Part shown: positions 1 to 64,000 of the stretch, in pieces
How the letters are laid out: each line of letters begins with the position of its first letter
Numbering within the stretch: position 1 is the stretch's first letter
Assembly: GCF_000004075.3 (NCBI RefSeq)
Contig: NC_026658.2
Location: forward strand, 26,152,075-26,216,074
DNA from: Cucumis sativus
Taxonomy: Eukaryota; Streptophyta; Magnoliopsida; Cucurbitales; Cucurbitaceae
DNA length: 64,000 nucleotides
Direction of reading: 5' to 3'
Made by a program: the position numbers and the translations under genes
Notes under the pieces: generated by a model
Databases searched by the model: none
Told to the model about the DNA's origin: nothing
The model's input: the letters and a program-made list of their open reading frames with translations, nothing else

Positions 1-54
1 GCCTTCCACACTATTTATTAAACAAAGCACGCACAAATGTCCTTATTTACTGAC

Positions 55-3000
55 CAATAGCAATGGCAAGGTTGATCAATGCTGTCCTCCATATATTGAG
101 GTATTGCTCAAAAAACATGTAAAATACAGAGTATGGAAAGATCTCTATCTGCAAATGACAAGGAGGGTAAGTTCAAGATTAAGCTAATGCAACAGAAGCA
201 AGTAGTTCAAAGAAAGAATTAAGGTTAAATAGTGTTCAAAAGCAGTTCGTCCCTGAATTCAATCAAATGTTGAAATCAAGTGAAAGGCAAAATTATTGGT
301 TCAAAATAACATGATAAGAAAGAGAATCAAACTAAAATTGTAGTTGAAAATTTTACCTTCAAAGAATCAGAAAGCCTCGAACTCAATTCTTGAGCAGCCC
401 TCATTGAATTAATATAGTCAACCTGATAATTTTTTAATATTTACAAAAATCAAGAACATTTTTCTAAAACAAGAATTATATTCTTTACATACAACTATCT
501 AAATCACAATTAGTAACCGACCACACCACACCTGCTTATTCAGGGGAGTATGGTATGTTCTGAAAGAGGATGCTTGAATAACACCATTTTCATAGTCTAG
601 TGAATAAAAAATAAAAACGAAAGTGTTAGATTAAGGTAGTAAGAAATATTCCACTCTGAGTTAGCATATTATTGTCCAATAATGCAATAGAAGGAATTCA
701 ATCCTGCAAACCTTTCAGATCAACACTGCTGGTGTATGCCCCATGACCTCCTTTAGCACAATCAGCAGAAGGTAGAGCACTAAGGAACCATGGCAATTTC
801 TCCTTAAATTGGGCAGTAGATGGCCTACCACCATTTAGATCCGAATGAAGAAAGCACTGCATAATTCCTAAGCATTAATATTTACAAATTTTAGGATGAA
901 ATTAGCACCCATGACTCAGGATTGGCTGCTAATTTAGCAAAATACTGAAAAGCAACCAAGGAGAAGTTATTTGTTATCTGTAATCCAACTTAAAGGGAGT
1001 CGTTACCGTTGTACAATCTTTGCATACTCCATTCAGACCACAAGAACCACCACCACCGCTTGAAGTACAGCAAGGGGGCTGAAAAAGACTAAATTCAGTA
1101 AATTTAAGAAGATAACGTACAGGGCACAGAAACTACCAACAATTCTCAAAATTTTCAAAAAATAATGAACCAACTATTATCACCTCACCAATATATCTTA
1201 TAATTGGTAAAATATAAAACAACCACGTAGTTACAAGTAAAATGAACTTCAAAGGGTAAAATCATTGCATCAGAAAGAAGAGAAATAAAGATAAAACCAA
1301 ATATAGAAAACCAAACCAATTGTGGAATCAACAATAGTTTGCAGCTATGCCATGATGTTATTTCACAAGAAATTTTTCAAAGGAACCACATGACCTGATC
1401 ATCAGGGGGGCAATAGCTCCCATTTGTGAACTTCCGACAACATCCAAATGCTTCGGGAGATATCCACACAAGATAATCATCAAGCCATGAAGCAGCTGGT
1501 TTGGCAATGAAACTTGACTCTGGTATTAGTGAAGCTTTTGCAATCTACAGGAAAGAGGAAAAAATAAAGACATAAAAATCCTTGGTTTGAAAAAAATAAT
1601 GTGACATAAGCCATAATAAAACAGCAAAAAATTTGGAGCACATAAAAAATATTGGAAAAGACATACATTTTCCTGTGAAAATGAAATGGCGATAGACATA
1701 CCTCATTTAAAAGAGAGTCTGAGTCACATTGACTGATGGAGCATAATTGGTTTGTCTGTCTTGATTCTGAGCTGAGCATAGTAAGAGAATATCAGCATGG
1801 CAACAAGAGAGAGAGAGAGAGTATATGAAAACAGTCCATCCTCGATATTACCACTTTTGTATTACAAAGGCTTGTACTATGATAGTTACCATGTTGTAGA
1901 GAATCCATATAAAATATATATTACGGTTCATCACAAAATGGTAAAGGACTATATCATGAAAATAGGTTGGCACAGTATATTTATTTAGAGTTGAAAGGAA
2001 ACCATACTTTTGAGACATTAAGTGAAAAGAATACCTTCAATAACTGACAAATTAAAAAATAATTCCACTAACGTTTATTTTCCTTAGAATGTAACAAAAT
2101 AAAATGAATTTTTTTTATTAAATATCACTTGAAGATATAAACTTCGTCATAAAGTTCTACGCCTGGTAAATTTTAAATTCTGAGACAAAATATAATGTGA
2201 CAGCCAAAGATAGCAAATAAGGGTAGGCGTAGGAACAATATGCTAACAAAAATGGTAAAAGGCCCCATGTTCTTTCAACACTTCAACTTCTAAAAATTGC
2301 AGAATCTATACTATAAAGTGCAACATAGGGAGCCATAAAGTCCATAAAATATGAATGTGAACAAGAATAATACTTGGTCCCGACCAACACTAAATGTTAT
2401 AAACTAACTACAAGATAGAGTGCAGAACCTAAACCATTAAACACCACGGAGAGCCATATAAATCCGTCAAACATGAATGTATACAAGAAAAATAATTGGT
2501 CCCAATCAGTTATAAGTATTATAAACTAACCACAAGATAGAGTACGTAATTCTTGTACAGTTTTACCTGTAATTGTAGTTCTTTACAACGAAATATACCG
2601 GTGGACCTATTCTGAGATGTTCAGAGATGTTATTGAAGTACCCCTGCATTAAAAGTAGAAGCAGCTTTTACATGACAGGCAAATAAATAGTGAAATAAGT
2701 GGTTTCGGGATGTAACTATAAGACAAAAAGGCATCCCTTCAAAATATATAATAAAACGAATAAAAATAAAAAACCTGAAGATAAGAATCTTTGGGTAGCA
2801 CAATCTTTTGTTCCAAACCAGCTTCAATTCTGGTGCACAAAGCCTGTGAATTTGGAATAAAGGAAAATTAACATCACATATAAACAACATGGTCGGGGAA
2901 ACTAATAGCTAGACAACAGATCGAGAACTTACTATGCTTGCCAATGTGAACCCAACAAAGATGGATATGACTATTATTTTGACTATCCAGATGCTAAGTG

Positions 3001-6000
3001 CTGGTGCATGGATCTCCTGGATAGATAAAAAATGGAGCGTGAAATAGAAAACAGAACAATAATGAAATGTCAAATGTTATGCAAAAGTTGACATTAGGAA
3101 AAGATAAATACTTCAAATTAACTGACAGTGTAAGAGGACAACTCCAACGAGAAGCTTGAACATTTACATAAACTTTCATGAATTATATCCATATTTAGGT
3201 TTAGAGTATGATTGGAACGAATGAGCCAAAAACAAAACAACTTTTAAATCAAGAACAAAAGAAATGGCATTGTCTAGATTCAAAGTAGAAATCAAGCTCC
3301 CAAAAAGAGAAATCAACTTTTATTTATTTATTTATTTTCCTTCTAAATATCCCACAGTTCCCTTGGACACAAGTGGAATTTCTCTGATTAAAATTTTAAT
3401 AAGTTAATATAAAATACCGGTGGATTGAGCTTCAGAAAGAAGAGAAAAGAATTTGTATTACAATTAGAAAGTTACCTTCATGTATCGAGCTAACAAGCCA
3501 GGATTCTTCTGAGTGATACCTAAATAATATTCAACAAGACAAGGCATCATCGCGAATTGCATCAATAAATCAGAACAAACGTATTTAAAAAGAAAAGTAG
3601 AACAAGATATAAGAAGTGTGAAAATACTACCTTTATCACTGCCAGCATATCTTGAGCTCTTAATACAAGGAAAGCAGTCCACTCTCTTATCCTCCGTTCT
3701 TAGAAAATCAAATACTATTAAAGCAACAAAAGCTGTAACTTGAAGCAGGAAGTCCAGAAGAACGGCTAATGCTGTATAAGAAAATGAAAATGGTGATTGG
3801 AGAACTATGCCTGTCTCAATTAAGAAAATGAAAATGCTATATAAGAATCCTTGAGGGCTTTCCAATGGATAAAAACTCAAACCTGCAAACATGGAAAAAA
3901 CACGACATGCTGGCATAGGAATGAAACTTCCAACTGCAAATGCAAGAACCTCAGATAAACTTGCTAGTGTTATGGATGGTCCAACTTCTACAAGTGCATT
4001 ACTAATTCGTCCTTCCAAAGGCAATTCTACTGACTGCCGTTTAACAGCATGTACCAATATACACATATTATCCACCCCAACCTGATATTTAGATGAGAAA
4101 ATTTATTAGAAATGAAAGATAAAAAGGACTTCACAAAAGAGTGCATCAATAGTTATGGTTTTGACAATAGATCCAAGATACCATCAAGATTTAAGAAGAC
4201 ATTAGCCAATCAGTATTCAGTGGATATACATTTTGAGAAAGATATATATTATACAAGGCAATAATAGGTTATCATGCTTAAAAAGACAGATTCAGCTTGT
4301 TCACTTCAAACAAAATTGTGATAAAATGCATAGAAATCTTGGGTATATAGAGCTCACTGTAAGACATATTCTCGTCCCAAAAATTTAAATTTCGAAATAC
4401 TTGCCAATAGCATGTGAACGTGTTGACAAGTAACATGACAATCTCATTCTTCAGCCAAACCAACATATTCTAAGGTTTAAAGTTTGAACAAAGTTCTAGG
4501 TTATACAAATAACAACCCACTCCCTATATGAGTACCCAGACAGAAGAACAAGTATGAAGCAACAAAAAGTGTAATCTTAGAAAATATGGTAGATAGTATT
4601 GACCCAGTTTCCACTGGGCATACAAAAAAGGACACAGAAGTTCATCAGATTTGCACAATATGTTGAACTGATATGATCATCTGTGCACGAAGTCCAACAA
4701 AACAGAATCAGGAGTGCAACGACGGGAAAAGAAAGAACTTACTGCCAGAACAAGGAAAGGAATGACTTCCATAATGATTAGAGTAGATTTAACTCCAATT
4801 GCACTGAAAAAACCTACTGATGCAAGAACAGACAACATGACAAGTACAACTCCAGAGAGACCAAGTAACACCTGTTCATAGAAGAGAAACATAAGCTACT
4901 AATCCAGAAATTCCAACGCTTGGGAGAAAACATCTGTGAGTTAGAGAATAATCTGACCAAAGAGGAAAAGAAAATAAAAGATGAATGGCCAAAGTAGAAT
5001 TAAATTAAGTTCTAAGAGCGCCCATTGCATACCTTTGATGAAACGTAAAAAGTAGATAAATGTGGTCTATCACCCAAAGTAAGAGATATGTAAGCAAACA
5101 TCACAAGATAGCTTATCTGCAGATAAATTACGTAAACAGGGTGAATAGACAATTAGAAGGAAAATTGGCATGATGGAAAGTGACCTCCACACTAAATAAA
5201 ATAAAATAAAATAAAAAGTACAATGCAAGTATCTGGAGAAAATTACCATAAATAAGGACAGAGAATAAAAATTTAACTGAACTATACAAAAGTTTATCTC
5301 TAGAAAAGAACTAACCAAGATCGTGATGACATCAGCAGTACTCTCTCTTTTTAATTCTTCTTCAATGGAGCTTTCCGAAGAAAAAGAAAGCGTCAAATTT
5401 TGAGATTGCGTCATTGTCAATAACTCAGCCTATCACAAAAGTAGATTAATATTGAGAAATTCCATTCAATCCTGGGAAGGACAGACACCATAAAATTATA
5501 TCAAATTATAAACAAATGAAGGAAGACACTACATCCAAACAACTGGATCCCCAGAGTTATAGAGCCTAGGATTAAGAGGAACGAGGTTAGTAAGAAAAGT
5601 AGGAAAGTTGAAAGCAAACGTTTGGAAGTACAGTAGATTGAGATTCATTGGGCTGTGAATGTAAATGGTTCTCGTTCTATGGGAGGAGAAACTTGTAAGA
5701 ATTGATTTTTTATTTTCTTATTATTATTAGAAAAGTAATAATTTTTCATTAATAAAAATATGGAAAATGGACAAATTTTGTTTAATCTATTACTTCATAA
5801 TTATAATTACATCACATATTTTCATCTTTAATACCCATAATCTTATTGTATTATTTGTTTAAATTATTGAAGTATGAGTAAATTTTTAAAAAATAAATAA
5901 TTGGTTATTTTTAAGAAAATTATTTCATGATGATTGAATGGGGAGGAACTAAATGCCAAAGATTAACTTCGTTCATCCCAAACTCAGGTTGGGATTAGAA

Positions 6001-9000
6001 AACTAAGGATGATTAAACCCACAGCCCAAAACTCAACTCCGAACACCACCTTAAGAACGAAGAAAAAAGAAGATTGTTTTTTAGGTAAAGCTACAAAGAA
6101 ATTTCAACTTGAGGCAGTTTTTCACACATGGAAGTCACAAAAAATGAAAAGAGCACATTTTCACATATGTCACAATGAAAGTAAGTATAACAAGATAGTA
6201 CAATTTAAAGAAAGTAAAAGCCACAGCCAACCTTAGCCAACTGAATGAAGGCTTTCTCCCAAGCCACAGCTGGTCCAGATTCATTCCCTTCTTTATTAAT
6301 AGCATTGTTTACTGGGTAAGTTATTAAGAATGCAGAAGCCTGTCTTGAAAAACTATGGTCAGATAACTAAGGAGATTAATTTGTTCAATTTAGATTACCA
6401 ACTAACAAGCATAGTAAATTACTTCTGAATAATTGTTCCCAGAGAATCCACCTAATGCGGTGCTTGGATCAAGTGGAGCTTCAAATGCACTCCTGCAACT
6501 GTCTGCAGAGGAATAGTGCTGAAATAAAAAACAATAACAAGAAAATAAAAGATTGTCATATGGGCAAATGGGAGAAGACAGTACAAAAGATATTCATTTT
6601 ACTCTTTTTTTTTAAGGAAACAAATCATTCTACTCTAATAAGTCACAAGAACTTTACTTTAAAAAACAAATACTTTTTTCTTTTTTGAAGGAAACAAACC
6701 GTTTAAACGCCTCATGCATTTTAATTCTCTACTGTCTAACAATCAAAATCAGATCAGAAAACCAAACAATATATACCTGAAAACAATATTCAAGATGATC
6801 GACTCCTCCATAGTTATCAACATTTTCTGGATTCATTTGGAAATACTGTCAAATAGAGTGGATACTTCAGTAATAAATAGTAAAATTACGCTCTATAACC
6901 TAAAACCACAAGATTGATGATCTAGTAAAAGATAAGAAATATTTCGATTGAAATATTTCAGTGGACGTGTGTTTGTTTTTATAAGATTAAATCAAAAAAG
7001 CAATCCAGAATATCCACCTGCAGGACACTCTGGGTGGCACATTCCTGATCCAGTGGCTTCATACAAATGTCACTTAGAGATATACTTCTACCAGAATAAT
7101 TAGCTCGAATACCATCTATCTGTAAAAGTTGACAAGTGGAGAAGAAATTCTGAGAATGACACCATCAAATGTAAATATTACATTTAAACTACGGGAAGAA
7201 ATATCCTAATTAAGACAGTCTAATCCCATAATAAAGAAACCAATCCCGAAGTGTTATTCTAGTCACAAAAATACCTTCTTTTGTATGTCAAACAATAACT
7301 TAACATTGTTATCATTCAATATACTTGGCGGCTTTCCATGCACGGAATCTGGAACTGTGGCTATTATAATCTATACAAGAAATATGACATTAGAAGTTTC
7401 TGAAGTCAATATCTTCTGTAGCCCAACTTCATAACAGATATGATAATCCATTAATTAAAATGATTTTAATAGTTTGCAGAATTATCAAACAATAGTCTCC
7501 ACCTGTTCAATCCTATAAAAAGGGGCTAGATGTGAATCAAAAAATTCCTTCTCCTGGGATGCTTTGCTTCCTGGTCCTACCCATAGCTGAAACAAATGCA
7601 GAAATCATCAAGAGGCCAACAACTGACATTGGGCTAGAAGTATAAAATAATTAGTACAAGGAAGGATTTGAGGTGGTTATAATTCAAAAACCTTCATGAA
7701 CAGATTGCAAACAACATGAAGTCAAGCACAATAGCACATTCTATTATAAAAGGCAATTAAAACTTTCTTCACTGAATTATATAATAAATGTTGTAACTTC
7801 GGAAAAGTTACCTAGAATCTGACTAGAATCAGGACCATCATAATCAGTTAACAGAAAGGGGTACCCAGTGTTAGCAGTCAACTCAACCATAACAAGGAAG
7901 ACTAAAAACAATCAAACAAATAGTAATAAAGAGATGAAGATATTCCGCCACTAAACTCTCCATATCATGAGTGACCCCTCTGTTGCCCTCATGCAGCTAA
8001 GCAACACTGGCTGCTGATTAGCAAGATGACACTGATTCACACATTTCTAAACACAACCAAGTAAATTACTATGGTCCACATGTTTGCATCTTTTTGACCA
8101 AAATTGTCACACCATTTGCTTATCAGAGTCGCATCTACCCATCAATGAATAAATACACATATACATAGATATACTACGTGCATGAATTCAAAGAAAAGCA
8201 ACAAATGGATGGTCCTAAAAAGAAAGAGGGAACTGAATACACACATGCATGCAAATGCGTCGGGATGATGAGAGAGAGAGAGAGAGAGAGCCTCAAGAAA
8301 AGAACGGATTAATTTTTTTTAAAAAAAAAAACAGCACTTCAACTGATTGAAACAGGACTTTTCCTTGTCAATCATTTGAAGCTGATATGAACCATACTAT
8401 ACCTTATCAGGCCTTGTCTCCACCTTGAAACGAAGGAGACCTATACACAGAAGTAGAACAATGGCCAGTGATGAAATCAACACCAATGTCGGATTTCTGG
8501 CCACCCATGTTCCATATTTCCTGTGAAGATACGTGAATGAATAAAAATAAGTCGTAAATATGTTTTTTACATCTGTACTAGTATAGCAGCAACATTTAGT
8601 ACCTGTAAAAATTGGACATGTATCCCTGAACAACTGAAAGCTGAATCCTACTTCTGATTTGAGGAGCATCTTCAAGCATCTGAGTATATGAATAGTGGAC
8701 AGAAAAACAAAACAAGGAAAGCCTTCAGTCAAGCAAATAGCAAAATTAATGTTAATTTACAGCTAAAATATCTGGTAGAAATCAAAGACAAAAAATGACT
8801 GAAAGCAGCATGAGCCACACAAATATTAGCAAAGAAATTGCTTATAGGCCAATCGATCAGGATAATTCACAAGAATGATAGAAATGTGAAGCATAATAAT
8901 ATTACCTATTAGCGACATATTACCAACATGAAGAGCAGAAGGGTTAATGGCAAACTAAACTAAGATGATTCACTAAGTTAACTGAAGATGTCATTACAGA

Positions 9001-12000
9001 AATATCTACTTTGACCTACGAACCTGCATTGGCAAACTTTCATCCTTTTTCCGAGTAGCAGAATGGAGACTGCCCCCATCCATGATATTTGGCATTGTTT
9101 TAGTTCCCGAAGAAGGGCTCTTTTGGGATTTGCGATAAAACAAACTCCATCCAAGAAAAGCAGAGGCAATTATAATGTACAGGATACACAGAGTGAAGTC
9201 AACACATTTAACCTGTAGCAGTTAGAAAAATAAATCTTTAAATACAAAATGCAAAACTAACACACATAAAGAACAAGATGGCCAACTTGTGAGGTGTTTT
9301 CTCACCTTGAGAGACCCAATTTTAACTGAACAAGAATTTTTTCTATGGAAAACGGGGGTTGCAGTGCTACTGCAGACCGGTGCTGAAGGGCAATCACCAC
9401 AGGAACATCCCAGTGAAGTATCTCCACAAGAATAAGCAGATGCATTCATATGCTTCATTCCGGATGACACAGACATCGTAGGTGGAAATCCAATGGCATA
9501 TGGTGAACCAGGCAAGCCAGGGCCAGCTTGTTTACCGATAAAAGCAAACCACTCTGCCCGCAATCATACCAATGTTCAAATTTTAGAAGGAAAAGAGAAC
9601 ACAATAAAACTAGCTTCATAAGTATATTAAGAGACAATGCATTCCAAAAAAAAATCACAACAGGCAAAGGTTTAGAAACCTCTTTTCTTCTTACCCTTCA
9701 ATACTTTCCTCCGATTCCTCCACTCCACAGAAAACTATTACAAAAATACTTTCTACCTTTTGTTAAAATAAATTTTCTGATTTGAGTACGTAAAAAATGT
9801 GATTTAACTCCACACAATCAGGTTGTCATGGTATAAGTTTGTCCAGCAACCAAATAGTGAATGAGTGTGCGCATACATGCATGAGAGGAAGAGAGGGTGT
9901 TAACCTTTAAAATTTTTAGCATCGGCACCAATAAATTGCATGGCTCGAGTGTTCATTGTACCATATTTTACATCTTTGCAGGACTCATATAGCCCTTCAC
10001 CAAAAGCATCAGCTACATAATAATCAATGGCATCAACTGTAAGGCTGTTATTAACCTAAAAACAAAGACAAGCCATTAAGATTCAACGTGGTCCTCTAAC
10101 TGCTCTAGCATTCAGCTAAAATAAGGGGAGAAAATCATAAAAGCGGTCAGCATTGCGAAAGAGCATGCAGAGATAATACATGGAAATTCAGAGCAAATGC
10201 AACAAAAATGCACAGTGATTCCAGATACATGCATTTATTTGAGCTGTAATTTGTGCAGCAAAATAGGAATTTACTTCCATAGAAACTCTAATCTCAAGAA
10301 AGAATAATCAGCTTACAATTTATTGACAGAGACTGCTGGGAAAAAAGGGAAAAGGACTGGAACTTGCTTGCATACAAGCTCAAATCTTTAGTAGAAAGAT
10401 CATATGACAGTTTGCTGAAAACTAAACTGGAATATTGAAATGACAGTTCAATAAAGAGAACAAACGTCACTTGTCATCGTTTATATTAAAAAGAAGTGAA
10501 CTACATCACAACCTTGTTTTTCCAAACATCTACATGTAATTACTTGGTAAGTAAGTGCTTTAATGAGTTTCTACGCATGTTAAGAATAAAGAGAGACATT
10601 CCACCTGAAGAGCAACTAACATATGCCCTCTAGAAGGTTCATCATTGCTCAGAAGTGATGGAAACACAGTACACAAACACATGAATATCTTAACAAATAC
10701 TATTTAATAGCGAATTGCATAATTATGCAAGTGTTATAAGAAGAAAGCGTTCTAACCTTTAAAACAGAAGTTACATTTATGAATAAGCTCTGATTTGGAG
10801 AACAGGTAAGCTCACAGAACAGGTTCAAAAAGTTCCTTAAGCATGCTGGACAACCTACAAGAAATGGAATAGCCTGCATAAAATACACAAGTCATATTAT
10901 GGGCCAAATATTTGAAGTACTTTCATCAAAAGAAGAATGAGAAATCAGAAGGCTAATTCATTGCACAAAATGTAAGGCATTGCACATTCCAATGTTAAAA
11001 AAATAATGAGAACAGGAATAACAAAAATCAAAAGGTTAATTCTTCCGTGCAGGAGAAATAACACCCAGACAAAGGCTGTAATATGCATTGTTGGCATTCA
11101 AGAATACAGGGGCATGCAATTTAATAAAGAAGCAATATGCATCAATTTTGCAAGAAAATTTTTCATAAAAATTTTTATGATGCATTTTTCGACCCGCTAT
11201 CAGTGTGCAATAAATAACTATGAGATTATGTAAGGCAGTTTTGGTAACACAAGTCAGTTAGAGATCTCACTTGCATAACTTGTGATCGTAGGGTGTCAAA
11301 TTGTTGTTCTGTGCAACAAACATTGCCGGTAATAGTTGGACATAGACTTTGGATCTTCGATGATAGAAGATTATCTGGCTGGGAACACAATAGTTTGTGA
11401 TCATAAAGAAAAAAACAAGCGAGCAAAACCAAACATTAAAATTTGATGGTAACAGAATGGCCAAACAGCAAATTCTGCATATTTTATTTTAAAATCACCA
11501 ATATTAATAACGTGTGGGTAGTCCAACAATAGGAAATCAAAAGTGTACCTGCACAGATGGGGCACCCGTAGGACAGTTCAGCGCTTTACCATCAGGTCGC
11601 TTTGCACAGATGCCATACATTACACAATATCCTTCGGAGTGTTTTTCCCTTCAAAGGCAGAAAAAGTATGCATTATTTGCGAGTTCAAGCAAAAAATAAA
11701 GCAAAAATTATCTTAAAAATTTATGATTAAAAAAAGTAATAAAATGAACAGATTCAAGCTACCTTATACACAGCAATAAATGATTCACAATATAGGAAAT
11801 TAGACGTGTAGCCTGAGAAATAACTATTCTAATGAAATGTAGAATGGTCAACCAAAATGGACTGCATACCCGGATGTCCCATTCGTAGATAACTGCAACC
11901 CTGTATTAGACATCTCTGCATACACTAGGACAAAACATAGAACCTGCACATATCTCGACTTTTAGTAAGAAATGATGGTCAGTGATCGTTTCTATAAATT

Positions 12001-12392
12001 ACACGATGAAGCGAAGTTCTAAAACAGAACCCGAATACCATAAGAAAAGCATTAGCAAATGGTAGGTACAAGTACAACGCTAGACAATTTACACTCTTAT
12101 TTCAATGGAAGCCACACATGATTGCAGATGAAAGTTATTCACGAGTCTGGGAATTAACTTTTAAACCACTCAAAATGCTCATTCGGTTAAACATTTTCGG
12201 ATACGTGATCAACCTCAGAGTCCTGTAAAGCAGAGCCGGAGAATTTAACCTGTCCCCTAAATGTTTTCGATATAAAATCCATTTCCAAGCTCCTCCAAAC
12301 TCCTCATATTCTTTTGCCGAATACGGACAGCTAAATAAAAATTGAGAAAGAGAAAGAGAAACTAAAAAGATGAACAGTACTAAACAGCACAT
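55..12392 (-). CDS. NPC1: NPC1-like (Niemann-Pick C1) sterol/lipid transporter, 3' end cut by window edge
   Basis: Membrane protein of the NPC1/Patched family, which moves sterols and lipids at endosomal or vacuolar membranes. Thirty-one exons join in phase (about 1,111 codons); the remainder lies left of base 55. Exon order: 12325-12392, 11549-11648, 11271-11378, 10757-10873, 9905-10055, 9306-9553, 9024-9212, 8603-8679, 8403-8520, 7503-7586, 7275-7370, 7018-7119, 6777-6845, 6423-6518, 6232-6339, 5316-5429, 5033-5116, 4743-4871, 3883-4081, 3631-3771, 3476-3519, 2933-3016, 2775-2843, 2567-2643, 1702-1771, 1395-1544, 1007-1078, 712-856, 532-596, 357-422, 55-148. Seen: a hydrophobic signal peptide, then the Cys-rich N-terminal domain ([23 protein letters not shown]), a transmembrane hinge ([19 protein letters not shown]), and the sterol-sensing domain ([20 protein letters not shown]). 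The 12392 start gives an in-phase first exon, but another ATG at 12618 (MRIRLGFILS) means the 5' end is less certain than the rest. Confidence 0.93.
8270..8290. repeat. (GA)n microsatellite in an NPC1 intron
   Basis: Twenty-one bases of pure GA dinucleotide inside the intron between NPC1 exons 9 and 10. It lies just before a T/A homopolymer stretch near 8310-8332. Likely length-polymorphic; no function is apparent. Confidence 0.9.
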
Positions 12393-12830
12393 ATTGAGGA
12401 CTCGGAATGCTCATTTTGGAACAGTCATACAGCAAGCAATCACAGAAACACGGTATGAAGAAGACAGAACCACAGAGAAGAGGTCACCAAGTCCCAGTGT
12501 ACAGAGAACATAGAAACGGAAGAAAAGAAAAGAGATTCAAGAACAAAAAACGTAACAGCAACAGAATTCATGCCTGGAGGAGATAAATTGAGAGGATAAA
12601 CCCTAAACGGATCCTCATTGTGGAGGAGATGAGAGGTGGTGTAGGAAAAAGAGCAGAACCGCCAGAGAAGTAAAGCGGGAGTGAAAAGGGGGCCACAGAA
12701 GTTGTGTGATAGTCAACACAGACGTATTTATAGTTACTGAGTTCAAAGAAGGATATCTCCAACTCCAAGTGTTGGCGCTGGCAGCAGCTTACGCGGGTGA
12801 GGGGCAAATAAAATCGGCGTAGCGAATTAA
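12393..12830 (-). promoter_or_regulatory. NPC1 5' leader and promoter region
   Basis: Sequence upstream of the chosen NPC1 start. It is less AT-rich than the DNA beyond 12830. It holds an alternative ATG at 12618 whose short reading frame stops after 16 codons, so it may be a leader ORF or an unrecognised first exon. No clear TATA box was assigned. Confidence 0.4.
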
Positions 12831-13429
12831 ATAATGTGATTATTTACGTAAATGCCCCTGCTTTCGGTTTGATTGTCAAGCGGGCCCGCTTGACAATGAT
12901 TTCTGTGTTCTATAATTTGGAGCCAATCTGAGGGTACTTCAGTAAATGCGCTTTGTAACTTAAACGGCCACCTTTACCACGCTAAACGACAGGACTCAAC
13001 CTTTAATTCTTTTTCATTCTCTATTCGCACCATAAAGTTTGAAATCATAAATTTATGCTTCCAATTTCTAAGATAGATCTTTGAGATAATTTTACTAATC
13101 GTTTTTTTTTTTTTTTTTACAATTTTCTCACATTTTCTTTCCCTTCATCTCGATTTTATATCATCCCATTTTGATGTTGCATCTTCTCTGTCGTTGCTAA
13201 CCATAATGCAATAGTATGTCATTTGAAAATTAAAAGTATAAACAGAACATAAAAATATATAAACAACATAGGTCAAAACAGTTTTTTGATCCAAAAATTT
13301 TATTCCAATGTTATCGAATCACTTGTGTACTTCTCCAAAAATTTTATAAACCACACTTTCTGGTAAGCTTGGTTGGGGGGAAATCAACTACTTCAACCAC
13401 TCAAACTTAGAGTGCGATGGTAATTTTGT

Positions 13430-13665
13430 TTTTCTTTCTATATTTATAAAATATTATTTTTAAAAATAGCAAAATAAATTAAAATATTTATAAGTCATAC
13501 TAAATTTTTTTATTCTCCTGATGATGGCTGGTGATATGTTTTTATTATTAAATATCGTTAGTTATCAAATGTTTATTATTGATGGAATCTGAAATTTTGT
13601 TATAGCTTATAAATATTTTGTCAAATTTGTTATTTTTGACAATTCTATATTTATAGATATATGTT
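13430..13665. repeat. AT-rich dispersed repeat copy 1
   Basis: The phrase 'aaaatagcaaaataaatt' followed by 'aaaatatttataa', and later 'gttatagcttataaatattttg', recurs in diverged form at about 51715-51835 and 60975-61125. The family looks like a short non-autonomous element or AT-rich dispersed repeat. Ends and target duplications were not resolved. Confidence 0.5.
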
Positions 13666-16600
13666 TCTTATTGTGCTACCGAAGAAAACGAGGAATCAAG
13701 ATAATTGTTTTGATCTAATTAAATATTATTTATTTAGGCTAAGGTTCAATTGGGTCAAAAAAATAAGCTTAATTTAGTCCAAGTAATATAAAACACACTT
13801 AACATCGTTAGAATTGACCAATTTATATCTTTAATTTCAGTTTGAGACACAATTTGCATTTTTGGTCATTAATTTAATAAATGATGTGTCAGTTTGTGAT
13901 TTGTCTAAAATTAATCATTCAACAACTTATTATTTAAATAAACATAACTCAACTCATTGAAATCTATCTTAATGTATATATAATAAATGAATGATTTAAT
14001 TGTTGAAACTCCAAACCTAAAACATCTCCATCGTTAATAAATAATAATGAATTATGGAAACGATGTATTGTGATAGTTCACAACCATTGAAAAAGAAGCT
14101 GTGAAGATCAAGTTTTACGATATTTATTACAAGTGAAGTAATATAACGATAAGATTTTTTTTTCATAAATAAAAAAAATTGATAAACTATTTGCACTATA
14201 CCAAACAAAACAACTATTTACACTTGTAAAATATTATATTTTTGACCATTTCCCTATAAAACATTTAATTCATTCTGCTTTGTTTTGAAAATCAAGCATA
14301 TTTAAAATACCATGATTATAAAACTTAGTTCAAAGTGTTTAAACTTTGATTCTTATGTATATGGAATGTCAATGTTTAAAAATAAAAAAAACAATATTAA
14401 TTTATAGCTTTATCAATTAAAATATAAAAAAATACATCTGCAAATTTTTTTTGTTTTAGTTTCTATTTAGTTAAATAGATTTTATATTAAGAATATTTAA
14501 TTTAAATTGTGTTTGAATTTAGACTTCAAATTTTAATATTAACATTTTTAGCTTTAAATTTTTACTCAAATTATAATTAAAAAATTGTAAAAAATTACAA
14601 AAGCGAACAAAATATTTATATTTAACGAGGAGTGAGTTTTTACCTTAGTGAGTCTTTTTGTGATAAATGTTTAACAAAAACATTTTAAAATAATAATCTA
14701 TAACATCTATTTTTGCACATTGCGAATAGGACAAATAAGACAAGTAATAGTGATATCAAACTGATATCATAGAGTTATCGACTTATTAATTTTTTACTTT
14801 TGCAATTTAAAAAATGCAGTGACGTAGATATTATTATCATAATTTTCTTTTGCTAATTTTACGAGTCTCTTCTTATTATCGTTAAAAAAACCCTCATAAT
14901 GATAACAACGACAGAACCTCCCAAAAACTTACTCGCAATATTATATATAATTAATTCAGTTGGTGTGTTACACCAACCATATTAATTTGTAGTATTTCTA
15001 CCCAATTACTCTTCTATTTTATCACCATGGTTGTTTTCCTTTTTTTGGTTTTTTTAAATCAAAGTTGTTTATTTATTTATTTCTCTATATTTTTTAAGTT
15101 CACGTTGTAATTTATTTTCTAAGGACAAGAAATTTGCACGAATAATATTATAAAATAAAAATAAATTGTATTTAGATATAATTTTAATTTACAAATACAT
15201 AGAAGTTAGAATTCAAACTTTTATTTGTAAATATAAAACAAAATTGAATTTCCAATTTATAGTACAAGTGATTAATGGTTTTTTCACTTTGAATTATACT
15301 TTATTACTAATGATTTTTTTCAAAATTATATTTTAAAGTAAGAAGTTGTAAGAGAGTTCCTATAAAGTCTATAATCAAACTAATAATACTTTTGAGAACT
15401 TTTAAATGTCCTAATTTCTCGGCTAAATAAATGACAATTAATACAATCAATAAAATAAAGGAACACTTACAAAAATAGCAAAAACAAATTATGATAATAA
15501 GACTTAGGTCAATACATTTTATAAATTACAAAAGTAGCAAATTTAAAGTCAATAACCTTGTCGTATGATATCATTAATTACTTTTGATTTTTGTCGTATG
15601 ATGTAATTTTCTAAAACAAAATTGGTTTTTGGGAAGAAAAATAATGAAATTACAAATTGGATGTGTAGGTTTTGAGATTTAAAGTTTTAAAATTAGGAAG
15701 TAATTAGTGTTAAAAGTTTGTGTGGTTCTATTAAATAAATTAAAAAGATGTAAAAGCTTTCAAATGTAGGTAAGATGATATTGATGTTGAGGGGATTAAT
15801 GTGAAACGTAGTATAATTGTAGATATTGGCAAATTCCAAAAACCCAACCACCGCACTCATAAGCAAAGCCAAGCCAAGCCAAGCCTATACGCAATATAAA
15901 CTTCCACAAGTTCGATCTCATTTGGCTTTACTCAACCAAACAAAATCCACTAACCTAATTAGATTGTACACCATTCAAATTTGGCCTTTTTTGTTCTTTT
16001 CACACACATTGACTAATGAGCCATTCAGCTACACAAATATTGAGTAACAATCCTAGCAAACAAATGGGTTTTAATCTTCTATTCTATCTGCATCAAACAA
16101 TACTATCGTTTTCTTTATATACATAGCATTGCGTTTATTGCAATCTTTGTTTTTCTCATGCATTTTGGTGCTTTTGCTATGAATATTATGATGGAGTGGA
16201 GAGGAAAAATCATTGGACATGAAATGCAAAATTGTATAAAAACAAAAAGTGATGGCAAGTTTTAGCGTAAGTAAAAGGTTAGATTTTGTAAGTTTGTGAG
16301 GAACATGTCGTTAATCCAAAAAAATAAAAAAAAAATTCACTCACTAAAAGAATATTTGATAATACGAGGTTTCATCTCAAAACCAATTGACTAATGAAAA
16401 GAGTAGTTCATTTATCTTATAAGATATGTGAGTTTTATCAGTCTTTTTCAATGTGAGATTCTCAACATCTCAACAAATAATGATTTAAAATAATACCGAG
16501 AAAATAGAAAATTTGTTGATGATGAAACTATAATACTCGAGGAAATAAGAAAAGTCGGAAAAAATTTTCAGTATTACACCAAACTTACTTTCATAAATAT

Positions 16601-17186
16601 TTACAAACTACACATAATGTTAATGGATCCCATTTTGTTTTTAAAAGTGTGTTAGCTACGAGTGAGCATGATAGACCGAAAATCAGGCCGATCGACTAAA
16701 ATAGACTAAATAAAATGTGGTCGATCATAGATAAGAAAAGATTGGATCATGTCGGGTTGGAAAAAATCCAAACTGACAACATTTTTTAAAAGTTTTAAAA
16801 GCTTAAACTGACCTAAACTAATCGATCGATTATACCTCTTTGTGATTGAGATCTATTGAAACATTTACTAAACTGGTCATAGTCCATTTAGTGTAGGTTT
16901 GATTGGAAAACAGGCTCCAAGCAAGTGATGTTCATCCTAAAGTTAGTAGGTCAAACAATAAACAATAAATAAATGGATAGTAGGAAAATATTTGTAGATT
17001 AGCTAAGTATAAAATAATATATATTTAGGAAAAGTTGGTAGAAGGGAAAGGGGGAGTTGATTGGAGGGTAGGAAAAGAAAGTAATTGAGAAGTAGAGAAA
17101 TGGAGAAGGTGGGAGCAATGATGATAGTGGAAGGAATTAGAATTAAAGAAAGAAAAAAGTGGGTCCAAATGGAGATTGCGAGAAAG

Positions 17187-17218
17187 GGCATTGGCATTGG
17201 CATTGGCATTTGCATTTG
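17187..17218. repeat. GGCATT/TGCATT hexanucleotide array
   Basis: Four GGCATT units run into TGCATT units within a less AT-rich segment of about 450 bases. On the minus strand it reads as AAT-GCC type repeats; short open frames across it encode Met-Pro or Asn-Ala runs, which are products of the repeat and not evidence of a gene. Confidence 0.85.
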
Positions 17219-19334
17219 CGAAACACCACAGGACACACAACACGCAGCATTTTGGATGATGAGATGTGAATGGCGAAATTAACAAAAAAAAGCCTTTGAG
17301 TTCTTTGGGGCCTTTTGGGTGAGCCATTCATCTTCATCATTACTACTCATTTGACGCCATCATCGCCCTCGGCGCCACGCCTCGATCATGCACAATCCCA
17401 ATATTCCACTTTTTTCCCCCATTTTAAAATCAAATTCCATCTCACCCACATGCCCCCTCCCCCCCTATACCCTATTATATATGTGTGTGTACGGACGAAA
17501 TCACATTGGAATTATAAACATATGTTATTAGGATTAGGAATTGATTCCATTGAATTAAAATAATTTGGTTAAAAGAACAATTATAAGGAAGAAAGAGAGA
17601 AGAGTGAATCTCAATCCCACATGCCGATGCAAATGAGCGTCGTGGTCTTAACATTGGCAGTCGGAGTTATGTATTACACCTTTTCAGTTTATGTATAATT
17701 TAGTGATTTAATAATTGGATTAGGCCAACTTTATCAAAGGGGCAGAGGCAATTTTTTTGTTAGGAAAGGTCAATAGTTGAGTATTTGTGAGAAAGGGAGG
17801 AATAAAGTGGGGTTGTAGTTAGCACCTAGGGGGATTTGTCTTGGGATTGGTGCATTTATTTTATCCAAACCACCTTATTCCATCTTCGTGTTATAGTTAC
17901 TAATTGAATTATACGTTTTGATCATATTTACAACCCACGAACACTTTATTTTGTTTGGTTTTGAAAACTTAGTTTTGTTTTTAAAAAAAGTTAAATGAAA
18001 AATACAAATATTTGGTAAATAAGAATGAAAACCATATGTATAAACAAGTATATTAATTTAGAAAAACGTAACTTAAAATATAGTCTATAAACATTGAAAA
18101 AGTGATTGATAGTTTCTTAAATTTTAACTATATGGTGTTATATGCATGTTAGGTGTCCCTTGTCACAATTGCAATCTTTCAAACACGGGACGAGGGATTG
18201 TGCGACATTTGTTCTATTTAGTCAATAAGTACTCAATCGTGCAAAATCTGAAAATCGCGAACAGATTTATAGTACGATGTAGCTCTTCTTCACGTTCTTG
18301 AGATAGTTTTTTTTATAAAACGTGAGAAAGAAACAAAAGCATTGAAAACATTATTAAAAAAAAAACATTGAAGACTATCAATTGTAAAAAGTACGATAAA
18401 ACTTGGTCGGCTATTCAACTAACGAGTCTCCTCTATAGTACATTTTAAATTTTTTTAGCTTTGACATGGAAAGTGCAAAACGTCGTACTTAAAGTTGACA
18501 ATATAGAAAAAGAAAGCAATGAACTAAACTAAGTACAAAATACAACGTACGAGCATAGACAAACAACACAACTATACTCACTCATGACACATTACACCTC
18601 TAAAAATATATTTCAATTTTATAAATTCCAAATATATATATATAAAAAAAAAACACTTATTTCATTGTATTATTTTTCTTAAAATGAAAAGAAAAATATG
18701 AAGGGTTAGAAATTAGAATCCATTTTTGTAAAAATTTTAAAATATTTCTATTTATGACGATATTTATTAATAAATAAATAACGGAACCTTTGGTTCCGTG
18801 CGGAATCTGACGCAAAATTGCCTTTATGTTTCCGTGCCCTATTTTAAGGAAGTCTTTTGTTTTTTCCTTCCTTTTGTTTTTTTTTTAACCTTCTATTTTT
18901 AATGCCTAAACTTAAAGTAGCCCAAACAAAAAAGCCTATTCTTTTCTCCTTGCATGTGAGCAAATGAAATGACCAAAATGGCCAACCCTACATTTTCAAA
19001 TTAGAGTGTACATATAATAAATCAACATCAAGAATCTTGCTCACCCTTATATCATACCACTTATCACTACAAAATTGCACTCCATTTAGCTTTTATAAAT
19101 GGCAACAGTTTGAATTTTCACATAATTGCATGCCTTTTTCAATATATACATGTGAGAATTATCTGCTCTCTATGTGATGAAGAACTGAATATATATTCTT
19201 AAAAGTTGGGTTTAATTAGCTAGGGAGGTGGAATTTGGAAATGTGTAAGTGGAATTGATTTCAACAGAAACATTTATTACAAAATGAGAGACGACGAAGA
19301 GTTAAAAGGCAGAACAACCCACAAGAGAGAGGAT

Positions 19335-19354
19335 TATATATATATATATATATA
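19335..19354. repeat. (TA)n microsatellite
   Basis: Twenty bases of alternating TA within the gene-poor region. No adjoining gene was found. Confidence 0.85.
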
Positions 19355-22300
19355 GTTCCAAATAAACCCTCTTTCATTAAAAGTTAAACAGTCTGTCATT
19401 GCAATTGGTCACAGCTGAAACCATTAACAAAAGCATTGGATGTGATGAAGGTTGAGACAGTTTTGCATACCATGGCATGCCCTTGGAAACTACACACAAC
19501 CTCGTTTGTCCCCTCGCATCATTTGACAAGTGCTTTTTCATGCATTAATGGAAACAAACTCCTCTATCTTTATTCATTCATTCCTTATCAACTTAATTTT
19601 TCTACGGACTTAGTTTTATTGCTTTTCGAAAGTAAGACATGCCCATCATTCATCTCTACCTCATCCTTTTTTCCTTTTCTTCCTAAGTGATGATAGTTAT
19701 ACTGTTCTTGTCAAAAATAATAAATACCAAATTTCGTTTCTATATATTGGAATAGAGGTTAGAATTTAGTCTTTGGATCAAATCATAAAGGGGACTTGGA
19801 TCTAACTGATGTAAATGGGGTTTGGTCTTATCAAATCAGTGGAACTATATTTTATAAAGTTTTAATGGTAAGAATTAAATTGATCTAAACTTTAAGATAA
19901 AAGTATGATATTTTAAAATTAAACTTTATAGATAAAGAAAAAGGGATAGAATTTTCTCTTCTTTTTATTTATTTTTTCCTTTTTCTTCTTTGGTAGTTTG
20001 TTGAGAAGTAGTAATTATTGTCTATATTGCTCTTAATGTCAATAGGAATATATATGTGAAATATTGCTTTCCAATATAATTCTTTCTTTTTTCATTGACG
20101 AGACATCTACCAACCATTTTCTAGAAGTACATCGTTGGGTTGATGAAATTATTGAATACTTTTTAAAAAACTTATTTGTGTATAGTGGAGAGGTGGAAAG
20201 CATTTGAATAGGATGCACCTAGAAAAACTATTTCTATGTTTTCCATCCTATTTATCAGATAAAACTATGTTAGTGCACCAAAATTTATGTTTGAACAATT
20301 AGAAAACTACTGTTCTAATATGCTTTATGAAATGAAAATGGTATCTATTAGATACATTTTCAAATTATAATAAACTTTAATCTTGACAGTTAGAGCTTGT
20401 ATTTAATAGATTCGTAATAGGACACATGTTGGTACTGTTTCAATGATAATTTCGTGCATTAATGACTTGATTCATTTATTAGTTGATAATTAAACTAATT
20501 CGTTGGAAGCTTATACTCGTTGTTTATATTAATTATACTTTATACTTAGAAAAACATAGAGTTAAGTGCAAACAAAGTCTCGCATTTGTTGAAAATAAGT
20601 TATAGATTGGTGAAGTACATCAGAGAAAATAATTATCTCTATTGATATGACAACTTTTGAAGTAGCTCGCTCATGAGTATTTAGAGTAGATAGTATCGTA
20701 GTATTATGGAGATAGATGAAGGGTGACGTTGTTCTAACATAGTTAACGTTTTCAACCCATTTTTTAATGGAAGGTTTTTTTGGTTGACTAGGAAAATCTT
20801 AAATTATGTTAATCGACATAAGTAAAGAAAAAAAAGCAATAAATAGAAAAGTTGAATTAAAACACATTCTTCAAGTCATTTAGCCCATAGATAATAAACA
20901 TGCCTAAAAAGCTAGAATATAAGGTACTCCACCCATAATCCACAATCATATCACCATCATTATTAGCATTACTTATTAATATCTCTTGCAAACTTAATAT
21001 CTCTTAAATGGACTCGTAATATCTCTTGCAATTGAATGAACATTTTTGTTTTGACTTTCTAAATACGTAAAACTCCTATTATTTTTTAAGTACTAAAGAA
21101 AACAAACCTAAAATAAAAAACGCATTTATGAAACGAAACTAACTAACATGCAAAGAGCGAAAAAGTCAGAGGGGATTTTGGTTTAGAACCAAGTAAATGA
21201 AGTTTAGAAGTCAATAGTAGGGCACTTGAATAAATAAGAAGAAAAGAATATGGTAATTCATTTGGCTAAATAGTGAAAAAAGTAGGAAGGAAATGAAGAA
21301 GATGAAGAAAATGATTAAATTTGTACATGAAATAGGTAAGATCCATGAGAAAGGGAGTAGAGCATGCCCCACAAAATCAATCATACAATTAAAGGAAATT
21401 TAATTTACTCAATTGATAAATAAAAAGAGTAATAATAATGAAAAAGAGTTGTGTAAACTCAAGAAATTCAAACGACTGCTTTTTGTATGGAAAGTGTGGT
21501 GGCCAGAAATGGGCCTATTGGGGGCCCAATCCAATTATGTGTGGAGAGTGGCTTTTTTTTCTTTTTTTTGCAAAAGCTGATGCTGCTAAGTCTTTCTTTG
21601 CCAATTTGGTCAAAATCTTATTTCTTTTGGAAGGGACTAAAGAGCAAATCTTGGTTGCCTCTTGAGGATTTGCTCTTGAGTTGGCTTAGTCAAATGCCAA
21701 TCACTTCTTTTCACAACGCTTATCATTATAGGCTTCTTTTCCTTTCTAAACGATATTTACAAATATAGCAAACTATCACTTTCTTCAAACGAAACAACAC
21801 TAAAATTATACTTACCTAGCCTTTATTATTTTTTGCATTTAGTCATAGTTCATTCATGTATCCCTCTCGAGTATTTTACTTTTAAACTCTTACCGTGTTT
21901 TAATTTTTGAGTTCAAATGAATAAAACCCATTTTTTCTCTTTTTCTATAAGAAAATGAACAAGCTACTTTGATTTATTTTAACATCCCAAATGTCATACT
22001 TGGATTAATTTGTTAAATTTTGTATGGGATATATATGTTCCTTATCCTATAGAGATGGGGCTGGAGGTTCACTGCTCTTACTAAGCCCATTTGACCCATT
22101 TATTACAATCATGTTTGTTCACAATAGTCCAGGGAAGTTGTTCATTCATTGCTGCTTTCACAGCTATCCATAATTATTAACCCCAGAATCTAATCTGATT
22201 TGAATGATTTAATGACAATTTTGAATTATGCAAAAAGAAAAAGTGATAAGATGTGAAGTCATGTATGAAACTAAATCTATGTCTGTATTGAAGGCAAAAA

Positions 22301-22807
22301 AATCCATATTACCTGAAATATGTGCAACTACCACCAAAGGAGAGATATTGTCATTCAAGAATGCATGTGGATTACTTGCAAATTTAGATACTTATTCTAC
22401 AATATTAAACAGGAGATTGGAGTTGGTCGGGTTTCTCTATCGCCGGCAAATCCACCTGCAACCAAATACATGAAATGCAACTCGAATCATATTTAGATTC
22501 AATTAAAATATCGAGTCGAAAAGCAAAATCTGTATTGTTCTTGAATGGTTTGTCGTAAACTATATAAAAGAAGAATCAATGTTTGAGAACTTGGAATGGC
22601 CTTTTCCTTTTGCGTTAAATACTTAAACCGATGGAAGCAGTCAGGCCTTTTCTTTCGGCAAAGATTTCTTTCTACAATCTCCGCTCAAAGAAAAGCTGGC
22701 TATTTCTTGGTGTACAGTAAACAATATTCTGATCGAAGAAACAATAATTCGAGATTATTGATTTGATGCCTTACAGAGCTGTTCGAAGACTTCTATAGCA
22801 GCCACCC

Positions 22808-24856
22808 TTACTTGGATGTTGAACTCTTTCCGCATCTTGAATCTTGAACATGGGCACTCCTGTCCCCTTGAGGAGATAGTTTGGAGGGACTACCTACCCC
22901 TTCCCTCGGTTGTTCTGATGCGTGACTCTGAGAAGCTAAGTACTCAAGGGCTACAACAATATCACTGATAATTGGCCGGAACATTGGCTGCTCCTGGAGA
23001 CACATTGCAGCAATTGCGATTGCATGGTGTAGACAACGAAGTGGATAGCGCCCTTCCAGCAGTGGGTCTACTAATTGAACAAACTTCCTCCGGTCTTTTA
23101 AAAAAGGGCGAGACTGAAACGAGGCACAGGTGAAAAAAAGTAGTTGTTAGGGCCAGTTCATTTAATATGTCATCTTCTACAACAAGAAGCAGAGCCTAGC
23201 CATGGGAAATGGTAGTTGAAAATCAAAATAAAATAATTCTCTCAAACAGGAAAATCATGGAACAGTTTACATTTTCCGAAGATTGTGGAATAGCACCAAT
23301 AGTTTTGTTCCAAGGCAGCTACAGTAACTACAGAAATAGATTTTCCCAGGGCAATATGAGAATTGACAACTTACCCAAGCAACAAGATTTTGCTCTCCAG
23401 GTTTCTTGGTGGTGTCTATAGCTTTCCTGCCTGTAATTATCTCCAAGAGAACTACACCAAAGCAATAGATATCAGATTTAAGGGTCAGTTTCCCACTCAT
23501 GGCATACTCCGGAGCACAATAGCCATACGTTCCCATAACTCTGGTGGAAACATGAGTGTTGTCACCAACTGGACCTAACTTGGCCAGTCCAAAATCAGAG
23601 AGCTTTGGATTGAAGTCATCATCCAGTAAAATATTTGCAGATTTCAAGTCACGGTAAATGACTGGCGGATTGGCTGTGCAGTGAAGATACTCGAGGCCCT
23701 GTGCAGCACCAAGTGCAATCTTGATTCGAGTGTTCCAGCTCAATGGTGATCGTTTGGGGAACAAACCTGAAAACAAAATACAAAACCAAGAAGAAACCGA
23801 ACACAATTAGGAACTAAGTAGAGAGAGTCCCACATAAATATTTATATAACAAGTAAAACTAGTCAACCTTAAAATCTGTTAACCTCAAACAGCAATGCAA
23901 CAGAAAGATATTTTAAGAAAGCTATTTCTATGCTATTCTTTAGTTATCACTCTCTAATCCCTCAGGCTCAAGAACAGAACAAATATCAAAAGCACCTGAT
24001 TTCCTTTAGTTTGAGTAGAAACATAGGGTAAAGAAAGATAGACATTTACCAAAAAGATGATTTTCCAAGCTTCCCATCGACATGTACTCGTAGACCAACA
24101 GTCTTTGATCCCCATCAGTACAATAACCAATCAATGTGACAAGATTACTGTGATGCAATAAACTTAACATGAGAACTTCAACGATGAATTCCTGATATCC
24201 TTGAAGACCATCATGATTGAGTTGTTTAATTGCAACAATCTGTTCGACCAAGCAAACGACAGTTGCATAAACATCAAACTCAACTTTACAGAAAAACAAA
24301 ACCACATTGAGTTTTTCACCGATCTAGGTGGTTAAAAAAAAAAAAAAACCAGCAAGAACAACCTGGCCTGATTCTAGTCGGCCTTTGTAAACTCTTCCAA
24401 AACCGCCTTCACCAATCAAGTTCACTTCTTTGAAACCTCTTGTGGCAGTCGCCAATTCGCGAAACGGGAAGCTTCGCGCAGCTCCACATTTCCGGTTGTT
24501 TCCACCTCTGTTTTGTGATTCCTTCCCTTTTCCAGTTTCTGCACACAAATTCAACAACCATATGATGAAAATCAAAAGCTTATTTACTAATCCTTTTCAT
24601 TTAGCAACAAAAAGCACTAAGAATCTGGTAGTTGCAGTAGACATTTACCATTTGAATACGACTTCCCCCTCCCACTCCCTGCGCGAAAATTTTCAAGTGT
24701 ACAAATCCCAAAACATCGAAGACTTAGTGAAATCTGACCTCAAAAGAAAGAAAGAAAGAGAAAGAGAGCTTAAAATTCGAACGAGTACATACCGTTGTCA
24801 ATTTCGACCTTGCTGGCGTCTTTACAACGAGTACGAATGCAAGAAAAACAGCTCAT
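22808..24856 (-). CDS. PBL21: Receptor-like cytoplasmic kinase, RLCK-VII/PBL family (PBL21/ASG5-like)
   Basis: Serine/threonine kinase of the PBS1-like family, expected at the plasma membrane downstream of receptor kinases. Six exons join in phase into 385 codons: 24793-24856, 24649-24678, 24363-24538, 24050-24239, 23375-23766, 22808-23113. Visible kinase elements: Gly loop GEGGFG (about residues 74-79), the VAIK lysine (about 95), catalytic [12 protein letters not shown] (Asp about 193), SDFGLAK (Asp about 211), and activation segment [17 protein letters not shown] with the family's Thr/Ser sites. It is an RD kinase with all core residues. The N-terminus is MSCFSC: Ser at position 2 rules out classical myristoylation, but Cys3 and Cys6 could be palmitoylated. 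The C-terminal tail after ALEYLASQ is polar and low-complexity. The 30-base second exon is short but keeps phase. Assignment to PBL21 rests on remembered similarity and on the neighbouring gene order. Confidence 0.92.
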
Positions 24857-25357
24857 CTCCAAAAGCAGAGCAATTGAAATTATCACTCACAAAGAAAAAT
24901 CACTCAAACCAACGAAATCCGCAATTCCCAACTCGACCCATATACACATTTCAAATTAACTTCACTCTAGCCCTGACCAGAGGGAGAAAGCTTGGTCCCA
25001 TGAGCCCCCCCCTCCGAATCAGGAAGATTTGAAGACAAACCCTAGGGTTAAGCAGAGAAGAACCGTTAGAAAGAGAGGAAGAGAGAAAAAAATAATTTTA
25101 CAAAGAAAAAAACAAAATAAAGAGTGTAGGCTTACATACTCTAAGAACCCAACAAAAAAAAAAAAGTAAATAAATAGGGAAATTCGATCAGAAGTATCGC
25201 CACAGGCAAATATGATCTTTCAACCAGAGATAGATCTAAAGGGCAAAAATGAGAAAGCAAAGCTAAATATGAATGGGTTGGTCGGAGGAGGAAGTCCACC
25301 GGCAACGATCGGGTTCAGATTCCGGCGAAGTAAAAGAAGAAGGGTGATGACACAGAG
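24857..25357 (-). promoter_or_regulatory. 5' leader/promoter of the PBL21-like kinase
   Basis: Purine/pyrimidine-biased sequence upstream of the kinase ATG, with a palindromic 'aaccctagggtt' element near 25037 that resembles a telo-box in both orientations. A 200-codon open frame on the plus strand (24430-25032) overlaps kinase exons antisense and is a shadow. The region beyond 25358 is the first copy of the direct repeat. Confidence 0.45.
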
Positions 25358-26370
25358 ATTTAGCTTCAAATTATTTCCCTGTTTCTTCCTAGAAAAGGAA
25401 ACCCAAGTGAGCATTTTTGTTTAGGGTTTGAATCTGGGGAGATGGTGGGCCTCCATTTCTTTGCATTTATGTTTGTGGGTAATCGTCACAAGTCGCTCTC
25501 TTCCCTCTGAATTTCTTCTTTCCTTTTGCCCGCATTTAAACGTTCCGGTCGGCCGGTCCTCAAGTTTCCCTCACTGCCCTTCATCTTCACTGCTATTTAC
25601 GAAACCAACACTCTCCCATCGGTTCAAATCCGGTTGGAACTATGGGTTAGCGTGTTTGACTTTGTTTTTTTCTAAAGTCAACTCCTTTCCTCCATTGACG
25701 GACGTTAAACCTTACCTGACGGAGCACTGTACTAATTCGGTGCAACACTGCAAATCTCATCCACATCACATGCAATGTTGATTAGAAATTCAAAACTTAT
25801 CATTAATCTTGAAAAATGGGTCATAAAAAGCTCGATGAGCCAACTGGCTTGACATAGATCGAAGCAAAGTTGTCGTTGATGTGAACAGTGATATAAATCA
25901 TATGATTTTGTTTAATTAAAGAAAAAAGTTTTTGTTTTTTGTCCTGTAACTTGAAAGAATATGATATAAAACTAGACTGGGACCCATTAAAGTGAAAAAG
26001 AAAAAAGATAAGAAAGACACAAGTAGAAACAAAAGATGGCACATGATTGGATTGTTGTATAATGTGAAGAATGGTGGTTATAGATTTGGACCCAAATCTA
26101 GGATGCAAGTGTTGGGAAATAACAGCACAACCCCAATTCTTTTTCCAAAGTATTTAAATAGAAAAGCATGTCTGGTTCTATTTCTGTATTCAATGTGTTT
26201 GGCTGTCTGGGACCAGAATTACATATTGGGATCTCAACCCAGTTAACCACAGCACAAGAGAAAGATTATAAATTCTTCAACATGGTCATTGGAATCACTT
26301 TTTGGGTTACAATCAGAATTTTGATGGACAGTAGAATATAACTGACATCATTTACCAATGTCCTGGAAAG
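25358..26370. repeat. Diverged direct repeat, copy 1 (upstream of PBL21)
   Basis: Matches 29438-30310 in order and orientation with many substitutions and indels. Shared anchors include 'gtttcttcc(t/a)agaaaagg', 'tttctttgcatttatgtt', 'ctcatccacatcacatgcaatg', 'tgacatag(a)tcgaagcaaagttgt', and later 'ggcatcatttat'/'gacatcattta'. Starts are about 4.08 kb apart, so the intervening DNA plus one copy could be a single tandem-duplication unit. Confidence 0.8.
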
Positions 26371-27189
26371 GCAATAATGCACTTGCAGACATTCAAGCTG
26401 TTTGGAATCACTTTCTAACACGTTTGAAATGCTTTTAACGTTTTTAAGCACTTGGAAAATTATTCCAATAAGCTAAAAGTTGGTTGAAGTTGGGCAAGAA
26501 TCTGTATATAAGAAACGATGCCAAGATGCCAGATTCTGTCCTTGCTCGACTTTGCTTTGTACTCTTCTTAGTTCTTTCAATGCTCTCTCTTATGAAATCA
26601 ATCCCTCAAATGAATTTCCTTATGCTTTCAATTTCTCTTCATGAGGTTTTGATTGAAAGTTTCATCAAAAATTTGAACTTCATTGGTTGTTGGTGAAGAT
26701 CCGTACAGTTCGGTCAAAGAAGAAATCAAGGTCGTCAAACTCAATTTCTATGCGGTGTATGACAAATTGTAGCCATTTGAAAACAAACCTGTGAAGGGTG
26801 AAGTTGATCTGGAAGACCCAATAACTTTCTAAGCCCACTTCAAAACAAAAGCCCATGGTGAAAAACCCTTGATCTGACAAAATATCTACATCATTTCCTC
26901 CAAGAGTTAGGTGAGGGAAAGAAAAGTTAGCTGCCGTTTCTAGTTGTAGAGAGGAACCCAAGCCGCCGCGCCAATTTTTGATCAAGAACTGCATCCAACT
27001 TGTCTCCGGCGACGTTAAAATCAAGGTTTTGCCGTTTCTAAAAAATGAAACTTATTTGTTGAAGATCTATAGCTTTTTGACTATTTGAACTTTTGAGATA
27101 TTTATGGATTTTTATTTTCTTAAAACCATTGCAGATCTATCGAAGGAAGCTCCAAACGTGAGTGGATCTAATCGGATCTGAAATCCGAA
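26371..27189. other. Intergenic region with no recognised feature
   Basis: Between the first direct repeat and the gypsy remnant. A 114-codon minus-strand frame at 26680-27024 has no family motif that I recognise. It could belong to decayed retroelement sequence, because it lies immediately beyond integrase-like sequence on the same strand. Confidence 0.4.
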
Positions 27190-28030
27190 AATTATTGGCA
27201 GCAAAATATTTTCAGTGTGGTCGTATAGATTGAAGGTTGGTTTGATCTGTAACCCCTCTGGTGATCATCTTCACTAAATTCATTCTTCCTACTATGTACA
27301 TCTGCTTTATACTTTCGGTTGCTGATTTTCAAATATTTTGACTTTTGTGTGCATTTTTGCAATTTTTTCTGCGATTTTATCTGATTGAACTCAATCGTAG
27401 AGGGAAACTTAGATAAGTCTGTTAGTGTAGGCAATTTAGTATAGACAATTTCAAGTGGATGCTTTTCTGCTGAGTGAGAGATTTTGTGTGTGGTTGAATG
27501 CAACCACAGCTTGAGGCACTATGCTCCACTGCGTTGGTTTTGGTTGCCAAGGGACCTTATTAGATTGCTCAAAGTTATACTGATCACCTCTGTATGGCCA
27601 TTGGTCTTTGGATGACCAGTGGTACTAAATTGTAACCCTTCCTTTATCCACCACACCTTATGTGGGGAAGGGTGTGCGTCTGGTTTTAAGTTTGGTGTTG
27701 TAAATAGGGGTTTATCAACTTTTCTTTTTCATTATTAACCACTATGAGTGGGCTTTGTGGTCAAGAAGGATCATGTAAGTGTTTTTAGGATCAATTAATT
27801 CTAATGCAGAAGCTCACAAGGTGGCCTAGACACTCATAGATATATATGTACTGTTAAGTTTGTCATGCGTCCTTGTTGGCCACAGCAAAAACACTTCCCA
27901 GAGTGTTGGTTTGGCATAGGAATATTCCTTTGGGATTCTTGAGTTTTCTGTAGGCTTAAATTTGTTTTCTTTTGTTTTGCTAAAAGGATATGTGGAAGTA
28001 CCACCTATTTCAAATGTTCTTTGGGGTTTC
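27190..28030 (-). mobile_element. Decayed Ty3/gypsy retrotransposon fragment (gag zinc knuckle plus integrase)
   Basis: On the minus strand, 27840-27930 reads in one frame LGKCFCCGQQGRMTN, a damaged CCHC gag zinc knuckle preceded by the typical 'YAKPT'. About 200 bases further on, 27530-27650 reads LQFSTTGHPKTNGHTEV and NLIRSL, the degenerate form of the integrase core motif FST..HPQT.GQTE. One frame shift later come 'WSIVPQAVVAFNHTHK' and 'HPLEIVY', and then 'KYKADVH'. The gag-to-integrase distance is far too short, so protease, reverse transcriptase and RNase H are deleted. Frames are broken and no LTR was found. It lies upstream of the RAD52-like gene in the opposite orientation. Confidence 0.8.
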
Positions 28031-28505
28031 AAAATTTCCTTCTTTGAGATTTATCGTGATACTCCAGCTGGATCATTCTATTGCATTCGGGGTTTTGTGA
28101 ATCTCTTTCTATTGTGGCTGTCCAATCCACTGATTCCACCTTGGGCTGGGATGGTGTTTTTTGGTGGTTCTTGAATAATTTACAGGTTTGAATTTTGTCT
28201 GAAATGTCTTTTTTCTTTATGTGCAGGTATATTAAATCCTTGGGGTCACTTTGAAGGCGTTCTTGTGCTTGTAAGCTACCTTCGTTTCTGTTTTATTGAC
28301 TCCGAATTGTTCTCTCTGCTTTCTTTCACGATTGTTGATTTTTTTCGTTAGTGTGGATCACTGTCGCTGTCATCAACCGCTCAAATTGAATGCTCTGATT
28401 CTAAATTTATGTCATTTAGTATTTGGTAACACCTTGCATATTTGCGAGAGAGTTGAGTTTAACTTAAGTCATCATTGGTTGTCCCTGCTTTGCTTCATTG
28501 TTATT

Positions 28506-29135
28506 ATGGCTCTCCAAACGTATGCTCATTCCCAGCTCTCAGGACCTCACCTCACTGCCTTATCCTCCATACTCTCTTCCTACTCAACTAGTGAGATTCG
28601 ACTCCCTCTAACTTCTACTACTTCAAGACGACGCCATCTTCGTCTTGTTTGCTCCAGCAGTGATGCTAATAGTAATAAGAAGGGAGTACCCAATTCCAAC
28701 TATGTTGTTCCACTTAATAAATCTTTTTCCCCAGCTAACTCATCTTGCATCACTCGACCCCTTGCTGAGATCCTCCGCGATCTAAACAAGAGAATCCCCG
28801 ATAACATCGCTCAGAAAGCCCCTCATTCTGACACCAATGATCGTTCTCCTGCCACTTTCATCCCTTGGTTTCATGCTAATAGGATGTTGAGTTTCTATGC
28901 CCCTGGATGGTGTGGAGAGATACGAGATGTCATATTTTCAGACAATGGTAGTGTAACTGTGGTATATCGTGTGACTGTTCGAGGATCGGATGGAGAAGCA
29001 CATCGTGAATCGACAGGAACTGTCTCAGCTACTGATAGCAATATTGAGGATCCTGTAGCTGCTGCAGAGGAAATAGCTTTTTGCAAGGCTTGTGCGAGAT
29101 TTGGCCTCGGTTTGTACCTCTATCATGAAGAATGA
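28506..29135 (+). CDS. RAD52-2: Organellar RAD52-like DNA-binding protein (RAD52-2/ODB2 type)
   Basis: A single open frame of 209 codons for a plant RAD52-like protein, a family that binds single-stranded DNA and promotes annealing and repair in plastids, mitochondria or nucleus. The first 50 or so residues are Ser/Thr/Arg-rich with few acidic residues (SSYSTSEIRLPLTSTTSRRR), as in a plastid transit peptide. The conserved domain follows: RPLAEILRDLNKRIPD, FIPWFHANRMLSFYAPGWCGEI, then a beta-rich segment with VTVVYRVTVRGSDGEAHRE, ending DPVAAAEEIAFCKACARFGLGLYLYHEE. The length suits the family. The chosen ATG gives the transit peptide; an earlier in-frame ATG at 28296 would add an atypical hydrophobic extension and is probably leader. 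It is flanked by the two direct repeats and lies next to a gypsy fragment. Plastid targeting is inferred. Confidence 0.9.
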   Translation: MALQTYAHSQLSGPHLTALSSILSSYSTSEIRLPLTSTTSRRRHLRLVCSSSDANSNKKGVPNSNYVVPLNKSFSPANSSCITRPLAEILRDLNKRIPDNIAQKAPHSDTNDRSPATFIPWFHANRMLSFYAPGWCGEIRDVIFSDNGSVTVVYRVTVRGSDGEAHRESTGTVSATDSNIEDPVAAAEEIAFCKACARFGLGLYLYHEE

Positions 29136-29437
29136 ATGAAGCAAACAACAGAACGATGCCATACTTCCCCGACGTGTAATAAAGTTTTTTTAGTTTCAAT
29201 ATTTTGTAGAAATGAGTACAATCTTGGCCTTGAGACACTTGAGAAGTGTACAATAGTAGTTTTAGATGATTCTGTGGAGCTTGAACTTTAGCAAAGTCAT
29301 GTATGGATACTTCCATACCATGTTGCTGATTTACATCTTTTCCATTTACACGTGTACTCCATTTCAAATATGCATTTTCAGTTTTACCCTTTTCAAATGG
29401 ATTATTCACAGTTGCTTTTACTGTTTGAGGCAATCGA

Positions 29438-30310
29438 GATTTGGCTTCAAATTTCCCTGTTTCTTCCAAGAAAAGGAATTTCAACGTCTTTTTCCTCTGG
29501 GAGAGGCAAAAAGAGGAGTTTTGTAGAGTTTGAACTTTTGGGTGGGGGAATGGTGGGCCATTGTTTCTTTGCATTTATGTTAGTGGGCAATCCTAACACA
29601 AGACTCTGCATTTCTGCCTTCACTTTGCCGGCATTCAAAAGTTTCGGCCGGCCGTTCAGTTTCCGCCACTGCCCTTTATCATCTCCGTTTTTACGAAACT
29701 AACACTGCCAGCCCCACCGGTTCTGTTCGGACCGGGTTTGAATAAGGTCAACGCCTTAGCCCTTACGGTCTAACCTCGGTTCATGACGTTAAATCTAATC
29801 TAACGGAGAACTGTACAAAGTCTCATCCACATCACATGCAATGCTGCTTATAAATAGTAGTTTGTTAATTATTTTTCTAAATAATAATAATAATAATAAG
29901 ATTAATTCTTCTTCTATTATTATTATTATTAAAAAAATAGCACTGATAGCTTCATGAGAGCCAATTGATTGACATAGACTCGAAGCAAAGTTGTGGTTGG
30001 GTTAATGCCATAGAGTGATATAATTTTGGTTTGATTAAGGAAGAAAGGTTAATTCTTTCTCTCTTTTTCTTTGGCTTTGTCGTATTATTAGATCATGAAA
30101 CTAACGCATAGATGAATATATAATTACTACCAAGAAAAAAAGAGAGACCTGGGCCCATAGAAAAGGAAAAAGACAAATTGAAGCAAAAGAAGTCACGTGC
30201 TGGGTGGTAGTTGTATAATATGAACAATCAGAATTTAGATGAAGAAGAACAGTATAATATAAGTGGCATCATTTATCGAAGTTTGGGAAAAAGCAATAAT
30301 GGAGACAATT
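29438..30310. repeat. Diverged direct repeat, copy 2
   Basis: Second copy of 25358-26370, beginning about 300 bases after the RAD52-like stop codon. It is shorter than copy 1 because of indels and carries an AAT/ATT expansion (29879-29932). Copy 1 adjoins the kinase promoter; no kinase sequence adjoins this copy. Confidence 0.8.
29879..29932. repeat. (AAT)n-(ATT)n inverted microsatellite
   Basis: An AAT/AATA run is followed after a short loop (attaattcttctt) by an ATT run, so the two arms can pair into an AT hairpin. It lies within direct-repeat copy 2 and is absent from copy 1. Confidence 0.8.
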
Positions 30311-30512
30311 AACACATCATTTGTTCTTGAAAAGTTCACTGTATATTGATTTTGGTTTTGGTTTGAACCCGTAAACAGATGAATGAGTTGGATCTAGACA
30401 ATAATTGTACAAATCACTAAGGTCTAGATCGAGAAAATGAGATAAACTGAAGTTACTATCTGTACATAACTGCAATATTAATTGTATCGTATACATAACA
30501 AATATCATGTCC

Positions 30513-33500
30513 TCACAGCTGCAATACTAAATCGGGTTGAATTTGAGAAAGAATCTGCAGATTAGAATTGGGTGCAGCAGATAAGCCTAATCCAAAATTA
30601 AGGTCAGGATCGAAGGCGATTGAATCTAGCACAGGACGTGTTGATAATTCTTGCCAATGTGCCTTTTCACTACGCTTGTCTTGTTGTGCATCGACTGTGT
30701 CCTGAAAGCAGGCGCGGGCTGGTGAATGCCACGGAGCGTGTGACTGAGAGGCATCTTCTTCTGCAAGTTTTGGCATTCCAGTTTGGTTTAACAAATCCGT
30801 ATTATCTGAACTGGAAGGGACTTGGAAAGAAGCATTGTTGAGAGGAGCTGGGCATGTAGAGTATTCTGAACAAGACGTCCCACCAAGAATAGAATCAAGT
30901 CTTACCATTTTCATTTCTTGTGAAAAATGGGGGAAAAGATTACCATTTGTGGGGTGGATGTTTGAAGGAACTAGTATGTTCTGTTCATTCGGTATACAAG
31001 TTGTTGATCCTATTAAACCTCTACTTCTGTCTAGCAACACTGTCTTGCTTTCAGCATTTCTCACTCTATCAATTTCATTATCAGCATCTTCGCCGAGTTT
31101 CAAAAAATTATTTGAAACACCAATGTTGGCCGTGCTTTCTGCCACTGTTTTCATGTCGGATGAGCCTCCATCCAGAGGCAACAAATGATGCTGCTGTAGC
31201 ATTTCAATTTCTTGTATTAATACTCGCCCCAGCTCCCGACTAATACCTTTGATTTTCTTTAAAGCAATATTCCAAACTGCAGGACCAAGATCGGCTGCAA
31301 AGAGAGCTAAGCTTCTTGCATAACCATGCTCGGCATGCAAACCCACCTGTTTGATAATGATAAAAATTAGCTTTATGATGACTGCAGTCAAACTCACCCC
31401 AATCCACCCCATCACAGAAAAAAAAAAAAAAAGGAGGGAGGGAGAGAAGAAAAAGAGCAACCCCACACTCATTCCCAAACTAAAATGGATTCCTTCAAGA
31501 CGATAAATAAGAAGTAATACGATCTCCAATGAATATACAAAAAAGTTCAATAGAAGAACAGAACAAGGAGTGCACTACATACAGTAATTAGTTGCTTCAA
31601 GTCTCCATCAAGGTCACCAAAGACAGATGGCCAATTCCCACATGACGTGGAACGATTATAGGTATCACGTCTATTCTCATTCACAGCCATATTATCATTC
31701 TTTCCACTTTTAAGAACACCCTTTAAAACAGAAGCTGAAAACGAGTGGATAAAACTCTCAGATATGTTGGACAAAACTCTAACGATGGCCATAAGATATT
31801 TTGTAGTAGTGTGAAGTATAAAAGACCTGGAAACTCAATTTTCCATTCAGGCAACCAGCTGGCCAAAGTTTCGCCATGTTGAGCTTGTGCTGTAGATGTT
31901 CTTGCTAGAGGATCTGCAGGCAGGGGTCTGAAGGTGGAACGAGCTCTTCTCAAATTGTAACCATTGACATTGTAGGAATCATCACATCCAGAAGCAAGAG
32001 TAGCACCTGAGCAGAACTCTGCTCCATTACTGTCAATAGCGTTACCAATACCTAATGATTTCTTCAGGCTCTTTCCTGGAGGCCTACCTCTCCTCACAAC
32101 TTTCTGTTCTGGTTCACTTTCATCGCTGCTCTCTCGCCTCAAATTCTCAAAATCCTTCTTTGCAAGTTCTTGTATTGATCGTGCCTAAAATAAAGTGAAC
32201 TTTAAAACATATAAACAGTAAATCCAATAATTATTCTAAAGCCACAACGTTCAAAGACAAAAATCCAAACTTGTTTAAACCTGACGGAAGAAAACAGTAT
32301 CAGAAGCATTATACTTCATTGCATTCGAACATATCAAAAAAATGTCTTCCTGCAAGATTAAAATGATAAAATATCAATACTTCACCCTATATTCCATCGC
32401 CACATTAAATTCACAAATTACTTGAAATAAATATAAATATGTATAGAAAAAAAGCATACAGTCATAAAGAGTAAAAGATGTTCATCTTATGTCATCTAAC
32501 CAAATTCCTGATGTTCAAACTTTTAGACAATAGCATGAAATATACATTATAAGAGCTCATCACAGATACTAATCAAAACCCATCGAAATTAAGACCTTGC
32601 ACATCAGTGCCTTGAGTTCCAAACCACAGTTCATAAAAAGGGCAACCATACACTTCAAGTTCGTAAAACCTTGGGGGATTGTGAACACGGGTAGGATAAA
32701 TAGCAGAAAATTCTGCAGTCTTTTGCACATACATTGACATGGATGTAATTCAGACGACTCAAACAGTTCCATGAGTCAAATATCATAAAATTAGAGAGTT
32801 GAAAAGAAGACAGAGACGTAGGCACAATCTACTGGTCAACAGAATGCAAGTCTTCAACAATAATTAAGAACCAAGCACTACATAATTAGTAAATGAACGT
32901 ATCAACAGAAATAAAAAAAGAAATTATAAAAGCACAAGTACGCACTTCAAACTGTTCCAAATTTGCGTAAGCTCCTTCATCTAATTTCGTTCTCACAGTC
33001 CCAAAATCCATAGGATTTTGAATAATGACATGGTAATCGGGAAGCTGTAAAGATTACCAAAAAATGAATCAAATTTAAGAAAACCTAAAACTAACCAATA
33101 AAAAGATTATATTCAAGAAAGAAAAAAACAAAACAAAACAAAGAAAAGTACATCGTTTGGATCCACGGGTTCGGAAAATACTCCATGGGTGTCTTTTCTG
33201 AAAGAAAACAGAGAGTACCACTCAGAACGATTATTAAATTGCAAACAATAATGTTGGAAAACGATAAGAAACAAATGAACAGTCGCACTTTTGAAGCCTA
33301 TCAAGGATGAAAATCAACAACTTTTTGTCTGGCAAAGTTGTCGTGGGACCAGACTCCACCTGCGACCCTACCCACCACATAAAATAGTATCAGCAAATAA
33401 AGTTCACAAACACACACACACCACCTTCTTCTTCTTCTTCAACAATAACAACAACTGAGCTTTGTTAAGAATTGGATACCATACCATGTGCAGGGTCTGT

Positions 33501-34497
33501 CGCTTTCAAAGCTTTATCTTCTCTCTGCAAATTAAGTTAATATCACCATTAAAACAATATTACAACTCTTGGGGTAGTGGGATTCGATTTCAATATAATA
33601 TTTAACTGTTTAGAAAGGCCTCCAATTTGATTACATCAACATAAAAAGTCAGAGATAAGACAAATTCATTCTTTTTCTAGTTGATACTCCATTATTTGGT
33701 TTGAAATATAAAATTTTAAAAAAAAGTGAGAGTTCCATTAAGTAATATTATCTACTGAAAGAGAGCTACAATGATCTCAAACTTCAAAAAGATAAAATAG
33801 AGACGAAACTTGACCAAGTCAAACACAAACCACAAACAACCGATCTGACAGAAAGTTTGCCAGAATCTTCAATTTACACGCGAAGTTAAACAAATAATTA
33901 AATCTCGTTCGTCTGGATAACATAACACAGCAATTCAATTTTTTTATTACATATTTTAAAAAGAAATTTAAAATTGGTAGATTTTATAAATCGTTTCCGA
34001 AGGGTTTTTCTTGTTTTAAAATGTTTTTTTTTTTTTTTGTGTGTTTAAAATAGACAGTTCATCACCACTTGAGAAGATCCAAACTGGGCGGCGCCGGTTC
34101 TGCGACGCTTGAGGGCTGTCTCGGACTCTTCGCCATAGGAGGCCAATTTACGCAAAGAATAACCGGACAATGTTGGACAGTTTTGACGAGACGTTAAACC
34201 GAGTAAGGGCTTATGCTTCTTCTCAATGCGCTCGTCGTCGTCGTCGGCAGCGGCAGTGATGGGGACTTGCTCTGTTCCGGAGTGAACATTGAGATTCCGA
34301 CAAGAAGGTGGGTTCCTAGGGTTGGAGGAAAAGTCGAAAGCGTCAGACGGTTCTTGATGCTGTTCCTCCTGCAACTTTTGCTGTTTGAGGAAGCGCTTTT
34401 GGAGATCTAAAAGAGAAGGGCGACCCTTTTTCTTCTTCTTCTTCATGGTGGATTTAGAAACCTCGCCCATTCTTCTTCCCTTTCTAGCAGGAACCAA
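30513..34497 (-). CDS. Bromodomain protein, BRD1/2/13 type (SWI/SNF-associated)
   Basis: Nuclear acetyl-lysine reader; the Arabidopsis relatives BRD1/2/13 belong to a plant BRM-containing SWI/SNF complex. Eight exons join in phase into 685 codons: 34069-34497, 33289-33359, 33152-33197, 32946-33044, 32281-32349, 31827-32184, 31583-31734, 30513-31346. The N-terminus has a Lys run and AT-hook-like KKKGRPS. The bromodomain (about residues 150-250) contains FSEPVDPNDLPDYHVIIQNPMDF, with ZA-loop Pro-Asp and Tyr, and SNAMKYNASDTVFFRQA, with the acetyl-lysine-binding Asn. A second AT-hook-like RRGRPPG follows. The long C-terminal part is Ser/Asn-rich and ends LNFGLGLSAAPNSNLQ. A downstream Met (MGEVSKS, 34470) is an alternative start. 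It diverges from the HMGB gene across about 0.94 kb. Confidence 0.92.
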
Positions 34498-34553
34498 AGG
34501 CAGGGAGGTTAATTGATTTCAGTTTTCACGGCGGACGATGCAGGATTTCTAGG

Positions 34554-34589
34554 CACGTGCGAATCGCATGACCCTTTCACGTGCGAATC
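34554..34589. promoter_or_regulatory. Repeated CACGTGC (G-box/ABRE-like) elements upstream of the bromodomain gene
   Basis: The 12-mer cacgtgcgaatc occurs at 34554 and again at 34578, 24 bases apart, with a further 'aacgtgcatg' at 34601. CACGTG is the core bound by bZIP and bHLH factors. The sites lie 60-90 bases upstream of the bromodomain ATG, in the shared divergent promoter region. Function is inferred. Confidence 0.55.
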
Positions 34590-34841
34590 CGTGACGGAAT
34601 AACGTGCATGCAAAGGAATAGAACACAACCGAACGCTCTCTTCAAATTATTAAACTCTAAACAAACTAAACTACTAACGCATCTCAATATGGGCCCAGTC
34701 CATCATAATGGGCTTTTCTTTTATTTAGTTAAAATATTTTAACTCTATAGGGTAGAACTTAGAACTAGAAGGTCAAGTATAAAAAAGAAAAAGAGACTCT
34801 AAGAGAAATATAAAAAATTATAAAATAAAGAAATATCAAAC

Positions 34842-34867
34842 AGAGAGAGAGAGAGAGAGAGAGAGAG
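34842..34867. repeat. (AG)n microsatellite in the bromodomain/HMGB intergenic region
   Basis: Twenty-six bases of AG dinucleotide. GAGA-type runs are common in plant promoters, but no specific role can be read here. Confidence 0.9.
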
Positions 34868-35269
34868 CCCATATATGTAAAGGGAAGGTCAGATTTGGGC
34901 CTAGTTATGCGGGCCTGGGGTTGGTATTGGGCTTATTTGATTGGAAAGAGGGGCTTTGAGAGGTTTCGGGCGCGGGGGGGAGGTGTGGAGTGGCACCGCC
35001 AAGCGAAGACAACGAATATTAGGAGAGAAAACACAAAGAGGCGGAGAGATGGAAGAGAATGAGGTGGACCAATGAAAGAAGAGTGCGCAGATTATTGAGG
35101 TGGCAATAAATTTAGAATCCCGCCTAAATCCCAGCTTTCATTTCATGCGCAATTGAATTTCAATTTCCCATTCCCCTCCATAGGGACTTAATTATCCCCT
35201 TTTTTACTCTCATTAACTCCCTCTCTTCCCACCACGTCCGCTTCTTCCTTCCTTCATCCCTCCCTCTTC

Positions 35270-35297
35270 AAACCCTAAACCTAACCTAACCTAACCT
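35270..35297 (+). promoter_or_regulatory. Telo-box-like element before the HMGB gene
   Basis: AAACCCTAAA followed by repeated CCTAA units, about 140 bases upstream of the HMGB start codon and next to long pyrimidine tracts. Telo-boxes are frequent near the transcription starts of plant growth- and translation-related genes. Confidence 0.5.
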
Positions 35298-35435
35298 CCT
35301 TCCCCGACTTCTCCCTTCGGTACGTTTCATCCATCTCCTTCCTTTTTTCTACTTTTTTTCCCTTCTAATTTCATCTCTTTTCTTTTATTTTCCTTCCAAT
35401 CGCTGCTGATCCATTACCATACTGCAGGATTGGAA

Positions 35436-36764
35436 ATGAAAGGCGGTAAATCGAGGTCGGAGTCGAAGAAAGCAGACACCAAGTGAGTTTTTTTTTGTTT
35501 TTTTTGTTTCTTTTATTTTTTTATTGGTCTTGTATGTTTATTTTCTAGCTTTGATCGACCCTAGATCTAGGAAGCTTCATTGTTTTTCAATTACCTGTTC
35601 AAAAGCTACGCGTTGACTTTCTTCTATTTGATTGATCGCTTTTGGTGATTTTTTTATCCTTTTAATTGTAGGCTTGCTGTGAAAAAAGGTGCAGCGGCTA
35701 AGAAAGGGAGTAAGAAGGCAGGGAAAGATCCTAACAAACCCAAGAGGCCTGCCAGCGCCTTCTTCGTTTTTATGTAATTTTTTTTTATCTTTTAATTTAC
35801 CCTTCTGAATGATTATCTGCAAATTGTCTAATTTTGATGGTTTTAGGGTTGCGAAAAAATTGTAAACAAGGGTACAAAGACGACGATCTTGTTTTCCATG
35901 AGCGACTACTGATGTTCGAATTAATTAGAAATACCTTTAGGAAATAACAGCGAATATTAGAATTGTTGATTTTCTACAAAATAGTTTCCTTTGATTCGTG
36001 GGTCTTTGGCATGTAGATCCTTTGTATTTGCAGTCGTTTTCTTTAGGTAAGTCGAGTACCATCTGACCCATTTGCTGCCCTGTTATTGCATTTGTTTTAT
36101 TATCAAAGGGAAGAGTTCAGGAAGAAGTTCAATGAGGAGAATCCGAACAACAAAGCAGTGTCTGCTGTAAGCTATTTAACTTTTGTACTAGTTGCTCCTT
36201 GTTTCCATTTGAATTTTCGTGACTCTTTTGTGGGAAAGAGTAAAGATGTTGGTTTACAAATGATTCAATCAGGTTGGTAAAGCTGCTGGACAGAAATGGA
36301 AATCAATGTCAGATGCTGTACGTGATAGCTATCATAGTATTTCTTATACTTATCCTGATATTATAAACTCTCTCTGAATTACTGTTTATAATATCAGGAA
36401 AAAGCACCTTACATTGCTAAGGCTGACAAGAGGAAGGTTGAATATGAAAAAAACATGAAGGCCTATAACAAGAAACAGGTATATTGTCTCGGAAAAGTCG
36501 TTCAATCATTTTGATTGCAGCACTTATTTTCTTATGTGAATGAATTCTCATATATCGGTTGAGTTCAGGCCAGTGGAGCCAATGCTGCAGAAGAAGATGA
36601 ATCTGAGAAATCAATGTCTGAGGTGAATGATGATGAGGATGGAGATGAGGGCAGCGAAGAGGTTAGCTTTCTTAAGGAGTTTAGTTAAATTAAACATCTT
36701 AAAGTTGGAACTGTTTTTTCATTTCATTTTTCCCCCTCCAATTTTGCAGGACGATGACGAGTGA
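35436..36764 (+). CDS. High-mobility-group B protein (HMGB2/3-like)
   Basis: Small chromatin architectural protein that bends DNA. Seven exons join in phase into 146 codons: 35436-35482, 35672-35773, 36109-36166, 36273-36317, 36398-36478, 36569-36661, 36750-36764. Parts in order: a Lys-rich N-terminus (KGGKSRSESKK), one HMG box (about residues 35-108: KDPNKPKRPASAFFVFM, GQKWKSMSDAEKAPY, YEKNMKAYNKKQ), and an acidic tail rich in Glu/Asp ending DDDE. The length matches plant HMGB2/3 proteins. The start is the first ATG after an intron-like 'ctgcag' 8 bases upstream, so a 5' UTR intron is likely. It is convergent with nothing and divergent from the bromodomain gene. Confidence 0.94.
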
Positions 36765-36837
36765 AGATGTAGATGATAGTAACGTCATTTAGGGTGTCAG
36801 TGTATTTGATCTTTCCATAATAATGGTTTGATCATTT

Positions 36838-36941
36838 CCTGTTATTTTGTTTTTTATATCATGAAAATATGTTAGTATCTCCCTGTTATTTTGTTTTTCA
36901 TATCATGAAAATATGTTAGTATCTCCCTGTTATTTTGTTTG
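36838..36941 (+). repeat. 44-base tandem repeat in the HMGB 3' region
   Basis: A 44-base unit beginning cctgttattttgttttt and ending agtatctc is repeated about 2.3 times with one mismatch between the first two copies. It starts 74 bases after the HMGB stop codon and probably lies in the 3' UTR. Confidence 0.85.
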
Positions 36942-37853
36942 TGCATTCAGTAACGAAGGGTTGTAATGGGAGATCATCTGCCTTGTACCTTACAATGTTA
37001 GTTATTCCAATCCAACTGTGTTTTTTTAACTTTTTAACTGAGATAACAAGATCACTCCACACATCATGTGACAATATCAAAACCTTCACTTATGTATTAC
37101 ATTTTCCAATCAAGCTCAGTTGGGCACCCTTAACAGAGTTCTCTCTTTAATTTCTCCAGTGGTTGTGTTTTTATATGTTTTTAGCCGTGTCCTCTTCATG
37201 GTTATTTGTAGGCCACTCTTTTATGCATCTCTGAGATAGTTTCTTATTTGTTTGCAGCAGCTTATTATGTCTCTGAATTTATGTTCATTCTCTTAACTGA
37301 AGAGAAGGCAATTAGTTGATTAGTAGTTGGAATGAGAGTGTCTTGCTGGCTTGGCTTGTATGGTGTTTCTGGCTAGGAAGGGGTTTTGGAGAGGGATATT
37401 TCGGTATAATTTTTCCATATATTTGTTAGTAGTTGGTGGTGGTGGGCTTTGTGTCTACATCGTATTGGTTCTTCACATTTTGGCTGATAGACTCGTTTAT
37501 ACAACATTGCTGGAAATCATAACTAATAAGCCATTATAGAATCAGATACTCAATTATATGAAACTCTTCCACCGTGCTAGAGCTGGGAATAGAAGCCTTC
37601 TCATATGCTTCGAAAGTCCAAACATCAACCAGTGTCTTTTGAAAATATTTGGGATGAACTTTTTTTTTAAAAAAGTATTGAATGTTCTTGTAGGACAATA
37701 TAAAATTGAGAGTTTGCTTTTTATTTAAGCCAACTTTTGTTGGTTGATCACAGGTTTCATGCTTATATCTAACCCAATTGTTTATTGTTAAAAACAAAAA
37801 GAGATTATTAATCAAATACCGAATACCATTATCAAATGACGTTCAATTCATTT

Positions 37854-38545
37854 TCAAGAAATTTGATGATCTGTGTATCCAATGACTGGGTCACGAGTGT
37901 AGAAAGTACTTCTATCATACCTTTTAGGCAAATCAGGGTTAGCCAAGAACAACCTTCCAAAAGCAACAAAATTAGCACCACCATTTCTAATCACTTCCAC
38001 TGCTTCCTTCTTGTATCCACCAGCCACAAGGGTCCCTTTAAACGATTTTCTCATCCCCAATAAGCTTCTTTCTTTCCCCTCCCTTTTCTCAAACCGAGTT
38101 ACCATCCTTGGCTTAATCAAGAACTTGCCTAGAGCTTGGGGATTGGAGTCACTGCAGCCGTAATCTGCAAATGGCGACAGCTGCTGATCTTTTCACACAG
38201 CTTCCACAACTTCTAAACAAAATCTTGCAGCGCTTTTCTAAGCTTCCTCCATATTGATATCATCCCTTGTGTGGTTGACTTGTCTTTAAGAAACTAATTG
38301 ATTAAGTACCCATTGGCTCCATTGATCTCAACTCCATCGAAAACCTAAATATACAAGGATTAAACTTGTTATATCAATTAGGATGTTTTTCTTTCATTTT
38401 GTTATAATAATAAAGAATCAAGTAGTACGGATGATTAATTGGTCTGCTGTTATTAGCTTCTATGACATTCATGACTGCAACCTTGTAATCCTTGACCACT
38501 TTGACTAATCGCTTTCACCGTTGGTGACAAAGGAGGGGGATATTC
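37854..38545 (-). pseudogene. 12-oxophytodienoate reductase (OPR)-like pseudogene
   Basis: Minus-strand remnant of an Old Yellow Enzyme/OPR gene. The order is correct: VVKDYKVAVMNVIEA (about 38460-38505), an intron-like gap, FDGVEINGANGYLIN followed by an in-frame stop and FLKDKSTT (about 38245-38340), a gap, then the C-terminal part (37854-38120) with GTLVAGGYKKEAVEVI, FVAFGRLFLANPDLPKRYDR and DPVIGYTDHQIS. The N-terminal half with the FMN-binding start is missing, the FDGVE...GGSLENR segment is broken, and no open path joins the pieces. Intact OPRs are about 370 residues. It probably derives from a duplicated gene elsewhere. Confidence 0.82.
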
Positions 38546-39555
38546 CACTACCATGCTCCCAGTTATTTAAAGCAGTATTTGTAACTCTATATTCTATGTA
38601 GCTTTTAGGTATCTTTTAGTTGTGTAAAATTAAGCATATAAATAAGTTTTCTATCTCTAAATTTCTTATTTTGTTATTTACTTTTCATTAATATTTTAAA
38701 CAAGAATGAAGCCAGGTTAATTTTGAAAATGAAAGGGTAATTAGAAGTAAGTTTTGGTTGTAACAGACGAATATTCAAGAGAAAATTTGATGGTCTTTTT
38801 TGGATGGAATAATTCTTGTTAATGCAAAAGATAATACCATAATAGTTAGAAGGAAGAATCATGGTCATAATATTTTAATTATAAGTATCCAGTCAGGATT
38901 TAAGCACAATAATAAAATAAAAATAATAATAACAATACTTTAGTACATTTCAAATTGCAAATGATAATCAATTTTTTTTAAAAAAAATCAAGGGGTAATA
39001 ATGATAAAAAAATTCATTATCCTCCCAAATCTAGTACAGAAGTGAATCTAACCTAAGTGCATCTTGGACCATCACACTCTCGATCCGCCATTGTAACAAA
39101 AAAAAAAAAAAAAAAAATCCTCATTGTAAACTCACGATGATATGCACAATAACAAAATTTTCAAGTTAACTGGAGAACACTTCTATAATCTTTAAAAAAG
39201 TACTCTTGTTTTTTTTTTTTTTTTTGTCAATAATGGACTCTGATTCATAATTAAACTTGAAATAATCATCACAAAAATGCAAATGAAATGATTAGGTTCA
39301 CTTTTCATATCACTTCCCAGATTGATGATTGATTATGGTTATATTTATTAAAGATCAAAAATAATATTCCAAGTGCTAAAAAAGATAAGAATATTTTTTA
39401 AAAATTTGCAATAAAATTTAGAAGGAAAAAAACAGATATGGTATTGAGGTGATCGTCATAAAGTTAGGTACACGTACCCTTTTTTGTGGAAATCCAATTT
39501 CCCTTCTCCTGGTTTTCAGTAATCGTCTACGGGCAGGTCTACGATCGACTAGTTC

Positions 39556-39593
<38 letters not shown>

Positions 39594-40200
39594 AATGGTT
39601 ATTTAAATAATATGGTTACCACTAAGCCAAGCCAGTCCACACCTCCACCGTTAAATGATAAATATGGCATTAACTTTACCCGAAAAGTTATTTTGTTTCT
39701 TTGATTTCATTTTCCAGAAGAGGTTGAATTCTCAGTCGGTGGCTTCTGCAGAAAAAATGACCAAAATTTTTAATTTGTTGTCTAAATCTAAACTAAACCC
39801 TAAGAAATAAAAACAACGTTGCATGGAATTGGGAATATTCAATAAAGGAAGTTTGACGACACCAAACCAAAGACGACCGTAGCTATTGGTCCGTGGATTC
39901 CACGCGCTTTACCTGCCAGTAGGGGAGGGTTAATGTTAAAGAGGAAGACATTGCCGTCGTGGCAAAGCAAGAGAAAAGACAAACAGACAAACGGAGATAT
40001 TCTTCATAAGACCCGCCGCGACCCGCGCAATCAGTGTTAGAGTGCGCGTCTGACGTGGCATTTTCTTTTTTAGGGTCCAATTCAATAATTCTTGTTCTTC
40101 TTTGAGTGCTTTTCCCCCCCTTTTTTTTTTGGCTTTGCTTAGAGGAGAAAAATGGAAATGGCTAAATGGGTTAGCTGAGAATAGAGACGTAGAAACGAAC
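38546..40200. other. Intergenic region upstream of the WOX13-like gene
   Basis: AT-rich, with homopolymers (A-run near 39098-39117, T-run near 39210-39225) and an (AG)n run at 39559-39591. No gene found. The last 200 bases are probably promoter and 5' leader of the WOX13-like gene. Confidence 0.55.
39559..39591. repeat. (AG)n microsatellite upstream of the WOX13-like gene
   Basis: Thirty-three bases of AG dinucleotide, the longest such run in the window, about 0.6 kb upstream of the WOX start codon. Confidence 0.9.
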
Positions 40201-40225
40201 CCAGAAGTTGCAGAAGCAGAGGGTG

Positions 40226-41559
40226 ATGGAGTGGCAGAATCAGCAGCAACAGAATCAAACAGAGCAATTGCAAATGCAGGTGGAGCAATTGAGCAACGCC
40301 GATGGAGTTGGTGGTCTCTACGTCAAGGTGATGACCGATGAGCAAATGGAGCTTCTCAGGCAGCAGATCTCTGTCTATGCTTCCATATGTGAGCAGCTCG
40401 TGGAGATGCACAAGGCAATCACCGCCCAACAGGACCTTGCGGGTCTCTCTTTTCTTATCTTTTTGCATTACTCTTCTCATTGATATTCTGTTTCATCTCC
40501 ATTTGTTTGGACCTACAACAATAGTTTTTTCTGTTAGATCTACTTGTCGTATAGGAAGTGAACTTTAAGACTAAATCTGGGTTTTAGAAAGTATCCTCCT
40601 CTAGTTCTGTTTCTGTTAATTGATTAAACTTTAATATTACCTGTTCCGTTTGCTGTAAACTATAATTGTAGGAATAAGCGGGACCCTTGCTCTTTGTTTG
40701 TTTCATCATCAGAACCATCTACTTATCTTTCCTGTTTCTCAATGCCTGGAGAAATGGACTCCTTTGGAAAATGAATTTTGCTCCTTAAACAGCTTTTATG
40801 CTTACTGGTTTCCAGGAATGAGGCTTGGGAATCTTTACTGTGATCCAATAATGGCATCTGCTGCTGGTCACAAGATAACTGCTAGGCAGAGGTGGACGCC
40901 TACACCTGTACAGCTTCAAATTCTTGAGCAGATCTTTGATGAGGGCAATGGGACCCCTAGCAAGCAGAAGATCAAGGATATAACTCTACAGCTGACACAA
41001 CATGGTCAAATTTCAGAAGCAAACGTCTATAATTGGTTTCAAAATAGAAGGGCTCGTTCAAAAAGAAAGCAAGCAAACTCATTACCAAATAATGCAGACT
41101 CAGAACCAGAGACAGAAGTTGATTCTCCAAAGGAGAAAAAGACTAAACCAGAAGCCTTCCAAACTTATGAACATTTGGTTCCGAAGTCCGGCAATATGTA
41201 CTCCCAGAGAACTGATTTAAGTACTGAAATACTTTCCTTTGATGCGCAGTCGAATAAAGGGGAGCCCATGTTTCAGTCTTTCGGATCTGGTCATACCAGT
41301 CAGATGACTCCAATACAAAATCATAGTATGTCACTCTGTTTTTTCAAGAGCTATACATTTGAACATTTCTTGAATTTTCTTCATCGGAAATTTCCATAAT
41401 GCAGCAATTATATATGAGTATGCTCAATCAAACATATATCATTTGTTGGTGTCTAATTCAACTTGTCAATGTGCAGGAAATAATATGTCGAATGATAAAA
41501 TGAACGTACCAGACTACTCTCCATACACTCCTTGTGAAGGATATCACTTGGTCGAGTGA
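40226..41559 (+). CDS. WOX13: WUSCHEL-related homeobox transcription factor, WOX13 (ancient) clade
   Basis: Nuclear homeodomain factor. Three exons join in phase into 269 codons: 40226-40442, 40816-41325, 41477-41559. The Gln-rich start ([14 protein letters not shown]) is followed by the clade-specific N-terminal block [17 protein letters not shown] and [20 protein letters not shown]. The atypical WOX homeodomain (about residues 96-160) reads [32 protein letters not shown] and [17 protein letters not shown]. The rest is acidic and Ser-rich, ending [13 protein letters not shown]. There is no WUS box, as expected for the ancient clade. An in-frame ATG at 40208 (MQKQRV) would add six residues. 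In Arabidopsis the corresponding position holds WOX14 and WOX10, members of the same clade. Confidence 0.95.
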
Positions 41560-42590
41560 CTGCTTGCCTTGAAGCTCATCCTGGAGGAATGTGCGAACTG
41601 ACACAGTACATATTACACTGCATGTATAAGGAAATTAAATTTTGAAAATGCTTGTAAGGCATTTTATATACGTGGTTATGAACTATATAGCTTATAGTAC
41701 TGCTTGAAACCAAATTTTGAAGGATTTGATTAAATACGTTACGTTACGTTTTGGTACGAAAGTGTTGTTTTCCTGCAATTTTCGTTATTTGCTTGATTCA
41801 GCTTGCATGATAATTAATTTTGCACCTGAGACGTAACAGACTGTCGACTCACCTAATCCCTGCAAGTGGATCATAAACAAAATGGTAAAAATCATAACTA
41901 ATGAATTTACAACGGAAACCAACCTTGAATTTGACTCCTCTCCCTGAGAAGTTTCATCTCTAGTCCAAGTGCTGCACAAAAGATGTAGAACTCAAAACAG
42001 ACCTGTAGTTGCGTCTGATGAATTAACTAGCCAAATGGCTAGAAAGTCGTACATGTTGCAACTTGCAACTTCATCCGGAATAATGATCAATATTCATGGC
42101 AAGTTTTATTTTTTCTTGAATGATAAAAACATTTACGAGAGACTATGAAGTTAAACCCATAACACTAAATTCAGAAAATTTCCACTTTGAGATCAACAAT
42201 CATACCCTCGATAAGGCATGGGAATTGTCTAACATTATTACTAGAGGGGATCTACAATGCTGTCCTATCCAAAACAGTGACAGCCTGACAAAACAATCAT
42301 GCAGAAACTATACAGAGGGCTTCACAACCCGGAAACAAATGATTAAGATAAATATGTAGTCAACTTTACAACTGTAGTATAAATGGACATAGATTAAGAG
42401 GTTCTTTTGTCTAGACACACACAAAAGCTTCCACCTTAGCTGCATTCTTTGAATGGTGAATTTGACCGATAGAAATTGCCAGATCTCCCATTATATCACC
42501 ACGTAAACATCCAGGCGATCTTATTAGCCTGGACTGCAGCCCAAAACAGTGGTTAAATTAAGCCAAGCAGAATGCCTCTAGATGAGTACT
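41560..42590. other. Intergenic region between the convergent WOX13-like and FANCJ copy A genes
   Basis: Contains the 3' UTR of both genes. From about 42134 onward it is duplicated at 52563 onward, so this marks the left limit of the FANCJ tandem-duplication unit. Confidence 0.6.
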
Positions 42591-45500
42591 TCATGAAGAT
42601 CCTTTCCTTCTGACTTTCAATTTAGTAGACCTCCAGCCGCCTGAGGTTAGCGGGCTAGGGGAGTATGAAAAATTTTCAATGGGTTCCATGACGGCATACT
42701 TACTCTTCGCTGAGCTACTAACGGGTGATACTTCCTGCAATAAAATTTTGGAATCATAGTCAGCCATCGTACTGATTTTAATTCATGCCGCAGTAACTAG
42801 TTAATTAACTTTAATTTCTCATTATATCACAATCGTTTACCTTGTTTATTGAAGCCTTTCCTGTATCAGCTTTGAGGTCTTGGATCTCCAAACAATCCAC
42901 GAAAAACATCACCTGCAAAATGAGGAGACGAGAAATGTAACCAAAAAAACTGTGGATAAAACTGTCATGATAAAGTTTGAGATGTTGAAACACAAAAAAT
43001 TCATAGTCATCTTCACAAAATATTAGAACTGAATAACACGTACTTTATTAAGTAATGGAATATTCGATGCATCGGTTGCCATGATCTGTACACCAATGCA
43101 ATTGTCACTGTAACAGAAGGGGCAAAAGACATAATTGTATACACAACCATCCTCCTCACTCCATATACCACGTCCTGAATTTTTCGAAGACCTAACTAGG
43201 AGCCTCTGGTTAACAAACAAGATGTCTGTAATAATAAGCTGTATACTTGCTGACGAATTGGCAGTTTGAGCTTTAAACCTTTCCTCATATATTGATATTA
43301 AGTGTGTTTTTGATGATACCGTAAATGAGCATGTTATGTTTAAATGGTTCTCTGGGCGACCGAGTGGGCTTCTACAAAGTGCACAAGATAGATGCAACTT
43401 TTTGTCCATTGGAAGGCCAGAAGACAGATAAACAGGACTAGTATCATTTAGCTTGGGCATTTGTGTGACATTTAAACCGTTAGACTTCTTTTCCGTGAGA
43501 AGAATTTCATAATTAGTATCTTTTGGGCTAGTCAAATTTCTGCTGATTATTGAGCTTCTGTCCACACTGTTACATTCGGGATTTTTGGTTTTGGGATCAG
43601 TAAGAAACTCTTCTTGAGCAAGTTTCGTAATAGTTATACCCATGGACTTCCTTCTTTTCTGGGTATGAGAATTTACACTCATATTCAAAGAAGATTCTGT
43701 ATCTTGTGCAAAGCTGTAGGCATTCACAGAAACATTTCTTTCAGGAGTATTCAGCATTGAAGTTTCAGATGTAAGAGGAGATCTTGTTGATTTGATCAGA
43801 GGTAATGACTGATGTGATAATTGATCAGAAAGCTCAGAATATGCCTCAATTACAGTTGAAGTCGATCTTTCATCTTTGGATTCTCTGGGACTAGTGGCGC
43901 CAACAATATCAACACAAGGAGTCTCCTGAACAATTGGGGAATCTGGAACTTCAAGAACGGTATTCATAGACAGAAACTCATGGTTCCTGCAATATGCAGT
44001 TGTTCAAGACCATTGCAAATGAAAAATGAATACTGATTGCTGAGTAGGGAGGTAATAAGAACACCAAATTATAAAGGCATGATAACTAATCAACCTTCTG
44101 ACTACAGTTCCTGTACAAACGTTGTTAGTGTTAAATCAAATTATGCACCAACATGGAAAAGCTAATGAATTTTCAGCTCTTCGTAGGCCATGCCAAAAAA
44201 ACACTTTAGCAAATGGAGTTCATATTTACCTCGTTTCTGTTTCAACACTGCACTCCAGATCAATTATACAGTTTTTCACATCTTCATGAGCCTGAAATAA
44301 AGCTTGTCATCAATATCAACTAGAAATTTCGATTGAAAAGAACAGGTATGATACTTTATCATTTTAGTACTAACTTTCTGCCCACGATGATTAAACTTGT
44401 CGAATTTCCCTATCTTCATTCTTCTACGACTACTTGGGCAGGTAGAAGTAATATGCTCCTCATTCTCAGAATTTGGCAACTCACTTTCTTTATTGTTGCT
44501 AATCCGCTCCTAAAATGAAACCCAACAATAATGTACCGTGATTTATTGCCTGACCATAAGTATGTAAAGGAAGAAATTAACACAGAAGAAGCAAGGACAA
44601 TATGTTCCAGACCTTAATGTGGCTGAAAAAGGATTTCAGCTCCTCCATAGACTGTTCAAAGTTATCAAATTGTTTAATGGATTTTCTTAGCCACTTAGAA
44701 ATGTAAGTCCTGTTCCTCTCTTCCTGGAAACGCTCATCTATTTGCCCAAAATAAAAGAAAGGGTGAAGAGCTATGGGAGATTTGTGTTAAGAAATGAGTC
44801 TACAGTGGAAAGTACTCTTTTAAGAAATAACAAGGAAATTTTAGATTTATCAACATGAATATAAGAAATACAATATTGAAACCATAGAACTAGTTAAAAT
44901 GTTACGGCCAAGGAATGACAGTGATAGACCCCCGATATTATATCAGTAAAGTAGGAGAGAGAAAGAAGTAACACGTGTGTGTAACACGTGAGGGATAAAA
45001 TGAGGTTTAGAAGTTAGTATAAATAAAGGCCAATAGAGGGGCGGGAAAGTTAGTTAAGATTTGAGTAAGGAGAGAGACTTTCACTGTTCTTCCTTGAAAG
45101 AGAGGTTAACAATAGAAGTGAGGAGAGACTGTAATCAGATTCTATTTCCATTCACTATCAATAATATTACATTCATATTACTACCTATGATTTCCATCAG
45201 GCAGCTTCCAAGCAAGTTTTGGAGGTCTTGTGTTCGAGTTAAATGGCTTGATTTCTTCCTCTAACCAGCACAAACAATCATGCATACAGCCTGACCAGTG
45301 AAGCTCGTATTTTTAATAGACAATAGAAGAAGTGAAATTAAAGAATTATTACCTAATAGCATAATGGCACCATAGTCAAATTTGTGTCGAATACAACGTC
45401 CTACAGAAAGAAATTGTTACAAATTATAGCAAGGTTATTTGCATGATGCCACTCCACATGAGCACCAAGAAAATGAAAATAAATAACAGCTACAAGCTAT

Positions 45501-48500
45501 ACCTGCAGCTTGATTTAGAGCTCGAAAGGCCTGTTGACAATACCACTCGTTTCCACTTAAAAGGTTTTTGGACATTTTATATGCGTCATTGAACTTTTTC
45601 TTCAATGCAACTTGAATATCATTTCTGAAAGGAATTATAAACAAATAATCAAAATATTGTATGGTATATTTTCTTTCCAAAAAAAATAAGTTAAGGATAA
45701 AGTTCTTACACATTTGGAAATGGAATACCAACTATTATCTGAATATGTTAGTTAAGAATTTCTATAAATATAAATAAAAAGCAAATGTTCAACTTCACTG
45801 ACACTGACTTCATGACTTACAAGTCAAATTCATTCATAATATGACAACGGACCCAAGGCAATCTCCAACACTAGGAAAGATAGATGATGCTTAAAAGAGG
45901 AAAGGATACAACCACTCTAGCATTATCATCAGAAAAGTCTATTCCTTCTGAAACCTGCAAGTACAACAAAGCAATTTAGGATATGTAAATCACATTATAA
46001 CATCAATTCATGGATCTTTTTATTTTAAGATCTAATTAGATATTTAAACGTCTTAGTTTAATTTTCAAGAACCAAGCTGAGGGTCATACTGAAACTGGCG
46101 ACTTCTTCTTATTGAAGATCATTGCTAAATGAAGTTCTTACATATTTCTTAACAAGAGGAAAAGAAAAGAAAAACATATGATGCGTGCAAAACTGCAAGC
46201 TGCATATAAACATTCGTAGTTGTTTTGAGCCGTCAGGACAACAAGGTTTATCATTGCCATTAAGAAACATGGAAAAGCGGTTGAACATCAAGTAATCAAA
46301 AGGAACACACCTTTCCTCGAAAAACTGCAAGGAGTGCTGCACCCTCCTTGGGATTTTCACAGCCAACCACATACGAGTCATTGGGTTTGACCTTCTTGCC
46401 TCGACTCTTTTTCCCAATTGCAAAGTTATCACCAAGACGTATAGTATCATAATAACCTTTCAATATGGAATCAAAATCCTCTTGAGCTCCTCCTCTTGGC
46501 TCTGTACAAAACCATTGAAAAGATTTGAATTCTTAATGCAACATGCAGAAAGAAAAAGAAAAATTAATAAATATAGGTACGCAAGAAACATTATATAATT
46601 CAACTCGTCTCGAATGACAAAATACCAGCAAAATATATATACACTAGCCTAAAATAAGTTTTCCAGTGCGTATCTTACCAACAAAAAGGGACTTCCTTGC
46701 ATTCAGTCGAGACCATTGGCCAGTTTCAGACCAACGATTTTGGAGTTTCTCCATCAGCTTATAACTGGGGAAGAACACAAGACAGCCACCAGGAGCGATG
46801 AAAAATATCTCCTCTAATGATTTTCCTAGAGCATCCTTTAAGAAAATGGCCAGTATAAGACAAGAAAAACCTAACATATAAATTTACATCGATCACGAAG
46901 TTCCAAAAATACCTGGAATGCATATCCATCAGCTGTTTTATAACTTCCATTCAGCGGATAGTTTCCTGGACCAGTTGATATAACAGCTGGCCACACCTGC
47001 AGTACAATTGTTGATAGGTCAAAATTTAACAGTTGCTGGAATGGAAAAACCAGAAATAAGAAAAGTCCACTTGAACCTGAGATTCCACATCAATCACGTG
47101 AGGAGCTTCCAGTGAAGTTCCAAACTGAACTCCTAGTTCAGATGAAAAGGAATTCATCGGTGACAGGGTCCTAATTATTTGAAATCAGAAATGATTAATT
47201 GTCTTCTTCGGCACATATATAATATACCTTACCAAAAGAAAATGTAGGAAAGAGAGAAAGCACTGTAAAATTTAAAGAAGCATCTAAATTTTCATACTTT
47301 CAAGCGTCAACTCAATATAGTCTAGAAATCTGCTAAACAACCAACTTATAGTCAATCTAACAACTCTAATCATTGAGAAACTGCAGGTTTTATTCTTCCA
47401 AAAGAAGAGGATATGTTAAAATTGAATTTAACATGGCTGAAGAGCATGGCTGTAGAAGCCAAGAATGAAGATATTTTATAGACTGCATAAACTATATGAT
47501 ACATCATATTCCACTTTTCAAGTTTATGTGCTCACCCAGATGTCAAAATAACCGATAAGGAAAGATCACTAATGTCTCTAAATACAACAGCTGGATTCAA
47601 GCACCACAAACTTAAAGTAACCGTCCATTCAGCATAAGCTTTTCCTGAAATAAAATACAAATATAATTTTGTAAAAAAAAATTGTTTGTACAAATAAACA
47701 AAAAAAAAAAAACTAAAACCATTTCAAACTAAAAAAAAGGTGACAAGAGTTTTCTTTCTTATTCTCAAGGTATAAGATCCAGTGAAAACTGTCTTCTCTT
47801 GAAAAGCCTAATAGCAAGTCAGTTATAGTCTCCAGATAACATCAGACAAACTAATTAAAAAAAGGTAACAGAACTATAACCAATGGCTGAAAGTTATGAC
47901 AAGCTGTGAATTAAGAAGACTGAGCAACTGATTACCAGGATCTCTTTTAATGTAGCGTTGTAATGCAAGCTGGTAGTCAGACATGTGGCAACCATTTCTT
48001 GAGAAGAAATATGTCAGTGAAGAGAATAATCCTGCATCGTATAAATTGGTCAACGTCGAAAGTTTGATATAAAAATAAAGCAAATGTTGCACATAGTAGT
48101 CTCTTACCTTCCAGTGTTATCACTGACAGGCCACTCAAATGTGCATCATCTGACTCGGTATCTGAAGCTGCTTTAATAGCCTTAAACAAGCATACAGTGA
48201 AACTTCAAGGTAATGAGAATAAAATGAAAGGTCCCCCAAATAATTCAAAGAACCCAACAGAATCAGGATACCTTTGTTGCACATTCGAGCAAAATGGGGA
48301 AGCATTGTTGAGTTATATTAGCTTCTTGGAGCTCCCTTTGAGCATGATTTCCAGTCCAACTACAACATTCATAAACGTAGAAATGGAATATCTCATAGAC
48401 CTATGTTGTCAAACTGATACCAACTACTAGAGAGGTCGAATGCACCATTTTTAGAAAAGAGTAAGTCAGACATGCATGTTTATTGAAGGGCTCAAAGTGT

Positions 48501-51355
48501 GAAAAGAAACACATTTAATCTGAAATCTATACCCAAAATGTTTTAAATGCACAATCTACACCAAGAAATTCAGTTTAAATCAATTTCGTCCATGGATCAA
48601 AGAATCTTGAATGAGAAAAAGTGAATTATATGATATTATGTTCTAAATACACCAATATAATGCAAAGAAAAACTATATGCAACTAAGAAATCAAATGCTA
48701 CAGCAAAACCAGTAAGATTTTCTTTCTTCACTCACCAGGTGACATAATGCTGAAACTCGCGCTTTTGCAATGTGGTCTTCCTCTGGTCAATCCAACTTGT
48801 GAGATCCTAAAAGTTCAGTTAGACTTCTAAATATCAAAAGATCTTCTGAGATGTTTGCAAATAATTCTAATTAATTATACTAATTACCTGTGTCATTTCA
48901 TACAGAGGCTGGTAAACCAAAGAATCAATAGGACATAGGTCCTCCAACTCCATCTGCAATTCTTTGAAAGATGTGAAATGCAAGCCATGAGAAAATATTT
49001 TTCTCAACTCATCAAACAAAATAGTATAATTTCAGTGACTTACTATTTAAAGTATCCTCTTCAATATCCACACTACCACCATGACGTGCAATATCCTCTA
49101 TATTGCTGAAAAGTGAAAACAGAATAAACTAATTAATTGTCTGCATTTGCCACCTATCTCATGAACTTACCATCAAACTGAGGTAAAAGGAAACACATAA
49201 TGTATGGATGCTAGTACACATACTGGGCTTCATCAAAGATCACGATTGCACCCTTAATATCTACATCCATTGCTCCTCGAATAACTGGATTGATAATATA
49301 GCTATATGGGCAAAACACCAGCTGCGCGTCGTCTGCCATAGAGCGAGCTGCATAATATGAACAACCTAAAGAGGATAAAGAAATTAAGTTAAATAAGTGA
49401 TGACAACATAAGACAGGTTAAACACCTAAAAGATCAAGGATTAACCTTTTACAGCTTCTCCAACTTTCACCAAATCTTCAATGTCATGAACCTCATGACA
49501 TCCTCCTTTCTGAAGAGTTGGATGACATTTAACCTTGTTTGCGTTTCTTTTAGAGAAATGAAAAGTATTTATCTTCCTTTGTTGATCGCCTTAAGTCAAG
49601 TAATAATTGAGAGAAATAAATTGATGAAGAAATGGGATAAAGATAACTCACTTAAATTCACTGCATCCTGCAATTTGATCCTTCAAAAGTAGTTTGCTGG
49701 TAGAGTACAACAAATTTTACAGTGAAAAGGAGAATATAAAATGAATTAACTGGAAAAAGACAAAGAAAGAAAGAAAAAGGTGCCTTTAAGAGAAATATGC
49801 ACCATTCTTCATCCAAATTATCTTTTCCTCGTACATAAGGATTTGTGCATAGATGTTTCCTTGATGCCTGATGATAAGAAGGGGGTTAGTAAGATAACAG
49901 TAAAGTATAACCTAACAAGGACCACCCAGAAATGTATTGCAGCTGAACCATATCTGACAGGAGAGGAAGTCAGGGGATTCTTACAACCCAAAACCAGCTA
50001 ATTCAACTTCTCAAATTTCTTCAATGCATAATCTCATACAATATGTACACACACACACGTGTTAAAGCGGTGACATACCAACACTGCCATTGGCACTCGA
50101 TAGGCAGTTTTCCTATACTCACGAATCACCTGTGATATCTGTGAATGTGTCCTCCTTGAATAAGAAAACGTAAAGCATTAGCATCAAATGTAGATGACAA
50201 AAATAATTTTCCAAGCCCTTGTTTCAAATTGCAGTAAGTTGAACTTACGAGGCGTAGTATATAGTCGGGGCTGTTTTTTTCTTCTGACTTTTGTTGTTTG
50301 GCCCTGGAAGAGACGACTCAGTATCTGTAGACAGTAGAAAACCCAACATATTCCTCAGAAGAAGTAACTGGCCCATAAAACACAAAAAGCATAAAAAATC
50401 AAATATATGTTATAAGAAAGAAAGAAAAAAGTGAGTAAGGTTAATCTATTGTCAGCTGAGGTTCTTCCATCAGAAGAAATTTCAGTACAAATGACAAAGA
50501 GCCCCATGTAAAAGAAAAGCTTCCGATCATCCGCATTTCACAATGGCTATTTTTCAGTAATCGTTTAAAAGATGATATTCCATGGTAAATAGAAGAAAAA
50601 CAATTTGTTCCAACCTTAGTGTGCCCACGTATTATTTCACTCTTTCTCAACGTTATCCGTCCATAAAAAGAAAAGGCAAAAAGAAAAAACCAACCATCCC
50701 AAGATCAATTAACCGTCCAAAGAGGTAGCGATTTTAAGATACTTAACACTTTTTGTTGCAAGCGATGCGCAACGAAATATATGTCGTCCTAAGCTATTGC
50801 CCTAAATATAATATCCTCACGGTATAAGCCTGAAGAGCTCGCAAGGGGAACCCAGTAACACAAAAATAAAAATGTCCATGAACTTTAAACCAATCTTTTC
50901 TATGTCTCTACCTGACCACTCAATTGAATTCGTGCATTCGAGATGTTCGGATAATCAGGGTAAAGACATGCAAACTTACTTGGCGTCTGCACTTCGGGAA
51001 TGAATCCACCGCCAAAACCGAGAGGATCTGTGGCAGCCTCTGGAGCAGCCTTCGTGTGACAGGGATTAGCATCCGGATTCTTTATCTTGTAATTCTTCTG
51101 CCAAGCAAGACTAGAGCAGAGAAGTGAAAGTGACTTCCCGGTTCCAGTCGGAGATTCCAGCAACGCGTGGCAATGGCCCTCTCGCTGAGCTCGATCAAGG
51201 GTGGATATAACTCTGCCCATGAACGCAAGCTGCGAACCGTATGGTCGGAATGGAAATTCCACTTGGATGCCACCAATCGGGTAAACATTCTTCGTGAGCT
51301 GATAAGTTGGATTGGGCTTGGATTTGGGGTTCGTCCCCCCTTTTGCATATACCAT
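42591..51355 (-). CDS. FANCJ: FANCJ/BRIP1-type Rad3 (XPD-family) DNA helicase, copy A, intact
   Basis: 5'-3' iron-sulphur helicase of interstrand-crosslink repair and recombination. Twenty-eight GT-AG exons join in phase into 1,233 codons: 50980-51355, 50249-50324, 50079-50154, 49803-49867, 49652-49696, 49446-49546, 49224-49365, 49044-49105, 48888-48961, 48736-48806, 48272-48359, 48108-48180, 47936-48031, 47536-47644, 47077-47170, 46913-46996, 46679-46835, 46311-46501, 45913-45954, 45710-45738, 45503-45624, 45353-45400, 44613-44737, 44375-44509, 44230-44291, 43044-43986, 42841-42912, 42591-42734. Walker A is SPTGTGKS (71-75); motif Ia YASRTHSQ; four iron-sulphur Cys at about 183, 198, 209 and 248; DEAH at 291-294, its His codon split by an intron; motif VI QAAGRCIRH at about 722-730. 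The C-terminal region carries [11 protein letters not shown]...FCPFC, possibly a metal-binding module. An LTR sits in intron 22. Confidence 0.93.
44922..45199 (+). mobile_element. Solo LTR (or TRIM-like) insertion in intron 22 of FANCJ copy A
   Basis: A 278-base insertion starting TGATAGACCCCC and ending CCATCA, with TATAAATA at 45018 and a polyadenylation-like 'caataatatta' near the end: the plan of an LTR in plus orientation. It is flanked by GACAG (44917-44921) and GGCAG (45200-45204), a 5-base target duplication with one mismatch. Copy B has the empty site, a single GGCAG at 54758-54762. No internal retroelement sequence follows. It contains two ACACGTG motifs and GGGCGGGAAA. Confidence 0.85.
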
Positions 51356-51650
51356 TTTGGCAGTGTTGCACAGGACTTGCCGGGTGGGAATATTCGAACT
51401 CCTTGAGAGCTACCTAGCTTGGTAAACTACACGATCGACGATGGAGTTCTGTGATGGGTTCGATTTGGTGGTGGTTTCTTGGAAAGCTTTGGCGGGAAAA
51501 GTTAGGGTTTATCGTACTTGAAATTGGCGGTAAACAGTATAATTGGTTCACCTTGCAATGAACGGTGAGGCTCTTGTTTGAAAAGACTCTTCTGTCCTTT
51601 GTGGCCAACGTCCGTAAAGGTTACCGTTTAGGCCGAATTGAAATCGTTTC
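51356..51650 (-). promoter_or_regulatory. Duplicated proximal promoter of FANCJ copy A
   Basis: About 240 bases upstream of the start are nearly identical to 60703-60950 of copy B, ending at 'ggccgaattgaaatcg'. Beyond that the two flanks are much more diverged. The region includes the E2F-type sites and the 5' leader. The copy A leader has AGG where copy B has an extra upstream ATG. Confidence 0.6.
51488..51534 (-). promoter_or_regulatory. E2F-type sites in the FANCJ copy A promoter
   Basis: Minus strand reads TTTCCCGCCAAA (51488-51500), a canonical E2F site, about 135 bases upstream of the ATG. A weaker TTTACCGCCAA follows at 51524-51534. The first is kept exactly in copy B. E2F control would fit S-phase expression of a repair helicase; this is inference. 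Confidence 0.65.
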
Positions 51651-51714
51651 TTTCTTTTTCTTTGGTAATGCAACCGATGATTTGGTACCATTTTTAAGAT
51701 AATTAATATTTGGA

Positions 51715-51835
51715 AACATTCTATTTAAAATAGTAAAATAAATTAAAATATTTACAAATTATCGGAAAATTTTAGATTTTATTGGATAAAATTCGTTATA
51801 GATTATAAATATTTTTTAAAAAAATTAAATATTTA
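51715..51835. repeat. AT-rich dispersed repeat copy 2
   Basis: Contains 'aaaatagtaaaataaatt', 'aaaatatttacaaatt' and 'gttatagattataaatatttt', matching the repeat at 13430 and at 60975. It lies in the upstream flank of FANCJ copy A. Confidence 0.5.
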
Positions 51836-52401
51836 ATTAAGATATATCTTTTAATGTCTTATTTTCAATTATACCTGTAAGCAATCCAATTTTCAATCGA
51901 GTTTTTTCCTCCATGAGGAGAATATCTCAATTTTCTCGATTTCAATAAAATTTATAGAAAAAATTGATAGTTTAAGAAATAGTACCAAATTACTATTTTT
52001 ATTTGATGTGCTTGCATTGACATTTACACATGTATTTTGGGTATAACATATAAGACTACTTTATCGATTTGTAGTGAAAATTGGAATAATAATGAAATTT
52101 CATTAGTAAATCAATTCCAATAAACGGTGAATCACAAACACAATTCATTGTTTTGGATTGCTTTTACCTAAAAAGATGAGTTTTATCAAATTTAATATTA
52201 CCATTGTGGTTTAGGTTATGTTATATGGTTATACAAATCATAACAGAAACGGTACCAAAAAAGATTAATTATAATATATAGAGTATAGCTTGTGACAATA
52301 ATTAAAAAGATGATACCTTTCAAATAAATATAAAGCTTATTCTAATTATAATCAACACTATGATCAGAATTTAAAAGAAAATACATACAGAAATATTGAT
52401 T

Positions 52402-52562
52402 AAAAGATCATAACGTGATTTATTGTTTGACCATAGGCATGTAAAGGAAGAAAATAACACAGAACCAAGGAAAAATGTGGCTGAAAAGGGATTTCAGCTC
52501 CTCCATAGACTGTTCAAAGTTATCAAATTGTTTAATCGATTTTCATAGCCACTTTGAAATGT
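52402..52562 (-). pseudogene. Orphan fragment of FANCJ intron 23/exon 23 at the duplication junction
   Basis: Matches about 44528-44705 of copy A and 54368-54538 of copy B: 'gtgatttattg', 'catgtaaaggaag', 'atgtggctgaaaa', then 'ggatttcagctcctccatag' and 'caaattgtttaat'. It lacks about 20 bases of intron, breaks off inside exon 23, and joins directly at 52563 to sequence equivalent to 42134 in the 3' flank. It is therefore a third, minimal copy left at the junction of the two duplication units. Confidence 0.8.
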
Positions 52563-53023
52563 ACGAGAGAGATCATGAAGCTAAACCCAAAACACTAAAT
52601 TCAAAAAATTTCCAGTTTGAGATCAACAATCATACTCTCGATAAGGCATGGAAATTGTGTTAACATTATTGATAGAGGGAATCTACAATGCTGTCCTAGC
52701 TATAACAACATGATAGCATGACAAAACAACCATGCAGAAACTATACAGAGGGATTCACAACCCGGAAACAAAAGATCGAGATAAATATGCAGTTAACTTT
52801 ACAATATTAGTACAAATGATCATAGATTAAGAGATTTTTTCGTCCAGACGCACACCGACTCTTCTACCTTAGCTGCATTCTTTGAATGGTGAGTTTGACC
52901 GATAGAAATTGCCAGATCTCCCATTATATCATCATGTAAACATCCAGGCGATCTTATTAGCTTGGTCAGCAGCCCAGGACAGTGGTTAAATTAAGCCAAG
53001 CAGAATGCATCTAGACGAGTACT

Positions 53024-53952
53024 TCATGAAGTTCCTTTCCTTCTGACTTTCAATTTAGTAGACCTCCAGCCGCCTGAGGTAAGTGGGCTAGCGGAGTAAG
53101 AAAACTTTTAAATGGGTTCCATGACAGGCATACTTATTCTTAGTTGAGCTACTAGCGGATGATACTTCCTGCAATAAAATTTGGAAATCAAAGACAGCTA
53201 TCATACTGATTTTAGTTCATGCCACAGTAACTAGTTAATTAACCTTAATTTCTCATTATATCACAATCGTTTACCTTGTTTAATCAAGCCTTTCCTGTAG
53301 CAGCTTGGAGCTGAGGTCTTGGAGCCGAGGTCTTGGAGCTGAGGTCTTGGATCTCCAAACACCCCACGAAAAACATCACCTGCAAAATGAGGAGACGAGA
53401 AATGTAACCAAAAAGAAGTTGTGGATAAAACTGTCGTGATAAAGTATGAGATGTTGAAAATAAAAAAAAAAAATCCATATTCATCTTCTTGAAATATTAG
53501 AACTGAATAACATGTACCTTATAAAGTAACGGTATATTTGATGCATTAGTTGCCATGATCTGTACACCAATACAATTGTCACTGAAACAGAAGGGGCAAA
53601 AGACTTAATTGTATACACAACCATCCTCCTCACTCCATATACCACATGCTGAATTTTTCGAAGACCTAACTAGGAGTCTCTGGTTAATAAACAAGATGTC
53701 TGTAATAATAAGCTGTATACTTGCAGACGAATTGGCAGTTTGAGCTTTAAACCTTTCCTTATATATCGATATTAAGTGTGTTTTTGATGATACAGTAAAT
53801 GAGCACGTTATGTTTAAGTGGTTCTCTGGGCGACCGAGTGGGTTTCTACAAAGTGCACAAGATAGATGCAACTTTTTGTCCTTCGAAGGCCAGGTGACAG
53901 AAAAACAGGAACAGTATCATTTAGCTTGGGCACTTGTGTGACATTTAAACTG
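53024..53952 (-). pseudogene. Relic of the FANCJ copy B C-terminal coding region
   Basis: Homologous to copy A exons 26-28 but downstream of the copy B stop. Further damage: a TAA replaces the Tyr codon after DGCVYN (near 53608), exon 27 carries a 14-base minisatellite, and a one-base insertion in the last exon (AT GCC TGTCATGG against GCC GTCATGG) shifts frame and stops it early. The Cys motif LSCALCRNPLG is still readable at 53840-53871. Several independent lesions show relaxed constraint here. Confidence 0.85.
53307..53348 (-). repeat. 14-base minisatellite in the exon 27 relic of copy B
   Basis: Three units of ggag(c)(t/c)gaggtctt where copy A has a single 'gaggtctt'. With adjoining changes the insertion totals 33 bases relative to copy A. 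Confidence 0.85.
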
Positions 53953-56900
53953 TTAAACTTCTTCTGTGAGAAGGATTTCATCACTAGTATCTTTTGGGCT
54001 AGTCAAATTTCCACTGATTGCTGAGCTTCTGTCCACACTGTTACATTCGTGATTTTTGGTTTTGGGATCAGTAACAAACTCTTCTTGAGAAATATCAACT
54101 GTACAGTTTTTCACATCTTGGTGACCCTGAAATAAAGCTTGTCGTCAATACCAACTAGAGATTTCGATTGAAAAAAACAGGTATTGTACTTCATTATTTT
54201 AGTACTAGCCTTCTGCCCACGATAATTAAACTTGTCAAATTCCTCTATCTTCGTTCTTCTACAACTACTTGGGCAGGTAGAAGTAATATGCTCCTCATTC
54301 ACAGATTTTGGCAACTCACTTTCTGTCTTGTTGCTAATGCGCTCCTAAAATGAAACCCAACAATAATGTACCGTGATTTATTGCCTGACCATAAGTATGT
54401 AAAGGAAGAAATTAACACAGAAGAAGCAAGGACAATATGTTCCAGACCTTAATGTGGCTGAAAAAGGATTTCAGCTCCTCCATAGACTGTTCAAAGTTAT
54501 CAAATTGTTTAATGGATTTTCTTAGCCACTTTGAAATGTAAGTCCTGTTCCTCTCTTCCTGGAAACGCTCATCTATTTGCCCAAAACGAAAGAAAGGGTG
54601 AAAAGCTGTGGGAGATTTGTGCATTAAATAACCTCATGACTCTACCATGGAAAATACTCTTTTAAGAATGACAAGGAAATTTTAGATTTATCGACATGAA
54701 TATAGGAAATACAATAATGAAACCATAGAACTAGCTAAAATGTTGTGGCCAAGGAATGGCAGGTTCCAAGCAAGTTTTGGAGGACTTATGTACGAGTTAA
54801 ATAGCTTGATTTACCCAGCACAAACAATCTTATAGTTAATAGGCAATGGAACAAGTTAAATTAAGGCAATTATTACCTAATAGCACAATGGCACCATAGT
54901 CAAATTTGTGTCGAATACATCGTCCTACACAAAGAAATTGTTACAAATTATAGCAAGGTTATTTGCATGATGCCACTCCACATGAGCAACCAAGAAAATG
55001 AAAATAAATGACAACAGCTACAAGCAATACCTGCAGCTTGATTTAGAGCTCGAAAGGCTTGTTGACAATACCACTCATTTCCACTTAAAAGGTTTTTGGA
55101 CATTTTATATTTGTCATTGAACTTTTTCTTCAATGCAACTTGAATACCATTTCTGAAAAGAATTATAAATAAATAATCAAAATATTGTATGGTATATTTT
55201 TTTTCCCCAAAAGTAAAGTAAGGATAAAGTTCTTACATATCTGGAAATGGAATACCAACTATTATCTGAATATGTTCGTTAAGAATTTCTCTAAATAAAT
55301 ATTAAATGTTCAACCTTACTGACACTGACTTCATGACTTACAAGGCCAATTCATTCATATTATGACAATGGGCCTAAGGCAATCCCCAACACAAGGAAAG
55401 GTAGATGATGCATAAAAGAGGGAAGGATACAACCACTCTAGCATTATCATCAGAAAAGTCTATTCCTTCTGAAACCTGCAAGCAAAACAAAGCAATTTAG
55501 GATATGCAGATCATATTATAAAATCAATTTATGGATCTTTTTATTTTAAGATCTTATTAGATCATTAAATGTCTTTTTTTTTCAAGAACCAAGCTGAGAG
55601 TCATACTGAAATTGGCAACTTCCACCTATTGAATAATTGTTAAATGAAGTTCTTACATATTTCTTAACAAGAGGAAAAGAAAAGAAAAACATATGATGCG
55701 TGCAAAACTGGAAGCTTCATATAAACATTCATAGTTGTTTTGTGCCGTCAGGACAACAAGGTTTTATCATTGCCATTAAGAAACATGGAAAAGTAGTTGA
55801 ACTTCAAGTAATCAAAACGAACACACCTTTCCTCGAAAAACTGCAAGGAGTGCTGCACCCTTGGGATTTTCACAGCCAAAAACATACGATTCATCGGGTT
55901 TGACCTTCTTCCCAACTGCAAAGTTATCACCAAGACGTATAGTATCATAATAACCTTTCAATATGGAATCAAAATCTTCTTGAGCTCCTCCACATGGCTC
56001 TGTACAAAACCATTAAAAAGATTTGAATTCTTAATGCAACACGTAGAGAAAAAAAGAAAAATTAATAAATATAGGTATGCAAGAAACATTATAGAATTCA
56101 ACTCATCTTGAATGACAAAATACCAACAAAATATATATACACTAGCCTAAATAAGTTTTCCAGTGCGTATCTTACCAACAAAAAGGGACTTCCTTGCATT
56201 CAGTCGAGACCATTGACCAGTTTCAGACCAACGATTTCGGAGTTTCTCCATCAGCTTATAACTGGGGAAGAACACAAGACAGCCACCAGGAGCGATGAAA
56301 AATATCTCCTCTAATGATTTTCCTAGAGCATCCTTTAAGAAAATGGCCAGTATAAGACAAGAAAACCTAACATATAAGTTTAAATCGATTATGAAGTTCC
56401 AAAAATACCTGGAATGCATATCCATCAGCTGTTTTATAACTTGCATTCAGCGGATAGTTTCCTGGACCAATTGATATAATAGCTGGCCACACCTGCAGTA
56501 CAATTGTTGATATATAGGTCAAAATTTAACAGTTGCTGGAATGGAAAAACTAGAAAGTAAGAAAAGTCCATTTGTACCTGAGATTCCACATCAATCACGT
56601 GAGGAGCTTCCAGTGAAGTTCCAAACCGAACTCCTAGTTCAGATGAAAAGGAATTCAACGGTGACAGGGTCCTAATTATTTGAAATCAGAAATGATTAAT
56701 TGTCTTCTTAGGCACATATATAATATACCTTACCAAAAGAAAATGTAGGAGAGAGAGAAAGCACTGTAAAATTTAAAGAAGCATCTCAATTTTCATACTT
56801 TCAAGCGTCAACTCAATATAGTCTAGAAAACTGCTAAATAACTGACTTATAGTCAATCTAACAACTCTCATCATTGAGAACCTGCAGGTCATATTCTTCC

Positions 56901-59900
56901 AGAAGAAAGGAGAATATGTTAAAATTGAATTTAACATGGCTGTAGAAGCCAAGAATGAAGATATTTTATAGACTGCATAAACTATATGATACATCATATT
57001 CCACTTTTCAAGTTTTATGTGCTCACCCAGATGTCAAAATAACCGATAAGGAAAGATCACCAATGTCTCTAAATACAACAGCTGGATTCAAGCACCACAA
57101 ACTTAAAGTAACCGTCCATTTAGCACAAGCTTTTTCTGAAATAAAATATAAACATAACTTTTATAAAAACTATATATGTAAAAACAAACAAAAAAAATTA
57201 AACTATTTCAAACTAAAAAAAAGGCGGCTGAAAGTTATGGTGGGCAGTGAATTAAGAAGACTAAGCAACTGATTACCAGGATCTCTTTTAGTGTAGCGTT
57301 GTAATGCAAGCTGGTAGTCAGACATGTGGCAACCATTTCTTGAGAAGAAATATGTCAAAGAAGAGAATAATCCTGCATTGTATAAATTGGTCAATGTTAA
57401 AAGTTTGGTATAAAAACAAAGCAAATGTTGCACACGGTAGTCTCTTACCTTCCAGTGTTAACACTGACAGACCACTCAAATGTGCATCATCTGACACCGT
57501 ATATGAAGCTGCTTTAGTAGCCTTAAACAAGCATATGGTGAAACTTTAAGATAATGAGAGCAAAAAGAAAGGTCCCTCACATAACTCAAAGAACCCAACC
57601 GAATCAGGATACCTTTGTTGCACATTCGAGTAAAATGGGGAAGCATTGTTGAGTTATATTAGCTTCTTGGAGCTCCCTTTGAGCATGATTGCCAGTCCAA
57701 CTACAACATTAATAAACGTAGAATAGGATATCTCATAGACGGATGTTGTCAAACTGATATCAACCACTAGAGAGGTCGAATGCACCATTTTTAGAAAAGA
57801 ATAAGTCAGAATGCATGTTTATTGAAGGACTCAAAGTGTGAAAAGAAACACATTTAATCTGAAATCTATACCCAAAATGTTTTAAATGATAATCTACATC
57901 AAGAAAATCAGTTTAAATCAATTTCTTCCTTGGATCTAAGAATTTGGAATAAGAAAAAGTGAATTATATGATATTATGTTTTAAATACACCAATATGATG
58001 CAAAGAAAAACTATATGCAACTAAGAAATTAAATGCTACAGCAAAACCTGTAAAATTTTCTTTCTTAACTCACCAGGTGACATAATGCTGAAACTCGCGC
58101 TCCTGCAATGTGGTCTTCCTTCGGTCAATCCAACTTTTGAGATCCTAAAAGTTCAGTTAGACTTCTAAATATCAAAAGATCTTTTGAGATGTTTGCAAAT
58201 AATTATAAGTAATTATACTAATTACCTGTGTCATTTCATACAGAGGCTGGTAAACCAAATAATTAATAAAACATAGTTGCTCTAACTCCATCTGCAATTC
58301 TTTGATAGATGTGAAATGCAAGCCATGAGATATTGTTTTTCTCAACTCGTCAAACAAAATAGTATGATTTCATTGACCTACTATTTAAAGTATCCTCTTC
58401 AATATCGACACTACCACCATGACGTGCAATATCCTCTATATTGCTGAAAAGTGAAAACAGAATAAACTAATTAAATGTCTGCACATGCTACCCATCTCAT
58501 GAACTTACCATCAAACTAAAGTAAAAGAAAACATGTAATGTATGGATGCTAGTACACATACTGGGCTTCATCAAAGATCACAATCGCATCCTTAACATCT
58601 ACACCAATTGCTCTTCGTATAACTGGATTGATAATATAGCTATATGGGCAAAACACCAGCTGTGCGTTGTATGCCATAGAGCGAGCTGCATAATATGAAC
58701 AACCTAAAGAGGATAAAGAAATTAAGTTAAATATGTGATGACAACATGAGACATGTTAAACACCTAAAAGATCAAGGATTAACCTTTTACAGCTTCTCCA
58801 GTTTTCACCAAATCTTGAATGTCATGAACCTCATGACGTCCTCCTTTCTGAAGAGTTGGATGACATTTAACCTTGTTTCCGTTTCTTTTAGAGAAATGAA
58901 AAGTATTTATCTTCCTTTGTTGATTAATTTAAGTTAAGTAATAATTGAGAGAAATAAATTGATGAAGAAATGGGATAAAGATAACTCACTTAAATTCACT
59001 GCATCCTGCATCTTGATCCTTCAAAAGTAGTTTGCTGGTAGATTACAACAAATATTACATTGGAAAGGAGAATATCAAATGAATTAACTGGAAAAAGCAA
59101 ACAAAGAAAGAAAAGATGCCTTTGAGAGAAATATGCACCATTTTTCATCTAAATTATCTTTCCCTCGTACACGAGGATTTGTGCATAGATGTTTCCTTGA
59201 CGCCTGATGATAAAAAGGGGTTAGTAAGACAACAGTCCAGTATAACCTAACAAGAACCACCCAGAAATGTATTGCAGTTAAACCATATCTGACAGGAGAG
59301 GAAGCCAGTGGATTCTTACAACCAAAGTCAGCTAATTCAAGTTCTCAAATTCCTTCAATGCATAATCTCATACAATACGTACACACGCACACACGTGTTA
59401 AAGAGGTGACATACCAACACTGCCATTGGCACTCGATAGGCAGTTTTCCTATACTCACGGATCACCTGTGATATCTGTGAATGTGTCCTCCTTGAATAAA
59501 GAAAATGTATAGCATTAGCATCAAATGTAAATGAGAAAGACGATTTGAAAAGAAAAAAATCCAAGCCCTTGTTTCAAAGTCCAGTAAGTTGGAACTAACG
59601 AGGAGTAGTAAATGGTCGGGGCTGTTTTTTTCTTCCGAATTTTGTTGTTTGGCCCTGGAAGAGATGACTCTGTATCTGTAGACACTAGAGAACCCTTAAT
59701 ATTCCTCAGAAGAAGTTACTGGTCCATAAAACACAAAGCATAAAAAAGCAAATACGTATATATATTTAAATTTTTTTTTTAAAAAAAAAGTGAGCAATGT
59801 TACTTTATTGTTAGCTGACGTCCTTCCATCAGTAGAAATTTCAGTACAAATGAGAAAGAGCCGCATGTAAAACAAAAGCTTGCCATCATCCGCATTCCAC

Positions 59901-60702
59901 AATAGCTATTTTTCATTAAGCGTTTGAAAGATGATATTCCATAGTGAATAGAAGAAAAACAATTTGTTCCAACCTCTGGGTGCCCACGTATTATTTCACT
60001 CTATCTCAACGTTATTCGTCCATAAAAAGAAAAAAGAAAAAACCAACCATCTTCAGATCAAATTAACCGTCGAAAAAGTTAACAGTTCAAGATACTTGAC
60101 AGTTTTTGTTGCAAGCTATGCGCAACGAAAATATATGTCGTCCAAAGCTACCCTAAATACATCCTCACGATAAACAGTAAACCATAAACCAATTTTTTCT
60201 ACGTCTCTACCTGACCACCTAATCGAATTCGTGCGTTCGATATGTTCGGATGAACAGGGTAAGGACATGCACACTTACTTGACGGCTGCACTTCGGGAAT
60301 AAATCCACCGCCAAAACCGAGAGGATTCGTGGCAGCCTCTGGAGCAGGCCTCGTGTGACAGAAATTAGCATCCTGATTCTTTATCTTGAAATTCTTCTGC
60401 CAAGCAAGACTAGAGCAGAGAAGTGAAAGTGACTTCCCGGTTCCAGTCGGAGATTCCAGCAACGCGTGGCAATGGCCCTCTCGCTGAGCTCGATCAAGGG
60501 TGGATATAACTCTGTCCATGAACTCCAGCTGCGAACCGTATGGTCGGAATGGAAATTCCACTTGGACGCCACCAATCCGGTACACATTCTTCTTAAGCCG
60601 ATAAGTTCGGTTGGGCTTGGATTTAGGCTTCCTCCCCCCTTTTGCATAGACCATTTTGGCAGTATTACACAGAACTTTTCGAGTGGGGTTATTCGAACTC
60701 AT
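53953..60702 (-). CDS. FANCJ-type helicase copy B: intact helicase core, C-terminus truncated
   Basis: Tandem paralog of the neighbouring FANCJ gene. All exons equivalent to 1-23 keep open frames and splice sites; exon 18 lacks 15 bases (five codons) without frame change. The core has SPTGTGKS, the four iron-sulphur Cys, DEAH (split by an intron), and QAAGRCIRH motif VI. Start: ATG at 60702 (MSSNNPTRK) or 60654 (MVYAKGG, equivalent to copy A). After exon 23 the gene decays. Intron 24 has a GC donor in place of GT. Most of exon 25, intron 25 and the first 370 bases of exon 26 are deleted, and a 2-base deletion then gives a stop at 53953. If intron 24 is retained, the stop falls at 54111. A protein of about 780-860 residues without the C-terminal region could still be made; whether it is expressed is unknown. 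It could equally be called a pseudogene. Confidence 0.75.
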
Positions 60703-60789
60703 TTTGAGCTACCTAGCTTGGGGAACTACACGATCGACAGTGGAGTTGTGTGCTCGGTTCGATTTGATGGTGGTGGTTTCTTGAAAAGC

Positions 60790-60801
60790 TTTGGCGGGAA
60801 A
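60790..60801 (-). promoter_or_regulatory. E2F-type site in the FANCJ copy B promoter
   Basis: Minus strand TTTCCCGCCAAA, identical to the site at 51488 in copy A. The second, weaker element has changed (ttggcggtag). The duplicated promoter extends over about 60703-60950. Confidence 0.65.
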
Positions 60802-60974
60802 GGTGAGGGCTTATCGTACTTGAAATTGGCGGTAGACAGTATAATTAGTTCATCTTGCAATGAACGGTGAGGCTCTTGTTTGAAAAGACTCTTCTGTCCT
60901 TTGTGGCCAACGGCCGTAAAGGTTACCGTTTAGGCCGAATTGAAATCGATATTTTTTAATATCGATACTTTCAT

Positions 60975-61125
60975 AATATTCACCTAAAAAATAGCAAATT
61001 AAATTAAAATATTTACCGGCTACAACAAAAAAAATTATTATGTTGGTGATAGTCTTCTATTACTATAGCATATTAATGACTATCGATGATATAATTTGTT
61101 ATCGTTTGTAAATATTTTGTAAAAT
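60975..61125. repeat. AT-rich dispersed repeat copy 3
   Basis: Contains 'aaaaatagcaaattaaatt', 'aaaatatttacc' and 'gttatcgtttgtaaatatttt', with the same order of anchors as the repeats at 13430 and 51715. It lies upstream of FANCJ copy B in the position equivalent to copy 2, so it was present before the tandem duplication. Confidence 0.5.
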
Positions 61126-61449
61126 CTACTTATTTTTTTAAAAAGAAATTAAAAGATATTCGATTTTATATTATTATTCCATTTTTTTAATGGGCGTGCT
61201 TGACATTTACACATGCAATTATAAGATAATTGTGATAGAAAATTGGTATAATCGTAATAAAAATTCATTGGTAAATCAATCATAGTCAATTATAATCATA
61301 AATGAAGTTATATTTATTAATTTGACCGTGTTTATCTAAAAATATGAACTTTGTCAATTTTAATACTACCATTGTGGTTTGGGTCATAGTTAACCCAAAC
61401 TATATCGAAAGCGATGTTAATAAACAAAAAAATTTATCTTGAAATGTAA

Positions 61450-63091
61450 TGATAGTGGTAATCATAAACTCAAATCATAACAATAACAGTAATGATAATA
61501 GTATGACGTAATTTTTCGAACGCAATTGAATTAATCACTGTTTGTTTATCAACTAGGTTGCAACTTTTGCTTACAAATTTGGATGAACCTCGTGTGTTAG
61601 TACACGTGCATAACATAAGTAAACAACACCATACGTAATTACATGAGACTCACCTTTTAATTTTATCATTCATTTGTTTCCATTGGATTGGGTAAACGTG
61701 GCCTATACGTGGTTTTACTTTATAAAAACCATGATTACGAATGATTGAATGAAGTTTTGTCAACGTGTTATAACAAATTTTATCCAAACTCTATACTAAT
61801 ATTGATATTTCTATCAAATTGGAGCCTTGGTTTTTTAACCTTAATTATACACTTTACAACTTTGCAGTTAGGTATTGCTGTTAGTTTTATCTTAGTCTCC
61901 TTTTCGTCTTCTCCATCCCTTCGAGACCTTCCTGCTTTTATTTGATTCTTACAGTTGAGTTAAATTTAGCTTCAAATGTTGTTGTGTTAATTAAGAGTAG
62001 TATGAGACATTTTATTTTTGTTAAAATTGTAACTAGGTCGATTCAAACATCAACAAATTTCTTACTTGTATATATATAATTTTGTTTCACCGTTCACATA
62101 TATCAACTAATTGAAGTTATAAGTTATAACATCCATACTATGTACTAATAAAAAAACAAGTGGACACATGTATATAAATATTTCATATCTAAAAGCATAT
62201 ATGGACGAATATCAAATATCCAACCAAAACCCCATATACGTGATAACACATTCATCACGTAAGCCTATTAACAATACACTTCTATAATTGATAAAATGAT
62301 ATGATCAAACTTATGGGAAGCAAAGTCAAATTGAAGTTATGTAATTGTTAGCAATAATCCAACTCTATTTAAATTGTGAGAGGACTATTTAAAGTATATA
62401 TTTTTATTAAATTATTTAATTTTGTTATTGTTGATCTATTGTTTTCTAATGTTTCGAAAAATGATCGTAGATCGAATAGATACTATATCGATTCCTAAAA
62501 TCCATATCTTATTCTATCTTGGTCATGAACTTTTAGAAGTATATGTTTTGGTCATTAACTCATAAAAATAACATATTTTGCTATTTGTCGTTAATACTCT
62601 ATTAAATCTCTAATAAAATGGTGAAGTGACTTTTATATTTTAACGATTAAAATATCAAATAAAATAATTACTAATAATTAAGGTTTAAACTTTTAGTCCG
62701 ATGCTATATGATAAAAGGACGATGATCTGATCGTCACCACCATCATGAGTCATTTTCATTATACTTTACTTTTTCGATTTATATGTTTGACATAAGTTTT
62801 GTTAATATTTTAAAGGCTAAAGTCATTTTCATTATTATTTGTTTTTTTTGCTGATCTATTTTTTTTATTATTATTTCGAAAAGTTAATATAAATCGTAAA
62901 TTTGTTAATATATTTACGAATTTTGGTCGATTCCGGTGATAAACTTTATTCAACGGCGGTACTGAACCCGCCGTCATCACCGTTAAGCAGTTCACACCAG
63001 GCGAAAGTCCAATCGTCGTTTTGCCTCACCTCCTTGAGCCACTCCTATACTTATCTATCTGGCTTCCAGCGCCGATAAATCGATACCTTCT
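61450..63091. other. AT-rich intergenic region and PPR gene leader
   Basis: No supported gene. The right limit of recognisable homology to the FANCJ copy A upstream flank is near 61400. Base composition becomes less AT-rich from about 62930, probably the promoter and 5' UTR of the PPR gene. Confidence 0.55.
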
Positions 63092-64000
63092 ATGGCATTC
63101 GGCGCTTCCCGGCGTCTTATTCCCTATCAACTCAGAGCCTGCTTTTTGGGGCTTATTGCCAGTGGCAGGTATCACTATCCCTTAATCCACTCGCCGTCGC
63201 CGGCTTTATCATACTTGTTTTCAACCCTAGATGAACCATCAAATCTATTTGATGATGGTCTTTCGGGTAATGGGGATCGAAATCAACGCTGCATAGACGA
63301 GCGATTCGTTATCAGTGAACTTTCTGATCTTCTACTAGTTAATCCTTATGGTTCGGTTTATAACACTCTCAAAGAGAATTCCATTGAGAAACAGATGCCA
63401 GTTAGGGCAGTTGATGGATTCTTGCTTCCAGAAGAGAAATTGCGAGGTGTTTTCCTTCAAAAACTGAATGGTAAAACCGCAATTGAGCATGCATTAGCTA
63501 ATACTGATGTGATTTTGAGTCAAGATGTTGTCAGCAAAGTATTAAACACTGGGAGTTTAGGTAGCGAAGCAATGGTTACCTTCTTTTATTGGGCTATTAA
63601 ACAGCCGTCGATACCTAAAGATGCTTCTAGTTACAACATAATTCTTAAAGCTTTAGGTAGAAGGGGTTTTTTTGACTCCATGATGGATGTTTTGTACAAC
63701 ATGACACGGGAGGGAGTGGAGGCTACATTGGAAATGGTCTCCATTGTAGTAGACAGTCTGGTCAAGGGTCACCAAGTTTCTAAGGCACTTCAATTTTTCA
63801 GAAACTTGAAAGAAATTGGGTTGAAATGTGATACTGAAACCTTGAACATTCTTCTACAATGCATGTGTCGACGATCCCACGTTGGTGCTGCAAACTCCTT
63901 CTTTAATTTAACCAAGGGGAATATCCCTTTCAATGTCATGACATATAACATTGTAATTGGTGGATGGTCAAGATACGGTAGGCACGGTGAAGTTGAGCAA
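63092..64000 (+). CDS. Pentatricopeptide-repeat (PPR) protein, 5' part only
   Basis: Open frame of 303 codons from the ATG at 63092 to the window edge with no stop, no intron and a P-class PPR pattern. PPR proteins bind organellar RNA sequence-specifically. The first 40 or so residues (MAFGASRRLIPYQLRACFLG) are basic and hydroxylated, suggesting mitochondrial or plastid targeting. A linker with AVDGFLLPEEKLRGVFLQKL and TFFYWAIKQP precedes repeats recognisable by their starts: SSYNIILKALGRRGFFDSMM, then EMVSIVVDSLVKGHQVSKAL, TLNILLQCMCRRSHVGAANS, and MTYNIVIGGWSRYGRHGEV at about 35-residue spacing. It resembles At5g43820-type proteins as I recall them; that match is tentative. Confidence 0.9.
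   Translation, partial: MAFGASRRLIPYQLRACFLGLIASGRYHYPLIHSPSPALSYLFSTLDEPSNLFDDGLSGNGDRNQRCIDERFVISELSDLLLVNPYGSVYNTLKENSIEKQMPVRAVDGFLLPEEKLRGVFLQKLNGKTAIEHALANTDVILSQDVVSKVLNTGSLGSEAMVTFFYWAIKQPSIPKDASSYNIILKALGRRGFFDSMMDVLYNMTREGVEATLEMVSIVVDSLVKGHQVSKALQFFRNLKEIGLKCDTETLNILLQCMCRRSHVGAANSFFNLTKGNIPFNVMTYNIVIGGWSRYGRHGEVEQ

Follow-up and report, generated by a model that had tools for sequence, protein, structure and literature searches.

A tandem pair of FANCJ-type helicase genes in cucumber (Cucumis sativus) comprises one intact copy, A, and a second, B, in which an open helicase core is followed by a broken C-terminal tail, the core carrying fewer lesions than neutrality predicts. Copy B is a young tandem duplicate. 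For the locus as a whole, we consider it on balance probable that tandem duplication was followed by loss of the tail in copy B, making copy B a core-only helicase now or until very recently. Coordinates refer to the window, the whole 64-kb stretch of DNA that was analysed.

Both copies lie on the minus strand as direct duplicates (copy A exons 51355..42591, copy B exons 60654..53024), 9.5 kb apart on the same contig, and no gene was seen between them. Overall identity is 92.0% (8366 aligned columns), with 94.3% in exons (3288 columns) and 91.2% in introns (4253 columns), and 66 of the 775 core codons compared differ. These values bear out the proposal, made in a preliminary description of this DNA, of a tandem FANCJ duplication with common exons and introns. 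The promoter that it had assigned to both copies is common to them for roughly 300 bp:

51351..51646, minus strand: upstream region of copy A homologous to that of copy B (90.3% identity over 299 columns)
60650..60948, minus strand: upstream region of copy B homologous to that of copy A (alignment to the upstream region of A)

Beyond this, weak similarity (73%) extends to about 52223 (A) and 61392 (B), and across the whole aligned upstream stretch the copies differ at 51 of 364 columns. DNA of exon 17 and of exon 26 each matched only the copy A and copy B loci in the 226.6-Mb genome. An origin of copy B as a processed copy was ruled out, as its introns are kept.

Copy A was modelled by scripted exon chaining, with the boundaries of exons 1, 6 and 22 placed manually on the basis of splice sites and homology (exons listed from high to low coordinates):

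42591..51355, minus strand: copy A, a 28-exon gene for a FANCJ-type Rad3-family helicase of 1233 aa (splice-aware model, Pfam, PDB match)
51355-50980, 50324-50249, 50154-50079, 49867-49803, 49696-49652, 49546-49446, 49365-49224, minus strand: copy A exons 1-7
49105-49044, 48961-48888, 48806-48736, 48359-48272, 48180-48108, 48031-47936, 47644-47536, minus strand: copy A exons 8-14
47170-47077, 46996-46913, 46835-46679, 46501-46311, 45954-45913, 45738-45710, 45624-45503, minus strand: copy A exons 15-21
45400-45353, 44737-44613, 44509-44375, 44291-44230, 43986-43044, 42912-42841, 42734-42591, minus strand: copy A exons 22-28
44922..45199, no strand assigned: solo LTR private to copy A, within intron 22 (TG..CA; flanks GACAG/GGCAG; read from sequence)

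All 27 introns are GT-AG and the 3702 nt of coding sequence contain a single, terminal stop, confirming the earlier view that copy A is open over 28 exons; the frame spans 1233 aa. The protein scored 173.9 bits for Helicase_C_2 and 151.4 bits for DEAD_2. Its top PDB match was human FANCJ (9ej9, E 9.1e-158), at 530 bits versus 152 for XPD and 150 for CHL1 among 16 PDB matches, none of them named RTEL1. By these scores copy A is FANCJ, nearer to FANCJ than to XPD or CHL1. Like human FANCJ/BRIP1, it is a Rad3-family helicase with Fe-S cysteines, and 309 of 701 aligned residues are identical (A 24-797, gapped). For the solo LTR segment, 36 of 43 match rows fell at other places.

The helicase core of copy B is open throughout:

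54448..60654, minus strand: open helicase core of copy B, 776 aa from exons 1-23 (no stop or frameshift, GT-AG introns, Pfam)

Over these exons (2328 nt) the frame has neither a stop nor a frameshift and every GT-AG site is kept, and the in-frame deletions present, of 15 nt and 3 nt, both lie in exon 18. Copy B scored 171.9 bits for Helicase_C_2 and 149.8 bits for DEAD_2, a drop from copy A of only 1.6-2.0 bits, and both domains, which together mark a Rad3-type helicase, are above cut-off in each copy. The four cysteines that precede the DEAH motif, C183, C198, C209 and C248 of copy A, to which we attribute the Fe-S role, align to cysteines of human FANCJ and are unchanged in copy B, as are the segments that we take to be Walker A, DEAH and motif VI. 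Copy B has retained these motifs and the iron-sulphur cysteines, in line with what had been described.

The tail of copy B has been disrupted at many points:

53024..54344, minus strand: tail of copy B, what is left of exons 24-28 (alignment to A)
54208..54209, minus strand: intron-24 donor changed from GT to GC (alignment to A)
54093..54094, minus strand: point of a 636-bp deletion (A 44258-43623; alignment to A)
53965..53966, minus strand: 2-nt deletion, exon 26 (alignment to A)
53881..53882, minus strand: 1-nt deletion, exon 26 (alignment to A)
53605..53607, minus strand: TAA at A-codon 1133, within the Yippee-like domain (read from sequence)
53304..53351, minus strand: expansion of a 14-bp repeat, exon 27 (+33 nt, in frame; alignment to A)
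53284..53286, minus strand: TGA at A-codon 1183, exon 27 (read from sequence)
53108..53110, minus strand: TAA at A-codon 1206 (frame of A), exon 28 (read from sequence)

The tally of three frameshifting indels, three stops, the 636-bp deletion and the GC donor agrees with the previous count of at least five separate lesions. The third indel is an extra nucleotide in exon 28 near 53126, upstream of the TAA at A-codon 1206. The 636-bp deletion takes out the last part of exon 25, all of intron 25 and 364 nt from the start of exon 26, and fuses exons 25 and 26 in frame. If the GC donor is spliced, the frame closes just past the 2-nt deletion to give 878 aa, and the potential product of copy B is 853-878 aa. 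Rescue of the tail by the -2 and -1 deletions, which sum to 3, was ruled out by stops between and after both.

Young tandem duplicates commonly just decay. Copy B could be such a plain pseudogene, recently dead, in which the tail lesions killed the gene and the core has not yet had time to break; we regard this as a serious possibility, though an unlikely one. Under it breakage should be random, yet the six small disabling lesions all lie in the tail (960 nt) and none in the 2.4-fold longer core (2328 nt), so that lesions are not spread over the gene in the way that marks a pseudogene. The probability that the other five would fall in the tail was 0.0021 by length and 0.012 when weighted by dS, in a test framed after the data had been seen. 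Neutral evolution since the duplication would have left about 13 disabling lesions in the core (approximately 3.6 stops, 6.1-8.8 frameshifts and 3.5 splice losses), and none of any class was observed. Because of this deficit, the core must have been open for most of the life of copy B. As three expected lesions mark the 5% limit, copy B is unlikely to have been free of constraint for more than about a quarter of its life, which a recently dead gene would have to accommodate.

Results at the amino-acid level speak for a pseudogene. For exons 1-23, over which a comparison of copy B with copy A had been proposed, pairwise dN/dS was 0.56 (0.37-0.88) by NG86 and 0.63 by maximum likelihood (2dlnL 4.61 versus 1). 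We judge 0.56 to be high for a helicase core and the likelihood test to be modest, and amino-acid constraint on the core is weak. The selectively preserved core of the preliminary description thus stands with respect to truncation and less firmly with respect to amino-acid sequence. Of the 16 core sites that human FANCJ could polarise, 12 had changed in copy B (two-sided P 0.077). N683D and D686G, both within a conserved stretch, are among them, and the bias suggests that copy B is relaxed. FANCJ fragments elsewhere in the genome, on contig C1, served as further outgroups, polarising 203 and 94 exon columns only. With the exon-15 fragment copy B was changed at two exon sites and copy A at none, in agreement with the human polarisation, whereas the exon 8-10 fragment gave the reverse, with copy A changed at ten and copy B at two. 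The 203-column fragment is slightly nearer to B (86.2% versus 84.1% to A), and within it the exons have, oddly, changed more than the introns (31/203 versus 12/288, P 3e-5). Searches for outgroups found no relative of a copy A segment among viral contigs and none of the Cys domain among plasmids. CpG decay, as a mark of silencing of copy B, showed no clear overall excess in core exons (13 sites kept by B only, 6 by A only), introns (19 versus 21) or tail exons (4 versus 8).

Gene conversion from copy A, rather than a function of its own, might also have kept the core of copy B open, although we hold this to be decidedly improbable. Conversion could have erased lesions from the core: a 192-bp identical run in exon 23/intron 23 is longer than that in any of 2000 permutations, divergence is low around exons 15-18, and dS in exons 11-23 is half that in exons 1-10. 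However, the more diverged exons 1-10 (dS 0.107) are likewise free of lesions, against low-end expectations of about 1.9 stops, 2.9 frameshifts and 1.5 splice losses, and sparing of the core only would be unexpected unless conversion tracts favoured the core. We infer that selection against truncation kept the core open, with gene conversion the less likely cause.

The join between the copies contains a further piece of the gene:

52411..52563, plus strand: junction filler, an extra, directly oriented exon 23/intron 23 piece that borders the 3' flank of copy B (sequence comparison)

An artefact of assembly or of haplotypes is an extremely unlikely source of the pair, because the copies diverge by 8%, the 64-kb window contains no N and the junction sequence is private; moreover, both copies share one contig 9.5 kb apart, copy A has a private LTR and copy B has private deletions, and in the single assembly examined no support for an artefact was found.

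In the preferred account of a core-only copy B, a single FANCJ gene would have been duplicated in tandem, perhaps by break-repair or template switching that left the 150-bp exon 23 piece as joint filler, and both copies would have been full-length for a time. Copy B would later have lost its C-terminal tail (the linker plus a Yippee/Mis18-like Cys domain), the Fe-S helicase core staying open. It would then most likely encode, or until very recently have encoded, a core-only helicase of approximately 853-878 aa, still able to bind and unwind DNA without whatever the tail docks onto, and copy A would remain an ordinary FANCJ. On this account we infer that copy B is transcribed and yields an active protein, and that its core has stayed open through selection, not gene conversion. 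Of the two possibilities for copy B, a core-only helicase and a gene that recently stopped mattering, we rank the first ahead. With decay halting at a domain border, the dispensable half of a genome-stability helicase can be read from this one locus; the pair is a natural test of whether the helicase core alone is useful, and copy B, if expressed, would be a natural separation-of-function allele.

As a young duplicate, the locus belongs to a known kind, and its one interesting lead is the tail domain:

43044..43409, minus strand: copy A, exon 26 part of the Yippee/Mis18-like Cys-rich domain (PF03226 match; continues into exon 27, 42912-42841)

PF03226 scored 17.7 bits in the whole copy A protein and 24.5 bits (E 3.1e-5) with the domain alone, below the curated cut-off of 26.6, and 19.5 bits on the counterpart in copy B; none of seven shuffles with fixed cysteines matched. 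Like the members of this family (Mis18, YPEL, FAM72), the tail has two CxxC pairs, CALC at residue 1049 and CPFC at 1136, differing in its sub-threshold score and in the spacing of 87 residues. Both pairs are kept in the counterpart in copy B and are candidate zinc ligands in a Cys-rich domain that is similar to the zinc fold of Yippee/Mis18. For the beta-tent fold of the family, AlphaFold2 models were unusable (mean pLDDT 35.7 from one sequence, 38.7 from two), and residues 1040-1190 of copy A gave six matches to PDB sequences, all at chance level (best E 0.57). In copy B the Yippee-like segment sits behind stops, yet its dN/dS is 0.138 (0.05-0.39; 102 codons), a value with P 0.007-0.02 had copy B been neutral throughout; constraint therefore probably acted on the segment in both copies during part of their past. 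Human FANCJ relies for docking on short motifs within a long tail, and we know of no Yippee-like domain in it. A limited literature search, partly of excerpts, found no report of such a domain in FANCJ. If real, the domain would be a defined docking domain for plant FANCJ.

As the preliminary description had stated, Arabidopsis too has two FANCJ homologues at one locus, FANCJA (At1g20750) and FANCJB (At1g20720), described in excerpts of PMC4132730 as a tandem duplication. The excerpted text of Dorn et al. (PMC6550410) gives one member 30 exons and the other 25, with very low expression of the latter, and 66.2% protein identity with two genes between them, whereas in cucumber 66/775 core codons differ and no intervening gene was seen. 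Because of that lower identity and the two genes between, the Arabidopsis duplication looks older and separate, and repeated duplication of the FANCJ locus is plausible. The published exon counts hint at a possible comparable loss of the tail in Arabidopsis. FANCJA is hardly expressed and, in the same excerpt, has no detectable role in crosslink repair, a precedent favouring the pseudogene reading of copy B. That the plant FANCJ tail is a Yippee/Mis18-like zinc domain recruiting the helicase to chromatin or partners, and that plants made more than one tandem, tail-less paralogue working as a free helicase core apart from such recruitment, is a speculation to which we attach a low probability.

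The pair is flanked by other genes:

40698..41399, plus strand: homeodomain ORF (PF00046, 59.4 bits)
63092..64000, plus strand: PPR protein, open at the window end (PF13041, 55.1 bits)

The homeodomain ORF, WOX-like by eye, adjoins copy A, and in Arabidopsis WOX10 (At1g20710, from excerpts of PMC6526479) is numbered beside FANCJB. The Yippee-like tail domain, the gene-conversion tract, the exon 23 junction filler and the FANCJ fragments elsewhere in the genome are additions to the preliminary description.

The window, positions 26152075-26216074 of contig C4 in a 226.6-Mb, 88-contig genome, carries two direct copies of one gene, head to tail on its minus strand:

51355..42591, minus strand, copy A
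60654..53024, minus strand, copy B

Aligned globally, flanks included, the two copies match at 7698 of 8366 columns. For copy A, a gene model was built from splice sites, codon usage and anchor peptides by dynamic programming, and its correction by hand yielded 28 open exons, 1233 aa and GT-AG borders at all introns. Its top PDB match was human FANCJ (9ej9, 530 bits), with XPD second (152 bits). Eight DEAD_2 matches were found in the genome, one in each FANCJ copy and six in three places on contig C7, which we take to be the remaining, untyped members of the Rad3 family. Exon 17 DNA and exon 26 DNA each matched the copy A and copy B loci only.

Copy B was read by projecting the exons of copy A onto it. 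Exons 1-23 (the core) are open over 776 aa with no broken splice site, and exon 18 carries deletions of 15 nt and 3 nt. What we take to be the four Fe-S cysteines, Walker A, DEAH and motif VI are the same as in copy A. In exons 24-28 (the tail) there are eight damaging changes in total, and one expansion additional to them.

Changes in the copy B tail (minus strand; stops numbered by copy A codons)
Intron 24 donor, GT to GC
636-bp deletion, exon 25 joined to exon 26 in frame
Small deletions, one of 2 nt and one of 1 nt
Stops at codons 1133, 1183 and 1206
Exon 28, 1-nt insertion
Exon 27, 33-nt repeat expansion (additional)

Splicing at the GC donor would give a predicted protein of 878 aa, and retention of intron 24 one of 853 aa. 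The alignment, the open copy A frame and the FANCJ match confirm the tandem duplication with one intact copy that the preliminary description had reported, as the copy B reading confirms its second copy, with the helicase motifs listed above kept, Fe-S cysteines included, and a broken C-terminal region; its interpretation was supported in part. Copy B also has an extra in-frame ATG, absent from copy A, 16 codons upstream of the common start (60655-60702).

A selectively preserved core had been proposed for copy B, with dN/dS as the check. Over 775 codons of exons 1-23, dS was 0.076 and dN 0.042, a ratio of 0.56 (0.37-0.88), and a codon maximum-likelihood fit gave 0.63 (2dlnL 4.61 against 1); these values are below 1, but as means over both branches they cannot clear copy B alone. 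Lesion counting is the stronger argument. Introns 1-22 contain 39 indels in 4397 nt, and 33 have lengths that three does not divide. Assuming equal indel rates in exons and introns and half of the change on copy B, half of these indels scaled to the core predict 8.8 frameshifts, or 6.1 without homopolymers; simulation predicts 3.6-4.4 stops, and 3.5-4.3 hits are expected among 92 splice-site bases. None of the three was observed. Exons 1-10 alone likewise had zero of each (expected frameshifts 2.9-4.1, stops 1.9-2.1, splice hits 1.5-1.9), the smaller expectations, taken singly, giving P(zero) above 0.05 in three of four pairs. Small disabling lesions number 6 in 960 nt of tail versus 0 in 2328 nt of core (P 0.0021 by length, first lesion given; 0.012 dS-weighted), in a test framed after the pattern was seen. 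The proposal finds support as selection against truncation, and weaker support at the amino-acid level.

Some results count against a preserved core, and polarisation of the differences gave a mixed picture. Human FANCJ agrees with one copy at 16 of 66 core differences, copy B having changed at 12 of the 16 (two-sided P 0.077). Polarised by a contig C1 fragment that covers FANCJ exons 8-10, 12 exon differences split the opposite way, 10 being changes in copy A and 2 in copy B, against 10 and 8 of 18 intron differences, a contrast that is not significant (P 0.24). An exon 15 fragment assigned 2 exon changes to copy B and 0 to copy A, and 4 and 3 intron changes, respectively. The exons 8-10 fragment (L022, C1:18237547-18238038, plus 18235309-18235350 across a 2.2-kb split) is 84-86% identical, and its own changes, 31/203 in exons versus 12/288 in introns (P 3e-5), are unexplained. 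The exon 15 fragment with flanking intron (L020, C1:18277217-18277428) lies about 40 kb away, in pieces 92-96% identical to both copies. In exons 9-10 (48736-48961), possibly a fast-changing part of the Arch domain, the copies differ at 12/145 sites, above introns 9 (3/81) and 10 (24/373), and 9 of the 12 differences are non-synonymous.

A 192-bp identity between the copies, at 44696-44505 of copy A, exceeds the longest among 2000 permutations (162), indicating that gene conversion between them probably occurred. Exons 11-23 have a dS of 0.049 versus 0.107 in exons 1-10. Conversion might have helped keep the copy B core clean. The identical run (window 44505-44696 and 54340-54531) falls in exon 23/intron 23, a part also copied into the tandem junction; is it a conversion hot spot?

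Homology of the units begins at 42137 (A) and 52567 (B) and is traceable upstream to about 52223 and 61392, and the 300 bp before each start codon are 90% identical. Between the units, 52411-52563 is a third exon 23/intron 23 piece, in direct orientation and abutting the 3' flank of copy B, which we read as filler DNA from the duplication-making event; alternatively, it is the leftover of a lost middle copy. Intron divergence of 0.093 (Jukes-Cantor), at substitution rates of 6.5e-9 to 1.5e-8 per site per year, places the duplication at 3 to 7 million years. Intron 22 of copy A, but not that of copy B, holds a solo LTR (44922-45199), probably inserted after the duplication. This LTR matches at least 36 other genomic places (36 of 43 matches listed; 40 of 154 candidates scored), among which seven pairs lie 4-5 kb apart, like the LTRs of whole elements.

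Over 102 codons of the Cys-rich exon 26 segment (stop codon excluded), the copies differ by 12 synonymous and 7 non-synonymous changes, a ratio of 0.138 (0.05-0.39); with the stop counted as an eighth non-synonymous change, P would be 0.007-0.02 had copy B been neutral throughout. With so few non-synonymous changes, constraint probably acted on both tails for some time, and the tail of copy B broke later. The whole tail (314 codons; copy B gaps and stops, mostly within the 636-bp deletion, excluded) gave 0.53 (0.32-0.99), or 0.61 by maximum likelihood (2dlnL 3.09). Young tandem duplicates of this sort, in which the helicase core stays open and the tail is lost later, are of a known kind; of interest here are the clean break at the domain border, a possible Arabidopsis parallel and the lost Yippee-like domain.

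That domain was matched by the Pfam Yippee-Mis18 model at residues 1083-1179 of whole copy A (17.7 bits). Residues 1040-1190 alone scored 24.5 bits (E 3.1e-5), under the curated cut-off of 26.6 and so not a member by that rule, and the copy B counterpart 19.5; none of seven shuffles with cysteines fixed matched. Judged by sequence, CALC (1049) and CPFC (1136) are its candidate zinc ligands. AlphaFold2 models were unusable (mean pLDDT 35.7 and 38.7), and a PDB sequence search with the domain returned chance-level matches only. When run on the genome, the Pfam model hit seven further places at E <= 1, three above the cut-off, and missed the FANCJ domain itself. In human cells, FAM72 proteins have been reported as RPA-binding Mis18/Yippee paralogues (PMC11377751), so a domain of this type would not be out of place on a repair helicase. 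A limited literature search brought up no paper naming a Yippee/Mis18 domain in FANCJ.

In Arabidopsis, FANCJA (At1g20750; 25 exons) is barely expressed, with no crosslink-repair role found, FANCJB (At1g20720; 30 exons) is functional, and the two share 66.2% protein identity with two genes between them (PMC6550410); the pair has been termed a tandem duplication (PMC4132730). FANCJA has five exons fewer than FANCJB, as many as make up the copy A tail (24-28), a likeness in exon number. At1g20710 is listed as WOX10 (PMC6526479), and here a homeodomain ORF stops about 1.2 kb from where the coding sequence of copy A finishes, pointing to a shared neighbourhood. The Arabidopsis pair expected from the preliminary description was found in the literature. 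Because the two pairs differ in divergence and arrangement, the simplest reading makes the duplication described here a separate, younger event. Elsewhere in the window, an ORF at 3464-4075 of sterol-sensing/Patched type (PF12349, 83 bits) is perhaps part of an NPC1-like gene.
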